64,000 bases of DNA from Sulfurovum indicum (GTDB lineage Bacteria > Campylobacterota > Campylobacteria > Campylobacterales > Sulfurovaceae): the NCBI RefSeq assembly GCF_014931715.1, contig NZ_CP063164.1:1798001-1862000 (forward strand), read 5' to 3'. Within the stretch, counting starts at the first letter, position 1, and every line of letters begins with the position of its first letter. The notes beneath the pieces are model-generated. The model saw nothing but the letters and a program-made list of their open reading frames with translations, was not told the origin of the DNA and did not search any database. The position numbers and the translations under genes were made by a program. This document shows, in pieces, positions 1 through 64,000 of this stretch.

Positions 1-624
1 GACAATGCCGTCATTTTAACGAATGCCGTCACCTTTATCCGTGTGACCAATCCCCGTGATGCCATCTATGGTATCGAAGATTTTCAGCTTGCCATTCAAC
101 AGTTGGTCATGACCACTCTGCGTTCCATCCTCGGAGAGATGTCACTGGATGAGGCACTGAGTAACCGGGAGCATATCAAAGCCAAACTCAAAGAGCAGAT
201 CATTGACGATGTGGCTGACTGGGGCGTCACAGTCAAAAGTGTAGAGATACAGGACATCTCCCCTTCGGCCTCCATGCAGGAATCCATGGAGCGTCAGGCA
301 GCCGCAGAACGTGAAAGACGCGCCATCGAGACCACAGCTGAGGGAAACAAGAACGCCGCCATCCTGGAAGCTGACGGAAAACTTGAAGCGGCAAAAAGAG
401 AGGCCGAAGCACAAATCGCCCTTGCCAATGCCTCAGCCGAAGCGATCCGCCTCATCTCTGACAACATTCAGGACAAAGAGCTGCCGGCAATGTTCCTTCT
501 CGGTGACCGCTACATCAACTCACTGGAGCAGATCAGTAAAAGCCAGAATTCCAAATTCGTTATCTATCCGGCAGACATTCAGAGTGCCATCAAAGGAATG
601 CTGGGGAGTGCCTTCAAAAACTAA
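1..624 (+). CDS. SPFH/Band 7 domain protein, C-terminal part (5' end outside window)
   Basis: The frame is open from base 1, so the start lies upstream of the window. The visible part matches the second half of an SPFH/band-7 (stomatin/slipin) protein: a globular segment, then from about residue 90 an Ala/Glu/Arg-rich coiled coil (repeated AAAERERR and AEAQIALANASAEA patterns), then a short C-terminal tail. Proteins of this family form oligomeric rings on the membrane and often organise membrane proteases. HtpX is encoded about 1 kb downstream, but there is no direct operon link. An NfeD partner gene may lie upstream and cannot be seen. Family assignment is firm; the specific role is not known. 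Confidence 0.85.
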   Translation, partial: DNAVILTNAVTFIRVTNPRDAIYGIEDFQLAIQQLVMTTLRSILGEMSLDEALSNREHIKAKLKEQIIDDVADWGVTVKSVEIQDISPSASMQESMERQAAAERERRAIETTAEGNKNAAILEADGKLEAAKREAEAQIALANASAEAIRLISDNIQDKELPAMFLLGDRYINSLEQISKSQNSKFVIYPADIQSAIKGMLGSAFKN

Positions 625-868
625 CCCCCCCCGCTGATGGAAGATCTGCTCACTTTATCCCGGATTATGTAATAAAACTGCTTCAGGTTCCGCAAATCCC
701 CATGGGCTGATCATTTGTAAAAAATGTGTAGTCTCTATTGCATATTCCGGGTTTATCATCCCGCACCCGATATAGGGTTTTCTCTTTACTGCCATAGCTG
801 TTACAGATTCCAGCTCTGTCATGCCCAACTCCAATCTGGTATCGGAATACCGGAGTTTCCTTCATTCC
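625..868. other. intergenic spacer, convergent genes
   Basis: This is the 244-bp gap between two converging genes. It holds a run of eight C just after the upstream stop codon and a small hairpin GGTAT-CGGA-ATACC at 838-851. No convincing gene or RNA was seen. Confidence 0.4.
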
Positions 869-1504
869 CTATTTTGAAAAGTGCTGATAATCTTTTACTC
901 TATGCCACTCACCACCCCACTTCCAGCCATATGATCTGAAGATTTTTACCGCATTATCATGCTTTAACAGTACGGCCCTGTCAGCAGGCGTGTGGTTTTT
1001 ATGTACTCGTTTCCAGAACTGAAGTGATTTTTTGTGGGCAATATGCCCGTTGCGTGAAATATACGGATTCTCGATGGGATTAAGATCGATTGCTTTTCCG
1101 TAAGCGTGTTTCGACCATTTTCTGCTTCCAGTGGCTTTACGGCAGTTGAATGCAGAAGTATTGTCCGCTTCAATACTCTGCCAGTCACTCCCGCCAAAGT
1201 CACTTACCAGACGCATCCGACGGACAGGATAGCCCGCTTCATACAGTTGCCTGAATATCTCCATCACCTCAACGGCAACCTCTTTATGCACGATCATTTC
1301 TCCAATATGTTCTTTCCCTTTAAAATCACGGTAAGTCATTTGAAGATAACGCAAATCGCGATAGTGTACCGGGCATCCCTCCCGCCATGAGTCTCCTTTG
1401 ACCATACGCTGCCTGATCTTTTCTGAAACGGGAGAAACCAAAGAGCGGTATTGGGCAAAAAGCATCATTGGCGACATTAAAAACATCAGAAGTAAATATT
1501 TCAT
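869..1504 (-). CDS. M15-family D-Ala-D-Ala carboxypeptidase-like peptidase, exported
   Basis: The 211-residue protein begins with a signal peptide (MKYLLLMFLMSPMMLFA). Its C-terminal half carries the M15 zinc-peptidase signatures SKHAYGKAIDLNP (His and Asp ligands) and GGEWHRVKDYQHF (catalytic Glu and third His ligand). This is the VanY/endolysin-like fold that cleaves D-Ala-containing peptides of peptidoglycan. It is therefore predicted to trim cell-wall stem peptides or crosslinks in the periplasm. It is a single gene, convergent with the SPFH gene and divergent from htpX. The exact bond cleaved cannot be told from the sequence. Confidence 0.8.
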   Translation of the reverse strand: MKYLLLMFLMSPMMLFAQYRSLVSPVSEKIRQRMVKGDSWREGCPVHYRDLRYLQMTYRDFKGKEHIGEMIVHKEVAVEVMEIFRQLYEAGYPVRRMRLVSDFGGSDWQSIEADNTSAFNCRKATGSRKWSKHAYGKAIDLNPIENPYISRNGHIAHKKSLQFWKRVHKNHTPADRAVLLKHDNAVKIFRSYGWKWGGEWHRVKDYQHFSK

Positions 1505-1643
1505 AACACATTATATCAAACCATACAGGTATTTTATTGCCACACGGTCCTTGATCCCCTTCTCCTTCCTCTATGCTGTCTAGATATTTACCTTCTATTG
1601 GTGAAAAAAAGATATACTTAAATCAAAAAAAGGGATATAAAGT

Positions 1644-2477
1644 ATGGAACAACTTAAAACCTATGCTCTGATGATCGGGCTTACCCTGCTTTTCATCTGG
1701 TTTGGCGGGATGATCGCCGGAAAAAGCGGGATGATCATCGCGTTTCTCATTGCAGCGGGGATGAACTTCTATGCCTACTACTACAGTGACCAGCATGTAC
1801 TTAAACATTACCATGCCATTCCTGTAGATGCACAGAGTGCCCCGGGCCTGTACAAGATTGTCCAGCGGCTTACACAGCGCGCCGGACTTCCTATGCCGGC
1901 ACTCTATATTCTTCCTGAAGATCAACCCAATGCTTTTGCAACGGGACGGGATTATGAACATGCTGCTGTAGCTGTAACAGAAGGGCTCCTGAACCTTTTG
2001 AGCGAAGAAGAGGTAGAAGCGGTCGTCGCTCATGAACTCAGCCATATCAAACATTACGATATGCTCATCGGTACGGTTGCAGCAACTATTGCCGGTGCCA
2101 TAGCAATGCTGGCGAATTTTGGCATGTTCTTTGGCGGCGGGGACAGAGACAGACCCAATCCCATCGTAATGATCGCCCTGATGATCATCATGCCGATGGT
2201 GGCCACCATCATCCAGATGACCGTCAGCCGAAACCGTGAGTTCATGGCAGATGAAGGCGCAGCACGTATGACCGGCCATCCTGAGTGGCTCCAGTCCGCA
2301 CTGATCAAACTGGACAACTACGCCAGACAGATGACTATGCCAGATGCTGACCCTCAAACGGCCCATATGTTCATCATCAACCCTTTCACAGGTAAAGAGT
2401 TCTCTATGAGAGAACTCTTCAGTACTCACCCGACCACTGAAGCAAGAGTCCAAAAGCTCGAGGAATTAAAGTATTAG
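1644..2477 (+). CDS. htpX: membrane zinc metalloprotease HtpX (M48)
   Basis: The protein has 277 residues, the usual HtpX length. Two hydrophobic helices occupy residues about 8-45. The zinc motif HELSH is at about 130-134, two more hydrophobic segments follow, and the third ligand region reads [11 protein letters not shown]. The C-terminus carries the conserved [14 protein letters not shown] block. HtpX degrades misfolded inner-membrane proteins alongside FtsH. The start is supported by AAAGGGAT a few bases upstream of the ATG. A TATACT hexamer near 1613 is a possible -10 box. The 3' end overlaps the convergent mqo gene by 4 bp. Confidence 0.93.
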
Positions 2478-3805
2478 CCTTTTCTCTCTCTTATCATCTC
2501 CTGATGGCCGGCATCATCGAATGTCAGGCCAAGATGTTCACAGATCGCTTTGGCATCGGTCAGTGCAATAGAGAGTGAGCTGGTTGCACCAGGGCTCGGG
2601 GTCATGTTGAAAATGATCCCCTCCTGGATGATCTTCGCCTCTCCAAGCAGCAGTTCATGATTTTTCTTGTCGATGATCTGCGGACGCATTCCTCCATATC
2701 CTTCGGCAAAAGTAATATCAGAAACTTTCAATGTCGGAATGATCTTCTGCGCATCATGGATAAAAACCTCTTTCCCCATCATCGGTATCTCTTCAAGAAA
2801 ATTTTTAAGAATATAGCGTCTGATCGTACTGTCTTTAAAAAGATTCAAATAGACTTTGGTCACATCCGCATCGATATTGAGTGCATTGAAAAGATCTTTA
2901 ATATGAAGTCTATGGTAGCGCTCCAGCTTTGGCAAAGCAAATGCTGTCGGTCCAAAACGGGTGCTCCACTCCTGTGTGCAGTCAGGGTCGGCATGGATCG
3001 CGGCAAAAGGAAGTTTCGGGTTTTGCATCGTATAGACTTTGGCATCAAGAAGTTTTTCTCTGGTAAAGAAGAAGCTGCCCCCTATAGGCAAAATAGCATA
3101 CTCCTTTCCAAACCCCATTGACTGGGCAAAAAGCAGAGAATAGGCACCGGCATTGACCACAACCGTTCTGGCATGATGTTCTCCGTTGGCTGTTTGAAGC
3201 AAATAATTGCCATCATCGGTTCTTCTGATCTTTGTCACTTCTTCGTTGTAGTGCATCTGAATGTTTTTGTTCGTATCCAGAGCTGCCTGCGTAAAACTCT
3301 CACTCAGCTTTTTGAAGTTCACTGTTGTGATCTGATTGCGTGCACCCATTGCCAGTATCGGCTCCCTACGTCCCTCTACCAGTTTTGGCTCATACTCCGC
3401 AAGAAACTTCTCATCCCACAATTCAAGATAGGGGTAAAGTACCTTAAATTTGTCATACCGCGCTTTCAGCTTGGCTACCTCCTCTTCTCCAACTGCCAGA
3501 ACCATCTTGTCTCGCTCATAACCCAATTCATCCAACCCATTGACATTGTAAATGTAATTGCTGACAAAAGAGGCATTCCGTTTGACTTTGGCCGCTTTTT
3601 CATAGGTATAGTTAGTCTCAATGTCTCCTACATGCAGCGTCTGTGAATTGGCTTTGGGATTGGAGTTAAGCAGTGCCAGTTCTTCATACTTTTCAAACAG
3701 GGCAATACTCCCTACCTCACTGAACTCCGCCAGTGTATATAGCAAAGAGGTTCCTGCAATACCCCCGCCGATGATCGCTGTATCCAACAACTTGTTTATC
3801 TGCAT
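2474..3805 (-). CDS. mqo: malate:quinone oxidoreductase
   Basis: The 443-residue FAD enzyme has an N-terminal Rossmann motif ([10 protein letters not shown]), a central substrate domain with [12 protein letters not shown] and [12 protein letters not shown] blocks, and a C-terminal [18 protein letters not shown] segment that closes the FAD site. These match the short MQO form typical of Campylobacterota. It oxidises malate to oxaloacetate at the membrane and passes electrons to quinone, replacing NAD-dependent malate dehydrogenase in the TCA cycle. It is a single gene whose promoter region is shared with the divergent rnr. Its end overlaps htpX by 4 bp. Confidence 0.9.
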
Positions 3806-3884
3806 CTTTTCAGTATCCTTGTTAATATAGGTCTAATCATACCTGCTTCCAAATAAAATTATGCAAGACAAAACGCTAATCTGA

Positions 3885-3890
3885 TATAAT
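3885..3890 (+). promoter_or_regulatory. -10 box (TATAAT) for rnr
   Basis: A perfect TATAAT hexamer predicts transcription starting near 3897. That gives a leader of about 90 nt before the rnr start codon, and this leader holds the heptamer repeat and the hairpin described separately. No good -35 box is visible. Confidence 0.6.
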
Positions 3891-3944
3891 CACTTTATGA
3901 AAAAGAAATCTAAAAGCCTTTTACAGCAATGTAAACTGACACAA

Positions 3945-3972
3945 TCAACTATCAACTGTCAACTGTCAATCA
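3945..3972 (+). repeat. heptamer tandem repeat (TCAACTR)n in rnr leader
   Basis: Four consecutive 7-bp units read TCAACTA, TCAACTG, TCAACTG, TCAATCA. They lie between the promoter and the start hairpin of rnr. Other intergenic gaps in the window carry tracts with the same 7-bp period but different sequence. Confidence 0.8.
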
Positions 3973-3998
3973 AAGGCACTCACATATGAGTGCCTTTG
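3971..3998 (+). promoter_or_regulatory. perfect 12-bp hairpin covering the rnr start codon
   Basis: CAAAGGCACTCA and TGAGTGCCTTTG are exact inverse complements around the 4-nt loop CATA. The left arm contains the only Shine-Dalgarno-like sequence (AAAGG, 3973-3977). The ATG (3986-3988) straddles the loop and the right arm. Folded mRNA would hide both, so translation of rnr should depend on melting or processing this hairpin. Confidence 0.75.
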
Positions 3999-5953
3999 CC
4001 GTCCAGCTTATCAACGGGTGTCTGAGTTCCGACATTGAGGAGGAAAATAAAAATGCTTTCCGGGAACTTCAGCACATCGGTGCCGTCGAAGAGCGTAACG
4101 GCCTATGGAAACTCAACTCCCTCTACCGGGCAGGCCGACTCTACATCAGTAATGACGGCAGAGGATATGTCGAGGCAGAGTTTAAAGAACAAAAAGATCT
4201 GCTTATTGAACCCGACCATTTAGGTGAAGCCAAAAATGGTGATGTAGTTGTAGCCAAACGTATCATTGCCAGACGGGGACGTGCCAGCGGAAAAGTAGTC
4301 GCTGTCATCCAAAAAGCACATCTCTTCAGTATCGCCTATACCCACCGTGATGAAGAGGACAGATTTTCCATTATAGACCTGCGTACGGGAGAACCCACGC
4401 ATGCTGTAATGCCAGGTATGGATATCAAAGCCTTCAAGGTCGGTACGGTAATGAAAGTGGATATCGATACCGATGAAGTCCTGGAAGTTTTTGGTCATCT
4501 GGGTGATCCCAAGATCGATGAAAAGATCTCTTTGGCCCTCTATAACCGTCATGATCTGTTTCCGCCGGAATGTATCAGGGAAGCACTTGGTATTGAATCT
4601 GAAGTAACAAAAAGCGAACACTCTGAGCGTATTGACCTCACCCACCTGGACTTCTGTACCATAGACCCTGTTACAGCCAAGGACTTTGATGATGCCATCT
4701 ATTTTGATATGGAAAACTATACTCTTTATGTTGCCATTGCTGATGTAAGCCACTATGTTCCCTACTTTACCCACATTGACAAAGAGGCAAAAAAGCGCGG
4801 TTTCACCACCTATCTGCCTCACAAATCTTTTCCAATGCTCCCAAGAGAGCTGAGTGAAAATATCTGTTCACTCAAACCCAAAGTAGACAGGTTGGCATTC
4901 GTAGCAAAAATCACTCTGGAAAAAGGTTCGCTCAAACCGCTCAAAGAGGAGTTCTTCGAAGCGATCATCCACTCCAGACACCGTTTCAACTATGATGCGG
5001 TCGATGACATCATCTCCAAAGGCTATCAGGGCAATGACCAAACCATAGCGCGTATCCTCCACTGGCTCATGCCGCTGCAAAAGATCACCCAGAGACTGCG
5101 TAAAGAACGGCTTAAACACGGTTTTGATTTTAGAAGCGAGGAGATCAAGCTCACTATCAATGAGAACCATGAACTTGTCTCCACTCAGATAGAGACCGGC
5201 ACCCCCTCCCACTCACTCATCGAAGAGTGTATGCTTTTGGCCAATCAAGCCGCAGCCAAACGTTTCAGCGGTGACGGGGACGGTATCTTCCGTATCCATG
5301 AACCTCCTCAACTGAGTAAAATAGAGTCCCTGCTTACTGAACTGGCAGCTATCGGTCTTTATGTAGAAGAGTATGAGGAGAGTCCTGATCTTATCCGTGC
5401 CATCCAGAAAGAGGCGGAGAAGATGGGTCTCTCAAGTGAGGTGGATGCGATGATCATTAAATCATTGCGCCAGGCAAGTTACTCAGCCCATAATGTCGGA
5501 CACTTTGGACTGGGTTTTGGCTACTACAGCCACTTCACCTCACCCATCCGCCGTTATGCAGACCTTATTTTGCACCGTCTTATCAAGACACAACTCAGAG
5601 ATGACAAAGAGGAAGCTGAATATCTTTTACGCAATATCGATCCACTCTGTGTCAGGGTCAGTGAACTTGAACGTGAGACCACCAAAACCGAATGGGACTT
5701 CAGAGACCGTAAATTTGCCCGCTGGGCCGAGAAGCAGAAAGGTATGTTCTTCGAAGCCGAAGTCATCGAAGCCGGAGAGAGTGCAAAAGCGGTACTCAAA
5801 GGAGAGATACAGGGTGTTACCGTCAATCTCAGGGGTGACAACATCATGCTCTTTGATAAAGTCCGTGTCATGATAACCGAAGTCAATATTGCCCAGGCTG
5901 TTATCATGGCAGAACTGGTAAATAAACTCGAAAAAGAGATCACAGAGCTATAA
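3986..5953 (+). CDS. rnr: ribonuclease R (RNase II/R family exoribonuclease)
   Basis: The 655-residue protein has N-terminal OB/cold-shock-like domains and a large RNB catalytic domain. The acidic active-site motif DPVTAKDFDDAIYF (about residues 230-243) and the HFTSPIRRYADLILHR block are both present. A shortened S1-like C-terminus follows. It degrades structured RNA 3' to 5' and in other bacteria acts in rRNA and tmRNA quality control; smpB lies in this window at 58078. The N-terminus is odd: the only start codon in frame sits in a hairpin, and a 30-codon frame (3897-3989) overlaps it as ATGA. The true N-terminus may have been altered by insertion of the repeat. Confidence 0.92.
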   Translation: MSAFAVQLINGCLSSDIEEENKNAFRELQHIGAVEERNGLWKLNSLYRAGRLYISNDGRGYVEAEFKEQKDLLIEPDHLGEAKNGDVVVAKRIIARRGRASGKVVAVIQKAHLFSIAYTHRDEEDRFSIIDLRTGEPTHAVMPGMDIKAFKVGTVMKVDIDTDEVLEVFGHLGDPKIDEKISLALYNRHDLFPPECIREALGIESEVTKSEHSERIDLTHLDFCTIDPVTAKDFDDAIYFDMENYTLYVAIADVSHYVPYFTHIDKEAKKRGFTTYLPHKSFPMLPRELSENICSLKPKVDRLAFVAKITLEKGSLKPLKEEFFEAIIHSRHRFNYDAVDDIISKGYQGNDQTIARILHWLMPLQKITQRLRKERLKHGFDFRSEEIKLTINENHELVSTQIETGTPSHSLIEECMLLANQAAAKRFSGDGDGIFRIHEPPQLSKIESLLTELAAIGLYVEEYEESPDLIRAIQKEAEKMGLSSEVDAMIIKSLRQASYSAHNVGHFGLGFGYYSHFTSPIRRYADLILHRLIKTQLRDDKEEAEYLLRNIDPLCVRVSELERETTKTEWDFRDRKFARWAEKQKGMFFEAEVIEAGESAKAVLKGEIQGVTVNLRGDNIMLFDKVRVMITEVNIAQAVIMAELVNKLEKEITEL

Positions 5954-6002
5954 GACTCTCCCGTCTGTGCTTCTTTTGCTTGTTTCAGAGGTATGACATA
6001 CC

Positions 6003-6392
6003 CTATCGAGACTTATAAAGATCTCTTTTATAATTTGGAGACACCGAAGAGATACGCGGGTCTTTACGAAGCTTCTGCATCATCTCTTCCATTGGCAGAG
6101 AAGAACCTATATGCAGCATGGGTTTCCGGGTACTCTCTGAAATAGCTGTATAGACCTTTAATACCTGCATACCATAGGAGACAACCACCTCTTCCGCATC
6201 CCTGATCGTCATGCCCTTTTTAAACACAACAATTGCTTCTGCCAGTTTGTTTTGATCCTGCTTCCTTTTTTCCTGCTTTATTTGAGGAACAACAGCATGG
6301 GGCGTATGATTCTGTACGGGAGCCGTATTGCTGCATCCGGAAAGCACCATATTGGCACACGGCAGAATCAGTATATATTTGATGCTTTTCAT
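6003..6392 (-). CDS. lipoprotein with stand-alone subtilisin-propeptide (inhibitor I9-like) domain
   Basis: The 129-residue product starts with a lipoprotein signal (MKSIKYILILPCANMVLSGC, lipid Cys at 20). A Q/K-rich linker is followed by about 75 residues that resemble the propeptide of the S8 protease encoded at 7145-9751: EAIVVFKKG against EVIVVMNES, then LRKDPRISSVSPNYKRD against LKKDPNVKSVSPNYRRT. Free-standing I9 domains can inhibit subtilisins or help them fold. It is probably a membrane-tethered inhibitor or chaperone for that protease, which is inference. The frame continues upstream into the mobile element, but the lipoprotein signal fixes the start at 6392. Confidence 0.78.
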   Translation of the reverse strand: MKSIKYILILPCANMVLSGCSNTAPVQNHTPHAVVPQIKQEKRKQDQNKLAEAIVVFKKGMTIRDAEEVVVSYGMQVLKVYTAISESTRKPMLHIGSSLPMEEMMQKLRKDPRISSVSPNYKRDLYKSR

Positions 6393-6407
6393 CTTATGCT
6401 CTCCTTT

Positions 6408-6680
6408 TATTACCGCACCAACTAAATACCTCAAACTTTGAGAGAACGAGACGAGGCAAGATGTGCGTGAAAAAATCTGAAGGACTACCCGTAGGTAATT
6501 CAAAGATTTTTTTGCGTGCAGGTTGTCTCGTCTCGTTCTCCCCGAAGGGTGCAGCACTTTCGCCCACATACGGTGTTAGATTTTCTTGAATTAGCCTCCG
6601 GCTAGTCCTGCGAAAATCTGCCTTGTCTGTGAACGAAATTGCAGCATCAAAGATTGAGATATTTAATTGGTACGGTAATA
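6408..6680. mobile_element. MITE-like palindromic element, copy A
   Basis: The copy has 26-bp terminal inverted repeats (6409-6434 and 6654-6679, 23 of 26 positions complementary) with TA at both outer edges; 269 bp lie between the TAs. Inside is a long hairpin closed by GAGAACGAGACGAGG and its near-complement (about 6441-6540), a small hairpin near 6544-6563, and a third with tip GAATTAGCCTCCGGCTAGTC (about 6588-6607). No transposase is encoded. It fills the gap between the lipoprotein gene and the CPBP protease gene, with the same internal design as copies B, C and D. Confidence 0.85.
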
Positions 6681-6695
6681 TCTCTCTATTATAGC

Positions 6696-7142
6696 CTAAT
6701 TGCCTGCAAAGGAAAAAAAAGTGAGATTATAGAACATATGCAGAATGATACTTGGAGTCACTATCTCAAATCTCTCTTTAAAGTAGCCAAAGAGAAGAGA
6801 AGGGAAAATAACCAGAAGCGCCCATACCGGCTCATGGTGAACAAAGTGCATCAGAACAAAGAGGAGTGAAGTCAGCAGGTTGGCAACGGATAGACGTAAA
6901 AACAAATTCCGATATACCGTTTTTTTGGCGATATACTCCTGGATCACCCCGCGAAATGTCAACTCTTCAACGACCGGATAAAGAAGAACAAGGAAAAAAA
7001 ATGACTCGGGATCATCCAAAAGCCAATAAAGATCCTCTGTTTTCTGTTGAAAGAACCCAACATACAACAGAGAAAAAACAGGAGCAGCCAAAAGTGCTGC
7101 TCCGTATTGCACAAGTAACGATACTTTCTCTTTGTGCATCAA
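6696..7142 (-). CDS. CPBP-family (Abi/glutamic) intramembrane protease, probable sorting-signal processor
   Basis: The 148-residue membrane protein has about four hydrophobic helices and the CPBP/Rce1-like motifs: EELTFR (Glu59, Glu60, Arg64), a His in LMHF (about 99) and HMFYN near the C-terminus (about 135-139). It begins 2 bp after the stop codon of the S8 protease gene, so the two are co-transcribed. That protease ends in a Cys-bearing sorting signal. In JDVT-CTERM systems such a signal is paired with a dedicated CPBP protease (MrtJ), so this protein probably cleaves its neighbour's tail in the membrane. The pairing is inferred from position. Confidence 0.82.
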   Translation of the reverse strand: MMHKEKVSLLVQYGAALLAAPVFSLLYVGFFQQKTEDLYWLLDDPESFFFLVLLYPVVEELTFRGVIQEYIAKKTVYRNLFLRLSVANLLTSLLFVLMHFVHHEPVWALLVIFPSLLFGYFKERFEIVTPSIILHMFYNLTFFSFAGN

Positions 7143-7144
7143 GT

Positions 7145-9751
7145 CTATTTAAAATACTTACGTCTTAACGGATAAAAGAGTGACATCATCATCATGAGCA
7201 ACATCATTGCATCGATACTTTTGCTGTGAGGGTTATAGGTACAGCCTCCGCCTCCGCCGCTACCGCTGTCTGCCCCAACAGTGACGCTCACCGTTGCAGT
7301 ATCTGTACCGCCGTTACCGTCACTGACAGTATACGTAAAACTGTCCGAACCGGTATAATTGATGTCAGGAGTATAGGTTATCTGTGTTCCGTTGATAATC
7401 GCAGTACCGTTTGCAGGTGAAGTCACTGCACTGATGCTTAACGTGTCTCCATCCACATCACTGTCATTACTTAAAACTGCTATGATCACACTGCTGTTCA
7501 CTTCTACTGTGGCTGTATCATTCTGGGCTACCGGGGCATCATTTACAGCTGTTACCGTAACGCTCACTGTTGCAGTGGCTGTACCACCGATACCGTCACT
7601 GACAGTATAGCTGAAGCTGTCCGAACCGCTATAGTCACTGTCTGGTGTATAGGTGACCTGTGTTCCGTTGATAATCGCTGTACCGTTTGCCGGTGATGTC
7701 ACTGCACTGATACTTAACGTGTCTCCGTCTGCATCGCTGTCATTGGCAAGCACTGCAATATCCACACTGCTGTCCTCTAAGGTGGTGGCTGTATCATTTT
7801 GGGCTACAGGAGAGTGGTTCCCGGGAAGATTAATGGAAGTGGCGATATTGAGCCGCCCTCCTGTTACTACTTTTCCGTTCAGTGAAGGTAGTATATCAAC
7901 ACCATTCAGAATACGGTCGATACGTTCAGCAACTGTTTCACCGGAAAAGACGGCGGCCATCAGTGCAACACTGCCGGTAACATGCGGTGTTGCCATGGAG
8001 GTACCTGCCCAGTAGGCATATGTATTGGAAGGGTTGATGGCACCTATAGCGATATCATCAACATAGACACCGTCACGAGTTACATCAACATCTGTGACCA
8101 AACGAAGCCTCATTCTGAAATTCGCTGTTTTCAAATAGTCTGGAATTACTACACCGCCACATCCCCACGTGCTCTGGGTACCTGTTATACTCCCCAGTGT
8201 CGTCCAGTTCGAACCACTGTCACCAGATGCCTCGATATATAAGTAATCCCATCCTTCCTCTATATCGAACTTCAGACATGCTCCCAGCCCGATATTCTGT
8301 CCGGTATAACCGGAAAGATCTATATCTGTACTATAGGTAAGTGAAGCATCTGTATTGTTTGCATAGTCACCATATGGACTGTCTGACCATGCATGTGTAG
8401 GAGTGTTCGCCGTTTCGGTGGTAATGGCCCAGCTTCCTGATGCTGCCCAGGCTCCCTGGCCCGATTCGACATTATCGGAAAAAATAGTGGTATCCGGCAT
8501 CTCGAATGAAGGCAGTGTACTTAAAATATTGGTGCCCGGTGCTGCGATATCCACACTGGTTGCACCATAATTGGAAAACGATGCCAAATTGTCATTCTGG
8601 TCTGTTGCCGCAACAGCAATGATATTGCTTGCATCATAAGAGGCGGGACATTCTGGTGTTACATCATTGTCATCCCCAACTCCATCAGCTCCTCCATTCC
8701 CTGCAGCTGCCGCAAAGACTATACCTGCATCTCCAAGGCTTTTGATAGCATCGTTCATAGGATCAGTCTGAAAGTTGGTACCGCAGAGACCGCCATAGGA
8801 GGCATTAATAGCTGCAATGTTGACACCATAGTTATTTTTCATATTCAGTACATAGTCTACCGCTTCCAGAATATCACTGTCATACGCTCCCAGATCAGGC
8901 CTGAATACTTTGATCGCCATGATCTTCACATCCCAGTTCACACCTGAGACCCCCACACCGTTATTCGCTTCTGCTCCTATGGTACCGGAGACATGTGTTC
9001 CGTGCCCCATGATATCCATCGGGTCAGGGTCATTACTGCCATCGGTCCCTCCTGCAAAATCGTATCCGTACACATCATCAATATACCCGTTGCTGTCATC
9101 ATCTATACCATTCCCGGGTATCTCACCCGGATTGACCCACATATTGGCAGAGAGATCTTCATGGGTATAATCCACACCCGTATCAAAGACCGCGACAACC
9201 ACATCCAACGAGCCCGTTGAGCTGTCCCAGGCTTCAGGCGCATCGATGTCAGCATCGGCTGTTCCGCTCGTACCGTTCACAACCTGGCCGGTATTGTGCA
9301 GCCCCCATAAGTCGCCAAACCCAGGATCATTTGGTGTTGTTGCACTGATCGTACGTCTGTAGTTTGGCGAAACTGATTTGACATTCGGATCTTTTTTCAA
9401 TTGTGCCACAAGCTCTTCGGTAGAAGTGTCGCCCGATACCAGCATATAGGAGCTCTTGCTTCTATTTGAAAGATTTTTATACTCTTTGAGCACTTTGATC
9501 TTCTTCTGTGCCAAAACCGTTGAAGCTTCTGAGGCAGAGAGACTCTCGTTCATCACAACAATAACCTCTCCTTCCGCATACGGTTTTACAGAAGAGACAC
9601 CGGATGTTTTTACCGATGCAGCACTCTTTGGAAGCACAACGGGAAGGACTTTGGGATCCTCTATTGTTCCGGCAGCATGAAGAGTGCCGGAGATCCCCAG
9701 CAACATACCGGCAACAAGATAACCGGTGAACAAATTCTCTTTTTTAAACAT
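7145..9751 (-). CDS. S8 subtilisin-like protease with inserted lectin-like domain, two cadherin-like repeats and CTERM sorting signal
   Basis: Domain order (numbered from the TTG two codons upstream): signal peptide 1-29; I9 propeptide about 60-137; S8 catalytic domain with Asp in FDTGVD (about 192), His in HGTHVSG, oxyanion Asn in AAGNGG and Ser in GTSMATPHV. Between Asn and Ser sits a ~140-residue MAM/jelly-roll-like insert with KFDIEEGWDYLYIE. Two 92-residue cadherin/VCBS-like repeats follow (VAQNDTA to ATVSVTV). The C-terminus is a sorting signal: a Gly run, GCTYNP, a Met/Leu-rich helix, then PLRRK. The ATG at 9751 has AAGGGG upstream. It is a secreted, probably surface-anchored protease acting with the adjacent CPBP protease. 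Confidence 0.9.
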   Translation of the reverse strand: MFKKENLFTGYLVAGMLLGISGTLHAAGTIEDPKVLPVVLPKSAASVKTSGVSSVKPYAEGEVIVVMNESLSASEASTVLAQKKIKVLKEYKNLSNRSKSSYMLVSGDTSTEELVAQLKKDPNVKSVSPNYRRTISATTPNDPGFGDLWGLHNTGQVVNGTSGTADADIDAPEAWDSSTGSLDVVVAVFDTGVDYTHEDLSANMWVNPGEIPGNGIDDDSNGYIDDVYGYDFAGGTDGSNDPDPMDIMGHGTHVSGTIGAEANNGVGVSGVNWDVKIMAIKVFRPDLGAYDSDILEAVDYVLNMKNNYGVNIAAINASYGGLCGTNFQTDPMNDAIKSLGDAGIVFAAAAGNGGADGVGDDNDVTPECPASYDASNIIAVAATDQNDNLASFSNYGATSVDIAAPGTNILSTLPSFEMPDTTIFSDNVESGQGAWAASGSWAITTETANTPTHAWSDSPYGDYANNTDASLTYSTDIDLSGYTGQNIGLGACLKFDIEEGWDYLYIEASGDSGSNWTTLGSITGTQSTWGCGGVVIPDYLKTANFRMRLRLVTDVDVTRDGVYVDDIAIGAINPSNTYAYWAGTSMATPHVTGSVALMAAVFSGETVAERIDRILNGVDILPSLNGKVVTGGRLNIATSINLPGNHSPVAQNDTATTLEDSSVDIAVLANDSDADGDTLSISAVTSPANGTAIINGTQVTYTPDSDYSGSDSFSYTVSDGIGGTATATVSVTVTAVNDAPVAQNDTATVEVNSSVIIAVLSNDSDVDGDTLSISAVTSPANGTAIINGTQITYTPDINYTGSDSFTYTVSDGNGGTDTATVSVTVGADSGSGGGGGCTYNPHSKSIDAMMLLMMMMSLFYPLRRKYFK
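7281..7832 (-). repeat. two tandem 276-bp units within the S8 gene
   Basis: Units 7281-7556 and 7557-7832 are highly similar in DNA, with long identical stretches such as ATAATCGC and CACTGCACTGAT. Each encodes one 92-residue cadherin-like domain. Such close similarity suggests recent duplication or ongoing conversion, and makes copy number likely to vary between strains. Confidence 0.8.
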
Positions 9752-9783
9752 ATTCAACCCCTTTTTTACATTTAACAGGGTTT

Positions 9784-9789
9784 ATTATA
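9784..9789 (-). promoter_or_regulatory. -10 box for the S8 protease operon
   Basis: TATAAT on the minus strand predicts a start near 9777 and a leader of about 26 nt before the ATG at 9751. Confidence 0.55.
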
Positions 9790-9886
9790 ACAGTTTTTAA
9801 TCTCAAATCAAACTCTTTTTCAGACATAACACAGCGCACAGGAGTGAACTTCATAAAATACTTTTTTCTCTTTTGCATATTTTTGA

Positions 9887-9892
9887 TATAAT
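9887..9892 (+). promoter_or_regulatory. -10 box for holA
   Basis: TATAAT, 28 bp before the ATG at 9921. It lies downstream of the longer possible start at 9873, which argues for the shorter HolA protein. Confidence 0.55.
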
Positions 9893-9920
9893 GGTCCAAT
9901 TCAACAAAAGTAATATCCAT

Positions 9921-10898
9921 ATGTATCAAAGAGAATTCGATCAGCGACTTAAACAGTTTTTACCAAAAGCCGTACTCTTCTACGGCGACAACCACTATCT
10001 CATTGACTATTACCTCGGTATTTATATCCAAAAACTGGATGCAAAAGAGAGTATGCTAACGCTCTATTATGATGAATGGAGCTTTGAACAGGCAAAAGGG
10101 TACCTCTCTCAAACCTCGCTTTTTGGCGGTATTAACCTGCTCATTGTCAAACATGACAAAAAGATCCCCAAAAAAGAACTTGAACAGCTCATCGCACTTG
10201 CCAACAAAAGTGAAGAGAACTACTTTATCTACGGCTATACCGGCACTCCCGCCGATGCCAAAACACTTCAAAGCAGTTACAGTGAAAAAAAAGGCGGTGT
10301 CTGGGTACGTTTCTTCGAGCCGAACATTCGTGACGGGATTCCCCTGTTGCAGCAAAAATCACAGCAGATAGGACTGGATATCGACCATTATGCACTTCAG
10401 CACCTCATGCTTGTTCTCAACAACAACCTTGCACTCTGCGCCAATGAACTGGACAAACTTGCTATACTCGGCATCAAAGTCACAAGCAAAGACATAGACA
10501 GGCTGGTATACTCTACCGCCCCTCTTGCAACAGAACAGCTCCTCATCGACCTTTTTAACAAAAAGCCTGTCACAGATACGATCACCAAACTGCTTGAATT
10601 GGGAGAAGATGAAGCATCTCTGCTTCGTTCCACCCAGTATTTTCTCAATCAGATCTTCCTCTTTCATGCCTATATCAAACTGCACGGACATGTTGATTCT
10701 GCTGCGATACTCGGATACAAACTTCCCAAGCAGATAGAGGAACAGAAGGCACAGCTCGCTCTTCGGATAAAATCTGCATCCCTTCTCAAGATCTTCGAAC
10801 ACCTTTTGGAAAGTGAAATCGAGATGAAACAGGCAGCTGCAACACAGAGAGAAGTACTGCTCTACAGCATACTGATCAAAATACAACAATACCTTTGA
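9921..10898 (+). CDS. holA: DNA polymerase III delta subunit
   Basis: The 325-residue protein matches the HolA family: an N-terminal AAA+-like fold without a P-loop (AVLFYGDNHYLIDYYLG), a middle lid segment with NNLALCANELDKLAIL, and a C-terminal helical collar domain. Delta opens the beta clamp in the clamp loader complex. The start at 9921 was chosen because the TATAAT at 9887 would lie inside the longer versions. The gene stands just upstream of rpsF-ssb-rpsR, a common arrangement in Campylobacterota. Confidence 0.88.
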   Translation: MYQREFDQRLKQFLPKAVLFYGDNHYLIDYYLGIYIQKLDAKESMLTLYYDEWSFEQAKGYLSQTSLFGGINLLIVKHDKKIPKKELEQLIALANKSEENYFIYGYTGTPADAKTLQSSYSEKKGGVWVRFFEPNIRDGIPLLQQKSQQIGLDIDHYALQHLMLVLNNNLALCANELDKLAILGIKVTSKDIDRLVYSTAPLATEQLLIDLFNKKPVTDTITKLLELGEDEASLLRSTQYFLNQIFLFHAYIKLHGHVDSAAILGYKLPKQIEEQKAQLALRIKSASLLKIFEHLLESEIEMKQAAATQREVLLYSILIKIQQYL

Positions 10899-11041
10899 GT
10901 TAAAGCCTAAGAGATACCCCTTTAATATAAGAAAAAATAAAGTAAAACTACTGTAAAATATTGCTTCCAAAATTCCTGCTCGTTTTTTTGGACGGAGTTT
11001 TTTCGCATTTTGAAACGGGCTATTAAACCAAAAGGAAACAC

Positions 11042-11407
11042 ATGACTTGTTATGAAACACTGTTCGTAGTTAAACCTACATTGACAGAAGAAGAGATTGC
11101 GGCTCAGATCGCGAAGGTAAAAGAGGTTCTTGCCAAAGTAAATGCAGAACTCCTTGCAACAGATGACATGGGTATGAGAAGACTTGCCTATCCTGTAGAA
11201 AAAAATGACAGAGGGTACTACACAGTACTTTTCTATAAAGCTGAAGGTGCAGCGATCGCTGAAATCGAAAGAAACCTGAAGATCAACGAAGAGGTCATTA
11301 AGTTTTTAACTGTAAAATATGTTAAAAACAAAGAGATCGCACAATTTGACAACCTTGTAGCTGCAGCAAACAAAGAGAAATCTGAGAGCAAAAGCGAAGA
11401 AGCGTAA
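11042..11407 (+). CDS. rpsF: 30S ribosomal protein S6
   Basis: The 121-residue product begins MTCYETLFVVKPTLTEEEI and carries the S6 core MRRLAYPVEKNDRGYY, followed by a charged C-terminal tail. It pairs with S18 in the platform of the 30S subunit; S18 is encoded two genes downstream. An AAAGGAAAC Shine-Dalgarno site precedes the ATG. The ~140-bp leader (10899-11041) contains a T-rich segment and GGACGG and could include an S6:S18 autoregulatory RNA. I could not confirm that motif. Confidence 0.96.
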   Translation: MTCYETLFVVKPTLTEEEIAAQIAKVKEVLAKVNAELLATDDMGMRRLAYPVEKNDRGYYTVLFYKAEGAAIAEIERNLKINEEVIKFLTVKYVKNKEIAQFDNLVAAANKEKSESKSEEA

Positions 11408-11434
11408 ATTGCGCGACTGACAGGAGCAACCCTT

Positions 11435-11938
11435 ATGTACAACAAAGTGATTTTAGCAGGAAACCTTACCAGAGATGTAGAGGTGAGATATACGCCAAGC
11501 GGAAGTGCCATCGGCTCTACAGCTATCGCAACTTCCCGTAAGTTCAAATCTGCAACCGGTGAGCAAAAAGAAGAAGTGCTTTTTATAGACCTTACCTTCT
11601 TTGGAAGAACGGCTGAGATCGCAAACCAGTACTTGCGTAAGGGCAGCAAAGTTTTAGTGGACGGAAGATTGAAGCTTGACCAGTGGACAGCACAGGATGG
11701 AAGCAAAAGAAGCAAACACTCAGTAACGGTGGAAAACCTTCAAATGCTTGGAAGCAGAGATGAGAACAGTGCAATGGGCGGGAACACCTATGGCGGACAG
11801 CCCCAGGGTGAACCAAATTACGGTGCACCGGCACAGGAGAGCTACAGCCAGCCTGCCCCATCTGCACCACAGTCTGCACCAGAACCAGCTTCAAACATTC
11901 CGGAAATAGACATCAGTGAAGATGAAATACCGTTTTAG
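11435..11938 (+). CDS. ssb: single-stranded DNA-binding protein
   Basis: The 167-residue protein has an N-terminal OB fold ([17 protein letters not shown], then [19 protein letters not shown], about residues 1-105). A Gly/Gln/Pro-rich disordered linker follows, ending in the acidic tip DISEDEIPF that docks SSB partner proteins. It covers single-stranded DNA in replication, repair and recombination. The gene sits in the conserved rpsF-ssb-rpsR operon with 27-bp and 11-bp gaps. GGAGCAAC precedes the ATG. Confidence 0.96.
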
Positions 11939-11949
11939 GAGAAACACCC

Positions 11950-12213
11950 ATGGCAGAAAGAAGAAAATTTAAAAAAAGATATTGTAAATACTGTGAGCAG
12001 AAAGTTGATTTTATCGACTACAAAGACTTGAATGCACTCAAATTCAGCTTGAGCGAAAGATTTAAGATCATGCCAAGAAGATTGACCGGTAACTGTAAAA
12101 GACACCAGGAGATGGTAACTGTAGCGATCAAAAGAGCAAGACAAACTGCACTTATCCCTTACATCGTTGACAGAAAAAACGTTGTAGAGAATCCGTTCGA
12201 GATCATCAAATAA
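11950..12213 (+). CDS. rpsR: 30S ribosomal protein S18
   Basis: The 87-residue protein has the S18 signature: [18 protein letters not shown] near the N-terminus, then [21 protein letters not shown], followed by a short C-terminal tail. It binds S6 on the 30S platform. It is the last gene of the rpsF-ssb-rpsR operon, followed by two hairpins, the second resembling a terminator. The paired cysteines (CKYC) suggest the zinc-coordinating form. Confidence 0.96.
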
Positions 12214-12235
12214 AACAATGCAGCTTCAAGCTGTA

Positions 12236-12267
12236 TTCTCCCCTTGAGGGAGAAAACCTCTCTTTTT
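12236..12267 (+). terminator. terminator after rpsR
   Basis: TTCTCCC and GGGAGAA form a perfect 7-bp stem with loop CTTGA at 12236-12254. A T-rich stretch ends near 12267, slightly displaced from the stem. A second small hairpin (CAGCTT-C-AAGCTG) lies just upstream. Confidence 0.55.
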
Positions 12268-12276
12268 TACTTCCTC

Positions 12277-12978
12277 CTACTTTTTCAACACCATAAATAT
12301 TTTATCGGCCTGCTCCATTTCATAAAGAACGACCTCATCATACTGTACAAGTTCCAAGCTGCTTAATGCAACAATCTCTTCCAGAGTATGATAATACTGT
12401 CTGATCGTCTCTTGATATTTTCTAAAGCACTCCCCTTCTTTTTCAAAGAGTGTGAAATCTGACGTGTATCTTCCCTCATCAAACTCACTGTCGATCGTCA
12501 AAAAACGTCTCTCATCATCAACGATGAAGGAGCCTACTGCCACCTCTTCAAAACCGTACAAAGTATTGATATCACAGAGGAAGTAACCTCCCTCATTCAA
12601 ATGCTCATACACACATTTCAAAAAGTTTTTCAGTGCCGCTTTGTCCAGATAGTTCAACATATCAAACACTGCCGTGATCACATCATAACTATTGTCAAGC
12701 ATACAGAGGTCGATGCACTCCGCATCGATCCCCTGAGCCTTTGTCTGTGTCACCATTACAGGGCTGAGATCAATCCCTTTGACATGAGGGATACCCAATG
12801 CTCCTTGCATCTGGCGGAGAAAATCACCTGAACCACAGCCTACGTCAAGCAGGATATCAAAATTGATACTGTTTAAAAAAAGAAGATAGTGGGCATACAA
12901 GACAGGTGCTGCCTCTTTTACCCCGAGAAGGTCCTCTACTTTCGCGTAAAGGTCAAGTGAATCCGAACTGTTAGCCAT
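12277..12978 (-). CDS. class I SAM-dependent methyltransferase, substrate unknown
   Basis: The 233-residue protein has the Rossmann-type SAM motif DVGCGSGDFLRQM, the acidic motif II region VKGIDLSPVMVT, and AVFDMLNYL after strand 4. These belong to the methyltransferase type 11/25 superfamily. Nothing in the sequence shows the substrate. The start overlaps the end of hisG by 8 bp, so the two are translationally coupled; a role linked to histidine biosynthesis is not implied. Confidence 0.8.
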   Translation of the reverse strand: MANSSDSLDLYAKVEDLLGVKEAAPVLYAHYLLFLNSINFDILLDVGCGSGDFLRQMQGALGIPHVKGIDLSPVMVTQTKAQGIDAECIDLCMLDNSYDVITAVFDMLNYLDKAALKNFLKCVYEHLNEGGYFLCDINTLYGFEEVAVGSFIVDDERRFLTIDSEFDEGRYTSDFTLFEKEGECFRKYQETIRQYYHTLEEIVALSSLELVQYDEVVLYEMEQADKIFMVLKK

Positions 12979-13591
12979 TTCTTTCTACAACAGTTTTGAT
13001 CTTTTCATACAGAGAAAGGATCTCCCCTTTTTTGGCATAGAAGCTATTTTTGTTGGCAATAAGATGTGCAGAGGAGTCCATGATATCCTCGGCCACTTTC
13101 AAGCCGTTCTCACGCATGGTATTACCCGTTTCAACAATATCCACAATGGCATCGGCAAGCCCAACAAGCGGTGCCAACTCGATAGAACCGTAAAGCTTGA
13201 CCACTTCAACACCCACTGCCTTCTTGGCAAAATAGTTCTTGGTGATGTTCACCATCTTGGTCGCTACTTTGATGTTCGGACGGCTCCAGTCAAGTTCATC
13301 TTCATTTTTGATCCCGATGGCTACTTTACATTTTCCCAGCTGCATATCGAGCAATTGAATAATATCAAGCTCTTTTTCTGTAATGACATCCAGTCCGACT
13401 ACACCGATGTCTGCCGCGCCATGTTCCACATAGGTCGGTACATCCTGGTTACGTACATTGAGAAAACGGAAGCCCTCTTTCTCCATAATAAGCTCACGTC
13501 CCTCAAACCTGAACTCACCTCCGAAAATCTCACCAAAAATCTCCAGTGTCTGTTCCGCGATTCTCCCTTTTGGAAGAGCAACTGTTAACAT
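12971..13591 (-). CDS. hisG: ATP phosphoribosyltransferase, short form
   Basis: The 206-residue protein lacks the C-terminal ACT-like regulatory domain and so is the short HisG form, which needs HisZ as partner. The conserved phosphate-binding region reads ADAIVDIVETGNTMRENGL. It catalyses the first step of histidine synthesis, ATP plus PRPP to phosphoribosyl-ATP. No hisZ is visible in the window. AAGGAG precedes the ATG. The gene heads a two-gene unit with the methyltransferase. Confidence 0.93.
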   Translation of the reverse strand: MLTVALPKGRIAEQTLEIFGEIFGGEFRFEGRELIMEKEGFRFLNVRNQDVPTYVEHGAADIGVVGLDVITEKELDIIQLLDMQLGKCKVAIGIKNEDELDWSRPNIKVATKMVNITKNYFAKKAVGVEVVKLYGSIELAPLVGLADAIVDIVETGNTMRENGLKVAEDIMDSSAHLIANKNSFYAKKGEILSLYEKIKTVVERNG

Positions 13592-13625
13592 GGCATCTCC
13601 TTATTGGAACTGAGTGAATAGTGTC

Positions 13626-13732
13626 GGTATGTATTGCTTCGCAATGCTTTGATCATCGATGACATTGTACCCTTTCTCCTGTATAGCAGCATCGCCCCGC
13701 AATGCATACCATCATTGTTAATTGTTCATTTG
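13626..13732. repeat. intergenic inverted repeats plus heptamer tract between coaX and hisG
   Basis: GGTATGTATTGC (13626-13637) and GCAATGCATACC (13699-13710) are inverted repeats, 11 of 12 matching. A smaller hairpin GTATTGC-TTC-GCAATGC lies at 13631-13647. Next come 7-bp units CATTGTT, AATTGTT, CATTTGT (13712-13732), which include the coaX stop codon. Confidence 0.65.
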
Positions 13733-14362
13733 TTTACTTGCTTTCAATGCATGTTGCATACCTTTAAAAACAAGTGTTTCATCATAAATTCCGTCTCTGA
13801 AAAACCCGGCAAGATATTTGCCGTCTCCACCGGTAAAGTAGAGTCTCTTTTTGTCTGAGGTCTTCTCTATGAGTGTTTTGATAGACGCGATTATACCATA
13901 GCTTATCTGCTCTTTTGTTGTAAGCGGAAGCTGTGTAACATCTACATGTTCAACCAACGGAACATCCAAAGCGGGTGAGATACGTTTATAGCTTTCAAGC
14001 ATTGCTTTAAGACCGGGAAAGATATAACCTCCTTTATAGATACCGCGCTCCATCACATCGACTGTAATGGCAGACCCGGCATCGACAAACACTCCGCTGT
14101 CATAACTCAGACAGAGTGCTTTTCTATCTATACCCATCGTATCATACTCATTGGGAAGATGTATCTGCCCGGAAATATTTTTCCATGATGTTTCCTGCTG
14201 TAATCTCTTCTCCAGTTCCTGATTTACAGAAATATAAAAGATTTCTTCTTTACCGTAGTCTACGATAGCATCATCTGGCAATAAATGCCTCACCTTTTGA
14301 TTATGATAGATATGAATACGGCTATTACCGATATCTGCTAACAATAACTCCTCACTTCTCAC
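13718..14362 (-). CDS. coaX: type III pantothenate kinase
   Basis: The 214-residue protein has the ASKHA-fold CoaX motifs: LLADIGNSRIHIYH at the N-terminus, FVDAGSAITVDVM near residue 90 and GGYIFPGLKAMLESY. It phosphorylates pantothenate in CoA synthesis. Both ends of the frame lie in heptamer repeats. The GTG start and first residues (MRSEE) come from the tract at 14347-14381, which also supplies an AAGGAG Shine-Dalgarno site. The last residues (SKQMNN) and stop come from the tract at 13712-13732. A TTG six codons in could be the original start. Confidence 0.9.
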   Translation of the reverse strand: MRSEELLLADIGNSRIHIYHNQKVRHLLPDDAIVDYGKEEIFYISVNQELEKRLQQETSWKNISGQIHLPNEYDTMGIDRKALCLSYDSGVFVDAGSAITVDVMERGIYKGGYIFPGLKAMLESYKRISPALDVPLVEHVDVTQLPLTTKEQISYGIIASIKTLIEKTSDKKRLYFTGGDGKYLAGFFRDGIYDETLVFKGMQHALKASKQMNN

Positions 14363-14381
14363 TCCTTGCTCCTTGCTTTAC
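14347..14381. repeat. heptamer tandem repeat at the coaX start
   Basis: Five 7-bp units on the plus strand read ACTCCTC, ACTTCTC, ACTCCTT, GCTCCTT, GCTTTAC. Read on the minus strand they give repeated AAGGAG motifs. The tract spans the stop codon of the upstream gene and the GTG start of coaX. Confidence 0.8.
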
Positions 14382-14710
14382 GGTTTTACCGCAAACACTC
14401 TCCAGCCATTCTCTTCAAACAGAGATTTTGCTTTGGAACAGAGCGGTGCTTTAATAATGATGTACTTCTTCTTGACCTTGCTGTCAATATATCTTTCAAG
14501 CTTCTCATGCAGTGCTATCAACTCCAGAGCTTCTTTACGCAGCACCCTGCTTTTTTTCTCAAGTACCATTACCAAGGCATAATACCCTTTTAGATCGATT
14601 CCAAGATAGATCTCTATCTTTTTACGGGATCCAAGCTCTTTTGGACTTACAGATTTCAACGACTTGAAAATGATACTTTTTTGCTGTAAAAACTCTACGA
14701 CTTCTTTCAT
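14378..14710 (-). CDS. conserved hypothetical protein, small and basic
   Basis: The 110-residue product is Lys-rich with no signal peptide or membrane helix. It alternates helical and strand-like segments (KKIEIYLGIDLKGYYALVMVLEKKS, shown here in part as YYALVMVLEKKS). I do not recognise the family. It lies between xer and coaX in the same direction, 19 bp after the recombinase gene. Its stop codon falls in the heptamer tract. Codon use looks like its neighbours, so it is probably a real lineage-specific gene. Confidence 0.6.
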   Translation of the reverse strand: MKEVVEFLQQKSIIFKSLKSVSPKELGSRKKIEIYLGIDLKGYYALVMVLEKKSRVLRKEALELIALHEKLERYIDSKVKKKYIIIKAPLCSKAKSLFEENGWRVFAVKP

Positions 14711-14729
14711 ACTGTCATCTTAACCTAAC

Positions 14730-15551
14730 TTAACTCAAAGGATGATAACTGCGCATTGTCTCTTGCAGATTCTGTTTCTGTATATGGGTATAAATCTGTG
14801 TTGTCTCAAGAGAACTATGCCCCAAAAGCTCCTGTACCACACGCAGATCAGCTCCCCCTATGATAAGAGAAGAGGCAAAAGAGTGACGCAGGACATGAGG
14901 AGAGACTCCCAGGTACTTCTTGACGATCTTATAGGCAGAGATCCGGCTGAGTACATCACCTTTGTAATTAAGCCAAAGATAACTGCTTGACATCTTCTCC
15001 TCTGCCAGATAAGCTTCAAGTGCTTCAAGAGCAACAGGCGCGAGCGGCACCACTCTCTCTTTCTCCCCTTTGGCAAAACGGATCTTCAGCCATCCCTCCA
15101 GTACATCGCTTCTTTGCGCGTTCAAAGCTTCACTTATACGGCACCCGCTGGCATAGAGAAATAAAATAAGTGCATAATCCCGCAAACCTTGCAGTCTGCT
15201 CCGGTCTATCATCTCCACTCCTGCCATAATCTCTTCTGGACTGAGATATTTTGGCAGGTTCTTTGGTATTTTTGCCATAGGGATCCTGATCTTTTCATCA
15301 GTAAAGTTCTGCCGATGACAAAAGGTAAAAAAGGTATTAATTGCAGAGAGTTTTCTGTTTAAGGTACGTTTATTCTCAAAGGTGGAGAGGAAGGAGAGCA
15401 CATCGGCAGTATCAAGTCCGGTAAGAGATTTGGCCGTAAAAGATGCAAGCTGCTGCAAATCTGCGAGATAGGATGAAACTGTCAGAGCATCAAGTGCCTT
15501 GGTTACACTCAAATACTCTTCAAACGCTACCAGAATATCAGTAATGGCCAC
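14730..15551 (-). CDS. tyrosine recombinase, XerH/XerD-like
   Basis: The 273-residue protein has an N-terminal SAM-like core-binding domain and a catalytic domain with all expected residues: Arg138 in GCRISEAL, Lys161 in FAKGEKER, His219 and Arg222 in HVLRHSF, His245 in LLGHSSLE and the nucleophile Tyr254 in TTQIYTH. Campylobacterota usually resolve chromosome dimers with one Xer protein (XerH) acting at difH. This one is shorter than XerH of Campylobacter or Helicobacter and could be that protein or a XerD-type relative. There are no phage or integron genes nearby, so a housekeeping role is likely. Confidence 0.8.
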   Translation of the reverse strand: MAITDILVAFEEYLSVTKALDALTVSSYLADLQQLASFTAKSLTGLDTADVLSFLSTFENKRTLNRKLSAINTFFTFCHRQNFTDEKIRIPMAKIPKNLPKYLSPEEIMAGVEMIDRSRLQGLRDYALILFLYASGCRISEALNAQRSDVLEGWLKIRFAKGEKERVVPLAPVALEALEAYLAEEKMSSSYLWLNYKGDVLSRISAYKIVKKYLGVSPHVLRHSFASSLIIGGADLRVVQELLGHSSLETTQIYTHIQKQNLQETMRSYHPLS

Positions 15552-15612
15552 TCCTTAAAATCGACTGGTCGAACACTTCCAAAACAGTTGACGGATCACG
15601 CATAGGATATGC

Positions 15613-16626
15613 CTACTGATACCCCAGTTTATCAAGATGAATGACCGTTCCGTCTTTATAGAGTTTACTGCCTGAAATGAATACCGGAGATTTCACTTCA
15701 CCGACATCATAGATCTTGTATTGTGTCAGACCGCTGTCAAGGACAATGAGGGATCCCTGTTTATCCAGTGCATAGATTTTACCGTCAACGGCCGCTGCTG
15801 CTGAGAACTGTGCGAACTTGAACTTCTGCTTCGCGAGTTCTTTAAGCATAATGTCAAGCTTTATAATCTCTCCCTCTTTGGTGAAAAGATAGATATTGTT
15901 CCCGGCAATATTGACTTCGGCGATATTTGCTCTGTATTCAAACTCCCCCTCACTTCCAAGCGTCAACAGTTTCTTGGGTGTTGCTGCGACCAGTGTATCT
16001 CCCGTTCTGGAAAGGTAGACAATATTGTTAAATACCTTGTCACTGCTGAGATAGACCACTTTGGCATTTTCGGGGTCCCGTACATCAAAGATAACAAGTT
16101 TCCCATCCAGCATCGGCATAACCACAAGTGAATCGATGAATATGGGGCTTGCTGCCCTCGTATCGATAGCAAAAGTCTGTTCTGAGCGATTCTCTATGAT
16201 CTTTCTGTTATCGCTGATACGATAAAGTCCATAGGCATTGTTATTGAGGATATAGCCGATCATCCCGTTCTTGATACTTGCAGCTACAACAGGCATACTG
16301 AGAGATATCTTACGTACAGTTTCTCCTGTACTCTTGTCAATAACTTTCAGCATACCTTCATCATCTCCTGCGAGGATATAGCTGGAACTCTCACTGAGGA
16401 ACCGATACCCCTCTCCAAGAACATGCTTGCCAATACCGTTCCTGCCGATATATTGTCCATTGGAAAGCGTTGCCCCCTCACGACTGATATCTATGATGGT
16501 TCCGCCATATCCGCTTTCGGCCATAGAAGCCGAATAGGTGTTTTCCGGCTCGAAATACTGTTTGGAACTACATCCGGAGAAGAGAAGTGCGCCTGCTGCC
16601 AGAAGAGGAAGGATAGTTGTTCTCAT
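15613..16626 (-). CDS. BamB-like beta-propeller lipoprotein
   Basis: The 337-residue protein has a lipoprotein signal (LLAAGALLFSGC, lipid Cys near 19). Repeated beta-propeller blades follow, each with a GxxYALD/GxLIVLD-type pattern such as DGKIYALDKQGSLIVLD. The gene starts 1 bp after the yfgM-like gene. In E. coli yfgM-bamB are also neighbours, and BamB is a lipoprotein of the outer-membrane beta-barrel assembly machine. That conserved pairing supports a BamB role; sequence alone shows only a PQQ-type propeller lipoprotein. Confidence 0.72.
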   Translation of the reverse strand: MRTTILPLLAAGALLFSGCSSKQYFEPENTYSASMAESGYGGTIIDISREGATLSNGQYIGRNGIGKHVLGEGYRFLSESSSYILAGDDEGMLKVIDKSTGETVRKISLSMPVVAASIKNGMIGYILNNNAYGLYRISDNRKIIENRSEQTFAIDTRAASPIFIDSLVVMPMLDGKLVIFDVRDPENAKVVYLSSDKVFNNIVYLSRTGDTLVAATPKKLLTLGSEGEFEYRANIAEVNIAGNNIYLFTKEGEIIKLDIMLKELAKQKFKFAQFSAAAAVDGKIYALDKQGSLIVLDSGLTQYKIYDVGEVKSPVFISGSKLYKDGTVIHLDKLGYQ

Positions 16627-17205
16627 CTATTTTCCCTTTAGTGTGGAATGTTCAAGCAGTTTTGCCAGCATGGAAAGAGAGGAACGTCCATCGATCAGTG
16701 CCAATTTGGATTTTGCCTTTTCCATATCTCCGGCTTTGATCTCGATATATGCCTCTTCAAGATACACCAGTTCTGTATAGAGTTTTGAGTCAACCGGCTT
16801 TTTCTCTATTGCACCGACTGTATATCTGCTCATATCTGCGATAATATCATTTTTACTGTCACTGACACCGGCAAGTCTCTTTATATCTTTTGTCTTTGCT
16901 GCCTGTGAGAATATATAGACTTCATGGAGCGCCGGATTATTTTCTTTCAATACAGAAAGTGCCTCTGTGTCATTGGGGTTGTTCTGTAGTGTCAAAAGTG
17001 CCTGGTTTGCCGCTTCAAGCTTGGATTGCCGTACAGCACTCCAGCCTGTAGTCACTACAAAGAAAAGCAAAGCAGCTCCGACTGCTCCCCAGACAACAAT
17101 TTTATACTTCTTGTAAAGCGACTCCAGCTTAAAGGCACTCTCCAACACTTTCTCATCACCACTCAACTCAGTTTTGACATATTTGACATCATCTTTAATA
17201 CTCAC
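16627..17205 (-). CDS. YfgM-like membrane-anchored TPR protein
   Basis: The 192-residue product has one N-terminal transmembrane helix (VVWGAVGAALLFFVVTTGW, about 35-53) and then helical repeats of TPR character (AYIEIKAGDMEKAKSKL). YfgM is a periplasmic-facing TPR protein linked to the Sec translocon and envelope chaperones. The gene is immediately upstream of a BamB-like gene, as in proteobacteria. The N-terminal cytosolic segment is acidic and basic mixed. Family call is by topology and context. Confidence 0.7.
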   Translation of the reverse strand: MSIKDDVKYVKTELSGDEKVLESAFKLESLYKKYKIVVWGAVGAALLFFVVTTGWSAVRQSKLEAANQALLTLQNNPNDTEALSVLKENNPALHEVYIFSQAAKTKDIKRLAGVSDSKNDIIADMSRYTVGAIEKKPVDSKLYTELVYLEEAYIEIKAGDMEKAKSKLALIDGRSSLSMLAKLLEHSTLKGK

Positions 17206-17234
17206 GTAGTGCTCCCTTCTGTTTTATTCATACT

Positions 17235-17240
17235 ATTATA
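17235..17240 (-). promoter_or_regulatory. extended -10 box for yfgM-bamB
   Basis: TGGTATAAT on the minus strand is an extended -10 element about 30 bp before the yfgM-like start codon. Confidence 0.5.
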
Positions 17241-17316
17241 CCAACTTGGCATTAAGAGAAGCTCTAATCACAGATAATACCTGGTAATTGGTTTTTCCTA
17301 TATGTTCGGGATTACC

Positions 17317-17589
17317 TTAAGGGCACCTCTAATAACCCCATACGCCCATAATGGGTTTTGCAGATGTGAGATTTTGCAAGAGGCTTTCAAGTCCTAGCCA
17401 AAGCTAAGACGATGGAAGCATCTTGTGAAAGATCACGTCTGCAAAGCCCACCCTTTGGGCAATGCCGGCTTTGCCCTATGCGGCGTTACACTTTTTCGAC
17501 TTAGCTACGGCTAGGTCTGTAAAGTGTGCCTTGCCTAGAACAAAGCCAGCAATGTTATGAGCATATGGGGTTATTAGAGGTGCCCTTAA
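17317..17589. mobile_element. MITE-like palindromic element, copy D
   Basis: The 26-bp terminal inverted repeats (17317-17342 and 17564-17589) are identical. They include TA near the edges; 267 bp lie between the TAs. The ends read AAGGGCACCTCTAATAACCC, unlike copies A-C, but the inside has the same plan: a long hairpin (about 17352-17449), a compact hairpin GGGCAATGCCGGCTTTGCCC (17457-17476), GCGGCGTTA, and a hairpin with tip GACTTAGCTACGGCTAGGTC. No open reading frame is present. With the flanking 110 bp it fills the gap between the yfgM-like gene and mutS2, and its edge supplies the mutS2 stop codon. Confidence 0.85.
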
Positions 17590-19826
17590 AGCTCTACCAC
17601 TGTTATACCCAGATTGCCAGGCATACGGTAGAACTTCTGGATCTTAGGATGTTTTTTAAGATATTCGGTTACCAGCTTTGCCAAGACCCCGCCTCCTGTT
17701 CCATGAATGATCTGCACTTCGCTTAGACCGTTCACCAGTGCATCAGAAAGGAACTTGTCAACCGTATCGATCGCTTCATCCGCATACATTCCCAGAAGCT
17801 TGACAGAGACAGAAGCACCGCTCTTTTCCACCTGGTGGGTCGCTTTTTTCGGCTTAGAAGGTACTTTGAGCTTTGGTGTCTCTTCTCGTTTTTTCAACTC
17901 TTTTAGCGGTACCCTCATTTTCAGTCCGTCCACAATGATTGTGGCATCTTTTCCCCGGATAGAAAGCAGTTCACCTTTGTGGGAACGGTATTTAACCTTG
18001 TCCCCTTCCTTCAATGGCTTGCTCTCTTTGATCTTGGCCTCTTTCACCTCTACCTGTTTGCGCTTATGCGCTTCATTGAGCAGACGCCGCCCTTCGGTCG
18101 ACTCCTTTGCCTTCAGTGCTTCGCGTGCCTTCTTTGTTGCTGCATTGTAGCGGTTCTCAAGTGTTGCCAGTGCCTTACGGTGCTGCTCTTTAAGACGTTC
18201 TTCTTCATTGATGAGCTTCTGTCTCTGCTTCTCGACTGCTTTAAGCTCACTATCGATCTTCTCTATCTTCTGACGCATCTCACGCTCAAGTGAGGTCGAC
18301 TTCTCTATGAGCTCATTCAGGTTCTCCTTGTCCTCACCGTAGACCTTCTTCGCCTCTTCGACAATGACAGGAGGTACGCCATAGCGCTGAGCTGTCTCAA
18401 AAGCGTAACTCTTACCAATACTTCCCTGGAGAAATGTATAGGTCGGCACCCGCCGCTCCTCATCATAAAGGGCTGCTACCAGTTCCACCTCATCATCACT
18501 GGCCATCAGAGACGCCAGACGTTTGTGGTGGGTAGTGACCACAAAGTGGATCCCCCGTTTCTTCAAAGCTTCAAGCATGACACGAAAGAGAGATGCCGCC
18601 TCATCAGAATCGGTTCCCAGCTCAATCTCATCCACACCGACAATAGCATCCTCTTTGGTGAAGAGTTTGGCGAACTCCTGCATACGACCGGCAAAAGTTG
18701 AAATATCATTTTTGACCGACTGAGGATCATCAATGACTGCTTCGATACTTTTGTAGTGTCCTACCTTCGTACGGGCGGCATCACACTTGAACGGAAGAAG
18801 ATATTTGCTCATATAGACCGCTGCAAGCAATGACTTGAGCAGCATAGTCTTTCCTCCGGCATTCACTCCGGTAACAAGCAGAATGGGTTTTGACATATCA
18901 ATACTCACCGGTACCGGATCTTCTATGGCCGGGTGGGCGAAGTCATGCAGTACAACTCCTTTGCGCTTTGACGGAAGCACGAATTCATACTCTTTTGCTC
19001 TGGCGAAACTGACACGTGCCTGGTAGTGGTCAAATCTGTCGTAGGCTTTATTGATAAAATCAAGAAAACGCTCCCATCTGAAAAAAGTTGCCGAGATCTC
19101 CTTGCAATAGCGCCATATCAGCTCCGAGCGGTTGCTCAGCAGTGCAGCCTCTTTCTCTTTCAGATGGGATACTGCCTGGGGGACAATGTAAAAAAAACCT
19201 GCCGAACTGCGCCCTGTAACCGTGGCTTTAATGGCATGATTAAAACCTCCGCGCACCAACAGTGTCTCTTCACCGTTTTGTAAGTGTACCTGGGTATCAA
19301 CAAGATAGTCTCTGAGTTTCGCAGAGTGTGTCAAACGGTAAAGTGTCTCTTTGATCTCCGACTTGTTACGCTTGATGGCACGTTCAAGACTCAGTAGTTC
19401 AGGATCACGCTCCGGATTGATCTCCCCCTCTTCAGTAAAATACCCGATGATCTCCATGATCTCTTCGGGGATCTCGATCTGCCGTACCCACGAACCGAGC
19501 GGTTCTGGCAAAGAGAGTGTCTTTAGCTTGTTGAAATAGGAGACCATTATCACAAAAGCGTAGATCTCTTCCAGTGCCAGTACACCCTGTTTTTTAATGA
19601 GATTGAGTTCTCTGTCAAGGTTCGGAGTCTTCTCCGGCGGGGGGAACTGTACAGAAGAAAGCGCCTGAATATATCGGTAGTGCTGATTAATATCTCCCAT
19701 CATTGCTACAGACTTTTCACGTGCGAAAAACTGCTTGAACTGACGGACATATCCGTCCAGATCCAGTTTCTGTACGATCGACTTTTCACCTACCTCTTGA
19801 GACACTGTTTTCCTTCTGTAATTCAT
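17586..19826 (-). CDS. mutS2: MutS2 ATPase/endonuclease
   Basis: The 746-residue protein has a MutS core and clamp region, a Walker A motif GVNAGGKTMLLKSLLAAVYM (about 325-345), Walker B VGVDEIELGTD, a long coiled coil (about 500-620) and a C-terminal Smr nuclease domain with VQIIHGTGGGVLAKLV. MutS2 suppresses recombination, or in other species rescues collided ribosomes. It lacks the mismatch-recognition domain of MutS1. Its stop codon lies in the terminal repeat of element D, and a sequence like that repeat's end lies just upstream of its start (19845-19858). Confidence 0.93.
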   Translation of the reverse strand: MNYRRKTVSQEVGEKSIVQKLDLDGYVRQFKQFFAREKSVAMMGDINQHYRYIQALSSVQFPPPEKTPNLDRELNLIKKQGVLALEEIYAFVIMVSYFNKLKTLSLPEPLGSWVRQIEIPEEIMEIIGYFTEEGEINPERDPELLSLERAIKRNKSEIKETLYRLTHSAKLRDYLVDTQVHLQNGEETLLVRGGFNHAIKATVTGRSSAGFFYIVPQAVSHLKEKEAALLSNRSELIWRYCKEISATFFRWERFLDFINKAYDRFDHYQARVSFARAKEYEFVLPSKRKGVVLHDFAHPAIEDPVPVSIDMSKPILLVTGVNAGGKTMLLKSLLAAVYMSKYLLPFKCDAARTKVGHYKSIEAVIDDPQSVKNDISTFAGRMQEFAKLFTKEDAIVGVDEIELGTDSDEAASLFRVMLEALKKRGIHFVVTTHHKRLASLMASDDEVELVAALYDEERRVPTYTFLQGSIGKSYAFETAQRYGVPPVIVEEAKKVYGEDKENLNELIEKSTSLEREMRQKIEKIDSELKAVEKQRQKLINEEERLKEQHRKALATLENRYNAATKKAREALKAKESTEGRRLLNEAHKRKQVEVKEAKIKESKPLKEGDKVKYRSHKGELLSIRGKDATIIVDGLKMRVPLKELKKREETPKLKVPSKPKKATHQVEKSGASVSVKLLGMYADEAIDTVDKFLSDALVNGLSEVQIIHGTGGGVLAKLVTEYLKKHPKIQKFYRMPGNLGITVVEL

Positions 19827-19844
19827 TGAATTGAATTATACTAT

Positions 19845-19858
19845 AGGGTACCTCTAAT
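19845..19858 (+). repeat. possible solo end of a D-type element
   Basis: AGGGTACCTCTAAT matches 13 of 14 bases of the outer end of element D. No clear partner end follows. It may be the remnant of a lost copy, or chance. Confidence 0.35.
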
Positions 19859-19906
19859 TTATCAGCTATTTTTATGAAGCTTTTAAAATAAGAGGAGCAT
19901 CACGAA

Positions 19907-20890
19907 ATGATTGTTTATAAATTTGGGTATAATAGAAGTATGACGCATAAAAAAGAGGTATTTATACATCAGAAATTCAATGATGAGGACTTGATGAAAA
20001 AGAGTTCTGCAAATTGGAACTATGATACTGTTTATAAATTACTGCCATATGCATGTGAAGGGGAGAACACTATGATCTTCCTGCCTCATATACAACTCAC
20101 CTACGTAATAAGCAGTGGCGGGATCCTGTATGATATCAACTCGCCTGGGGGCACAGTCTCTGCGGGAGTTGTCCTGGAAGCGGAGAGCAAAGCCTGTTTT
20201 GGACAAACCAAACTGAAAAAGGGTATGGTCGTCTTTTTTGACGATAGAAAATCCTACAGTCTGTTTATCAGCCGGAAACTCAAAATATCTATTATCAGCT
20301 TTCCAAAAAAAACGTACAGAAAACTGAGCCAGATGCTCAGCAAACATAACCTTGAGACCATTGAAGATACAGACAGCCGCTTAAGCACTTTCCTCTCCGA
20401 TATACTTGAATCCTTTAAGAACAACCCTTCTATCATGGAAAACACAGAAAAGCAGGAAGAGATAGAGACACACCTCCTGGAACAGCTCTCCATTCTGCTA
20501 GAGAAGCAGACACCCGCACAGCCAAAACTCACCAAAGGCGAGAAGATCGCTCTGCAGATACGTGACAGGATCTACTGCCATATCAGTAAAAAAGTAACTA
20601 TCTCTTCCCTTGCTGAAGAGTTCAGAATCAGTGAGCAGACCCTGCAAAATGCTTTCAAGTCACTTTTTGGATTTACTCCAAACAGATTCCTGCGCCATAT
20701 CAAGCTGAACCATGTCCGGCAGACCCTGATACATGCTGACCCTCAAAGCGATACCATTGTACGTATCGCGAATAAATGGGGATTTACCCATATGGGACAC
20801 TTCTCACGCTACTATACCGATCTGTTTGGAGAGAATCCCTCTGTAACACTGAACAGAAAGCCTGAAGAAGAGAAAAAAACAGGAGAATAG
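19907..20890 (+). CDS. AraC-family transcriptional regulator
   Basis: The 327-residue protein has an N-terminal cupin-like sensor region and a C-terminal AraC double helix-turn-helix: ISSLAEEFRISEQTLQNAFKS is the first (shown as LAEEFRISEQTLQNAF) and VRIANKWGFTHMGHFSRYY the second, ending in the usual FGENPS. The ligand is unknown. GAGGAG lies 9 nt upstream of the ATG at 19907. A TATAAT at 19928-19933 would instead favour a near-leaderless start at 19940. The GDSL esterase gene begins 10 bp downstream and is probably co-transcribed. Confidence 0.85.
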   Translation: MIVYKFGYNRSMTHKKEVFIHQKFNDEDLMKKSSANWNYDTVYKLLPYACEGENTMIFLPHIQLTYVISSGGILYDINSPGGTVSAGVVLEAESKACFGQTKLKKGMVVFFDDRKSYSLFISRKLKISIISFPKKTYRKLSQMLSKHNLETIEDTDSRLSTFLSDILESFKNNPSIMENTEKQEEIETHLLEQLSILLEKQTPAQPKLTKGEKIALQIRDRIYCHISKKVTISSLAEEFRISEQTLQNAFKSLFGFTPNRFLRHIKLNHVRQTLIHADPQSDTIVRIANKWGFTHMGHFSRYYTDLFGENPSVTLNRKPEEEKKTGE

Positions 20891-20900
20891 AGAGAGTGGG

Positions 20901-21536
20901 ATGAAGTATCTTCTCATCATACTGCTTTTTGCCGCAGTTGTGCTTTCATTGACAAAAACAACACACACCGCCAAACAACCCCTTCAACAAAACGATACCG
21001 TTCTTGCTGTCGGGGACAGTCTTACCTATGGTTTCGGTGCCAAAGCAGATCAGAGCTACCCCTTTCTTCTTTCCAAAAAGAGTGGCCTGACTATCATCAA
21101 TGCCGGCATCAGCGGAGAAACTTCATCGGAGGGGCTGCGTCGTCTCCCTGAACTTCTGGAACAGTATCATCCCAAACTTACCATTCTCTGTTTCGGAGGG
21201 AATGATATTTTACGAAAACTTTCCATGCAGCAACTCAAAAACAACCTCAAATCAATGATAATACTCGCAAAGAAGAAAGGAAGCGATGTACTTCTTATTG
21301 CCATACCCACTATCACTCTCTTTGGCCTTGATCATCCGGATCTGTATGAAGAGGTGGCAGAGGAGACCGGTACCTCTCTGCTAAGTGGTGTTCTCTCAGA
21401 AATACTGGAAGACCCATCACTCAAAAGTGACTATATACATCCCAACGCTTCAGGATATAAAAAGATGGCCACGAAGGTCTATGAACATCTTGTGACAGAG
21501 GGGTGGATAGGAAATTATTACTCCCCCATTAAATAA
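20901..21536 (+). CDS. GDSL/SGNH esterase (TesA-like)
   Basis: The 211-residue protein has an N-terminal signal or anchor (MKYLLIILLFAAVVLSL), the block I nucleophile motif AVGDSLTYGFGA, block II NAGISGETS, block III FGGNDIL and the block V DYIHPNASGY Asp-His pair. It hydrolyses esters or thioesters in the periplasm, like TesA lysophospholipase. It follows the AraC gene by 10 bp. Its last seven residues (NYYSPIK) and stop codon are encoded by the terminal repeat of element B, so the original C-terminus was probably replaced. Confidence 0.88.
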   Translation: MKYLLIILLFAAVVLSLTKTTHTAKQPLQQNDTVLAVGDSLTYGFGAKADQSYPFLLSKKSGLTIINAGISGETSSEGLRRLPELLEQYHPKLTILCFGGNDILRKLSMQQLKNNLKSMIILAKKKGSDVLLIAIPTITLFGLDHPDLYEEVAEETGTSLLSGVLSEILEDPSLKSDYIHPNASGYKKMATKVYEHLVTEGWIGNYYSPIK

Positions 21537-21787
21537 CCCGAATGTTTGATGCTGCAATTTCGTTCATAATCAAGGCAGATTTTTGCAGGACTCGCCAAAG
21601 TGAATTCAAGAAAATCTAACGTGGAGTATGGGCGAAAGTGCTACACCCTTCGGGGAGAACGAGACGAGGCGACCTGCACGCAAAAAAATCTTTGAATTAC
21701 CTACGGGTAGTCCTTCATATTTTTTCACGTACATCTCACCTCGTCTCGTTCTCTCAAACTTTCGGGTTATTTGATGGGGGAGTAATA
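21516..21787. mobile_element. MITE-like palindromic element, copy B
   Basis: Terminal inverted repeats at 21517-21542 and 21761-21786 match at 25 of 26 positions, with TA at both edges and 268 bp between. It is the inverted-orientation sister of copy C, with nearly identical ends (TTACTCCCCCATTAAATAAC) and inside. It contains the long hairpin with GAGAACGAGACGAGG and the hairpin with tip GAATTCACTTTGGCGAGTC. It encodes nothing convincing. The left end overlaps the GDSL gene. Confidence 0.87.
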
Positions 21788-21867
21788 GAACTCTCTCTCC
21801 TGATCCTGCCTGAAACATGAAAATCTCTCATGCATGGCACATCTGTAGGAAACAGCCTCTCTCTCCT

Positions 21868-23181
21868 TTAGGCCTCTCCCCGTATCTGGTAGGTAATATC
21901 TCCCGCCCCAAATGCGCACACAAGACCTTGGGCATATTCACGGATCACTTTCCCGTCCTTGAAGACCTTTACTACACTGTCCTCTTTCGTTACCACATCT
22001 GCCATCAGAAGTTTATATCGGCTGAACGCTCCTTTCAGATCGATATCTACTTCCAGTTCGCCCGCTGACCAGATAGGCAGGATAACCAGTTCATCCACCC
22101 CTTCGAAGCACTCGACAAATCCCGGAAGGTTGTCGATGGTACGTGTGTACTTATGCGGCTGCCAGATCACATTGAGCTTGTGGAAACCTCGCAGCTCTTT
22201 ATAGTTCTGCAGTGACTGCATCGTCACCTTGATCTCGGTTGGATGATGCCCGTAGTCATCTATGACCACCATCTGCTGCTGATTCTGCACGATGTCAAAA
22301 CGTTTTTTGATCCCTTTGTAGTTGCGCAGATTCGCTCTAAGTGTCTCCAGGTCCTCTCCGAGCTCCAATCCGGCCAGGATAGCCAACGCCGCATCAAGTG
22401 CAATGTGTTCACCGAAACCAAAGACCTCGAAACTGCCAAACTCCTTGAAGGTAAACCGTGTATGCGGTTCTCCTCCTAGCAGCACGAATTCGATATTGCT
22501 CAGGTCTTTGGAGGGATAGAGCTTGATACTCTCCATTTCGAGGGAGGAGAGAAATTTATCCTCTGCATTGATGACACGTACTTTTGCCAATGAAAGAAAA
22601 TTTCTATAGGCATTATAGAAGCGCTCTTCATCATATCCGTAATATTCCATGTGTTCAGGTTCGACATTGGTCACGATGGCAAGATATGGATTGGAGTTAA
22701 GGAAACTCTCATCACTTTCATCCGCTTCAAAAACCACTTTGTTATTGGGATAATTCCGTACGTTGGAACCAAACTCTTTGGAGATCGCTCCGATCAGTGC
22801 ATTGGATTTGGGAAGGAGAGAAGCAAGCATCGCAGAGGTTGTACTTTTACCGTGTGCACCACCCACAGCATACACCACTTTATCACCTAAAATGAACTTC
22901 AGTGCCTCTTTTCTTGAGAGCAGTTCAATACCAAGTTCACGGGCCCGTTTATATTCGGGGTTATTCGGACGTACTGCTGCAGAGTAGATAACCCTGTCCA
23001 CACCTTCAACCGCATCTTCATGGTGGGGGATGGTGATCTTGGCATTGAAGTTGGTTGCCAGGTCATTGGTGATCTCTGTCTGCTTGATATCCGAACCGGA
23101 GATCTTGTGCCCGTCATTGTACAAAAATTTTGCCAGTGCCGAAAGACCGATACCGCCAATACCTATAAAGTGTATTTTCAT
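21868..23181 (-). CDS. murC: UDP-N-acetylmuramate--L-alanine ligase
   Basis: The 437-residue Mur ligase has the N-terminal UDP-binding Rossmann motif (FIGIGGIGLSALAKFL), the ATP P-loop GGAHGKSTTSAML, the central VTNVEPEHMEYY block and the C-terminal ligand domain with DDYGHHPTEIKV. It adds the first alanine to UDP-MurNAc in peptidoglycan synthesis. The start at 23181 was chosen because AAGGAGGAAGA lies directly upstream and the family begins with this MKIHFIGIGG sequence. A perfect hairpin (23195-23213) precedes the Shine-Dalgarno site. Confidence 0.95.
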   Translation of the reverse strand: MKIHFIGIGGIGLSALAKFLYNDGHKISGSDIKQTEITNDLATNFNAKITIPHHEDAVEGVDRVIYSAAVRPNNPEYKRARELGIELLSRKEALKFILGDKVVYAVGGAHGKSTTSAMLASLLPKSNALIGAISKEFGSNVRNYPNNKVVFEADESDESFLNSNPYLAIVTNVEPEHMEYYGYDEERFYNAYRNFLSLAKVRVINAEDKFLSSLEMESIKLYPSKDLSNIEFVLLGGEPHTRFTFKEFGSFEVFGFGEHIALDAALAILAGLELGEDLETLRANLRNYKGIKKRFDIVQNQQQMVVIDDYGHHPTEIKVTMQSLQNYKELRGFHKLNVIWQPHKYTRTIDNLPGFVECFEGVDELVILPIWSAGELEVDIDLKGAFSRYKLLMADVVTKEDSVVKVFKDGKVIREYAQGLVCAFGAGDITYQIRGEA

Positions 23182-23194
23182 TCTTCCTCCTTCA

Positions 23195-23213
23195 AAGGTG
23201 TGCAGCACACCTT
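23195..23213 (-). promoter_or_regulatory. perfect hairpin just upstream of the murC Shine-Dalgarno site
   Basis: AAGGTGTG and CACACCTT form an 8-bp stem with a 3-nt loop, a few bases before GGAGGA of murC. Upstream of it (about 23222-23247) is a degenerate repeat that reads GATAGTGACAGTTGAACG on the minus strand, similar to the tract at 60127-60216. Confidence 0.6.
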
Positions 23214-23257
23214 GCCTTCCCTCTGTCACGTTCAACTGTCACTATCATCCAAAAACG

Positions 23258-23860
23258 CTATACGTTCTTATCTTCTTCCAAAACCTTTAACTCCTCTTTC
23301 CCCTGCTGCACATATTTTTTATACATCGTCAGTAAAATATCTGTCGGCTGGACAAAGGTCTGGATAAAGAATGCCAACGGATCGTGCGGATCGATATCCT
23401 TGACATCCACAAGATTCTCTATGAAGTCATCGAACTCCATACCGGACATTACCGCTGCTGCATGTACCATCATTGCATCTTTGAGTTCATCGTAGTCAAT
23501 CGTGTGGTAAAGAACAAGGAACATCTCCTTCGCACCTTTCTTGTCCTTTTCACTGTAACGCTGAATGGCATGCTCATAGATGGCTCTGGCAATGGCACGC
23601 TCCTCTTCGTTGGTAACAACATTGAAGCTCCTGTGCTCTGTCAGGTAAGTTGCCAGTTTGTCAAATGCTGTGTTGACAATAAAGGTGAAGATCTCATTGA
23701 TCTCATCTTCAGGTGCTTCGATGACCAGCTGAGCATCAAGCAGTTGATACCCCTTATGCACACTCTCCTCGTCTTTACACTCTTTTTCCAGTCTCTCTAT
23801 ATTAGCGAGGAATTCAGGGTCTTTCTTGAGCTCCTCTACATGAATTTCAGGCATTTCCAT
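23258..23860 (-). CDS. conserved hypothetical acidic protein
   Basis: The 200-residue product is strongly acidic and mostly helical, without signal peptide or membrane segment. Features include ELKKDPEFLANIERLEKECK near the N-terminus and a central block ERAIARAIYEHAIQRYSEKD. I do not recognise the family. It begins after GGAG with ATG at 23860; an upstream in-frame start at 23884 is less likely. It sits between murC and the dapC-like gene, all on the minus strand. A cytoplasmic role is likely, function unknown. Confidence 0.7.
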   Translation of the reverse strand: MEMPEIHVEELKKDPEFLANIERLEKECKDEESVHKGYQLLDAQLVIEAPEDEINEIFTFIVNTAFDKLATYLTEHRSFNVVTNEEERAIARAIYEHAIQRYSEKDKKGAKEMFLVLYHTIDYDELKDAMMVHAAAVMSGMEFDDFIENLVDVKDIDPHDPLAFFIQTFVQPTDILLTMYKKYVQQGKEELKVLEEDKNV

Positions 23861-23985
23861 TATTATCTCCTTCTGCCTGAGCAAAGCCCGGTCAGAATTC
23901 CTCTCACTAAAGCTTCGCCTATTGGCTCAGTTGTTTGTTTCATTACTTTCCTTTATTACAAAATAAAAGCATTGCCGTACAATAC

Positions 23986-25125
23986 TTACTTCTTACTTCC
24001 CAACTCTTCATTCAATGCAGCAATACGTTCAAGCGCTTCTCTCGTCTTCTCTTCCTCATAGACAAGAGCCAGACGCACATACCCTTTGCCTTCTCCTTCT
24101 CTGCCAAGGAAAGATCCGGGGATCACTTTGAGGTTGAAACATTCGTAGAGTTTGACGGTATAGTCTATCTCGTCATCAACCTTCAGCCAGATGTAGAATG
24201 TCGCGTCGGGAGCTTCCGTACCAAGTACCTCTTTGGCGATCTCAAAGTTCTTTTTGTATTTCTCTCTAAAACCGTCCACATGTGTCTGGTCCGCCCATGC
24301 GACCGCCGCTGCATACTGCAGAGGCAGAGGTGAAGCACAACCCACATAGGTTCGGTAAACCATATACTCTTTAAGTATCGCTGCATCCCCTGCAATGAAC
24401 CCGGAACGCAGTCCCGGTGCCGAGGAGCGTTTGGAGATGGAGTTGACTACCAGTACATTCTTGAACCCGGGGTTACCTGCTTCGATGCTGGCATTAAGCA
24501 GAGAAGGAACGGGTTCGTTCAGATAGAGATCGGCATAACACTCATCATTCAGCAGTACAAAGTCATATTTGAGCGCCAGTTCCACCCACTCTTTCATCTG
24601 CTCCATATGCATAGTGGAAGAGGTAGGGTTGTTCGGTGAGTTCAGTATCACAAGATTGGCTTCTGCCAATACCTTCTCATCGACCACCGGCTGGAAATGG
24701 TTGTTCTCATTGAGGTTTAGATAGACCACCTCTGCCCTGCTCGCCTTTGCTGCCCCTTCGTAGATCTGGTAAAAAGGATTGGGAAAGACCATCAATGGTG
24801 CTTCAATATCATGTAGAAGGAACTGCGGAAAGTTGAACAGTACTTCCCTGGTTCCAAAAGTCGGGATGAGCTGTGCATTCTCCAGTGTCAGTGAAAAACG
24901 GTTTTTGAGATAAGAGAGCATCCCCTCTCTGAGTAGCTGTTCACCGGAAGTTTTTGGATATTTGTTCAACAGTGGTGCATGTTCATTGAGTGCATCAAGA
25001 ATAAACTGTGGAGTCGTAAACTGCGGTTCTCCTATCGTCAGAGACAAAGGAGTATAGTCACTGTTGGGAAGGACATTCTCAAGAAGATTGTTGAGCTTCT
25101 CGAAAGGATAGGTTTCAAAGTTCAT
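23986..25125 (-). CDS. dapC: class I PLP aminotransferase, probable succinyldiaminopimelate transaminase
   Basis: The 379-residue protein belongs to the aspartate aminotransferase fold. It shows SLTIGEPQF at the N-terminus, LNSPNNPTSS, the LLNDECYADLY strand and the PLP-lysine region VVNSISKRSSAPGLRSGF. Campylobacterota use an enzyme of this subgroup as DapC, which makes N-succinyl-diaminopimelate for lysine and peptidoglycan. The nearby murC and dacB fit a cell-wall context. Substrate assignment is from family resemblance; another amino donor is possible. Confidence 0.78.
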   Translation of the reverse strand: MNFETYPFEKLNNLLENVLPNSDYTPLSLTIGEPQFTTPQFILDALNEHAPLLNKYPKTSGEQLLREGMLSYLKNRFSLTLENAQLIPTFGTREVLFNFPQFLLHDIEAPLMVFPNPFYQIYEGAAKASRAEVVYLNLNENNHFQPVVDEKVLAEANLVILNSPNNPTSSTMHMEQMKEWVELALKYDFVLLNDECYADLYLNEPVPSLLNASIEAGNPGFKNVLVVNSISKRSSAPGLRSGFIAGDAAILKEYMVYRTYVGCASPLPLQYAAAVAWADQTHVDGFREKYKKNFEIAKEVLGTEAPDATFYIWLKVDDEIDYTVKLYECFNLKVIPGSFLGREGEGKGYVRLALVYEEEKTREALERIAALNEELGSKK

Positions 25126-25147
25126 GGATCGCCTGATTTTTTGGGAT

Positions 25148-25153
25148 ATTATA
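25148..25153 (-). promoter_or_regulatory. -10 box for the dapC-like gene
   Basis: TATAAT on the minus strand, 22 bp upstream of the start codon at 25125. This predicts a leader of roughly 15 nt. Confidence 0.5.
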
Positions 25154-25237
25154 TCGAAGTTGGGGTTAAAACTTTGAAAAACAAGATACCTGTAAAAGGA
25201 AGATCGGAAGTACTCTTACAACTCTATATCGCATGGA

Positions 25238-26965
25238 TTATTTTTTTGGATCGCTCTCTTTTATCAGGAAAGCCCCATGATTGACAGTTGAGCGTATTTT
25301 TTTCAATGCATCTCTGGCTGCAGCCTCACTGCCAAAAGGCCCTATCAATACTTTATAGTTCGGGCCGTTTCGGATAAGATATGAAAAATGCAGCCTCTTG
25401 ATCTTTGATAGATATGCTTTTCCTGGAGAGCGGGAAAAGGAGCCGGTTTGTATATAGTAGAGCTTTCTCCTGCGGGAGGGTGCAGATTGTCTGTTGGCTG
25501 AATTCTTTTTTACGGCATTTGATACAATGAGTGCATCAGATTTGGATCTTCTGCCGGAGACACCGGCTTTCCCGTTATACTGGACCAGCCATTGAATAAT
25601 ATTGTCCTGAAGTTTTGCAGCTTTCCACTTGGCATGCTTCGTATTGATAATGATCACTGCGGTATAGTATCTGCCTTTCCTGCTTTTGACATACCCGGCA
25701 ATGTTCTTGACACGCCTGAGTGTCCCTGTCTTCATCCATGCCCTGTTTCGAACGATCGTACCCCTGAAACGTTTTTTGATCGTCCCGTCAACCCCTGCGA
25801 CCGAAAGTGTATTCATCCATCTTTGCCCATAACGTTCATAGGCATGGTCAAGCATCGCTGCCAGACTCTTTGCATTGATCTTGGCGCTGCGTGAAAGCCC
25901 GCTGCCATTGTCGATCTTGACCATTCCGCTGATTGGAACACCCTGTTCCCTGAGTATCTGTATAACAGCCCCTCTTCCCTTGTCGACTGTTGCAGGTGCT
26001 CCATGAAGCTTTGCCCCCAAAAAGAGCAGCAGATGTCTTGCATAAAGGTTGTTGGACTTTTTTGATGTTTTGGAGATGATCTTCTCCAAAGGTGGAGAGT
26101 AGTGTATAAAGAGTATCTTTGCATCTTTTGGTACTTTTCGCAGACGCATACCGCCATGGAACTCTATACCGGCCTTCTCTAATGCATCTTTCAGGAGATA
26201 ATAGAATGACTTATACGGCTGTGTGACCACCTGACAGATAGTTCGTTTACCGCAGCGCTTTGAGATCTTTCCCTTGATCCATACTTCAGAAACAGCTTTG
26301 GAATCATCCACTGTCACTCGGGGCCAGGAGTACTTTCCTCGACAAGGTTTGTTCACACGTTGAAGCTGATTACGGATGATATAGCTGCCATCTGGATCTT
26401 TTTTGGTTACAGTATTCTTTTTCGGCTCTACACAAATAGTGCTGACACGTTCATTGAACATCATCGCATCTGGCATTGCATTATAGGGGCTGTAGGGATT
26501 CTCATCGAATTTGGAACTGTTCTTTGTACCTACTTTGAAGTAGCTTCTGTCTATCACGATGTTACCTGTTATCTTCCGTATCCCTTTGGTTTGGATCTCT
26601 GTAATAATATCATCAAGATCATCTGTCCCAAAAGTGGGATCTCCAAACCCTTTTACGACAAGATCACCTTGCAATACACCGTTCTTAAGTCTTCCGTGAA
26701 TATAGAACTGTGTCGGCCACCGGTACTCAAACCCCAGTTCCAAAACCGCGGAATAGGCAGTAAATACTTTGATCACCGAAGCAGGAGTTCTTGTCTCTGA
26801 CGCATTCAATGATGCCACTATTGTGTTACTCTCCCCTGCCTCTTTAATATAGAGACTGATATCTTTTTTTGGAATTCCGGAACGCTTGATTGCTGTTTCA
26901 ATACCGCCAGGAAGTGCATATATCCAATAACTGGCAAACATAAAAAAAAGTACAAGCCGTTTCAA
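25238..26965 (-). CDS. dacB: D-alanyl-D-alanine carboxypeptidase/endopeptidase (PBP4) with C-terminal SPOR domain
   Basis: The 575-residue protein has a signal peptide and the S13 active-site motifs: SVIK (Ser63, Lys66), SNN in KKSNNLYARH and KTG in MKTGTLRRV. The last ~75 residues form a SPOR domain (KLYYIQTGSFSRSPGKAYL to KVLIGPFGSEAAARDALKK), which binds glycan strands stripped of stem peptides at division sites. The combination targets a DD-endopeptidase to denuded peptidoglycan. The start is TTG, overlapping the ovoB stop as TTGA, so the gene is coupled to the ovothiol genes. Confidence 0.9.
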   Translation of the reverse strand: MKRLVLFFMFASYWIYALPGGIETAIKRSGIPKKDISLYIKEAGESNTIVASLNASETRTPASVIKVFTAYSAVLELGFEYRWPTQFYIHGRLKNGVLQGDLVVKGFGDPTFGTDDLDDIITEIQTKGIRKITGNIVIDRSYFKVGTKNSSKFDENPYSPYNAMPDAMMFNERVSTICVEPKKNTVTKKDPDGSYIIRNQLQRVNKPCRGKYSWPRVTVDDSKAVSEVWIKGKISKRCGKRTICQVVTQPYKSFYYLLKDALEKAGIEFHGGMRLRKVPKDAKILFIHYSPPLEKIISKTSKKSNNLYARHLLLFLGAKLHGAPATVDKGRGAVIQILREQGVPISGMVKIDNGSGLSRSAKINAKSLAAMLDHAYERYGQRWMNTLSVAGVDGTIKKRFRGTIVRNRAWMKTGTLRRVKNIAGYVKSRKGRYYTAVIIINTKHAKWKAAKLQDNIIQWLVQYNGKAGVSGRRSKSDALIVSNAVKKNSANRQSAPSRRRKLYYIQTGSFSRSPGKAYLSKIKRLHFSYLIRNGPNYKVLIGPFGSEAAARDALKKIRSTVNHGAFLIKESDPKK

Positions 26966-28119
26966 TGCATCTTCCTGTAGGCTTGCAGCAGTCTGGACAT
27001 TGCCTCTTCAATTACTTTCAAAGATGTACCAACATTCAAACGCATAAATCCCTCTCCGGCTCTGCCAAAACCTGCACCGTCATTCAAGCCCAACTTTGCC
27101 TGATTCACAAAAAAGTCGACCAGTCTCTCCTGTGAGAGTTTCATTTCGGAACAATCAAGCCAGACGAGGAAAGTTGCTTCGGTCTTCACTGCTTTTATGG
27201 GCAGATGGTGTTCTGCCAAAAAACGGTTTACATAGGCGATATTGTCTGCTAAATGTTTCCTGAGTCTTTCAAGCCATGCTCCACCGTTCTCATAGGCCGC
27301 CATCAATGCTTCAATACCAAAAGGATTCCCATTGGTAATGCCTGAACGGTTCTGTTCAAGTCTATAAACCCTTCTGATGCGCCTGTTGGGGATAATGGCA
27401 TAAGAGGTATTGAGTCCTGCTATATTAAAGGTTTTGGAGGGTGCATTAAATACGATGCACTTCTCCAGGGCCTTTTCAAAACAACCTATGCTCTTATGTG
27501 TTTTACTGTAGATGATATCCGCATGGATCTCATCGGAGATGATCATCACTTCATTCTCAATACAGATCGCAATAAGTCTTTCAAGCTCTGCTTCACTCCA
27601 TGCTCTTCCTGTAGGGTTATGCGGCGAACAGAGCAAAAAGAGTTTTGCTTCTTTGGCTTTCGATTCAAAGTCCTCAAAATCGATCTCATATCTACCGTCA
27701 CGATACCGCAGGGTATTATCAAGTACCTTTCTTTTTCTGTGGTGTAAAGAGGAGACAAATGGCGGATAGATCGGTGTCTGTACAACAACACCGTCGCCCT
27801 TTTCACAAAAGGCTTCAATTGCGAAATTGAGTGAAGGCACAACACCGTAACAGGGCACGATCCATTCTTTTTTTATTTTCCAGTCATACTCTCTGGCATA
27901 CCATTGCATGATCATATCATAATAGTGTTCCGGGTAGCCCGTATACCCATATACTGGATGATCAGCACGTTTTCTAAGCGCTTCCTGTACACATAGAGGT
28001 GAAGCCAGGTCCATATCGGCCACCCACAACGGGAGTAGATCATCCGTATCGAATTTCAATACGGCATCTTCGTATTTGGTTGCGTAGGTACCGCTGCGCT
28101 CAACAGCCTCAAAATTCAT
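26962..28119 (-). CDS. ovoB: PLP-dependent C-S lyase (PatB/MalY type), probable OvoB
   Basis: The 385-residue protein matches the MalY/PatB cystathionine-lyase-like branch of fold-type I PLP enzymes: LPLWVADMDLASP near residue 30, SPHNPTGRAW, IISDEIHADIIY and the Schiff-base lysine in APSKTFNIAGLNTSY. It directly follows ovoA with an ATGA overlap. In ovothiol synthesis the sulfoxide made by OvoA is cleaved by a PLP lyase of this type, called OvoB. Context makes OvoB the best call. A general cystathionine beta-lyase role is possible. The start at 28119 has GGGAGAGG upstream. Confidence 0.82.
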   Translation of the reverse strand: MNFEAVERSGTYATKYEDAVLKFDTDDLLPLWVADMDLASPLCVQEALRKRADHPVYGYTGYPEHYYDMIMQWYAREYDWKIKKEWIVPCYGVVPSLNFAIEAFCEKGDGVVVQTPIYPPFVSSLHHRKRKVLDNTLRYRDGRYEIDFEDFESKAKEAKLFLLCSPHNPTGRAWSEAELERLIAICIENEVMIISDEIHADIIYSKTHKSIGCFEKALEKCIVFNAPSKTFNIAGLNTSYAIIPNRRIRRVYRLEQNRSGITNGNPFGIEALMAAYENGGAWLERLRKHLADNIAYVNRFLAEHHLPIKAVKTEATFLVWLDCSEMKLSQERLVDFFVNQAKLGLNDGAGFGRAGEGFMRLNVGTSLKVIEEAMSRLLQAYRKMH

Positions 28120-30233
28120 CGCCTCTCCCAAATACTCATTTGGGCGATCGTGTACTGATGTTTACGTGCAGTCTCCTGAATGACAAAAGGGATATCCTCA
28201 GTATCAAGCAGTGTAAAATCATCTCCTAGTATCTCTTCAAGCCCCTGAAGTGCAGTGACATTCTCACCGTCTCTTTTGTAGCCGCCAATCCATTTCTCTC
28301 TGGGTGTCGACTCCTCCTGCCAGGTATAAGGAGAGGTCAGGACAAGCAGCCCACCTTTTCTAATACGTCCGGCCATCGACTCCAGGAACTTTTGGGGATC
28401 ATACAGACGATCTATAAGGTTTCCTGCAAAAACCAGATCAAAATCGGTAAAAATCGGCTTGAGATTACAGGCATCTGCCTGCCAGAAGTTCACTTTCTTG
28501 GAAGCATGTTCCAATCCAAACCGGTTCAGTCTCACTTCATGAAACTCTTCCAATTCCCCTTCGATGGGCATTGTATACCTCAATACACCACTCTCTTTGA
28601 AACGCTGTGCCTCCTGAATGAAGCGTGCCGAGAAATCTACTCCGATCACTTCATCAAACTCCCGCGCCAGTTCAAAACTGCTGCGCCCTATGGCACAGCC
28701 TACATCAAAAGCTCTCTTTCTGGGTCTGCTGCCCATATACTCCAGTGCCATTCTGGCACACTTGGCAGGGTAATTCTCAACTCCCAGCCTGTTCTCGCCC
28801 CACCCAAAGTGGCAATATTGGGAAATGACCCCATCGGTCGTATAGGCATTGGTCATGATCTTCTCCTCATATTCACTCTCTATATAACGAAATCCTGCAT
28901 GCTGATAAAAATGTTTTCGAAAGGCATAACGGCTCTTCCTGCCTGCCAAATTCCCTGAACTTATCCAGGAGCCACCTTTGATAAGATTGTGTTTCCCATC
29001 AAATGTCGGCACAGTAAAATCATCATACACAGGATGCACTTTGAATCCTTCATAAGGATACATTGGTGTACGCGTCCACTGCCACACATTTCCGGTAATA
29101 TCAAAAAAATCTCCGTGACGACAGCAGTCTACCGGTGTAGATGATGCGGCCTTTGTCAATGCAATATTGCTATCACTCTGCCCTTCTTCTATTAACCCCT
29201 TACAGCCAGAGAGTTGACTGAAGTCATATAAACGCATATACTCATCTTCTGTCGGAAGTACAATGCATCTGCCCTCTTTTTGACTTTTCCATCTGCAAAA
29301 AGCTTCAGCTTCCAGGCAATTCACCTCTACCGGCCAATTCATCGGCAAAGGGATCTCCTCTGTCATCGTACGCAGGTAGTATCCATCCTCTTTCTCTATC
29401 CAAAATCTCGGTCTGTTCGCTTTTTGATACATTCGCCATGCATTTCCCTCTTCATCCCAGAAAGAATCGTTATGATAGCCGCCCTCTTCTATAAAGGCTG
29501 AGTATTCTGCATTAGATACCAGATATTTGGAAGCTTTAAATGCAGGAATATTTGCATGGTGTATGCCATATTCATTGTCCCATCCATAAAAATGATCATC
29601 CCATACTTTCCCCAGATGCACACTCCCGGACGGTACAGGAACAAGCGTATTGACCGGTGCACTGCCGACCTTCTGAGAGACCTGCCATGCAGGAAGATTC
29701 TCTACACCCTCAAGAGGCAACTGGCGTATCAAAACCGAAGAAGTTTCAAGATGGATATTCTCATGTTCGATCCCCATCAAAATAACCCACCATGGGGACT
29801 CCCATGTGATCGGAAGTGTCAGAGGCAGTTTGTCTGTCAGTTCAGATACCAGGTTGTAGACACTGTCGCGATACTTCTGTGTCTGCTTAAGTGTAGGCCA
29901 GCTATAGTGTTGGTCATTCAGATCATCCCAGCTCATTTCATCGACCCCGACTGCAAAAATAGATTCCAGGTACGGATCAATACGCTGATCAATGATCTTG
30001 GCAAGCTTAAGTTTATTAATAAAAAAAACGGCGGTGTGCCCGTAGTAGAAGATAAGCGGTTGACGCAGAGGATCCGCTTTTTGAAAATAGAGCTTTTCAT
30101 CGGCTATAGTCTCAAACAGAGACTCATACCGTTTGTAGCAATACTGAAAATATGCCTTGATCTCCATTCTTTTGGCATGAATATCATTCCCATCCAATTC
30201 AGGCATGGAGAGTTGAGGCTCACATAATGGCAT
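28116..30233 (-). CDS. ovoA: ovothiol synthase OvoA: 5-histidylcysteine sulfoxide synthase fused to 4-mercaptohistidine N1-methyltransferase
   Basis: The 705-residue protein has three parts. A DinB-like N-terminal domain carries the iron motif HENIHLE (His157, His161, Glu163), the HX3HXE of EgtB/OvoA enzymes. A formylglycine-generating-enzyme-like domain (about 190-450) contains NVWQWTRTPMYPY and GGSWISSGNL. A C-terminal SAM methyltransferase (about 470-700) has FDVGCAIGRSSFELA. OvoA joins cysteine to histidine C5 as a sulfoxide and later N-methylates the imidazole. The full three-domain length makes this the bifunctional enzyme rather than EgtB. ovoB follows with an overlap. Confidence 0.93.
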   Translation of the reverse strand: MPLCEPQLSMPELDGNDIHAKRMEIKAYFQYCYKRYESLFETIADEKLYFQKADPLRQPLIFYYGHTAVFFINKLKLAKIIDQRIDPYLESIFAVGVDEMSWDDLNDQHYSWPTLKQTQKYRDSVYNLVSELTDKLPLTLPITWESPWWVILMGIEHENIHLETSSVLIRQLPLEGVENLPAWQVSQKVGSAPVNTLVPVPSGSVHLGKVWDDHFYGWDNEYGIHHANIPAFKASKYLVSNAEYSAFIEEGGYHNDSFWDEEGNAWRMYQKANRPRFWIEKEDGYYLRTMTEEIPLPMNWPVEVNCLEAEAFCRWKSQKEGRCIVLPTEDEYMRLYDFSQLSGCKGLIEEGQSDSNIALTKAASSTPVDCCRHGDFFDITGNVWQWTRTPMYPYEGFKVHPVYDDFTVPTFDGKHNLIKGGSWISSGNLAGRKSRYAFRKHFYQHAGFRYIESEYEEKIMTNAYTTDGVISQYCHFGWGENRLGVENYPAKCARMALEYMGSRPRKRAFDVGCAIGRSSFELAREFDEVIGVDFSARFIQEAQRFKESGVLRYTMPIEGELEEFHEVRLNRFGLEHASKKVNFWQADACNLKPIFTDFDLVFAGNLIDRLYDPQKFLESMAGRIRKGGLLVLTSPYTWQEESTPREKWIGGYKRDGENVTALQGLEEILGDDFTLLDTEDIPFVIQETARKHQYTIAQMSIWERR

Positions 30234-30253
30234 TACAGCTGCACCTGAATGAC

Positions 30254-30592
30254 TTAAAAGTCAACTTTCTCTTTTGCACTCTCGATCATGGAGATAACTA
30301 TTGTATAGAGATTTGCAACCACTGCACCGATAACAAGTCCTGTCGCTATCGATATATTATCATAGAACTTCATAGCAAAAAATGCAGGTATCAGGTGCAG
30401 ATCTGCCACCAGTGAACCTGCAAGCAGTTCAGCTGAAAGGGTGTTCCTTACCCCGATCTTCATGATCGTAGAGACTACATTGACAGATCCGGCTATAAAC
30501 AATGCCACCAATGAGTCTTCATACAAAAACGCTGCCGATGTCGTTAATGACATTAATGTAAAGAAGATATAAAAAACCTTACCCCACTGCAT
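30254..30592 (-). CDS. small inner-membrane protein, DUF6394-like
   Basis: The 112-residue protein has about three hydrophobic helices (VFYIFFTLMSLTTSAAFLY, LIPAFFAMKFY and IATGLVIGAVVANLYTIVIS) and a short charged tail. It matches in size and character the small DUF6394 membrane proteins found beside secDF in Campylobacterota. Function is unknown. AAGGAGCAGG precedes the ATG. It lies between secF and ovoA on the same strand. Confidence 0.7.
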   Translation of the reverse strand: MQWGKVFYIFFTLMSLTTSAAFLYEDSLVALFIAGSVNVVSTIMKIGVRNTLSAELLAGSLVADLHLIPAFFAMKFYDNISIATGLVIGAVVANLYTIVISMIESAKEKVDF

Positions 30593-30659
30593 ACCTGCTC
30601 CTTAATATTGCAAACCTGCTTCATCATTCAAATAGTTTTTCAAAGAAAAGCATACCATA

Positions 30660-30687
30660 ACTCTTTACTCTTCACTCTTAGCTTCCC
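30660..30687. repeat. heptamer tandem repeat downstream of secF
   Basis: 7-bp units ACTCTTT, ACTCTTC, ACTCTTA, GCTTCCC lie in the gap between secF and the DUF6394-like gene. No terminator hairpin with a T-run is obvious in this gap. Confidence 0.7.
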
Positions 30688-30710
30688 ATTTCAAAACAAG
30701 CGTATTTCGT

Positions 30711-31682
30711 TTAGAGTGTTCCCTGTTCATACATAGCGCGCATCTTCTCTTTCTCTTTTTCCCTCTTGAGTTTTTCAGCCTCTTTTTCTCTAAAATCGCT
30801 TACAGAGAACCCGAGCCACATCAGGATCGGTGAGGCCACAAAGATCGAAGAGTAGGTACCTACAATTACACCTACAAGCAGTGTAAAACTGAAGCCTTTG
30901 ATAATCTCTCCGCCAAAAAGGAAGAGTGTCAAGACCACAAAGAAGGTAGTCAGTGATGTCAAGGTCGTACGGGAAAGTGTACGTGTTACAGACTCATCAA
31001 TGATCGTACCAAGATCCGGATCTTTAATTGTCTTGATCCCCTCTCTGATACGGTCAAAGACAATGATCGTATCGTTCAATGAGTATCCAAGAATAGTTAA
31101 CAGTGCCGCCAGTGTATCCAGGTTTACTTCAATACTGAAAAGTACAACTGCTCCCATAGCGATGGTAACATCATGCAGCAATGCCATCACGGAAGCTACG
31201 GCAAAGCGCCATTCAAATCGGAAGGAGACATAGATCAAAATACCGATGATCGCCAGTACCATTGCCATAAGACCTTTTTCACGAAGTTCTGAACCGACCT
31301 TTGCTCCAACCATATCTACACGCCGTACTTTGAATTCACCGGTACCTGCAAGAAGCTTTCGCATCTTGTCACCAATATCTTCTCCCAGGGCTTTCGAACT
31401 CATCTTGGTACGGATAACAATCTCATCATCACTTCCAAAATAGGTAACACTTGCTCCCTCATAGTTTGTATCTTTGCTTATAGCCTCACGCACTTTATCG
31501 ATAGGTGCCTTGCCTTCATACTTCACCTGTACCAGTGTACCGCCGGCAAAATCAATACCGTAATTGAAACCTTTGGTAAATATCAGTCCCAGAGAAAGGA
31601 TCAGTACAACAACTGAAAGCAAACCGAAACGCTTGCTTTGACTCATCAAAGAGAGTGGTTTTTTATACTTGAATACTTCCAT
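30711..31682 (-). CDS. secF: protein translocase subunit SecF
   Basis: The 323-residue RND-type protein has six membrane helices: TM1 in RFGLLSVVVLILSLGLIF, the periplasmic domain with the FAGGTLVQVKY motif, then TM2-6 with SLNDTIIVFDRIRE. SecF works with SecD and YajC to pull proteins across the membrane using the proton gradient. The start overlaps the secD stop (TAATG). The C-terminal tail is unusually rich in Lys/Glu (EKLKREKEKEKMRAM). Confidence 0.95.
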   Translation of the reverse strand: MEVFKYKKPLSLMSQSKRFGLLSVVVLILSLGLIFTKGFNYGIDFAGGTLVQVKYEGKAPIDKVREAISKDTNYEGASVTYFGSDDEIVIRTKMSSKALGEDIGDKMRKLLAGTGEFKVRRVDMVGAKVGSELREKGLMAMVLAIIGILIYVSFRFEWRFAVASVMALLHDVTIAMGAVVLFSIEVNLDTLAALLTILGYSLNDTIIVFDRIREGIKTIKDPDLGTIIDESVTRTLSRTTLTSLTTFFVVLTLFLFGGEIIKGFSFTLLVGVIVGTYSSIFVASPILMWLGFSVSDFREKEAEKLKREKEKEKMRAMYEQGTL

Positions 31683-33262
31683 TACTTTGCTCCCTCTGCT
31701 TTGATACCGAACCAGAAGCCCAGTTTTTTCTTATCGATCTTGGGTAGTAGCCACTGATAGAATCCGTGTGTTCCTACAATTGCCGTCAGCATCGATGCCA
31801 AAATACCGATACTCATGGTAAGCGCAAATCCCTTGATAGGGCCTGTACCGTACGCATACAGTACTGTCGCGGCTATCAGCGTCGTAACGTTCGCATCCCA
31901 TATAGCAGTAAAAGCATTGCTGTACCCGTCTTCGATCGATTTGGCGACTGATTTGCCCTGATGAAGCAGTTCCCGTATACGCTCATTGATGATCACATTG
32001 GCATCAACTGCCATACCCACTGTCAAAACAATACCTGCCATCCCGGGCAGGGTCAATGTGGCACCAAAGAGAGACATGATCGCCAAAATAAGGAACAGGT
32101 TCCCAACCAGCGCTACATCAGCAATCACCCCGGCCATACCATAGTAAAGTACCATAAAGAGTACAACAAGGATGAAACCCAGCGCCAGAGCCATAGAACT
32201 TGCTTTAATACTGTCAGCTCCAAGACTTGGCCCGACAGAGCGTTTTTCCATCACATAAACCGGTGCAAGCAGTGCACCTGAACGAAGGGCAATGGCCAGG
32301 TCATGCGCCTCTTCAAGCCTAAAATTACCGGAGATCTGTACATGCCCGCCACCGATACGCTCACGGATCACCGGTGCAGAGTATACTTTATTATCAAGTA
32401 CTACAGCCATACGCTTGCCAACCGCTTTGGCAGTAAAATCACCAAATATCTTGGCCCCCTGTCCGTTGAGTGTAAAATTGATCACAGGTTGATTATTCTG
32501 ATCAAAACCGACTTTGGCATCAGTCAGCATTGAACCGTCAAGTACCGGGATCTGACGGAGCAGGTAGCGTTCATTGGTATTGACATCAGAGAGAATAACA
32601 TCACCGTAACTCTTGGCTTCATTCTCGTTCATGGTCATCACTCTCGCCGCTCTCTCCTCATCAACAGCCATTAACTGTAAATGTGCCGCACGGGCAATAA
32701 GCTCACGGATACGCTGTTCGTCTTCCTGCGTTTTGATACCCGGAACCTCTACCAGGATCTTATCCTCACCCTGTTTGGCAACAGTAGGTTCGGCAAGCCC
32801 GAACTCATTCAAACGGTTTCTAATGGTATCTACCGCCTGCTTGATCGCATTTTGCTTCGTACGCTCGATCTCTTCCGGAGTCATCTGCAGTGTGAACTTC
32901 AATCCGTTCTCTGACAGTACAGTCCCTTCGATCTCTTTTTTCAAAAGAGCTTTTGCCTTGGCCACATCGTCCTGATCAAGCAGTTCAAAAGTCACTTTCT
33001 TCCCATCAACCATACGCAGATCATCAAAAATGATCTCTTCATCATCGAAAAGATACTTGATACTTGCAGCGATCGATTTGGTACGGGATTCGATGGCAAC
33101 ATCACTTTTTATACCAAGAAGCATATGCAGTCCACCCTGAAGGTCAAGCCCCAGAGTGATCTTCTTCCCACTCTCGCTCTGCGTCAATGACGGAATGGAG
33201 AAGACCACTCCGAAAATAAGTGCAAAGACAAAGAGAATAACTCTGAAATTAAGCGTTTTCAT
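31682..33262 (-). CDS. secD: protein translocase subunit SecD
   Basis: The 526-residue protein has TM1 ([17 protein letters not shown]), the conserved [14 protein letters not shown] motif, a large periplasmic P1 domain and five C-terminal helices with [16 protein letters not shown]. It is the partner of SecF in the SecDF-YajC complex. The start at 33262 is chosen because the family begins at TM1; the longer frame would run well into yajC. Even so it overlaps yajC by 14 bp. Confidence 0.95.
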
Positions 33263-33536
33263 TGCCTGCTTCAACCTTCTTGGCAACAAATGCTCTGTCA
33301 AGTTTTACAATCGTCTCATCATTTAGTTTGATTTTGATAAAATCTTCTTCCGGTTTAACGATCGTAGCGATCAACCCGCCGTTCGTAATGATCTTGTCAC
33401 CTTTTTGAAGTCCAGCCAGCATTTCAGCATGTTCCTTACGCTGTTTATTCTGTGGTCTGATGATAAGAAAGTAGAAAATTGCAAACAGGATCAAAAGTGG
33501 CATTAATGATCCGATGATACTGCCTTGTTGTTCCAT
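33249..33536 (-). CDS. yajC: Sec translocon accessory subunit YajC
   Basis: The 95-residue protein has one N-terminal membrane helix ([20 protein letters not shown]) followed by the basic [12 protein letters not shown] and the [17 protein letters not shown] domain typical of YajC. AAAGGATTCCTA precedes the ATG at 33536. It is the first gene of yajC-secD-secF. The lnt gene diverges from it. Confidence 0.94.
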
Positions 33537-33695
33537 TAGGAATCCTTTATGAATAAAATGAGACAATATTTTAGCACCTTTATCCCAAATTATGCATTAG
33601 CGTTGCCAAATATACTGTAAATACCCGTAGATCAGTAATATTGTAGAAAAGCAGTGATCTCTGCCAGCTGTTCAGAGAACAAAAAAGGAGGCATA

Positions 33696-35039
33696 TTGCC
33701 AAATACTTATACTTTTAAAGCAGAAAACTCTTGCCAAAACCGTTATACTGCTTCTGCACTTCTATGTGGTATTTTTATAGCACTGCTTGGTTCACTATTC
33801 ATCTACTTCTCACACTTTGGCATCAGCTACCCTGCCATTAACACTATTACTGCCCTTATGGCACTTTATCTGCTTTTGGTCTCAGGTTCAAGGGTCTGGT
33901 TCTGGAGTGGATTTTTTACCGGCCTTTTTTGGTTCTGGTGGATAGGTCTCAGCTTCATACACTACAACATGGTCTGGGCGATCCCATTTGTAGAATTGGC
34001 GATCGCAGGTATTTACGGATGTCTGTTTTGGCTGATCGCCAAAATATCGATATTGGCGGTCAGCCGATGGTCGATAGCCGACAGTGAAGAAGAAAATACT
34101 GCCAGGCGACACAAACGGGTACTGTTCACTCTGTGTATCAAAGCCCTTGGGCTCCTGGTACTCAGCTATGTCCATCCCTTCACCTTCGACTGGTTCAAAC
34201 CTGAACTAATGTTCGCAGAAAGTTACCTTGGTATCAAAAAATGGCAATTTGCACTGATACTCGTTGCTTTGGTACTCACAGCCTGGAAACGCACTCTTCT
34301 CTTCTTATTGCTTCTGCTTCTTGCCTATCAGCCTGGCCGTACAGCATCATCTGTAGAGATCGATAGAGAAATTGCCATCGTCACTACGCAGATCCCTGTA
34401 GAGGAGAAATGGGACAAAACACAGCACAAAAACCAGTTCAAAGCACTCTTTTCATATATTGACGAAGCTGTCGAAGAGAACAAAAGCCTTGTAATCCTGC
34501 CAGAATCTGTCTTCCCGGTTTTTTTAAATCGGGCAGAAACATTAATAGACAAACTCCAAATGCATGCCAAAAAGATCAATATCGTTACCGGTGCACTTTA
34601 CTGGGACGGAGAAACACCTCGCAACTCCACCTATGTTTTCACACGTGACAGCAAAGTGACTGTTGCCAATAAGACTCTCCTTGTTCCTTTCGGTGAGGCC
34701 AATCCTCTTCCCGACTTTCTCAGTGAGTGGATCAACAAACTCTTTTATGACAATGCCGTTGACTACAAGGCAAGCAACAAAATAGTCGACTACACTATAG
34801 ATGGGAAAACCTACCGAAATGCCATCTGTTTTGAAGCAACCAGTGAAATTCTTTATGAAGGAAATCCTGAAAATATGATCGTCCTGAGCAACAATGGATG
34901 GTTCACCCCCTCCATCGAACCGACTTTACAGAGACTCCTGTTACAATACTATTCCAAAAAGTATGGGACCACTATCTACCATGCGGTCAATATGTCGCCA
35001 TCCTATATCATTCAAAAAGGGAGTGTGGTTACACCATGA
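33696..35039 (+). CDS. lnt: apolipoprotein N-acyltransferase
   Basis: The protein has about 447 residues from the TTG at 33696. Several membrane helices fill the first 220 residues, then comes a nitrilase-like periplasmic domain. The catalytic triad is visible: Glu in LPESVFP, Lys in NKTLLVPFGEANPLP and Cys in NAICFEA. It adds the third acyl chain to lipoproteins such as those encoded here at 6003 and 15613. The TTG was chosen because AAGGAGG lies 4 nt upstream; a GTG at 33654 is the alternative. It ends with an ATGA overlap into yidD. Confidence 0.9.
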   Translation: MPNTYTFKAENSCQNRYTASALLCGIFIALLGSLFIYFSHFGISYPAINTITALMALYLLLVSGSRVWFWSGFFTGLFWFWWIGLSFIHYNMVWAIPFVELAIAGIYGCLFWLIAKISILAVSRWSIADSEEENTARRHKRVLFTLCIKALGLLVLSYVHPFTFDWFKPELMFAESYLGIKKWQFALILVALVLTAWKRTLLFLLLLLLAYQPGRTASSVEIDREIAIVTTQIPVEEKWDKTQHKNQFKALFSYIDEAVEENKSLVILPESVFPVFLNRAETLIDKLQMHAKKINIVTGALYWDGETPRNSTYVFTRDSKVTVANKTLLVPFGEANPLPDFLSEWINKLFYDNAVDYKASNKIVDYTIDGKTYRNAICFEATSEILYEGNPENMIVLSNNGWFTPSIEPTLQRLLLQYYSKKYGTTIYHAVNMSPSYIIQKGSVVTP

Positions 35040-35404
35040 GATTCAAAAAGTTCTTTATCATGCCTATCAAAGGGTATCAGTATATCTCCAGAATGTTTCC
35101 TGCAAACTGCCGCTACTATCCCAGCTGCTCGGAATATGCCAAATGGCAGTTTGAGTTCAACAGCCCACACCATGCATTGACTGCAAGTGCATTGCGTATT
35201 TTACGCTGCAATCAGCTTTTTCCCGGGGGGATAGACTATCCTGTGGTATATTTTATACCCCCAACAATGACAAAATCACTCGATATTAATGATTTTTGTG
35301 GCAAAATCAGAGTTAATTATTGGCTTGTCCCCAAAGATGCAAGCCGCTCACGCTACTATCTTATAAAGGATTTCCATGCCAGCAACCACCCAAATCACAC
35401 TTAA
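35036..35404 (+). CDS. yidD: membrane protein insertion efficiency factor YidD
   Basis: The 122-residue protein contains the YidD core: MPIKGYQYISRMFPANCRYYPSCSEY (key residues Cys-x5-Cys in CRYYPSC), then ALRILRCNQLFPGGIDYP. The C-terminal ~50 residues extend beyond the usual ~75-residue family length and are not recognised. The start overlaps the lnt stop (ATGA), so it is coupled. YidD helps insertion of inner-membrane proteins near YidC. Confidence 0.88.
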   Translation: MRFKKFFIMPIKGYQYISRMFPANCRYYPSCSEYAKWQFEFNSPHHALTASALRILRCNQLFPGGIDYPVVYFIPPTMTKSLDINDFCGKIRVNYWLVPKDASRSRYYLIKDFHASNHPNHT

Positions 35405-36404
35405 TGCTCCATTAGATATGCATCTGCACTTAAGAGACGGAGAGATGCTGCACAACATCGCCAAAGCCTCTGCCAAAACATTCAGCGGTGCTGTTATCAT
35501 GCCAAACCTCGTACCGCCGGTAAGCAGTAAAGAGGAGGTTGTCGCTTACAAAGCACGTATCATGGAAGCTGTAGGAGATGAGAAATTCATTCCCTACATG
35601 ACCCTCTTTTTTAAACCCGGTTACAACAGATCCTTTCTGGAAAGTGTCAAGGATGAGATCAGTGCGATCAAGCTCTACCCTGCCGGGATTACTACCAACT
35701 CCGAAGGAGGAGTGAGCGGGTTTGATATCGAAGAACTGCGACCGGCACTTGAAGCAATGAGTGACCTGGGCATCCCGCTCTGTATCCATGGAGAGACAAA
35801 CGGTTTTGTTATGGACAGGGAGGCGGAGTTTGTATCTATCTATGAAAAACTGGCAACCGCTTTCCCAAACCTCAAGATCATCATGGAACATATTACCACC
35901 AAAGAGAGTGTCGCTGCACTCGATCGTTTTGAAAACCTCTATGCCACGATCACGGTACACCATCTCATGATAACACTTGACGATGTCGCCGGAGGGATGC
36001 TGCAGCCCCATCTTTTCTGCAAACCCATTGCAAAGCGTCCTGAAGACAGAGAGGCACTGCTAAAAGTTGCCCTGACAGCGCATCCAAAAGTAATGTTCGG
36101 CTCCGACTCCGCACCCCATCCCCGCCATGCCAAAGAGTCCTGTGGCTGTGCGGCGGGGGTCTTTACCGCACCCATCGCACTGCAGCTTCTTGCTGAACTC
36201 TTTGTCTCCAACAATGCTCCGCTGGAAAACCTGCAAGCCTTTGTCTCGGATAATGCCCGGCACATATACGGTCTTACCCCTCTAAAAAAAGAGGTCATAC
36301 TGGAGAGAACTCCTTTTAATATCCCATCCGAATACAATGGTGTCGTTCCTATGCATGCTTCCGAAACCATCAACTATACTATCAAGGAGGTCAGATATGG
36401 ATAA
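35376..36404 (+). CDS. pyrC: dihydroorotase
   Basis: The 342-residue protein is of the E. coli-type PyrC size. Metal-binding motifs are visible: DMHLHLRDG near the N-terminus, PLCIHGETNG, IMEHITT, and FGSDSAPHPRHAKE with the catalytic Asp. It cyclises carbamoyl-aspartate to dihydroorotate in pyrimidine synthesis. The start at 35376 lies 29 bp inside the end of yidD, and the first residues (MPATTQITL) fit the family. Confidence 0.94.
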   Translation: MPATTQITLNAPLDMHLHLRDGEMLHNIAKASAKTFSGAVIMPNLVPPVSSKEEVVAYKARIMEAVGDEKFIPYMTLFFKPGYNRSFLESVKDEISAIKLYPAGITTNSEGGVSGFDIEELRPALEAMSDLGIPLCIHGETNGFVMDREAEFVSIYEKLATAFPNLKIIMEHITTKESVAALDRFENLYATITVHHLMITLDDVAGGMLQPHLFCKPIAKRPEDREALLKVALTAHPKVMFGSDSAPHPRHAKESCGCAAGVFTAPIALQLLAELFVSNNAPLENLQAFVSDNARHIYGLTPLKKEVILERTPFNIPSEYNGVVPMHASETINYTIKEVRYG

Positions 36405-37041
36405 ACGTCTTGAGGATTTTGAAATAGGTCATGAAAACTTTAAGAAGATAAAATTTAACGAGAATAAAGAGCGTTTTAAGATTCTCATCGAAGATGGACA
36501 GCATCCCAAAGCACTTTTTATCGGATGCAGTGACTCACGTGTCATGCCCGCTATGATTACCGGAAGCAAAGCCGGAGATCTCTTCATCGTCAGAAACATC
36601 GGAAACTTCGTTGCTCCTTTCAGGCCTGATGCGGACTATCATGCAACCGCCTCGGCAATCGAGTATGCTGTCAGCGTTCTTGATGTTTCAGATATCATCG
36701 TCTGTGGGCACTCCCATTGCGGTGCCATCGCTGCTCTATATAAGGAGATAGAAGCCACACCGGAGAATATACATACCATCAAATGGCTGGAGCTGGGGCA
36801 TGCAGCGAAAAAAATTGCCCTTCTCTCCCATAAAGAGAGTTCCAAAGAAGAACTTCTGCGTTATACAGAAAAGGTCTCAGTGATCCATCAGCTTGACAAC
36901 CTTCTTACCTATCCTGCGGTCAAAAGACGTGTCGATGAAGGGAAACTCTTTCTTCACGGATGGCACTACCACATGGAAACCGGTGATATAGAATATTATG
37001 ATGATGAAGATTATGAGTTTAAACTGCTTAGCCAAAAGTAA
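36397..37041 (+). CDS. beta-class carbonic anhydrase
   Basis: The 214-residue protein has the beta-CA zinc and catalytic motifs: CSDSRVMP (Cys ligand and Asp-Arg dyad), then HSHCGAIAAL (His and Cys ligands). It interconverts CO2 and bicarbonate, useful in an autotroph that feeds carboxylation reactions and pyrimidine synthesis. AAGGAGG lies 5 nt upstream of the ATG at 36397, and the start overlaps pyrC by 8 bp. A longer in-frame start at 36337 lacks this support. Confidence 0.92.
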   Translation: MDKRLEDFEIGHENFKKIKFNENKERFKILIEDGQHPKALFIGCSDSRVMPAMITGSKAGDLFIVRNIGNFVAPFRPDADYHATASAIEYAVSVLDVSDIIVCGHSHCGAIAALYKEIEATPENIHTIKWLELGHAAKKIALLSHKESSKEELLRYTEKVSVIHQLDNLLTYPAVKRRVDEGKLFLHGWHYHMETGDIEYYDDEDYEFKLLSQK

Positions 37042-37049
37042 TATTCATG

Positions 37050-37055
37050 TATAAT
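37050..37055 (+). promoter_or_regulatory. -10 box for cysK
   Basis: TATAAT in a very A/T-rich gap, 53 bp before the cysK start. A second candidate (TATATA) lies closer to the gene. Confidence 0.45.
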
Positions 37056-37107
37056 AACAATAATATTTATTATATAAACATACTTAATCATATTAAAGGA
37101 TTAGACA

Positions 37108-38028
37108 ATGATTGCCCAAAACATAGAAGAGCTTGTAGGAAACACCCCTTTAGTCAGAATTAACTCGCTCTCAGAAGCTACCGGAACCACGATCCTGGGC
37201 AAATGTGAATTTATGAACCCCACCTCATCTGTTAAAGACAGGATCGCATACAATATGATCAATGGCGCGATGGAACGTGGTGAGATCACCCAAACTACAA
37301 CAATCATCGAGCCTACCAGCGGCAATACCGGTATAGGTTTGGCCGCTATCTGTGCAGCAAAAGGACTCAGACTGATCCTAACTATGCCAGACTCTATGAG
37401 TATTGAACGACGCAAACTGCTCAGCCACCTGGGAGCGGAACTGGTATTGACACCGGCGGCAGAAGGGATGAACGGTGCTATCGAAAAAGCCGATACTCTG
37501 GCAAGGGAGCTTGATGATGCCATTGTACTGCAACAGTTCAATAATCCTGACAATCCCCAGATACACCGAATGACAACAGCCAGGGAAATACTCAATGATA
37601 CAGAAGGGGAGATAGATATTTTTGTCGCAGCAGTGGGGACAGGCGGAACACTGACAGGAACAGCCGAAGTACTCAAAAAGGAAGTTGCCACACTTAGGGC
37701 AGTTGCCGTAGAGCCTCTCTCCTCTGCCGTACTGGAGGGCAAACCGGCAGGTCCACACAAAATACAGGGGATAGGTGCAGGATTCATACCCGGAATACTC
37801 AACACAAAGATCTATGATGAAGTAATCGCCATCTCCAATGATGAAGCATTCTCCATGGCAGCAAAAATAGCAAAAACCGAAGGACTGCTTATCGGGATCT
37901 CAGCCGGTGCCAACCTTGAAGCTGCCTATCAGGTTGCACTGCGTCCTGAGAATAAAGGCAAGACCATAGTGACCATCCTGTGCGATACAGCGGAACGTTA
38001 TCTCTCAACCGAGCTGTTTGACAACTAA
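37108..38028 (+). CDS. cysK: cysteine synthase (O-acetylserine sulfhydrylase)
   Basis: The 306-residue fold-type II PLP enzyme carries the Schiff-base lysine in NPTSSVKDRIAYNM (about residue 42), the substrate loop EPTSGNTGIGLA, the phosphate-binding GTGGTLTG and the C-terminal SAGANLEAA. It makes cysteine from O-acetylserine and sulfide. Cysteine is also a substrate of the OvoA encoded in this window. AAAGGATTAGAC precedes the ATG. A PabC-like gene follows 4 bp after the stop. Confidence 0.94.
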   Translation: MIAQNIEELVGNTPLVRINSLSEATGTTILGKCEFMNPTSSVKDRIAYNMINGAMERGEITQTTTIIEPTSGNTGIGLAAICAAKGLRLILTMPDSMSIERRKLLSHLGAELVLTPAAEGMNGAIEKADTLARELDDAIVLQQFNNPDNPQIHRMTTAREILNDTEGEIDIFVAAVGTGGTLTGTAEVLKKEVATLRAVAVEPLSSAVLEGKPAGPHKIQGIGAGFIPGILNTKIYDEVIAISNDEAFSMAAKIAKTEGLLIGISAGANLEAAYQVALRPENKGKTIVTILCDTAERYLSTELFDN

Positions 38029-38032
38029 TGTT

Positions 38033-38611
38033 ATGTCTCCTCTTTTACTTGAAACCATAAAAATAGAAAGGGGAGAAGCACAGAACCTCTCTTATCATCA
38101 GGCACGTGTCAACAAAAGCCGGGCAGACCTCTTTCAGACTCTTTCGCCTATTGATCTCTCTTCGGTCATAAAGGTGCCCGAAGAGGGCCTCTATCGCTGT
38201 CGTATCATCTATAGTACCAAAATAGAGAGTATTGAGTATCTTCCCTATGTACCTAAATCAATCGAGACATTAAAGATCATACCTTCTTCAATAGAATACC
38301 GTTACAAATATGCTGACAGGCGAGCCCTGGATGCTCTTCTTGAGGCAAATCCGGATACAGATGAGATCATCATTGAAAAAGACGGCCTGCTGACCGACAC
38401 AACCATTGCCAATATCGCTTTTTTTGACGGTAGCCGCTGGTACACACCCAAAACACCTCTGCTTGAGGGGACGTTGAGGAAGAAGTTTCTTGACAAAGGT
38501 CTCCTGCTGACCAGAGACATTACCAAAAAAGATCTCAAAGCATATACACACGTGGCTTTAATGAATGCTATGATAGGATTTAAGATCCTAAACCATATCA
38601 CTATCAAATAG
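38033..38611 (+). CDS. class IV aminotransferase-like protein, possible aminodeoxychorismate lyase
   Basis: The 192-residue product shows the class IV PLP fold at reduced length: SYHQARVNKSRADLF, a conserved YRCRIIYS strand, the EIIIEKDGLLTDTTIANIAFF block, and KTPLLEGTLRKKFLD. This pattern fits PabC/branched-chain aminotransferase relatives, and PabC makes p-aminobenzoate for folate. The start at 38033 follows the cysK stop closely; a TTG at 38018 would overlap cysK. Function assignment is moderate. Confidence 0.7.
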   Translation: MSPLLLETIKIERGEAQNLSYHQARVNKSRADLFQTLSPIDLSSVIKVPEEGLYRCRIIYSTKIESIEYLPYVPKSIETLKIIPSSIEYRYKYADRRALDALLEANPDTDEIIIEKDGLLTDTTIANIAFFDGSRWYTPKTPLLEGTLRKKFLDKGLLLTRDITKKDLKAYTHVALMNAMIGFKILNHITIK

Positions 38612-38627
38612 ACAAAGCGAGTAGATC

Positions 38628-39074
38628 ATGACCATTAACCTCTTCCAGACCAAAGAGTACAAAACATTGATGCAGGAACATATCACTAAAACGATCAGCT
38701 ATCTTTTTGAAAAAGACCAGGAGTTCGCTATTGCCTGCGAGATCAGATATATCGACTTCACTCCTGCACTGCCGGATGATATTCTGGAGAGTTTTAAAGA
38801 GACCGTACTGTTCGTACTGAGTGGCTATACTTATGAAACTGCAAAACTGGAAGGGGAGAACTTCAGCTTTGAAGCAGGTTTTGGAAGTGAGAATTTCGGT
38901 TCGACAGTTACCATGCCTCTGCTTGCGATCAAACAGATTTTCGTCGGAGAACATCCCCTCGTTTTCAATCTTGCCCAGCCTGCTCCCAAAGTGGAACTCT
39001 CAAAAAAGAGTTCCATGGAAGCGCTCATGAACAACCCTGAGAACAAAAAACTTCTTAAAAAAAAGAAACCTTAA
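38628..39074 (+). CDS. conserved hypothetical protein
   Basis: The 148-residue product has no signal peptide or membrane helix. It has mixed alpha/beta character, with FAIACEIRYIDFTPALPDDILES and a Lys-rich tail (NKKLLKKKKP). I do not recognise the family. It lies 16 bp after the class IV aminotransferase gene and is probably co-transcribed with cysK. Its 3' end converges with the LysR gene. Confidence 0.65.
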   Translation: MTINLFQTKEYKTLMQEHITKTISYLFEKDQEFAIACEIRYIDFTPALPDDILESFKETVLFVLSGYTYETAKLEGENFSFEAGFGSENFGSTVTMPLLAIKQIFVGEHPLVFNLAQPAPKVELSKKSSMEALMNNPENKKLLKKKKP

Positions 39075-39083
39075 AATCCTCTT

Positions 39084-39986
39084 CTAACACTGTCCTGCCA
39101 AAATATAATCAACTACTTTGTCAACATAGGCATTGTGCTTGTTCTCTTTGGAGTAGACAATGTAAAACTTGCGTGTCATAGTATATCCGCGCAATCTTGC
39201 CTCATAAAGCTCTCCATTGGCTACTTCATCTGCTATCGCATATTTGGAGATGATCGAAGCAACCGGATGCTCAGGATCTTTTTTGGCACGTTTGATCGTT
39301 TGCAGTACAGCAGTTGTGTTACTTACTTCAGAGAGTACATCAAAACTTTTACAGGAGACCCCAAGTTCTTCAAATACCTCAGAGACTACCCGTCTGGTAT
39401 GCGATGACTCTTCACGGCAGATCCATTTAAAATCATAAAGCTCTTCTGTTTTAACCGTTTTGGGAATAGGAACATTGCTCACAAGTACAAGCTCATCTTC
39501 CAGCCACTCTCTGTAAATAAGGTCATTGTCCATAACAGGCGATTCTATAAGTCCAACATCCAGTTTTCTGTCTTTGAGTTTCTGCACGATATTGGCACTC
39601 AGATCGATACTGAGATTGATATCATTGTTGATCGCTTCTCCCATAGCATTGAGACACTCTCCAGGGATAACATAGGTTCCGATAGTGTAGGAAGCCCCGA
39701 GACGGAATGTCATCTCTTTGTTGATGATCTTCAATATATCTTTCTCGGCAGCATGAATCTCTTTTTCAAGACGTGTTGCGATCTTATAAAGCTCATCTCC
39801 TTCTGCGGTCAACTTGATACCGTTCTTCTTTCTTTCAATGATCTTGACACCGAGATACTTTTCAATGAACTTGATCTGTTGTGTGACTGCAGGCTGGGAG
39901 ATACCCAGTTTTGCTGATGCTCTGGAGAAGCTTCTTTCACGTGCAACGGTCAAAAACGTTTCGAGTTTCACAAAATCTTTTAACAT
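39084..39986 (-). CDS. LysR-family transcriptional regulator
   Basis: The 300-residue protein has an N-terminal winged helix-turn-helix (FSRASAKLGISQPAVTQQIK, about 20-40) and a periplasmic-binding-like effector domain (about 90-295). Its target is not known. Position next to the cysK unit could hint at sulfur regulation, but the two are convergent, so this is weak. A 14-bp palindrome just upstream of its start is a candidate autoregulatory site. Confidence 0.88.
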   Translation of the reverse strand: MLKDFVKLETFLTVARERSFSRASAKLGISQPAVTQQIKFIEKYLGVKIIERKKNGIKLTAEGDELYKIATRLEKEIHAAEKDILKIINKEMTFRLGASYTIGTYVIPGECLNAMGEAINNDINLSIDLSANIVQKLKDRKLDVGLIESPVMDNDLIYREWLEDELVLVSNVPIPKTVKTEELYDFKWICREESSHTRRVVSEVFEELGVSCKSFDVLSEVSNTTAVLQTIKRAKKDPEHPVASIISKYAIADEVANGELYEARLRGYTMTRKFYIVYSKENKHNAYVDKVVDYILAGQC

Positions 39987-40001
39987 TCATTTTCCTTTGT
40001 A

Positions 40002-40015
40002 TACTATGCATAGTA
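40002..40015. promoter_or_regulatory. 14-bp palindrome upstream of the LysR gene
   Basis: TACTATGCATAGTA is perfectly palindromic and lies 16 bp before the LysR start codon in the LysR-uvrD divergent gap. LysR proteins usually bind such dyads near their own promoters. Confidence 0.5.
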
Positions 40016-40139
40016 AAATTAAATTAAAGGTATTATATCAAATTATACTTAATTCGACATAAGTTAACCTTATTGTTTTCAATCAAATTCATTTTTCTTA
40101 TACATAGGCGTCAAGACACCTTTTTAATAAATATCTCGA

Positions 40140-40145
40140 TATAAT
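40140..40145 (+). promoter_or_regulatory. -10 box for uvrD
   Basis: TATAAT, 31 bp before the uvrD ATG, with an A/T-rich upstream region. Confidence 0.5.
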
Positions 40146-40175
40146 AAGAGTATCTAGAGGAGTATTATATACGAG

Positions 40176-42242
40176 ATGGAAGAGATACTTAAAAGCCTTA
40201 ACCCCTCACAACGTGAAGCGGTTGAACACATCGATGGTGCAATGCTCATCCTTGCCGGAGCAGGAAGCGGTAAAACCAAAACATTAACAACACGACTGGC
40301 CTATCTTGTAGGAGAGGTAGGTATCGATCCTGCCAATACCCTTACCCTCACCTTTACCAATAAAGCTGCAGCAGAAATGCGTGAGCGGGCACTTAAGCTG
40401 ATGCCCACAAAAGTATCCTACCCCCCTCTTTTATGTACTTTTCATAAGTTTGGCCTGCTTTTTCTCAAGTTTCATATTGAAAAACTGGGACGCAATAACA
40501 GTTTCGTTATTATCGACAGCGATGACAAAAAACGACTTTTAAGAAATATTGCCAAAAACCTCAAGATCGACTTGAACCTCTCTTTCATTGCTTCAGAGAT
40601 CTCAAAATACAAAAATTCCCTGCTGACACCGGAGGTAGTCATTCAAAAGGCAGAACTGCCTGACTACAAAAAAGTTGCCAGAATTTATGAAAAATACCAG
40701 GAAAATATTATTGAGAACAACCTGGTCGACTTTGACGATCTTCTGATGCTGACCTATCAGATACTTGAAAGCGACCAGGAACTTAGACGTGAGACCAGCA
40801 ACCGCTACAGATATATCATGGTCGATGAGTATCAGGATACCAATGAGCTTCAGTTCCGCCTGCTTGAGCTGCTTGCATCAGAGCACGAAAATCTCTGTGT
40901 CGTAGGGGATGATGACCAGAGTATCTACGGCTGGCGAGGAGCAAATATCAGAAACATTCTGGAATTTGCCGATAACTTTAAAGTATGTAAAACAGTCAAG
41001 CTTGAAACCAACTACCGCTCGACCGAACCCATCCTGAAAGCGGCCAATACACTCATAGAACATAACTCTACCCGTCTTGGAAAGAGACTGGTTTCCCATA
41101 AGGGAGAAGGTCCTGATGTCAAACTGCTCCACTCTCTTGACGAATCAATGGAAGCAAAAGCGATCGCCCATCAGATAAAAGAACTTCTTGAGAAAGGATG
41201 TGACCCCGATGAGATCGCTGTACTTTACCGTATCAATGCACTGTCACGTTCTCTGGAGGAGGGTTTTTCCAAAGAGGGGCTTAACTTCAAACTTATTGGC
41301 GGTATGCGGTTCTATGAACGCGCAGAGGTTAAAGATATCATCTCCTACTTCAGAGTACTTGCCAATCCCCATGATGACTTCTCCCTGCTGCGTATCATCA
41401 ACAAACCCAAACGCGGTATAGGAAAGGCTTCCATTGAAAAACTGCAAAAAGCAGCTTTTGATACACACCTCTCACTGTATGAGTATATCAGGCAGAGTGT
41501 CGAAGGCACACAACCTGTGGTCATCAGTAAGAAGGTAGCTGCTGCTTTGAAGCAGCTGGTCGAGGATATCAACATACTCCAGGAGGAGATCAAAAACAAT
41601 TTTGGAAACTTTATTAACCTTTTTGAAGAGCGTATCAAACTCAAAGACCATTATGCCGGAATGGTCGACGGTTTTGACCGCATCATGAACATTGATGAGT
41701 TCTATGGATACTTCAGGGATGCGGTTGGCAAGAATCCGGACCTGACCCTTGATGAATTCCTTAACGACATCTCACTGCAAAGTGATCAGGATCAGATCGA
41801 AGAGGATGCCATTACCATCATGAGTATTCATGCGGCAAAAGGATTAGAGTTTGAACATCTATTTGTTATCGGTATGGAAGAGGAGTTCTTTCCGCTGCTT
41901 GGAGAAGGATGCAATATGGAAGAAGAGCGTCGTCTGGGCTATGTAGCCATCACCCGGGCAAAATCAGACCTTACCCTCTGTTATGTCGACAGCCGCTTCT
42001 ACAAAGGCCGTCGTAAAATGATAGATAAAAGCCGCTTCCTTGGCGAAGCAGGTCTCATTCAGGATGCTTCACTCAAGATCACCAAACAGGCCGCTTTCAA
42101 AAAAGGGGACCTGGTCAAGCATAAGATCTTCGGCATAGGGCGTGTTCAGGCTGCCAACAAGTCGGGGAAAGAGTACAAACTGCTCATCAACTTTGGCGGT
42201 AATAAAAAAGAGATCCTCAGCTCTTTTGTGCAAGCCATCTAA
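40176..42242 (+). CDS. UvrD/PcrA-type superfamily 1 DNA helicase
   Basis: The 688-residue helicase has all SF1A motifs: QREAVEH (Q motif), GAGSGKTKTL (Walker A), TFTNKAAAEMRER (Ia), VDEYQDTNELQ (II), GDDDQSIYGWRGA (III), LETNYRST (IV), ITIMSIHAAKGLEF (V) and VAITRAK (VI). It unwinds DNA in excision and mismatch repair and clears replication forks. UvrD and PcrA cannot be told apart from sequence alone. GAGGAG precedes the ATG. A terminator-like hairpin follows at 42284. Confidence 0.93.
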   Translation: MEEILKSLNPSQREAVEHIDGAMLILAGAGSGKTKTLTTRLAYLVGEVGIDPANTLTLTFTNKAAAEMRERALKLMPTKVSYPPLLCTFHKFGLLFLKFHIEKLGRNNSFVIIDSDDKKRLLRNIAKNLKIDLNLSFIASEISKYKNSLLTPEVVIQKAELPDYKKVARIYEKYQENIIENNLVDFDDLLMLTYQILESDQELRRETSNRYRYIMVDEYQDTNELQFRLLELLASEHENLCVVGDDDQSIYGWRGANIRNILEFADNFKVCKTVKLETNYRSTEPILKAANTLIEHNSTRLGKRLVSHKGEGPDVKLLHSLDESMEAKAIAHQIKELLEKGCDPDEIAVLYRINALSRSLEEGFSKEGLNFKLIGGMRFYERAEVKDIISYFRVLANPHDDFSLLRIINKPKRGIGKASIEKLQKAAFDTHLSLYEYIRQSVEGTQPVVISKKVAAALKQLVEDINILQEEIKNNFGNFINLFEERIKLKDHYAGMVDGFDRIMNIDEFYGYFRDAVGKNPDLTLDEFLNDISLQSDQDQIEEDAITIMSIHAAKGLEFEHLFVIGMEEEFFPLLGEGCNMEEERRLGYVAITRAKSDLTLCYVDSRFYKGRRKMIDKSRFLGEAGLIQDASLKITKQAAFKKGDLVKHKIFGIGRVQAANKSGKEYKLLINFGGNKKEILSSFVQAI

Positions 42243-42244
42243 AT

Positions 42245-42277
42245 AATGAGGAATGAGGAATGAGGAATGAGGAATGG
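42245..42277 (+). repeat. heptamer tandem repeat (AATGAGG)n after uvrD
   Basis: Four exact AATGAGG units and a partial fifth begin 2 bp after the uvrD stop codon. A GCAATGC hairpin follows. Confidence 0.85.
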
Positions 42278-42283
42278 CTGTAT

Positions 42284-42305
42284 GCAATGCTCTTGCATTG
42301 CTTTT
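42284..42305 (+). terminator. terminator-like hairpin after uvrD
   Basis: GCAATGC and GCATTGC form a perfect 7-bp stem around loop TCTT, followed directly by four T. Confidence 0.6.
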
Positions 42306-42349
42306 ATTACTTGAAACAAAAGTTTTTCGACAGAAAACCATACCAACGC

Positions 42350-42377
42350 GATTCACGATTTACGATTCACTATTCAC
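42350..42377 (+). repeat. heptamer tandem repeat (GATTCAC)n upstream of truB
   Basis: Units GATTCAC, GATTTAC, GATTCAC, TATTCAC directly abut the hairpin that precedes truB. Confidence 0.85.
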
Positions 42378-42398
42378 GTGAACTCCATTGGAGTTCAC
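42378..42398 (+). promoter_or_regulatory. perfect hairpin containing the truB Shine-Dalgarno site
   Basis: GTGAACTCC pairs exactly with GGAGTTCAC around a 3-nt loop. The GGAG in the right arm (42390-42393) is the only Shine-Dalgarno site, 6 nt before the ATG at 42400. Folding would hide it. Confidence 0.72.
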
Positions 42399-42399
42399 A

Positions 42400-43233
42400 A
42401 TGAACCGTCTCTTCGTTGTGAACAAACCCATCTTCCGCTCCTCCAACAGTTACATGGGATACGTCAAACACAAGTACGGTACCAAAAAAGTCGGTTTTTC
42501 AGGTACACTGGATCCCTTTGCTACAGGATGCCTTATTGTCGCGACCGGACAGTACACCAAACTCTTTCAGTATCTTGATAAAACTCCCAAAAGCTACAAA
42601 GCCACTCTATGGCTGGGAGCGAACTCTCCGTCTCTGGATATTGAAAATATAGAGAGTATCAAAGAGACAATACCTTTTTCAGAAGAGCAGATCAAAGAGA
42701 CTCTGGTATCACTTAAAGGAGAACTGACCTACTATCCCCCCAAATTCTCTGCCAAAAAAATAGGCGGAAGGCGGGCCTACGAGCTCATACGGGAAGGCAA
42801 AGAGGTAACACTCAAAACGATCACTTCAACCATCTATGATATCAGACTCATCTCCTATAACCACCCCTTTATCCACTTTGAAGCAACAGTGAGTGAAGGC
42901 ACCTACATCCGCTCTCTTGGAGCACTCATCGCAGACAAACTCGAAGTGGACGGCACACTCTCTTCACTGCATCGCATCCATGAGGGAAAGTTCCATTTTG
43001 AAAACGAAAAACTCCTCAACCCCTTTGAACACCTCGCCATTGCCAAGAATACCTATACCGGCGACGATACATACCTGGAACTTGGTAAAAAACTCTCCAT
43101 AGACTACTTTGAAACCAAAGAAGACGGTACCTATATAGTTGAGACCAAGAACTTTTTTAGCATTATCGAAATTAGGAACAAAGAGGTTGCCTACAAACTC
43201 AATCGCCTCGAAAAATTCAAGGAGCATCAATGA
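42400..43233 (+). CDS. truB: tRNA pseudouridine-55 synthase
   Basis: The 277-residue protein begins NRLFVVNKPIFRSSN and has the catalytic GFSGTLDPFATGCLIVATGQ block with the active-site Asp, the YKATLWLGANSPSLD strand and the EGTYIRSLGALIAD motif. It modifies U55 in the T-loop of tRNAs. The ATG at 42400 was chosen over a TTG at 42388 because the family N-terminus starts here and GGAG precedes it. In other Campylobacterota csrA follows truB; here it does not. Confidence 0.94.
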   Translation: MNRLFVVNKPIFRSSNSYMGYVKHKYGTKKVGFSGTLDPFATGCLIVATGQYTKLFQYLDKTPKSYKATLWLGANSPSLDIENIESIKETIPFSEEQIKETLVSLKGELTYYPPKFSAKKIGGRRAYELIREGKEVTLKTITSTIYDIRLISYNHPFIHFEATVSEGTYIRSLGALIADKLEVDGTLSSLHRIHEGKFHFENEKLLNPFEHLAIAKNTYTGDDTYLELGKKLSIDYFETKEDGTYIVETKNFFSIIEIRNKEVAYKLNRLEKFKEHQ

Positions 43234-43247
43234 ATCCAATAATAAAA

Positions 43248-43315
43248 GCACTGCAAAACAGTGCATACAATAACCCCTCACTCCTTACTCCTCACTCTAC
43301 ATGCTCTTATAAGAG
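43248..43315 (+). repeat. hairpin - heptamer - hairpin cassette between truB and ispE
   Basis: GCACTG and CAGTGC (43248-43264) form a hairpin. Then come 7-bp units CCTCACT, CCTTACT, CCTCACT (43276-43296), and a perfect palindrome CTCTTATAAGAG (43304-43315). The right arm of the palindrome carries AAGAGG, the Shine-Dalgarno site of ispE. The gap is also open as a 32-codon frame that overlaps both neighbours as ATGA. It occupies the place where csrA is found in relatives. Confidence 0.7.
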
Positions 43316-43324
43316 GTCTCTCTC

Positions 43325-44095
43325 ATGAGAATAACTGCCCATGCCAAAGTCAACATTTTTCTAAAGATCACAGGGCACAAAGAAGGATACCACACCCTTC
43401 TTTCCCGCTTTATGCGGGTTGATGACCTTTACGATACCCTTACACTTATTCCGGAAAAATGTGAAACCTTCACCATTGAAGGATGCGGAGATATCCCTAC
43501 TGATTCAAATACCATCTATAAGGCTTTTCAAATACTGCAGGAATATACCGGCTCAAAAAAACTGAAACACTTTTTTGAAAACCATAAAGTCGTTGTAGAA
43601 AAACATATCCCCTCACAGGCAGGACTTGGTGGAGGAAGCTCAGATGCTGCTGCTTTCATACGGCTTGTCAATGAAGTATGCAGCCTTGATATCCCTGTTG
43701 AGACACTGGCCGAACTTGGCAGCCGTGTCGGTGCGGACCTTCCCTTCTTCATCTACAACTATCCTTCAGCCAATGTCTCAGGCTTTGGAGAGCTCGTAGA
43801 AGCCTTCGAAGAGGAGACGTTGCCTCTGGAACTCTTTACCCCTGATATCGGATGTGATACAGCATTGGTCTACAAAACCTTTAAACAACATCTTTTAAAT
43901 GATATTACCCTTTGCAGTTTCACAGGATGGGAGAAGTACAGGAGTAAAGATCTTCTTGAGCTCATTGCTGATCCTGTCATGCTTAATGATCTGTATGCTG
44001 CTGCACTTATCGCCTACCCTGAGCTTAAAAAGAGAGCCCCTGAAAGCTGGTTCTTTTCAGGAAGCGGAAGTACCTTTTTCCGAATAAAAACTTAG
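43325..44095 (+). CDS. ispE: 4-diphosphocytidyl-2-C-methyl-D-erythritol kinase
   Basis: The 256-residue GHMP kinase begins with ITAHAKVNIFLKITGHKEGYH (key residues AKVN), has the ATP loop IPSQAGLGGGSSDAAAF near residue 90-105 and a C-terminal FFSGSGSTFF motif. It phosphorylates CDP-methylerythritol in the non-mevalonate isoprenoid pathway. Relatives carry truB-csrA-ispE-smpB in a row; here csrA is missing and smpB is 14 kb away. The 3' end overlaps a convergent membrane-protein gene by 4 bp. Confidence 0.93.
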   Translation: MRITAHAKVNIFLKITGHKEGYHTLLSRFMRVDDLYDTLTLIPEKCETFTIEGCGDIPTDSNTIYKAFQILQEYTGSKKLKHFFENHKVVVEKHIPSQAGLGGGSSDAAAFIRLVNEVCSLDIPVETLAELGSRVGADLPFFIYNYPSANVSGFGELVEAFEEETLPLELFTPDIGCDTALVYKTFKQHLLNDITLCSFTGWEKYRSKDLLELIADPVMLNDLYAAALIAYPELKKRAPESWFFSGSGSTFFRIKT

Positions 44096-44673
44096 TGTTC
44101 TGCAGCATTTGCCAGGATCTGCCTGCGAATTTGTGACGCACTTTTGCTGCTTTGTTCATCAAGTTCTCCGACCAGATCTTTACGGATATGCACGGTCAGC
44201 TTTGCCAATGCCTCTGCAAGCAGATCCTCATCAGTGTCACTTACATGCTTATCCTGGGCAATTTGGTGATGAAATACCTTTAGAAACTTCTGATACTCTT
44301 CCAAAACGGCCGGAGAAGCAACGATAGCTAAGCGATGGGTATGAAACTGTAACTGTATCAACTCATCCTGTGTAATATTACGGTGTAGTACGATCGACTC
44401 AATGCGATCAATAAGATCACGATAGGTTTCTGTTTTAAGTTCAATGAACTTGACACTCTGCTCCTTTTCCAGTTCAACAGAAGTCTGCTTGTTCAGAAGC
44501 ATTGCTGTAATAAGTATCGTCGCCAATGTTCCCAACACAACCAGAATGATCTCCTGAGTAAAGGGCATTTTATCTGATACATGATAAGCCAGACGCAAAA
44601 AGAGGTACCCCCCTACGAAAAGTATGATACTTAGCAGCATCATAAGAATATTGTTTTTGATCACTTGGTTCAT
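44092..44673 (-). CDS. hypothetical membrane protein with coiled-coil tail
   Basis: The 193-residue product has two N-terminal membrane helices (ILMMLLSIILFVGGYLFL and EIILVVLGTLATILITAML). A long helical cytosolic domain follows, rich in Glu/Gln/His, with a QLQFHTHRLAIVASPAVL segment. I do not recognise the family. It stands alone on the minus strand next to ispE, downstream of the Hsp20 operon. Confidence 0.65.
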   Translation of the reverse strand: MNQVIKNNILMMLLSIILFVGGYLFLRLAYHVSDKMPFTQEIILVVLGTLATILITAMLLNKQTSVELEKEQSVKFIELKTETYRDLIDRIESIVLHRNITQDELIQLQFHTHRLAIVASPAVLEEYQKFLKVFHHQIAQDKHVSDTDEDLLAEALAKLTVHIRKDLVGELDEQSSKSASQIRRQILANAAEH

Positions 44674-44760
44674 CTTTTGCCTTTTTCTTTTTATAGGGGA
44701 ATAACAGACTAAGATAGTAACATAGTGGGATTGAAATGCGGGTTAGTACCCGCATCATCA

Positions 44761-45186
44761 TTAGTTGACGGCAATACTTTTCGCCTTGCGTGACTCTTCT
44801 TTCTCTAACGAAATATAAAGTCTTCCATCCTCATACTTGGCATTGATCTTCTCTTTATCAATCCCTTCAGGCAGAATGAAGCTTCTTGAAATTATACCAA
44901 AGCTACTCTCGCAGAGGTAATAGTCCTCTTTTTTCACTTCATGCTTCATCTTTCTAACCGCTTTGACCGTTAGAATATTGTCTTCCAGCTGCAGTTGGAT
45001 ATCTTCTTTGTTTACACCGGGAAGATCAACCTCTATGGCAAAACCGTCACTTCCTTTTTTTGCCAGGTTGGCAAACGGAAGGTGGCTGGCAACATTCGCA
45101 AAGGTTTCTTTCGCTACTTCCAGCCCTTTTTCAACTTTTTCTTCGACTGTATTGGCTACTTCTTTTGCTGTTTTTACAACATCCAT
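44761..45186 (-). CDS. small heat shock protein, Hsp20 family (second of two)
   Basis: The 141-residue protein has an alpha-crystallin domain (about 45-135): FAIEVDLPGVNKEDIQLQLE, shown here up to 20 residues, SFILPEGIDKEKI and the KYEDGRLYISL motif. The N-terminal arm is atypical, Lys/Glu/Ala-rich (AKEVANTVEEKVEKG), unlike the paralogue upstream. These holdases bind unfolding proteins. It is 23 bp downstream of the other Hsp20 gene; the two differ enough to be separate subtypes that may co-assemble. Confidence 0.9.
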   Translation of the reverse strand: MDVVKTAKEVANTVEEKVEKGLEVAKETFANVASHLPFANLAKKGSDGFAIEVDLPGVNKEDIQLQLEDNILTVKAVRKMKHEVKKEDYYLCESSFGIISRSFILPEGIDKEKINAKYEDGRLYISLEKEESRKAKSIAVN

Positions 45187-45209
45187 TTCAAACCTCCTTA
45201 CAGAAAATC

Positions 45210-45653
45210 TTACTTGATCTCGATCTTTCTGGGTTTATTATCTTCTTCTTTAAGTTTTGGAATGGTTACCTCAAGTACACCGTCTTTTGATTCAGCATGA
45301 ATGTTCTCTACATCTATCTTCTCCGGAAGCGTAAAACTTCTGCTGAATTTTCCATAGCGGCTCTCTACTTTATAGTAATCATCCTCTTTCACCTCATCTT
45401 TGTATTTTCTCTCACCCGAGATGGTCAATACATTATCTTCGGTCGTGATCTCTATATCCTCTTTTTTGATACCGGGGAGATCCAACTCGACATGATAGGC
45501 ATCTTCACCCTCTCTTGTATTCACTGCCGGGATGAATGATGCAATGCTGCTATCTTCTTTCACCGGATCAAACTGGTTCATCAGAGAGTGAAGCACCTCA
45601 AATCCTTTTCTAATATCCAGATCATTATATGGGTTATATCTTGTTACCAACAT
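45210..45653 (-). CDS. small heat shock protein, Hsp20 family (first of two)
   Basis: The 147-residue protein is a class A-like bacterial sHSP: N-terminal arm MLVTRYNPYNDLDIRKGFEV, alpha-crystallin domain with VELDLPGIKKEDIEI, RSFTLPEKIDVENI and the ESKDGVLEVTIPK motif, then a short IEIK tail with the I-x-I anchor. AAGGAGTC precedes the ATG. A hairpin (45670-45683) lies in its leader. It follows the yfdX gene by 94 bp and is probably in the same operon. Confidence 0.92.
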   Translation of the reverse strand: MLVTRYNPYNDLDIRKGFEVLHSLMNQFDPVKEDSSIASFIPAVNTREGEDAYHVELDLPGIKKEDIEITTEDNVLTISGERKYKDEVKEDDYYKVESRYGKFSRSFTLPEKIDVENIHAESKDGVLEVTIPKLKEEDNKPRKIEIK

Positions 45654-45669
45654 TTCTGACTCCTTCTGC

Positions 45670-45683
45670 TACCCTTGAGGGTA
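45670..45683 (-). promoter_or_regulatory. hairpin in the hsp20 leader
   Basis: TACCC and GGGTA pair around a 4-nt loop, about 8 nt upstream of the AAGGAG of the first hsp20 gene. It may be an intercistronic processing or stability element. It does not pair with the Shine-Dalgarno site, so a ROSE-type thermometer is not supported. Confidence 0.4.
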
Positions 45684-45747
45684 CCTTTGTTTTTTTATTA
45701 TTTTATATCATTTCTCTCATTTTCAATGCTACCTAAGTTGCATTTGT

Positions 45748-46641
45748 TTACTTTTCACTGAAAGAAATGACCTTTGATTTGAACTCTTTGAGTTTCTCCG
45801 TCAATGATTCAAAGAGTTTTTCTGCTTTATTTTTGCCTTTGATCTCTTTTTGTACTTCTTTTATCTTTTCATGGAGCATTTTATATGTCGTTGCACTTTC
45901 ACTCACGTAGCCAAGCTTTTCTGCTACATCCAATGCATCTGATGCTGCATCCAGATACTTCAGTGCTCGTTCTTTGTCCTCTTTCGCAATGCGTGATGCT
46001 GCATTGATCAAATCTGCACTTTCAAGCAGCGGAATAGGCACGATCTCTGTTACTTCGGTAAAGGTACTCAAAGCGATATAAAGCACCTCCTTTGCTTTCT
46101 CAGGTTTGTTGTCATGCACATATTGTGCTGCCAGCTTCAGCGCATCCGGATAAGAGGCAAGCGGCAGGCTCAACACAGTAATATCGATCTCGCTCACCAG
46201 CGGGATCATCAGTGCTCTTGCCTCCTGTACCTTTCCGTCATCAAGCATCTTTTTGACTCTTTTAAGTGTGATATCAACATCCTTTGCCGTACCGACGAAC
46301 TCCTGTACTCTGATCAGATTATTGACCGGCAGAAGTTTTGGCGCATCTTTGGCTGCCAGGATCACTTCCAGTTTACCCAGTGCTTTTTCCAGATCTTCCG
46401 TTGCCTTTTTGGCATCTTTGTGCTCCAGGTCGATCACTGCACGCTGTGCAAACTTTAATGACTCAATTGCTTCTGCTGCAAGCTTTTTCTGATGATTCCT
46501 TGCATCCTCTTTGGCATTACTGATCGCAATCTCTTTAACCTCTTTTACCGTTGCATCTTTGGCTGCCTGCTCTTTGGCAATACCTGCCGTTCCCAACAAA
46601 AGTGATGCTGTGATTGCCGAAAGTAGTAGCTTTTTCATCAT
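45748..46641 (-). CDS. YfdX-family periplasmic stress protein
   Basis: The 297-residue protein has a signal peptide (LLLSAITASLLLGTAGIA). Helical repeats follow with the YfdX pattern: DARNHQKKLAAEAIESLKFA, then LMIPLVSEIDITVLSLPLAS and AAQYVHDNKPEKAKEVL. YfdX proteins in enterobacteria are tied to acid and multidrug stress; the molecular role is poorly known. It is the first gene of the yfdX-hsp20-hsp20 group. The last ~50 residues form an extra Lys-rich helix. Confidence 0.8.
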   Translation of the reverse strand: MMKKLLLSAITASLLLGTAGIAKEQAAKDATVKEVKEIAISNAKEDARNHQKKLAAEAIESLKFAQRAVIDLEHKDAKKATEDLEKALGKLEVILAAKDAPKLLPVNNLIRVQEFVGTAKDVDITLKRVKKMLDDGKVQEARALMIPLVSEIDITVLSLPLASYPDALKLAAQYVHDNKPEKAKEVLYIALSTFTEVTEIVPIPLLESADLINAASRIAKEDKERALKYLDAASDALDVAEKLGYVSESATTYKMLHEKIKEVQKEIKGKNKAEKLFESLTEKLKEFKSKVISFSEK

Positions 46642-46673
46642 TGACTCCTTGTATCTGAAGTTATTGTGCAGTT

Positions 46674-46731
46674 TATTACCGTACCAATTAAATACCTCAA
46701 TTTTTTGAGGTATTTAGTCGGTGCGGTAATA
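46674..46731. mobile_element. minimal palindromic element A' (terminal repeats only)
   Basis: Two 26-bp arms (46675-46700 and 46705-46730; 23 of 26 complementary) are separated by four T, with TA at both edges. The arms are nearly those of element A (ATTACCGTACCAATTAAATA on the left). The whole internal region of about 215 bp is missing. It lies in the leader of yfdX, where it would form a large hairpin in the mRNA. Confidence 0.85.
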
Positions 46732-46756
46732 GTGTAAGCGACTAAATCATAATAAA

Positions 46757-46791
46757 ATTATAGGGAGCTGTATGAAATGTTGAATGCAACA
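46757..46791 (-). promoter_or_regulatory. promoter and palindromic operator of the yfdX-hsp20 operon
   Basis: TATAAT on the minus strand (46757-46762) is a good -10 box. The palindrome TGTTG-AATG-CAACA (46778-46791) covers the expected -35 position. A second dyad TGCAAC-AAAA-GTTGCA (46785-46800) overlaps it. This looks like a binding site for a stress regulator. Confidence 0.5.
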
Positions 46792-46813
46792 AAAGTTGCA
46801 TTTTGAAAAAATT

Positions 46814-47482
46814 TTAGAAAAGATTTATTTTGTCAAGCAGTTTATTTGCATCAAGGATCTGTACATTCTTGTTCTTCGTTTCTATCATCCCCTCTGCTTT
46901 CAATGCTTTGAGGTGACGCTCTACTACATGACGTACCGTACCAATAAGTTTCGCGATCTCTGAATTGGAAAGTCCCTGGATAAGCTTGTATTTAAGCCTG
47001 TTGTTGGGATCCAGGTTCTGCAAAAGGAGTTTTATGAGACGTTCAGAAGTAGAATAGAGGGAAAGATCGGTTGCCAGCTCTTCCATATGACGCATCTGCT
47101 GTGCCAGATAAGGGAAAAACATACGATTGAACGACTCATTGGTACGCAAGAGTTCTCTGACCTCTTCTATGGGCAGCTGCATTACTTCAGAATCTTCCAG
47201 TGCTTCATACATCACATCATGGGCCTGCCCGTCAAGCAATACAATAGTATCAAACATATCACCTTCTCTTAAAATGAAAACTGTCTGCTCTTTTCCATTG
47301 TTAAAGTTCAATTGATAACTTTTGATCCTTCCGCTTAAAACAATATAAAAGTAGTGCAGCAGCTCATCTCCGCTAAAAAGTGTTTCTCCTTTTTTAAAAG
47401 AGAGCCGCTTGGTATAACGGCTGATCTCATTTTGTGCGTGGTTGTCCAAATTGTAAAACGGTACGACTTTATCAGGAAGCAC
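46814..47482 (-). CDS. Crp/Fnr-family transcriptional regulator
   Basis: The 222-residue protein has a cyclic-nucleotide-type beta-barrel sensor domain (KKGETLFSGDELLHYFYIV to MQLPIEEV), a long dimer helix and a C-terminal helix-turn-helix (LSNSEIAKLIGTVRHVVERH). It lacks the N-terminal cysteine cluster of FNR, so it does not look like an iron-sulfur sensor. In Campylobacterota such regulators respond to nitrosative or oxidative stress. It lies directly upstream of the yfdX-hsp20 genes on the same strand and is a natural candidate to regulate them, which is inference. Confidence 0.88.
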   Translation of the reverse strand: MLPDKVVPFYNLDNHAQNEISRYTKRLSFKKGETLFSGDELLHYFYIVLSGRIKSYQLNFNNGKEQTVFILREGDMFDTIVLLDGQAHDVMYEALEDSEVMQLPIEEVRELLRTNESFNRMFFPYLAQQMRHMEELATDLSLYSTSERLIKLLLQNLDPNNRLKYKLIQGLSNSEIAKLIGTVRHVVERHLKALKAEGMIETKNKNVQILDANKLLDKINLF

Positions 47483-47499
47483 GCAACTCCTTTTTTGGT

Positions 47500-48255
47500 T
47501 TAGTTTCTCATATCTAATTCTATCCCATTCCAGCCAAATATTTGCAATACTCGTTCAAAATATGTATCAAATCCTGCCTCTATAAGAAGAGACTCTTCTG
47601 TTACCGGATGCAGCAGTCTCATCCGGTATGCATGCAGAAGCAGACGATGTACATCAAATTTCTCTCTGAAAAGTCTGTTGTGCTCTCCCCGGCCATGTTT
47701 GGTATCTCCCACGATAGGATGGGAAATATGCTTCATATGACGGCGCAGCTGATGCTTTCTGCCGGTTTTCGGGTATAGCGATACCAAAGAGTAGCGTGCC
47801 GCAGGATATCTGCCTACCTGATAAGGCAACTCTACCGTAGCAAACCGTTCATACTCCGTCAGTGCCTCCTGCTCCTCTTTGGTAATACCGGATTTTTTCT
47901 GGGCTTTGGTATCGAGCATCTGTTTTAAAGGATGGTCTATAAGCCCTTTCTCCCGGATATACCCTCGGACCACCGCCAGATACTGTTTCTCTACTTCCCC
48001 GTTCCGGAAAGCTTCTGAGAGCTTTTGTGCGACCGTCTCATCCAATGCAAAAAGCAGTACACCCGATGTCGGTTTATCCAAACGGTGTACCGGATAGACA
48101 TACTGCCCTATCTGATCACGTACCTCCTGCAGTGCAAAGCGTGTCTCATGTCTGTCTATGGGAGAGCGGTGTACCAGCAAACCGGAGGGTTTGTTCACTG
48201 CAACGATATACGGGTCCCTGTAGAGGATTTTCAGACAACAGGACTTATCGGACAT
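47500..48255 (-). CDS. RluA-family pseudouridine synthase, TruC-like
   Basis: The 251-residue protein has the RluA catalytic motif HRLDKPTSGVLLFAL (active-site Asp about 59) and the C-terminal GRKHQLRRHMKHISHPIVGD block. There is no S4 domain, which fits TruC (tRNA U65) better than RluC/D. The start overlaps the wecB stop by 1 bp, making it the last gene of the exopolysaccharide operon by position though not by function. Confidence 0.85.
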   Translation of the reverse strand: MSDKSCCLKILYRDPYIVAVNKPSGLLVHRSPIDRHETRFALQEVRDQIGQYVYPVHRLDKPTSGVLLFALDETVAQKLSEAFRNGEVEKQYLAVVRGYIREKGLIDHPLKQMLDTKAQKKSGITKEEQEALTEYERFATVELPYQVGRYPAARYSLVSLYPKTGRKHQLRRHMKHISHPIVGDTKHGRGEHNRLFREKFDVHRLLLHAYRMRLLHPVTEESLLIEAGFDTYFERVLQIFGWNGIELDMRN

Positions 48256-49394
48256 TACAGATGTGCTTCAATAAATGCTGCAATTCTCTCCGAAGCCTTG
48301 CCGTCTCCGTAAGGATTGTGTGCCTGACTCATTAAGAGATACTGCTGCGGATCATCCAATACTCTTTGTGTCTCTCGGACTATTCTCTCTGTATCGGTAC
48401 CGACCAGTCGTACTGTACCGATCTCCACTGCTTCCGGACGCTCAGTCTCATGCCGCATCAAAAGTACCGGTTTTCCAAGACTCGGAGCCTCTTCCTGTAT
48501 CCCCCCGCTGTCTGTCAATATCAGGTAGGCATGGTACATCAGATAGATGAATACTTCATAGTCTAACGGATCCGACAGATAGATATTCTCTATACCACTC
48601 AACATTTGCTTTACCGGTCCCTGCACATGAGGATTCAAGTGTACCGGATATACGATGTCAATACCGGGATTGCTTAATGCCAATGTTCTGATCGCTTCAC
48701 AGATATGGATAAAACCTTCACCAAAATTCTCACGCCTGTGTCCCGTGACCAGAATAAACTGCCGCTTGCCGAAAACCGGATAGGCAGCTTTTATCTTTGC
48801 AACGATCTCTTCACGCAATCTGCTTTCCTCTTCAATATGACGAAGCGTCATAAAGAGTGTATCTATCACCGTATTGCCTGTCACAACGATCTTCTCTTCG
48901 GCTATTCCGCTTTTTAGAAGATTCTTTTTAGCCTGCAGCGTGGGTGCAAAATGATACGTTGCCAGTACCGCTACCATTCTCCTGTTTCCCTCTTCCGGCC
49001 AGGGGCTGTAGATATCTCCCGTACGAAGCCCGGCTTCCACATGACCTACGGATATTTTCTGATAGAATGCAGCCAGTGCTGTGATCGAAGTGGTCGTTGT
49101 ATCACCATGTACCAGAACAAGGTCCGGCATATACTCCTGCAGTACCATTTTCATTTTCAGAAGAATACGTGAAGAGATATCATAAAGATCCTGATCAGGC
49201 TGCATGATATCAAGATCAAAATCCGGTTCGATCCCAAACAAAGCCAAGACCTGATCAAGCATCTGACGATGCTGTGCGGTCACACACAGTTTGACTTCAA
49301 CTTTTCCGCATAACTGCAAAGCCTTGACAACGGGAACCATTTTAATTGCTTCAGGCCTGGTCCCAAAAACCACCAATATTTTTTTCAAATACAA
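48255..49394 (-). CDS. wecB: UDP-N-acetylglucosamine 2-epimerase, non-hydrolysing
   Basis: The 379-residue GT-B-fold protein shows the family motifs VFGTRPEAIKMVPVV at the N-terminus, VHGDTTTTSITALAAF, HVEAGLRTGD, TGHRRENFGEG and DSGGIQEEAPSLGKPVLLMR (about 290-310). It interconverts UDP-GlcNAc and UDP-ManNAc. As the seventh gene of the exopolysaccharide operon it suggests that the polymer contains ManNAc or a derivative. No dehydrogenase (wecC) for ManNAcA is visible. Confidence 0.94.
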   Translation of the reverse strand: MYLKKILVVFGTRPEAIKMVPVVKALQLCGKVEVKLCVTAQHRQMLDQVLALFGIEPDFDLDIMQPDQDLYDISSRILLKMKMVLQEYMPDLVLVHGDTTTTSITALAAFYQKISVGHVEAGLRTGDIYSPWPEEGNRRMVAVLATYHFAPTLQAKKNLLKSGIAEEKIVVTGNTVIDTLFMTLRHIEEESRLREEIVAKIKAAYPVFGKRQFILVTGHRRENFGEGFIHICEAIRTLALSNPGIDIVYPVHLNPHVQGPVKQMLSGIENIYLSDPLDYEVFIYLMYHAYLILTDSGGIQEEAPSLGKPVLLMRHETERPEAVEIGTVRLVGTDTERIVRETQRVLDDPQQYLLMSQAHNPYGDGKASERIAAFIEAHL

Positions 49395-49400
49395 TCCTGT

Positions 49401-50315
49401 TTAAAATTCTTGAAAATAACCTATTCTGAAATTATACTTATCATATTCATTTTCTAAATTAAAATACCCTGTTTCTGCGTAAAATCCACTATCTTCATCC
49501 AGCCATTTTCGATATTTCAGGTAGACAGCAACCGTGTTCTGCTCTATCTGCTGATAATCCGGTGTAATGGTAGAGAGATAAGAGGGGTTGCCAAATGCAA
49601 CATCAACATAGACCCACTGGTCTTTCTCATGTCCGACACCCAGGCTGATAATATGTGAGGTAGAGTTGATTGAACCGGGATCACTCCGGTTGAAAAAGAT
49701 CCGATAACCTATATTGTAGTCGGCAGAATAGTAGGTAACCCCCAATGAACCGATGAAATCTTCATGTTCATCATGCTGATTGATATAAGCCAACCCTACC
49801 AGTCCGACAATATTTTTCTTCTCTCCAAAAAGATAGTTGAACTCATGATCTATCCTGAACGAAGGAAGATATATACTGTCTGTTCCGGCTGAGATCTGCG
49901 TATAGGTATAAAATCGTTCCATCCAGCCCTTATAAGCTCCGACCGCACCGAGAAAGCCGTTTCCTTCCACACGTGTTATCGCACTTCCCTGATACAGCAG
50001 TGTCAGATCATTCGATATCTTGTCGTAATAACGAAAATTCAAAGCTGTCCAGTCCTCATAGATACTGTAGGGGTCCAGATAGTCGTAGGAGATATCTACT
50101 TCAAGCCTGTCGTTTGGAAATCCAAAATTGATCTCTTCAATATCTTTTTGTGTACTTAGCTCTTCTGCCAGGGTACTGCGTTGCACCTCAACAGCATTAC
50201 GATAGAGTGAATCACCCTGAAAAGCTTCTGCAGATATACTTGCTGCTGCAATACATACTGCGAGCCTCATGCCTCTTGATATAAAACTTTTTTTTACTGC
50301 TTTCTCCATAATCAT
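49401..50315 (-). CDS. outer-membrane beta-barrel protein, YaiO-like
   Basis: The 304-residue protein has a signal peptide (VCIAAASISAEAFQG) and a short periplasmic segment. About ten or more amphipathic beta strands follow, ending in a C-terminal Phe (RIGYFQEF), the usual signature for outer-membrane insertion. Strand patterns such as NDLTLLYQGSAIT and TVAVYLKYRKW fit YaiO-type barrels. It is the likely outer-membrane component for polymer export or attachment. Export by this protein is inferred from operon context. Confidence 0.7.
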   Translation of the reverse strand: MIMEKAVKKSFISRGMRLAVCIAAASISAEAFQGDSLYRNAVEVQRSTLAEELSTQKDIEEINFGFPNDRLEVDISYDYLDPYSIYEDWTALNFRYYDKISNDLTLLYQGSAITRVEGNGFLGAVGAYKGWMERFYTYTQISAGTDSIYLPSFRIDHEFNYLFGEKKNIVGLVGLAYINQHDEHEDFIGSLGVTYYSADYNIGYRIFFNRSDPGSINSTSHIISLGVGHEKDQWVYVDVAFGNPSYLSTITPDYQQIEQNTVAVYLKYRKWLDEDSGFYAETGYFNLENEYDKYNFRIGYFQEF

Positions 50316-50320
50316 ACCTT

Positions 50321-51310
50321 TCAGAGATTGTTCTTCAGAGCAAAAGCTTTTGCCCGTTCAAAAATGATCAACTGTTCCATAGCGATCTTCGGATCATGGC
50401 CACTGACATATTTACCTCCCCTCTCTTGACGGAAGGCTTCCATATTGACTGCCTTCCTGTGGATCAGAGCTTTGATCTTCTGCCATAAGTTTTGAGCCGT
50501 CTCTTTACTCATCTGCTCACCCCAAAATGCCAAAATATGCATCTGTGCGAACATATCCGGATAAAAAACACTCTCAACACTTTCGTACCGTTTGTCCCCC
50601 TCTTTTGCCCAAGCAAAAAGACCGGAGGAACTATTGTATAACTGACTGAGTATAGCACTTTTAAGCTCATTTTGAAATGAAGTATACGCTTTGATCTGCT
50701 GATTCTCATCCTCTCTTCCAAACACTCTGGCAAGAGAGATATAGGCTTTCAGCCCCATCCATGACTCCACGTTATCCATAAGATATTTGATTTGATAGTT
50801 TTTAAACGGTAAAGCCTTTACCAATCCGTCACTGCTGTCACGAAGATGATAGATCAGATAAACCGTATCTTTCAAAGCAGGAAATATCTTTTCAATAAAC
50901 TGTTTGTCCCCACTCTTTTCATAATAGTCTGCAACCAGATAAAGGAACATGCCTGCATATCCGTCTGCAGAATCATATCGTGCATAGGAGTACTCCTTAC
51001 CATCATGAAGATCGATACTGTAATCATAAACCGTTCCGCTGACTCCGAAACAGTCTATTCTGTTTATATGGTCAACATACCATTGTATAAACCTCTTTAC
51101 CATATCATTATGGCCTCCATATCTCAACAGATCCAATGCATAGATCATAGTCATATAGGGAGAGACCCTATTCTTTTTCTCCAATGGAATGAACTTTTCA
51201 TTGATAGCAAGCAGCGGATGGTTCTGGTATGAAAAAAGCCTACTCATACCTAAAAACCATATGATAGTCAGTACTGTTAGTTTCTGTCGGTACATAATAG
51301 TATAATTCAT
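50321..51310 (-). CDS. predicted secreted (alpha/alpha)6-barrel glycosidase-like protein
   Basis: The product has up to 329 residues. It shows helical hairpins typical of six-hairpin glycosidases, with aromatic/acidic motifs YSYARYDSADGYAGMFLY and DNVESWMGLKAYI and a VFYPDMFAQM block. The exact GH family is not recognised. The start is uncertain: from 51310 it has a signal-peptide-like segment (LTVLTIIWFLG) but overlaps the deacetylase gene by 71 bp; from 51247 it overlaps by 8 bp but has no signal. It likely trims or degrades the polymer in the periplasm. Confidence 0.62.
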   Translation of the reverse strand: MNYTIMYRQKLTVLTIIWFLGMSRLFSYQNHPLLAINEKFIPLEKKNRVSPYMTMIYALDLLRYGGHNDMVKRFIQWYVDHINRIDCFGVSGTVYDYSIDLHDGKEYSYARYDSADGYAGMFLYLVADYYEKSGDKQFIEKIFPALKDTVYLIYHLRDSSDGLVKALPFKNYQIKYLMDNVESWMGLKAYISLARVFGREDENQQIKAYTSFQNELKSAILSQLYNSSSGLFAWAKEGDKRYESVESVFYPDMFAQMHILAFWGEQMSKETAQNLWQKIKALIHRKAVNMEAFRQERGGKYVSGHDPKIAMEQLIIFERAKAFALKNNL

Positions 51311-53075
51311 CCTTCTTGACTGTAGCAGGCAACTTTAGCGTTCTGTTCAAATACTGTTTTGGAACGGCTATCACCATTGATCCCACCCCCTCTTTTGAGC
51401 TGAGACCGATATCCAGTACACCATCATGCCAGCGGATCATTTTCTGTGTATTGATCAGACGCAAAAGAAAATCCCTAAAATAACTCATCGTCTCTACATT
51501 CAGTTCTCCATGTTCCTGTTTTGCAATACAGTAATCTATAAATTGTTTTGCTGCATTTTTATAGGGACCACGATAAATATCATACGGATGGGTATAAAAG
51601 AGTCTGACAACACGATTTTTAACTGTATAATCAACCAACTCCCGCAACATATCTGCGACATCCTTATCTGACACTTTCCCTTTGTCAAACTCATACAGGG
51701 ATGCCTTGTTTCCGTATACAGCTACAGGAAAGGCAATGATATTTCGTGAAAGCATTTTGTTCTGATAGAATGTTCTGTTTGGAGAAGAACCGATATCTCC
51801 TGTATAATAGTAACTCTCCATACCAAGCGAGGCCAGTATCTCAACCGATTCCGGCTGGGGAAATACACCATTTGGAGCAGAATACTCTTTTATGGGATAG
51901 CCGGTGATCTTTTCAAGAGCCCTGTTGTTTATCTCAATATTCTTTTTAATCCCTTCCTTATCCAGTTTTCCTTTCTGTATACGATCGGCAAACCCGTTAT
52001 GAAGCCAGCCTCCATGTGATCCTATGATGCCAAAACGCATTAGATCTTCTACAATCTTGTGTCCTTTTCCTTCAGCATCAAATCCGGCATTATCTCCCGG
52101 CACATAACAGTCTGGACCTGCCGTAATGTGAATAGAATACTTCAGTTTTGACGTAATATATCCATGGGTGATGAACCAGGGAAGTGAAGCATGTTCTTCA
52201 TTGGAGTCAATATGCAGATTAAGTACAAGACCCCCTTTTGCATCAGGAGATGATACGATATGGGGAACCTTTACCATTTTGAACAAAAATGTTCTTAACA
52301 CACTTCTTAAAAGCAGATCGTCACCGTTACCTTTCAAGGATGCCAGAGGAAGATTTACAAAAAGCAGCTCTCCTTTTCCGATATGCCTGCCTGAGAGAAG
52401 AGGTACTTTCTTCTTTGGTCCCTTTCCTGTGGCATAGATCCGGGATTCTTCTGTCTCCACCGTATACATATATGCATACGTATAGGTCAGTGTACCGTAT
52501 CTATATCCTGTAATGTTATTGTTCTCATCACATTTCCCCCGGGGGATTCCAAAATAATCAGCATCCTCTCGGCTGCTGAAAGTCACCGGACCATACAGAA
52601 AAACATCTCTGCTCTTTTTATTTTCAACTACTCTTTTGATGCCGGCAAGCTTATCAAAAAGTGCGCCCTCATACCTGTATTTATTCTCTCTGTTCTGACT
52701 CCCCGCATCAGAAGCCAGCTGAACAGATCCACCCGCTTTGATATAGGAGGCTATCCATCCTGCAGTATCGGTACTCAGAACAGCAGCTGCACTGTCGGGA
52801 TAAATAATTGCCGGTTTGCTTTTAAGTACATCTTCCGGATCGGCTGTAATAAGTTTTGCATTGGAGATGACAAGACAGGGCACCCCCTCTTCTTCAAGAA
52901 CACTTAAAAATGCACGGACACCAAGGCTCTCCTTTTCCCCCTCCCCATATACAATAACAACTGCTGTCTGATCATTGATCAGACGGTCAACTTTTGCCTG
53001 TTCCTGATAGGTATAGACTCCGATCAACACGGTCCCTATGATCAAAAAGATACCATACAGAAACTTTTTGGTCAT
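51240..53075 (-). CDS. exported polysaccharide deacetylase (CE4-like) with N-terminal flavodoxin-like domain
   Basis: The 611-residue protein has an N-terminal signal anchor (FLYGIFLIIGTVLIGVYTY). A Rossmann/GATase-like domain (about 35-270) follows, with AVVIVYGEGE and AIIYPDSAAAV. Then comes a deacetylase-type barrel with LHIDSNEEH (metal Asp), SHGGWLHN (metal His pair) and EYSAPNGVFPQP, and a short C-terminal beta domain. It probably removes N-acetyl groups from the polymer in the periplasm, as PgaB or PelA do. It overlaps the bactofilin gene by 4 bp. Confidence 0.8.
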   Translation of the reverse strand: MTKKFLYGIFLIIGTVLIGVYTYQEQAKVDRLINDQTAVVIVYGEGEKESLGVRAFLSVLEEEGVPCLVISNAKLITADPEDVLKSKPAIIYPDSAAAVLSTDTAGWIASYIKAGGSVQLASDAGSQNRENKYRYEGALFDKLAGIKRVVENKKSRDVFLYGPVTFSSREDADYFGIPRGKCDENNNITGYRYGTLTYTYAYMYTVETEESRIYATGKGPKKKVPLLSGRHIGKGELLFVNLPLASLKGNGDDLLLRSVLRTFLFKMVKVPHIVSSPDAKGGLVLNLHIDSNEEHASLPWFITHGYITSKLKYSIHITAGPDCYVPGDNAGFDAEGKGHKIVEDLMRFGIIGSHGGWLHNGFADRIQKGKLDKEGIKKNIEINNRALEKITGYPIKEYSAPNGVFPQPESVEILASLGMESYYYTGDIGSSPNRTFYQNKMLSRNIIAFPVAVYGNKASLYEFDKGKVSDKDVADMLRELVDYTVKNRVVRLFYTHPYDIYRGPYKNAAKQFIDYCIAKQEHGELNVETMSYFRDFLLRLINTQKMIRWHDGVLDIGLSSKEGVGSMVIAVPKQYLNRTLKLPATVKKDELYYYVPTETNSTDYHMVFRYE

Positions 53076-54106
53076 TTCACCTCTCCAACCTCATCGGTCA
53101 GAAGATAATTAAAAATGGCTACATGCTCAGCCAGCGTGATCATCTTTTTCGATATAACCGATTTTGGATGTTCACTTGTCCCGATTTGGGTATAAGAGTC
53201 TATCTCAATGGATGTTCTGGAGAACAGGTTGCCGACCACAAAACAGTTCTTCCCTATCTTTATGCTCCCTTCTGCAATAATATTGCCGTCTATAAAACAG
53301 TTGTCTCCCACCTCCACATCCCCATTTGATTTGATATTCCCGAATATCTTCGTATTCTGTTCCAGCATTAAATAGCCCTGTGTCACCAGAGAGTGGAACA
53401 GTATCGTATCTTTCTTGAGTGTATATTTCTTATCCGGTACATAGAGAAGATTCTCATCAATGCTTGGCTCGTCCAGGTGCTCTTCCCTTATGCCTTCAAG
53501 GTTTTTTCTAAAAGAGAAAGTATGGGATGTCAGAACCGGATACCCGTATAAGCGGCGGAAACTGACGCCTTTCTCCAAATGCATTGTACTCGTGCTGCTG
53601 GCTATATTGATGTGCGAATACCTGCCCACAGTAATTGTACTCTCCGAATCGATCCATCTGACAATACAGTTCTCCTCTCCGAGTATCAGCTTCTTTTGTG
53701 ATTTGATCACCCTGGCATAACAGCGGTTTCCAAACTCCAGTTCATCTCGGGAGATCACCTCTCTTTCAAACCGTGATCCGTCCGGTACCTTTGCTTTACC
53801 GACAATATAGACCATATCCTTATAGAGAGATCTGTGAAATGTCTCTCCTACAACCTCCAGTTTACCAAGTTTCTTACTATTGAGAATTTCCCCCGGCTTT
53901 AATACCTTGTCACCAAAAGAGTCATGAAAGTACTGATCGAAATATTTTGCAATTGCCCTGGGATCTTTGGTATATTCCAGATTTACCGGCAACGGTTCAT
54001 ATCCTTTTCTGTCCCATACGGCATAGATAACCGGAGCCAACGGGATCAACATCAATATGATCGCACCAAGAGTGTACTCCAAAAGAAGGATATCAACACT
54101 ATTCAT
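53072..54106 (-). CDS. membrane-anchored bactofilin-like (polymer-forming) protein
   Basis: The 344-residue protein has one N-terminal membrane helix (YTLGAIILMLIPLAPVIYAVW). A cytosolic middle region follows, then a C-terminal right-handed beta-helix with short repeats: KIFGNIKSNGDVEVGDNCFI and GNIIAEGSIKIGKNCFVVGN. Bactofilins self-assemble into filaments that place cell-wall or polysaccharide machines. Here it could scaffold the synthase at the membrane. It is fused to a membrane anchor, which classical bactofilins lack. Overlaps link it to the synthase (8 bp) and deacetylase (4 bp). Confidence 0.78.
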   Translation of the reverse strand: MNSVDILLLEYTLGAIILMLIPLAPVIYAVWDRKGYEPLPVNLEYTKDPRAIAKYFDQYFHDSFGDKVLKPGEILNSKKLGKLEVVGETFHRSLYKDMVYIVGKAKVPDGSRFEREVISRDELEFGNRCYARVIKSQKKLILGEENCIVRWIDSESTITVGRYSHINIASSTSTMHLEKGVSFRRLYGYPVLTSHTFSFRKNLEGIREEHLDEPSIDENLLYVPDKKYTLKKDTILFHSLVTQGYLMLEQNTKIFGNIKSNGDVEVGDNCFIDGNIIAEGSIKIGKNCFVVGNLFSRTSIEIDSYTQIGTSEHPKSVISKKMITLAEHVAIFNYLLTDEVGEVK

Positions 54107-55373
54107 AACGCTCTCCTCTTTGACGTCTTTTCGTTTTATCCCACTCGGGCTCGCTTTTACGGAAAAGGTCTTTTACAGCATCCCAAAACCCCAAACTTAC
54201 ATACAGCATATAGAATACAAAGTTAAATGCAAACATAGGAATAAGCCGTAAAGCTTTTGTTCTGCCGTCTATAAAGTTCGCTACACCGATCTGAAAAAAC
54301 GGGGCAAAGTTTCCAAATGCCCCAAGTGATACAATAAAGAGTAAAAAAACTATACCTGCAAATATCTCCAGATTGCCGGAGAGGAACAGTACTACAGAGC
54401 TCAAGATCCCCAGGAAAAGCAGCGTAGGAAGCATATAGATAAAGATCAACAGAAGTCCGTCCAGCTTTTTTCTGAAACTCAAATATCTGGATGTCAGCAG
54501 CGGGACAAGATATTTGAACATGACCTGGTTATGTCCCCTTGCCCATCTTCTTATCTGTTTTGCTCTGTCAATCCAGTTCTCAGGCATCTCTTCATAACAC
54601 TCAGCACGATTCGCATACGCTACATGCCAACCGTTTAGGTACATCTTGTAAGTAAGCTCCGTATCCTCGGCCAATACCTTCGGATCGAATCCTCCCATTT
54701 TAAGTAGAGCCTCCTTTCTGTATGCACCTACAGTTCCGCCATACTGTGGGATCAGATCCATATTGTAACGTGCCTGCTGATCAACCTGGTAGCCGCCGGA
54801 ACGTTCAAGTTCCAGCATCATCGTCAGCATATTGGTCCCACAGTTCTCAACCAGAACTCTTCCCATCACAGCTCCCACTTCCGGGTCTTTAAATCCGATG
54901 ACAAGTTCTCTGATAATCCCGTCCGGCGGCTGATAGTCTGCATCAAAAACGACAATGATCTCACCTTTGGCAACATTCATTGTGTCATTAAGACTGTTCG
55001 CTTTCCCCGGTTTTTCATCCTCACTCAGCCGGTGGTATGGCCTGATATGGTCATATTTGGCAGCATAACTCTCAAGGATCTCTTTTGTGCCATCATCAGA
55101 ATGGTCATTGACAGGAATGATTTCAAGTTTCTCTCTTGGATAGTCACTCGAAACCAGTCTGTCAAGTATCTGTTTTGCAACCAATTCTTCATTTTTCATG
55201 GGTATCACTACCGTTACCATCGGAACATCCTTGTCCAAAATATCCTGATAGTAGAGCTTTTGTTCACCGAAGAGTCGATTGTAGGTAAATATGAAGTGTC
55301 TGATCATATAGAGTGTCACAATTATAATGAATATAAGCAAATATATTTTTAAAACAGGGATTACCACTTCCAT
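54099..55373 (-). CDS. processive family 2 glycosyltransferase (PgaC/HAS-like polysaccharide synthase)
   Basis: The 424-residue protein has an N-terminal membrane helix (IYLLIFIIIVTLYMIRHFIF) and a GT2 catalytic domain with the substrate Asp residues in PVNDHSDDGT and VFDADYQPP. The acceptor Asp is in LAEDTELTYKM, and the processive QIRRWARGH motif (QxxRW) follows. At least four C-terminal membrane helices form the channel. It polymerises a UDP-sugar, probably GlcNAc or ManNAc given wecB, and moves the chain across the inner membrane. Confidence 0.9.
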   Translation of the reverse strand: MEVVIPVLKIYLLIFIIIVTLYMIRHFIFTYNRLFGEQKLYYQDILDKDVPMVTVVIPMKNEELVAKQILDRLVSSDYPREKLEIIPVNDHSDDGTKEILESYAAKYDHIRPYHRLSEDEKPGKANSLNDTMNVAKGEIIVVFDADYQPPDGIIRELVIGFKDPEVGAVMGRVLVENCGTNMLTMMLELERSGGYQVDQQARYNMDLIPQYGGTVGAYRKEALLKMGGFDPKVLAEDTELTYKMYLNGWHVAYANRAECYEEMPENWIDRAKQIRRWARGHNQVMFKYLVPLLTSRYLSFRKKLDGLLLIFIYMLPTLLFLGILSSVVLFLSGNLEIFAGIVFLLFIVSLGAFGNFAPFFQIGVANFIDGRTKALRLIPMFAFNFVFYMLYVSLGFWDAVKDLFRKSEPEWDKTKRRQRGERYE

Positions 55374-56125
55374 TCTTCATCCTTTTTTTGAAATAAAACA
55401 GCACTTTTATAGAGAAAATAACTATACGCGGATACAAAGAAGATAAAATCCAGATAGAGTGTAAAGAACATAATTGGCGCCATCACAATTGAGAGCTGTG
55501 AAGTCAAAAGCACAACCAAAGCATACCGTACAAGACTGTAGAACATATAGTAGCCCACCAGCAAAACAAGTGTCATACCCTTCATCCAGTATGCTGCCGG
55601 GGTCAGTGCTACTGCCGATGCGGTGATCACGAATGAAAAGAACATCAATCCTATGTGTGCCGTTGTATAAAGTTCAAAATACTCAATAAACGAATAGGGA
55701 AACTGCCCCCCCAGGAATATAAAGTAGAGAAGAAAAACAATGAAGATCAGAATGAAGAAGTTGAGCCACATAGCAATATTGTAGGGGATCACTCTCTGTA
55801 TACGCAAAATATAGAACAATATGACCATTCCTGCCAATATAAAGAAAAGATAGATTGGCTGTGTATGCACAAAGGAGAGCTTTAGCAGGGTAACCGGAAA
55901 ACCAAAAATATCTACAACTGTTGTAGCTGCATCAATATTCGCTTCCAAAAGTACATTTTTGAAATAGAGGGAAAATGTATTGATAAGATACTTTGCATAG
56001 AGATATACTGCTGCAGCGGAAAAGAGAAAATAGACAAGTAGTTCGGAAAAAAAGTGCAACTTGCTTATTTTTAACCGTCTGTATGATCGATGTGGAATAA
56101 TATTCTGAGCCTTACACTTTTGCAT
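55361..56125 (-). CDS. polytopic inner-membrane protein of the exopolysaccharide operon
   Basis: The 254-residue protein starts with a basic cytosolic segment and has about six or seven hydrophobic helices (FFSELLVYFLFSAAAVYLYA, YLFFILAGMVILFYIL, MWLNFFILIFIVFLLYF and others), ending in charged FQKKDEEWKW. I do not recognise the family. It is the first gene of the operon and overlaps the synthase gene by 13 bp. By position it may be a synthase partner, as PgaD is for PgaC, though it is much larger. Confidence 0.7.
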   Translation of the reverse strand: MQKCKAQNIIPHRSYRRLKISKLHFFSELLVYFLFSAAAVYLYAKYLINTFSLYFKNVLLEANIDAATTVVDIFGFPVTLLKLSFVHTQPIYLFFILAGMVILFYILRIQRVIPYNIAMWLNFFILIFIVFLLYFIFLGGQFPYSFIEYFELYTTAHIGLMFFSFVITASAVALTPAAYWMKGMTLVLLVGYYMFYSLVRYALVVLLTSQLSIVMAPIMFFTLYLDFIFFVSAYSYFLYKSAVLFQKKDEEWKW

Positions 56126-56147
56126 CTCTGCCTCCTTACTCTAAAAT

Positions 56148-56153
56148 ATTATA
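56148..56153 (-). promoter_or_regulatory. extended -10 box of the exopolysaccharide operon
   Basis: TGCTATAAT on the minus strand is an extended -10 element 23 bp before the first gene's ATG, followed by AAGGAGG. It is the only promoter seen for the eight overlapping genes down to 47500. Confidence 0.6.
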
Positions 56154-56221
56154 GCATAACTAATCATTTTTTTTTACTAATTTAATAAATAATCTTAATA
56201 AATAAAAAAGTATTCTTCTGC

Positions 56222-56313
56222 TATAGTTAAAAAAAGCGGGTAACCAAAACTGCAGAAACAGGCTCTGACAGTATGGAGTTACCCTGACAGATAGGTGTCA
56301 ATAAGGTATCATC
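56222..56313 (+). promoter_or_regulatory. promoter and structured 5' leader of the CotH gene
   Basis: TATAGT (56222-56227) predicts a start near 56234. The ~80-nt leader then begins with GGGTAAC (56238-56244), which pairs with GTTACCC (56278-56284) around an inner region. CTGACAG occurs twice (56265-56271 and 56284-56290). A small hairpin GACA-GATAGG-TGTC precedes the AAGG Shine-Dalgarno site. It resembles a cis-regulatory RNA but I could not match it to a known class. Confidence 0.4.
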
Positions 56314-57993
56314 ATGAAATATTTATTCATTTTTATCACCTCAGTCTTTATCCTCGTCGGGTGTGGCGGAGGGGGAGACTCGGACGGCTCGATCTATCCG
56401 CGCAGCGAAACCATTACCATATACCCGGCAGCCAACCTTCCAAAACTATATTACCTTCCCTCCTTTGAGCTTAACGGAACACTGCAGTATCATCTTGATA
56501 CGACTGTAACCGAAGGAAATGTCTCACTCATTGATCAACTATCGGGTCTTATCTCCTACCAGGCAAAAGATGAAAATACCACTTCGGATCAGTTTCTCTA
56601 TACCGTTAGCGACAACAGTACGGGACAGATCAATGTGACAGTTCAGCTTTCAATAGGAGCGATCCCTGTAACGATAAACGGTACAGAAGAGAATAACTTC
56701 AGCTCCAATTTGCCGCTTGTTATCGTCGATACAGGTGACCAGTCGATCCCGGATGAGCCGAAGATAAAAGGAGGGATGGCCGTCATTGAACCTGACCCGA
56801 CAACAGGCAGGACATCTCCGCACATGTCAGCTCAGTACAGTGGACATATTGCCATTGAGATCAGGGGAAGCTCTTCCCAAATCTATCCTAAAAAACAGTA
56901 CAGTGTCGATACCGAGACATGGAACGGAGAGGATGATGACATCCCGCTCCTGGGAATGCCGGCAGAACATAAATGGATCCTCTATGCACCCTATGCAGAC
57001 AAGTCTCTGATGCGAAACTATCTTGCCTATCACAAAAGCAGGGAGATCAATTCAACGCAGTATTATGCCGTACGTTCCCACTTCGTGGAACTGCTGGTAC
57101 GAGAAGAGGACCACTACCGGTATGATGGAGTTTATGTCCTTATGGAAAAGATCAAACGCGATGCGAACCGTCTTGATCTTGCAAAACTGACAGAAACAGA
57201 GAATCAGTTGCCGGACATTACCGGCGGATACATCTTCAAACAGGATGGGGACCCCGATCCGGATGAAGATATATTTGCCGGGATCACAGGCACACGCTTT
57301 ATCTATGTCTACCCTAAAAGCAGCAAGATCACCGAAGACCAGAAGTTCTACATAGAAAACTATGTACAGACTTTTGAATATGCACTGGATGCAAACGACT
57401 TTAACGATACAGCCTCGTCAAACTATTATGGCAATTTTATCAGCGAAGAGGATTTTATCGTCCACTTTCTCTCCAGAGAGTTCTTTATGGATGTCGATAC
57501 CTGGCTTTTTAGTGAATATCTCCATAAGGACAAGGATGCGAAGCTGGCACTGAGTGCTGTCTGGGACTTTAATGCCGGCATGGGGAACAATGATTTCCGT
57601 CTTAACGGAACAACACAGGGGTGGGTTTATGATATCATGCGTACAGACTACCCTGAAAAGGCCCTCAGGAAATGGCTGGACCGCCTTATGAGCGATCCAG
57701 CCTTCAGACAGAAGGTCAAAGATAAATGGAGCAGCCTTAGAAGCACCATCTGGTCTGATGCCAACTTGACGGTATTTATCGACAATACCAAAGCCATGCT
57801 CGATGAGTCTGCCGCAAGGAACTTCCAACGGTGGCCGGAAGTACTCGGTCAATATGTCTGGCCTAACAGAATGGCCTGTGATGACGGCGGTATACCGGTC
57901 TACTGTCCGACCTTTGAACGTGCAGTCAATGAACACCTAAAGAGCTGGCTGCTTGAACGTGCCGTCTGGATCGATACCAATCTCACAAACTAA
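56314..57993 (+). CDS. CotH kinase-family lipoprotein
   Basis: The 559-residue protein has a lipoprotein signal (YLFIFITSVFILVGC, lipid Cys 17). A ~100-residue beta domain with cadherin-like ENTTSDQFLYTVSDNSTG comes next. A CotH catalytic region follows, with RGSSSQIYPKKQYS, HKWILYAPYADKSLMRN, YDGVYVLMEKIKRD and SAVWDFNAGMGN. CotH proteins are atypical kinases that phosphorylate secreted or coat proteins. It is divergent from the exopolysaccharide operon and separated by 188 bp, so it may act on surface proteins of the same matrix. Confidence 0.85.
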   Translation: MKYLFIFITSVFILVGCGGGGDSDGSIYPRSETITIYPAANLPKLYYLPSFELNGTLQYHLDTTVTEGNVSLIDQLSGLISYQAKDENTTSDQFLYTVSDNSTGQINVTVQLSIGAIPVTINGTEENNFSSNLPLVIVDTGDQSIPDEPKIKGGMAVIEPDPTTGRTSPHMSAQYSGHIAIEIRGSSSQIYPKKQYSVDTETWNGEDDDIPLLGMPAEHKWILYAPYADKSLMRNYLAYHKSREINSTQYYAVRSHFVELLVREEDHYRYDGVYVLMEKIKRDANRLDLAKLTETENQLPDITGGYIFKQDGDPDPDEDIFAGITGTRFIYVYPKSSKITEDQKFYIENYVQTFEYALDANDFNDTASSNYYGNFISEEDFIVHFLSREFFMDVDTWLFSEYLHKDKDAKLALSAVWDFNAGMGNNDFRLNGTTQGWVYDIMRTDYPEKALRKWLDRLMSDPAFRQKVKDKWSSLRSTIWSDANLTVFIDNTKAMLDESAARNFQRWPEVLGQYVWPNRMACDDGGIPVYCPTFERAVNEHLKSWLLERAVWIDTNLTN

Positions 57994-58000
57994 TATTCAC

Positions 58001-58039
58001 CAAAGCAGAAGAGAAACATTTCCCATTTCTTCTTCTTTG
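58001..58039 (+). terminator. possible terminator after the CotH gene
   Basis: CAAAGCAGAAGAGAAA and TTTCTTCTTCTTTG form an imperfect purine/pyrimidine stem around a 9-nt loop, 7 bp after the stop codon. There is no long T-run. Confidence 0.35.
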
Positions 58040-58077
58040 TGATTATGCTATAATGCCAACCAAAAAGGATCTGCCTT

Positions 58078-58539
58078 TTGGCTATTAATATCGTTGCACA
58101 GAACAAAAAAGCCAGACACGATTATGAGATACTCGAAAAGTTCGAAGCAGGTATCGTACTGCAGGGGAGCGAGGTCAAAGCACTGCGTGCCAAACGCGCC
58201 AACCTCAATGATGCCTTCTGCCGTTTCATTCAGGGAGAACTCTACCTGATGAATGCTCACATCGCCGAACTTGAAACAACCAACCGCCATTTTGCCAGAG
58301 ACAGCAGAACACCCCGTAAACTGCTGCTGCATAAAAAAGAGCTTCTGAAACTACATAACAAAGTACACAAAGACGGTCTGACCATAGTACCTCTGATGAT
58401 CTATTTCAACGAACGTAACTTTGCAAAGGTAAGTATCGCGGTCGCCAAAGGAAAGAAACTGCATGACAAACGCGCAGACCTTAAAGCAAAAACACTTGAC
58501 AGAGAAGCTAAAGCGGCAATGAAAAACCGTTCCTTCTGA
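58078..58539 (+). CDS. smpB: SsrA-binding protein SmpB
   Basis: The 153-residue protein has the SmpB OB fold: ARHDYEILEKFEAGIVLQGS, EVKALRAKRANLNDAF, and the basic tail RADLKAKTLDREAKAAMKNR. With tmRNA it frees stalled ribosomes. The start is TTG at 58078, with AAGGAT 7 nt upstream; no ATG in frame is suitable. In relatives smpB follows ispE directly; here 14 kb separates them. Confidence 0.93.
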   Translation: MAINIVAQNKKARHDYEILEKFEAGIVLQGSEVKALRAKRANLNDAFCRFIQGELYLMNAHIAELETTNRHFARDSRTPRKLLLHKKELLKLHNKVHKDGLTIVPLMIYFNERNFAKVSIAVAKGKKLHDKRADLKAKTLDREAKAAMKNRSF

Positions 58540-58575
58540 AACTTTTATCAGGTGGTGCTGTACCCACACAACACT

Positions 58576-59487
58576 CTATGCTCTACGCTTCCTCATCCTA
58601 TGATAGAGAGAAACCCCTCTTTTTTTCTTTTTTTTTCTCTGTATCCTTTTCTCTATCAACTCTCTGTGCCTGTTCGGTTCAAATCTTCTTAGTTCTCTCA
58701 GCTGCATATAAAGCGGTACTTTTTTATAGCCGATAAACCGGTAGATCATTTGACGTGTTTTTTTCAGAAGCCACCGAAGCCCCTGACGGAGAGGATGGTG
58801 AAAGATCCTCCCTGCCCATGCATCAAACAACTGCAATACAACCCGTACGGTACGATAGATCCAACGGATACTCTTTGTCAGGAACGGGACCTTCTCCAGC
58901 CAGCTGAAGAGCCATGAAAAGAGGATTACTTCCATAATAGGTGCAAGCCAGCTTCCCCAAATATAGTCAGTAAAAAAGTACATCACTGCAGTACCTGTTC
59001 TCAATACAGCAGCAAGCAGCAGGCTCCATACCTTTGCAACAAATACTTTAATGGCAAGCATCACTCCCATGAATTTACCGATATACCCTAATGATCCCAA
59101 AAAAGCAAAAGCAGCAATGATCTTCTTGCTGAGTGGAAATCGGATGAAATTATTTTTGATATGTTCAAAAAGACGTTTGAGGTCATGCCTGATATGATCT
59201 AAAAAGTGTATTTTGAAATGGTAACTGAAAACACGTTCTACCAGATACCTTTTACCCAATCCTGTAGCTGAAAGCAAAAGTATTTTTTTCACAAAGAGTT
59301 TCAAAACAAATTTTCCCTTGACGAGAAAAAAAGCAGCAAGTATGGCTGCTATGTTCTCTTTTGCCAGAAAGAAGAGTTCGCTGAAATAACATACTGTCTT
59401 CTCATAGAGTGGTTTTGTCCCCAGAGTAAGCACTGCCAAGATGACAAAGAGTGTAAAAAACCAGAACCAGACGGGTCGTTTTCCCAT
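58576..59487 (-). CDS. hypothetical multi-pass membrane protein, very basic tail
   Basis: The 303-residue product has several hydrophobic helices (VWFWFFTLFVILAVLTLG, NIAAILAAFFLVKGKFVLKL and FAFLGSLGYIGKFMGVMLAI) and a C-terminal tail dense in Arg/Lys (RIQRKKKKKRGVSLYHRMRK). I do not recognise the family. The gene follows the next upstream one by 1 bp, and the two proteins share membrane character and basic tails, so they may act together. The tail could bind nucleic acid or lipid. Confidence 0.65.
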   Translation of the reverse strand: MGKRPVWFWFFTLFVILAVLTLGTKPLYEKTVCYFSELFFLAKENIAAILAAFFLVKGKFVLKLFVKKILLLSATGLGKRYLVERVFSYHFKIHFLDHIRHDLKRLFEHIKNNFIRFPLSKKIIAAFAFLGSLGYIGKFMGVMLAIKVFVAKVWSLLLAAVLRTGTAVMYFFTDYIWGSWLAPIMEVILFSWLFSWLEKVPFLTKSIRWIYRTVRVVLQLFDAWAGRIFHHPLRQGLRWLLKKTRQMIYRFIGYKKVPLYMQLRELRRFEPNRHRELIEKRIQRKKKKKRGVSLYHRMRKRRA

Positions 59488-59488
59488 T

Positions 59489-60064
59489 TTATCTCTTTAA
59501 TACCTGTTTAATGCCGGAGTAAAGCTTTTTCATTTTTGCAATAAAGGGAGAATCCTGGGAAAAATACTTTCTTTTAAATACTCTGAAATGCTCTTTGGTC
59601 TTTTTGAGCCTTTTCATCGTATTTTGGTATATCTCTAACGATTTCAGCCAGTCTATGGCGATCATAGTCTTTTCATATATCCACCTGAACCATCCAAACT
59701 GCATCAGTTTCTCTTCGGTCACACGGAACATCCAGAAAGTAAACGCAGCAATGGGTATCTTGCTTGCATAGATCGTTATGCCAAGTAGTAATTTACCGCT
59801 GACAAACAGCACACCGGCATAAATACCCAACAGTTCAACAAAGACCAGCATCAGAACGAAGATCACCAGTATGGCCGTTGCATTTACCTTTTGAAGCCAC
59901 GCCTCAATCTTCTCAAGCGCCTTAAGCGAATGCACCCAGGTATAGAAAGGCTTTGCAATCCCCTCCCAGATGATCTCTTCAAAAACAATGAAGATGAGTA
60001 CAAAAAGCAGTTGTACAAGTGTAATAAGTTTTTGTTTCACTGTATTGCGCATTTTCTCTTCCAT
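59489..60064 (-). CDS. hypothetical membrane protein, partner of the downstream gene
   Basis: The 191-residue product has three or four hydrophobic helices (ITLVQLLFVLIFIVFEEIIW, ATAILVIFVLMLVFVELLGI, GKLLLGITIYASKIPIAAFT). A basic C-terminal region follows (KRLKKTKEHFRVFKRKYFS). I do not recognise the family. A second start four codons in (MRNTVKQKL) is equally likely. It is the first gene of a two-gene unit with the 303-residue membrane protein. Confidence 0.65.
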   Translation of the reverse strand: MEEKMRNTVKQKLITLVQLLFVLIFIVFEEIIWEGIAKPFYTWVHSLKALEKIEAWLQKVNATAILVIFVLMLVFVELLGIYAGVLFVSGKLLLGITIYASKIPIAAFTFWMFRVTEEKLMQFGWFRWIYEKTMIAIDWLKSLEIYQNTMKRLKKTKEHFRVFKRKYFSQDSPFIAKMKKLYSGIKQVLKR

Positions 60065-60126
60065 TAGAAATATAGAAAAATATTATAGTGGATTAGTGAT
60101 TAGTTATGGGTGTGTACATTTGAAGG

Positions 60127-60216
60127 GTGATAGTGACAGTGGATAGTGACAGTGATAGTGGATAGTGACAGTGATAGTGGATAGTGGATAGTGATAGTGA
60201 TAGTGGATAGTGATGG
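60127..60216 (+). repeat. 6/7-bp repeat tract (GATAGTG / ACAGTG)
   Basis: About 13 units of GATAGTG, ACAGTG and ATAGTG alternate over 90 bp, the longest such tract in the window. It lies between the membrane-protein gene and element C. The 682-bp gap 60065-60746 holds this tract, element C and a G-run, with no gene. Confidence 0.85.
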
Positions 60217-60233
60217 TTTTTAATTACTGTAAT

Positions 60234-60550
60234 TATTACTCCCCCATCAAATAACCCGCAAGTTTGAGAGAACGAGACGAGGTGAGATGTGCGTGAAAAA
60301 ATATGAAGGACTACCCGTAGGTAATTCAAAGATTTTTTTGCGTGCAGGTCGCCTCGTCTCGTTCTCCCCGAAGGGTGTAGCACTTTCGCCCATACTTGTA
60401 TCTTCAGGTAAGCGATACATCTAGTATCACTTACTTGAAGATATTGTTAGATTTTCTTGAATTCGCTTTGGCGAGTCCTGCAAAAATCTGCCTTGATTAT
60501 GAACGAAATTGCAGCATCAAACATTCGGGTTATTTAATGGGGGAGTAATA
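60234..60550. mobile_element. MITE-like palindromic element, copy C
   Basis: Terminal inverted repeats at 60235-60260 and 60524-60549 (24 of 26 complementary) have TA at both edges and 313 bp between. It is collinear with the reverse complement of copy B except for a 45-bp hairpin at 60399-60443; without it the length would be 268 bp, exactly that of B. It contains the long hairpin with GAGAACGAGACGAGG and the tip GAATTCGCTTTGGCGAGTC. Confidence 0.88.
60399..60443. mobile_element. 45-bp palindrome nested in element C
   Basis: Arms TATCTTCAGGTAAGCGATAC and GTATCACTTACTTGAAGATA are complementary at 18 of 20 positions around loop ATCTA. TA is present at both ends. Copy B lacks it at the same point, so it was gained by C or lost by B. 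Confidence 0.7.
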
Positions 60551-60660
60551 AAGATTGAACATCGTTTGGAAAATAAGAGGTCTCGTTTAAAGGTTTGGAT
60601 AAAGAAGCTTACTGTTTTTGAAAATAGATGATTTCATTTTAGTTTGCTTTAGATTTTTTT

Positions 60661-60669
60661 GGGGGGGGG
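60661..60669 (+). repeat. homopolymeric tract of nine G after seven T
   Basis: The run stands in the gap downstream of rplS. Sequence around it can pair (GGGAGTGT with ACACTCC near 60666-60716, with an inner TTTCAG-CTGAAA hairpin), so it may be part of the transcript end of the rplS operon. Long G tracts vary in length by slippage in this phylum. Confidence 0.55.
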
Positions 60670-60746
60670 AGTGTCTTGAAGGAGCTTACATTTCAGCAAA
60701 TGACTGAAACACTCCTCCAAAGATGAAGTAAAATAGAACGAAAGAA

Positions 60747-61106
60747 CTATTTTCTGCGGAGCTCTTTAATTCTGGCAGCCTTGCCTTTAAGCTCTCTAAG
60801 GTAGAACAGCTTCGCTCTTCTTACTCTACCGCGTCTGAGTACTTCAATACTCTCGATAGATTCAGAGTAGAGTGGGAAGATTCTCTCAACACCTACAGAG
60901 TTGGCACCGATCTTTCTTACGATGAATGTTCTGCCGGTCCCCTGACCTCTGATCGCGATACAGAGACCCTCATAGTTCTGTACTCTTGTTTTGTCACCCT
61001 CTTTAATTCTTACTGCAACTCTGAGTGTATCACCAGCTCTGAATTCAGGAATATTTTTACCTTCCAACTGTGCTTTTTCAAAGCTCTCAATGTATTTATT
61101 TCTCAT
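60747..61106 (-). CDS. rplS: 50S ribosomal protein L19
   Basis: The 119-residue protein has the L19 pattern: [20 protein letters not shown], then [20 protein letters not shown] and [20 protein letters not shown]. It sits at the 30S-50S interface. It is the last gene of the rpsP-khpA-rimM-trmD-rplS unit, and its start overlaps trmD by 11 bp. Confidence 0.96.
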
Positions 61107-61791
61107 CTGTTATACCTTTTTTGTATAAGTCTGGTCGGAAATACTTCGTTTTGCACAAAGCCAACCCTCTTTTTAAGTCCGTGACTTTACTATGATTACC
61201 CTTTAAGAACTCTGAAATCACTGCATTATCTTCATAAATATTCGGTTTGGTAAAGGATGGAGCTTCCAGCAGTGGTGACTCAAAACTCTCAACCTCCAAA
61301 GAGTTTGCATTTCCCAAAACCCCTTCCACATTCCGGCTGATCGCATCACAAAGGACCATGCTTGCCAGCTCTCCACCTGTCAAAATATAATCTCCTATAG
61401 AAAAAACTTCATCCGCATTCGCCTCGATGACACGTTCATCTATCCCTTCATACCGTCCGCTGACCAATACCACATGTTCCATATTTGAAAGACGTTTGGC
61501 ATCGTTCTGCGTAAAACGTTTTGCTACAGGTGTAAGAAATACGATATGTGCTTTAGGGGAGGTCTCCTTAAGGTTGCGAAGCATATCCATCAGAGGCTGA
61601 GGAGTCATCAGCATACCTGCACCTCCGCCGATCATCGGTGCATCGACACGGTTATGCCTGTCTTTGGTATAATCTCTGGGATTCCTGTAATCGATACGTA
61701 TTTTCCCCTCATTGACAGCTCGTCCCAGAATACTGTCAGAAAAGTACTCTTGAATAAGTTTGGGGAAAAGTGTTACAAACGTAAAGCGCAT
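61096..61791 (-). CDS. trmD: tRNA (guanine-37-N1)-methyltransferase
   Basis: The 231-residue SPOUT methyltransferase begins [17 protein letters not shown] and has the knot motifs [26 protein letters not shown] and [16 protein letters not shown]. It methylates G37 next to the anticodon, preventing frameshifting. It usually follows rimM closely; here a 358-bp spacer with its own promoter intervenes. Confidence 0.96.
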
Positions 61792-62149
61792 TTTAAGCCT
61801 TTCTATAAGTTTAATCTATCTGTTCAATATGACTTCAACACATGAAACTCTCGTAACCACACTTCTTCTAACGATACCGCTTTAGTATTTTCAGGATACA
61901 AAGATTATATCAATACAACTATTTTAACTCTTTTAGCTATCCTATACACAGATGAGTGTGATTTTCAATACTCTATCGACCCTATGCTGAGAATAGCCTT
62001 TATTCTATACTTCTACACCCCGAATTTAAATCTGGAACTGCTAAAGAATTAGCTGTATGAATGAGGTGAAATTGAACTTATGCTTTGTATAGGCAAGACT
62101 GAGAGAAAAAGTATGAGAAGCATAGCTTTTTTGGTTCAAAGAAGAACGG
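61792..62149. other. 358-bp spacer splitting the rimM-trmD junction
   Basis: The spacer is A/T-rich. On the plus strand a stop-free stretch (about 61853-62051) would encode some 65 residues (including FILYFYTPNLNLELLKN) without a start codon; it may be a gene relic or chance. On the minus strand TATAAT (61904-61909) could drive trmD-rplS. Near 62080-62130 imperfect repeats of ATGCTT/AAGCAT lie close to the rimM end. No terminal repeats of the MITE-like family are present. Confidence 0.5.
61904..61909 (-). promoter_or_regulatory. -10 box for trmD-rplS
   Basis: TATAAT on the minus strand inside the rimM-trmD spacer, about 115 bp before the trmD start, with TTAAAA-rich sequence upstream. Confidence 0.45.
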
Positions 62150-62677
62150 TTAACTAGCCTCCAGTATGTCTTTGGCATCTTTGGTATAAACTATTTTTTC
62201 TTCTGTATCTGTTTTGATGATATAACGGTCTATATAGGGAAGTAAAAAGTTTTTAGTCAATCCGGCTTCAACCAGAACATCATCTGTCTTTATAGAGAGG
62301 TAGTCTGTATCTGCCATACGCTGGATATCTTCTATAATACCCAATACTTCATCATCCTGTTTAACTGTACAGCCAATAACTTCAAACCAGAAATGTTCAC
62401 CTTCATTCAAGTTGCAATTCTCTTTGGTCTGCTCTTTGGTGGCGTAAAGTTTGGTATTTGTAAGTTTTTTTGCTGAATCGATATCCTCATAACCTGAAAA
62501 CCGTACCGTTCCGCGCTTTATATTTACATCGGAAATAGTAAGCTCACCACGTGAACTCTGAAAGGTCGCACCAATTTTGAATTGTTCAGGAAAGTCCGTA
62601 TGAAGATGAAATTTAAGATCGCCCCAGAGTCCGACTGTTCGCCCTATCTGAGCAATAAAAAAACGTTCTTGTGGCAT
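62150..62677 (-). CDS. rimM: 16S rRNA processing protein RimM
   Basis: The 175-residue protein has the N-terminal RimM barrel (FFIAQIGRTVGLWGDLKFHL, then VRFSGYEDIDSAKKLTN) and the C-terminal PRC barrel (LLPYIDRYIIKTDTEEKIV). It assists 30S head maturation. The start at 62677 gives the normal family length and follows khpA by 10 bp; the longer frame from 62767 would run 80 bp into khpA. Confidence 0.93.
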   Translation of the reverse strand: MPQERFFIAQIGRTVGLWGDLKFHLHTDFPEQFKIGATFQSSRGELTISDVNIKRGTVRFSGYEDIDSAKKLTNTKLYATKEQTKENCNLNEGEHFWFEVIGCTVKQDDEVLGIIEDIQRMADTDYLSIKTDDVLVEAGLTKNFLLPYIDRYIIKTDTEEKIVYTKDAKDILEAS

Positions 62678-62687
62678 TGTCGTTGTC

Positions 62688-62930
62688 TTAATCCGCTGAT
62701 TTGACGTTGACACGGTAGTTCTTACCGCCTTTTGCTTTACAGCCTGAGATGACTGTTTTGATTGCATTGATCATTCTTCCTTCTTTTCCAATGAGCTTCC
62801 CGATATCTTCTCTGTTTGCAAATATCGTGATCTCATCGAACCCTTCATCTCTCTCTTCGATCTCAATAGAGATATCATCAGGATGGTTAACCAGCAGTGT
62901 GGTATAGGTTAGAAGGAAATCTCTGACCAT
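62688..62930 (-). CDS. khpA: KH-domain RNA-binding protein KhpA
   Basis: The 80-residue protein is a single KH domain with the GxxG loop in NREDIGKLIGKEGRMINAIK and the C-terminal GKNYRVNV strand. KhpA binds RNA, often with KhpB, and is encoded between rpsP and rimM in many bacteria. Gaps to both neighbours are short (5 and 10 bp). Confidence 0.92.
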   Translation of the reverse strand: MVRDFLLTYTTLLVNHPDDISIEIEERDEGFDEITIFANREDIGKLIGKEGRMINAIKTVISGCKAKGGKNYRVNVKSAD

Positions 62931-62935
62931 TAAGA

Positions 62936-63166
62936 CTATTTTTTACCTGCTAGTCTTTTTACGGTGTCACTCATTTGGGCACCAACGCTCAACCAGTAGT
63001 TGAGTCTCTCTTCGTCGATCGTAAGATCTTTGTTCGCAGATACAGGATTGTAGTGGCCAATAGACTCGATCCAGCCACCATCTCTTCTTTTTCTGCTGTC
63101 TGTTACTACGATTCTGTAAAACGGCTTCTTTTTTCTACCCATTCTTGTCATTCTGATCACTGTCAT
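62936..63166 (-). CDS. rpsP: 30S ribosomal protein S16
   Basis: The 76-residue protein begins [20 protein letters not shown] and has [19 protein letters not shown], the standard S16 core. It is needed for 30S assembly. It is the first gene of the ribosomal and tRNA-modification unit; a TATAAT at 63295-63300 gives a leader of about 120 nt. Confidence 0.96.
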
Positions 63167-63294
63167 TGTATATCCTTTAGTATGTTTCTTAATTTTGCTT
63201 TGATACGCGTCTGAGGAAAACGCTGTATCTTCATCACAAGTCCTGACAACTGCTTTTTAATGACTAAAGCACTCATCAAGACTTTTGGAACGCA

Positions 63295-63300
63295 ATTATA
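63295..63300 (-). promoter_or_regulatory. -10 box for rpsP operon
   Basis: TATAAT on the minus strand, preceded by GGG and an A/T-rich region. A CTTTTATAAAAG palindrome just upstream (about 63317-63328) may end transcription from the Sel1-like gene. Confidence 0.5.
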
Positions 63301-63343
63301 CCCAAATATTTTTTAAGCTTTTATAAAAGTATGGGAGAACTTG

Positions 63344-63718
63344 CTACGGAAAGTAGCTGCAGACATCCTCTTTTCCCAATTGGCATGCTTTTTGGATATA
63401 CGCTTTTCCTCTGGCCCTGTCCCGCTCTATTTTTGCCCACTCGTCTCCGTAATAGAGTGTCATTCCCGAAAAAAAGCAGCCATCTTCATCATTCAGTTCA
63501 CACGCCTTTTGGGCATAAAAAAGCGCCTTCCTCAGGTCGAGTGTGATCCCTGGTACAAATGTATGCCTGGTAGGAACATAATAGTAGTACATTCGTGCAC
63601 ACGCCGCGCCGTTCCCCGCTTCACATTTGGCTTTGGCCGCGTTGAACTGTTCAATTGTATCGACCCCAAAAAGAGGAGAGAGAGAAAAGAGGAAGAAAAA
63701 CAGTTTCGGGAAAGACAT
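63344..63718 (-). CDS. secreted Sel1-like repeat protein
   Basis: The 124-residue protein has a signal peptide (LFFFLFSLSPLFG) and Sel1-like helix pairs with regularly spaced Cys: AAKAKCEAGNGAACARMYYY, then AQKACELNDEDGCFFSGM and IQKACQLGKEDVCSYF. This Cys pattern is that of the Helicobacter Hcp family, where disulfides staple each repeat. It begins 3 bp after the ffh stop. Function is unknown; it may bind a partner in the periplasm or outside the cell. Confidence 0.8.
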   Translation of the reverse strand: MSFPKLFFFLFSLSPLFGVDTIEQFNAAKAKCEAGNGAACARMYYYYVPTRHTFVPGITLDLRKALFYAQKACELNDEDGCFFSGMTLYYGDEWAKIERDRARGKAYIQKACQLGKEDVCSYFP

Positions 63719-63721
63719 CGT

Positions 63722-64000
63722 CTATCTTGGCATACCGGGGAAGCCACCGCCGCCCTGCATCTGCTTCATCATATCCTGCATCTGCTTCATGCCGCCTTTG
63801 CCTGAGAGTTTCTTGGCCATTTTCGCTGCACTTTTGAACTGCTTAAGCACACGATTGACCTGTACCTGGTCAAGTCCCGCACCTGCTGCAATACGACGCT
63901 TTCTCATATTAGTAAGGAGATCAGGATTTTCCCGCTCCTTCGGTGTCATTGAGGCAACCATTGCTTTGATCATTTTGATCTCTTTGGAGTTCTCAAGATC
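63722..64000 (-). CDS. ffh: signal recognition particle protein Ffh, C-terminal part
   Basis: The frame is open to the window edge, so only the last 92 residues are seen. They match the end of the methionine-rich M domain that binds 4.5S RNA and signal peptides: MTPKERENPDLLTNMRKRRI, the GAGLDQVQVNRVLKQF helix, then the Met/Gly-rich tail (MQDMMKQMQGGGGFPGM). In many bacteria ffh lies just upstream of rpsP, as here with the Sel1-like gene between. Confidence 0.92.
   Translation of the reverse strand, partial: DLENSKEIKMIKAMVASMTPKERENPDLLTNMRKRRIAAGAGLDQVQVNRVLKQFKSAAKMAKKLSGKGGMKQMQDMMKQMQGGGGFPGMPR

Follow-up and report, generated by a model that had tools for sequence, protein, structure and literature searches.

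A putative synthase-dependent exopolysaccharide gene set with a conserved bactofilin-like protein in Sulfurovum indicum

The stretch of Sulfurovum indicum DNA analysed here (64,000 nucleotides of contig NZ_CP063164.1, positions 1,798,001 to 1,862,000; hereafter the window) contains a seven-gene cassette at 48255-56125 on the minus strand. Its products are a polytopic membrane protein, a GT2 synthase, a bactofilin-like protein, a deacetylase, a putative glycosidase, a YaiO barrel and WecB (Table 1). Overlaps of 4-13 nt join the membrane protein gene to that of the GT2, the GT2 gene to that of the bactofilin-like protein, and the latter to the deacetylase gene. All eight open reading frames of the initial annotation are present at this location on the minus strand, and the borders of the set were corrected. 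The pseudouridine synthase TruC (NF008321, 357 bits against a cut-off of 328) had been counted as a member of the set. It is a housekeeping neighbour outside it, since truC lies 70-98 bp from smpB in three Sulfurovum genomes that lack the set, and this spacing marks the insertion point. No foreign base composition was seen in the cassette (42.3% GC compared with 43.8% for the window).

Table 1 Features of the cassette and its flank in the window.
Feature	Position	Strand	Evidence
WecB, non-hydrolysing UDP-GlcNAc 2-epimerase (supplies UDP-ManNAc)	48255..49394	-	TIGR00236
YaiO-family beta-barrel of the outer membrane, with signal peptide; putative export pore	49401..50315	-	TIGR04390, PF19413
Secreted putative glycosidase, (alpha/alpha)-type, accessory	50321..51310	-	Weak profile matches; invariant residues
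Membrane-anchored periplasmic polysaccharide deacetylase (predicted)	51240..53075	-	CE4-like barrel flanked by an N-terminal alpha/beta domain and a beta-rich C-terminus
Bactofilin-like protein, predicted beta-helix anchored by an N-terminal transmembrane helix	53072..54106	-	PF04519 as best family; model; structural matches
Processive GT2 polysaccharide synthase	54099..55373	-	Motifs, transmembrane segments, Pfam, own clade
Polytopic inner-membrane protein, first gene	55361..56125	-	Hydropathy; N-terminal HRSYRRL, FPY motif
AT-rich divergent intergenic region	56126..56313	.	30% GC; composition and alignment with L024 and L025
CotH-kinase-like lipoprotein	56314..57993	+	PF08757, 6e-41

The divergently oriented CotH-like gene was overlooked in the initial annotation. 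It was found in four of six genomes with the set and in none of the 16 without it, and in SZUA-451 it lies directly upstream of the set on the same strand; it belongs with the Campylobacterota version of the set. The intergenic region is likely to contain the promoters of both the cassette and the CotH-like gene, and signals from a promoter and terminator scan of the locus barely exceeded those of shuffled sequences.

The GT2 protein (424 aa, without any further domain) passes the PF13641/PF00535 thresholds and has one N-terminal and several C-terminal transmembrane segments. Its catalytic motifs, DAD (residues 144-146), AEDTEL (235-240) and QxxRW (273-277), are invariant across the orthologues aligned. 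The closest curated synthase is PgaC, with 30% identity and a score of 132 bits against the PgaC equivalog profile (cut-off 422). NfrB is only a distant relative: in BLASTP, the Escherichia proteins matched it with an E value of 1e-6, and no Campylobacterota protein did better than 0.02. The GT2s of the system form one clade (support 100/100) apart from PgaC, NfrB, BcsA and YaiP. The polytopic protein has orthologues in every cluster, matched no Pfam or NCBIfam family, and showed no relationship to PgaD. Together with this inner-membrane partner, the GT2 would polymerise an amino sugar and extrude it into the periplasm. The product might not be a free exopolysaccharide but a lipid- or protein-linked glycan or a short signal resembling chitooligosaccharides, as the adjoining lipoprotein CotH kinase and the presence of NodC-type enzymes within the GT2 family could suggest; such a product is improbable, however, because the processive motifs, the C-terminal transmembrane segments and the barrel in the operon fit long-chain secretion.

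In the deacetylase, PF01522 (Polysacc_deac_1) matched residues 340-420 with 21.1 bits, just under the cut-off of 23.1, and a PDB sequence search gave no match. The predicted structure (pLDDT 74.5) matches Agd3 (6nwz; 473 aligned residues, Z 15.2, rmsd 7.4) and PelA (9cgy; 441 aligned residues, Z 13.9, rmsd 7.8) over nearly its full length, and also matches NDST1. The model thus has the multi-domain architecture with a CE4-like barrel found in CE18 (Agd3) and CE21 (PelA). H288, H354-x4-H359, E462 and H496 are kept in all seven sequences and D290 in six of them. Activity is not assured, since the second Asp of motif 1 is absent, motif 2 reads HGGWxH instead of HxxxH, and D290 is replaced by Cys in Cupriavidus. 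It is plausible that this PelA/Agd3-like enzyme strips part of the N-acetyl groups from the polymer.

The glycosidase assignment is weak. Its profile matches, to alpha-rhamnosidase, mannosylglycerate hydrolase and trehalase, are all below cut-off, and a PDB sequence search returned only helical-repeat noise and weak trehalase/rhamnosidase matches. An identity as GH8/BcsZ was ruled out, with no profile match. D107, D110 and DNVE (173-176) are invariant in the alignment, and the Cupriavidus and E. coli proteins are 32% identical (E about 1e-47). The gene is present in Cupriavidus and Escherichia and absent from three Sulfurovum copies and SZUA-451; where present, the secreted enzyme might trim the chains. 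The YaiO protein (304 aa, no TPR) is well above the family cut-off (TIGR04390, 123.6 bits against 32, 1.2e-35; PF19413, 2.2e-25). Orthologues occur in all clusters, that of Cupriavidus scoring 219 bits for TIGR04390, and the barrel is the putative pore through which the polymer would leave.

Structure prediction agreed with the initial annotation of a membrane-anchored, bactofilin-like beta-helix, giving a helix at residues 3-31 and a beta-solenoid at 74-343 (mean pLDDT 83). In each of the five orthologues scanned, PF04519 ranks first among the Pfam families, with 21.9 bits for the window protein, 27.2 for SZUA-451, 22.2 for Cupriavidus, 22.1 for E. coli and 31.0 for E. fergusonii, the last being the only one above the cut-off of 27.9. 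As in bactofilins, the core of the model is a right-handed beta-helix about 100 residues long. In VIA-align, predicted residues 225-340 match BacA (2n3d) over 103 of 103 residues (rmsd 2.9, Z 8.4), and the match to 6rib has an rmsd of 2.1 and a Z of 7.9, although other beta-helices tie with the bactofilins; a Foldseek search with the model gave nothing at E < 0.001. The charge distribution predicts an N-out/C-in anchor, a pattern found in all seven orthologues, which would place the beta-helix in the cytoplasm beneath the inner membrane. N-terminal transmembrane helices occur in about 3.2% of bactofilins, chiefly in Gammaproteobacteria (PMC12448750).

The protein might instead be a static structural or regulatory subunit of the synthase, such as a co-polymerase or gate, or a left-handed beta-helix acyltransferase, with no cytoskeletal function. 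The sub-threshold Pfam score in the window, the additional solenoid that precedes the bactofilin-like part, and weak sequence matches to the hexapeptide proteins LpxD and GlmU give this alternative appreciable weight, short of an even chance. Against it stand the Pfam ranking across the orthologues and the superpositions, in which bactofilins fit at 2.1-2.9 Å and LpxD/LpxA at about 11 Å, making the acyltransferase version unlikely. Most likely, the bactofilin-like protein polymerises at the membrane and clusters or places the synthase; spatial control of the polymer by it is plausible.

WecB scored 481 bits for TIGR00236 (cut-off 210) and would make the UDP-ManNAc that the GT2 polymerises and extrudes, as proposed for NfrB/NGR, for which wecB is the only ECA gene required (PMC8669472, PMC8669469). 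The gene lies inside the clusters of Sulfurovum, Cupriavidus and Escherichia despite differing gene orders. It is part of the truC-smpB insert and occurs at that site only alongside the cassette. Where enough sequence was available (G044 lies on a cut contig), every genome with the system has a WecB match of at least 60% identity, as do few of the 16 genomes without it. On the other hand, the genome has a second WecB (C1:748133) and the SZUA-451 cluster has none, so the substrate could be UDP-GlcNAc. In that case, a PNAG- or chitin-like polymer would be made and WecB would serve another pathway. The similarity to PgaC also speaks for UDP-GlcNAc, but this reading is made rather unlikely by the linkage of wecB to the cluster and by the GT2, which misses the PgaC equivalog cut-off by a wide margin and falls outside the PgaC clade. 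By analogy with NGR and from the WecB linkage, a ManNAc polymer is plausible.

The proteins of the set also occur together in four more Sulfurovum genomes, in the related epsilonproteobacterium SZUA-451, on the Cupriavidus plasmid pMTS1 and in rare Escherichia islands, where the cluster has an acyltransferase instead of the deacetylase. Among 100 relatives, the full-length bactofilin-like and deacetylase genes were found in the same four, a co-occurrence with a chance probability of 2.6e-7 if the genomes are independent. When named genomes were scanned with the GT2 alignment, the narrow patterns chosen confined the search to Campylobacterota; plasmids and E. coli genomes supplied the relatives from other phyla. 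The bactofilin-like gene is kept with the set as a constant component across Campylobacterota, Betaproteobacteria and Gammaproteobacteria. Since the set recurs in Cupriavidus and in Escherichia islands, it is a real, conserved synthase-dependent system, and its patchy distribution resembles that expected from transfer.

Most likely, the products of the set synthesise a surface sugar polymer, trim it and export it. We regard it as probably a synthase-dependent exopolysaccharide system in which WecB, the GT2 with its polytopic partner, modification by the deacetylase and glycosidase, exit through YaiO and a bactofilin-like organiser of the synthase act together. The analysis establishes the gene content, its conservation, the separate GT2 clade and the insertion site, and gives the folds by prediction; the substrate, polymer chemistry, order of steps and role of the bactofilin-like protein are inferred. 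In Campylobacterota, a surface CotH-like kinase would be attached to this system. More tentatively, the set may represent a separate synthase-dependent class, spread by transfer among Campylobacterota, Betaproteobacteria and Gammaproteobacteria, in which the membrane-anchored bactofilin polymerises into a cytoskeleton beneath the inner membrane and directs the GT2 complex to particular places in the cell, where a ManNAc-based polymer would be secreted. To our knowledge, and in the literature searched, none of the cellulose, PNAG, alginate, Pel and NGR systems has a cytoskeletal subunit; here a cytoskeletal-type (bactofilin-like) subunit has been kept alongside the synthase in two phyla. If ManNAc is part of the polymer, ECA and NGR would be joined by another WecB-dependent glycan of the cell surface. 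The Escherichia and Cupriavidus copies make bactofilin organisation of polymer secretion testable in laboratory strains.

A check for close matches to an already described system carrying this gene set, which the initial annotation had named as a refutation, turned up the set elsewhere, with no description in the literature searched (mostly without subscription journals and preprints). The bactofilin-like protein shares a beta-helix core and inner-membrane attachment with the bactofilins BacA, CcmA, ThBac and the transmembrane-anchored CcmA of Proteus mirabilis, but the Campylobacterota and Cupriavidus forms have an extra N-terminal solenoid and the gene belongs to a polysaccharide operon. With pgaABCD (PNAG), the set shares a PgaC-type GT2 fold, a periplasmic deacetylase and outer-membrane export. 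That common plan of GT2, membrane partner, deacetylase and barrel might suggest a diverged pga operon, but this is very improbable: the set contains wecB and a bactofilin-like gene, its proteins have no significant match to E. coli PgaA, PgaB or PgaD, and its GT2 belongs to another clade. A PNAG operon was ruled out on these grounds and on the equivalog score, in line with the initial annotation, which had noted the lack of PgaA and PgaD.

The deacetylase has the multi-domain architecture of the enzymes of the Pel (PelA) and galactosaminogalactan (Agd3) systems, with identities of only 7-12%. Like PelA, it has a His at position -2 relative to the motif-1 Asp, an upstream Glu and a catalytic His, and no motif-3 Arg. 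It differs from PelA and Agd3 in motifs 1 and 2 as described above and in having no hydrolase domain; the set also has no other Pel genes. In E. coli K-12, yaiO-yaiX-yaiP-yaiS similarly clusters a YaiO barrel, a GT2 and a hexapeptide/beta-helix gene. It was ruled out as the same system, because YaiP is 24% identical to the system GT2 and falls outside its clade; in addition, yaiX is interrupted by IS2 and the YaiO profile match is weak. The NfrBA-YbcH/NGR system, the phage N4 receptor of E. coli, likewise combines a WecB-dependent GT2, without the rest of the ECA pathway, with an outer-membrane barrel. In both systems a WecB-type epimerase is linked to a processive GT2, often so in NGR, for which a ManNAc polymer was proposed. 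In contrast, NfrB has an MshEN c-di-GMP domain, a type found in none of the proteins of the set, and NfrA has TPRs and a large barrel, whereas the bactofilin-like protein, YaiO and the CE-type deacetylase are present in the set and absent from NGR.

The genes for the membrane protein, GT2 synthase, bactofilin-like protein, deacetylase, glycosidase, YaiO, and WecB (hereafter the set) constitute a real, conserved synthase-dependent system, for which no description was found in the literature searched. The eight genes that the initial annotation had grouped as an exopolysaccharide operon (47500-56125), TruC included, are all present on the minus strand of the window and are closely packed. Family scans of the window proteins placed WecB, YaiO, and TruC each over the curated cut-off and the GT2 synthase well short of the PgaC cut-off, and identified the deacetylase as a divergent polysaccharide deacetylase. 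The scans also located a bactofilin-like segment in the C-terminal part of a 344-residue protein, which is the sole bactofilin-like protein found in the whole Sulfurovum genome (2.2 Mb around the window, on one contig). The set, its relatives and other loci of interest are listed in the table.

Coordinates and gene content of the set, its relatives, and other loci.
Location	Coordinates (strand)	Content
Window	48255-56125 (-)	Set
Window	56314-57993 (+)	CotH-like gene
Window	44761-46641	Pair of Hsp20-like genes plus one YfdX-like gene (named by eye), lying between ispE and a CRP-type regulator; conserved in L025, a locus compared with the window
Source Sulfurovum genome	G000:C1:748133-749290	Second WecB orthologue (61%)
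SZUA-451 (epsilonproteobacterium)		Membrane protein, GT2 (61%), bactofilin-like protein, deacetylase (41%), YaiO
SZUA-451 (locus L034)	14994-18700	Two lipoproteins upstream of CotH: one GH26, the other with PKD repeats and a DUF2334 deacetylase-like domain
Cupriavidus sp. P-10 plasmid pMTS1		wecB, deacetylase, GT2 (46%), bactofilin-like protein, glycosidase, YaiO, membrane protein; order differs
Escherichia fergusonii plasmid pRHB18-C04_2; E. coli A41, NCTC8623, AH19B041		Bactofilin-like protein, wecB, YaiO, membrane protein, acyltransferase, glycosidase, GT2 (40-44%)
E. coli K-12 (locus L038)	4845-6873	IS2 interrupting yaiX, an acyltransferase-like gene adjoining yaiO and yaiP
Acinetobacter variabilis plasmid (locus L043, NZ_CP104652.1)	3452-11074	Further wecB-linked GT2 cluster: YbcH-like protein (25%, E 0.003), TPR outer-membrane protein resembling the N-part of PgaA, 606-aa protein

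The set occurs in the same gene order in four further Sulfurovum genomes, three of which lack the glycosidase gene. TruC was not borne out as a member. The distance between truC and smpB is 70–98 bp in three genomes without the set and 1.3–1.5 kb in two more, compared with 9.8 kb in the window, where wecB, the rest of the cassette, and the CotH-like gene lie between them; this marks TruC as a resident neighbour. Of 6 genomes that carry the set, 4 have the CotH-like lipoprotein, against 0 of 16 that lack the set (Fisher 0.002). The genomes in this count are not mutually independent, and 2 of the 6 set-bearing ones are incomplete, with the set on short contigs. In SZUA-451, the CotH-like gene is directly upstream of the set on the same strand. 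The two lipoproteins encoded further upstream in that locus are probably more polymer-modifying enzymes. In another set-bearing Sulfurovum genome (G044), the membrane protein gene is separated from smpB by just ~350 bp, and thus no CotH gene is present at that place.

Beyond Sulfurovum, relatives of the set were found in SZUA-451, Cupriavidus, and Escherichia. Among 5,426 complete genomes of E. coli, 3 carry the Escherichia island. The nine GT2s of the set form a single clade with full support, outside of which fall PgaC, NfrB, BcsA, YaiP, and other plasmid-borne GT2s. The weakest links are those of the membrane protein and the bactofilin-like protein, which are held by position, conserved motifs (HRS/FPY in the former; LPxxPAxxE, closing the N-terminal helix, in the latter), and modest E-values (3e-4 and 3e-7, respectively, for Cupriavidus versus E. 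coli). In the islands of E. coli A41 and NCTC8623, the set is accompanied by IbrB-like and phosphoadenosine phosphosulfate reductase genes. The NCTC8623 island adjoins tRNA-Phe and an integrase, and in A41 the set is followed by a frameshifted polysaccharide deacetylase gene and a GT4 gene.

The predicted structure of the bactofilin-like protein (mean pLDDT 83) consists of a single N-terminal helix (residues 3–31) and a beta-solenoid (residues 74–343). Residues 225–340 of the model superpose on the entire BacA core (103 of 103 residues, 2.9 Å) and on a Thermus bactofilin (2.1 Å). The fit of LpxD/LpxA was poor (~11 Å), and certain other beta-helices tie with the bactofilins. All seven helix-bearing orthologues have no positive charge ahead of the helix and two to four behind it; judging from this sequence pattern, the solenoid should be located in the cytoplasm. 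Bactofilins with a transmembrane anchor are a known minority (PMC12448750). A bactofilin-like protein built into a synthase-dependent system is what a specialist would find surprising, and its putative role is testable.

A CE4-like barrel is clear in the model of the window deacetylase (Z up to 19). The top Foldseek match was human NDST1, and among the matches listed only two solved structures, Agd3 (CE18) and PelA, matched over nearly the whole chain. The window deacetylase is similar to PelA (PMC12022489) in the His two residues ahead of the motif-1 Asp, the absence of Arg from motif 3, and the Glu ahead of the catalytic His, while it differs in lacking the second Asp and in its metal motif, HGGWxH. 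The enzyme is likely to be active, though this is not certain.

In the mechanism that we propose, UDP-ManNAc would be the substrate, and the GT2 and the polytopic membrane protein would polymerise and extrude the chain. The polymer would be modified by the deacetylase in Campylobacterota and Cupriavidus and by the acyltransferase in Escherichia, may be trimmed by the glycosidase, and would leave through YaiO; clustering is the putative task of the bactofilin-like protein.

The yaiOXPS cluster of E. coli K-12 may represent a polymer system in its own right, though a broken one. The phage N4 receptor glycan (NGR) of E. coli requires NfrB (a GT2), NfrA, and, alone among the genes for ECA (another WecB-dependent glycan), wecB, from which requirement a ManNAc polymer was proposed for NGR (PMC8669472, PMC8669469). 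The Acinetobacter variabilis cluster looks like a plasmid-borne NGR-type system. The WecB-GT2 logic is common to NGR and the window set, while the partner proteins of the set are unrelated to those of NGR.
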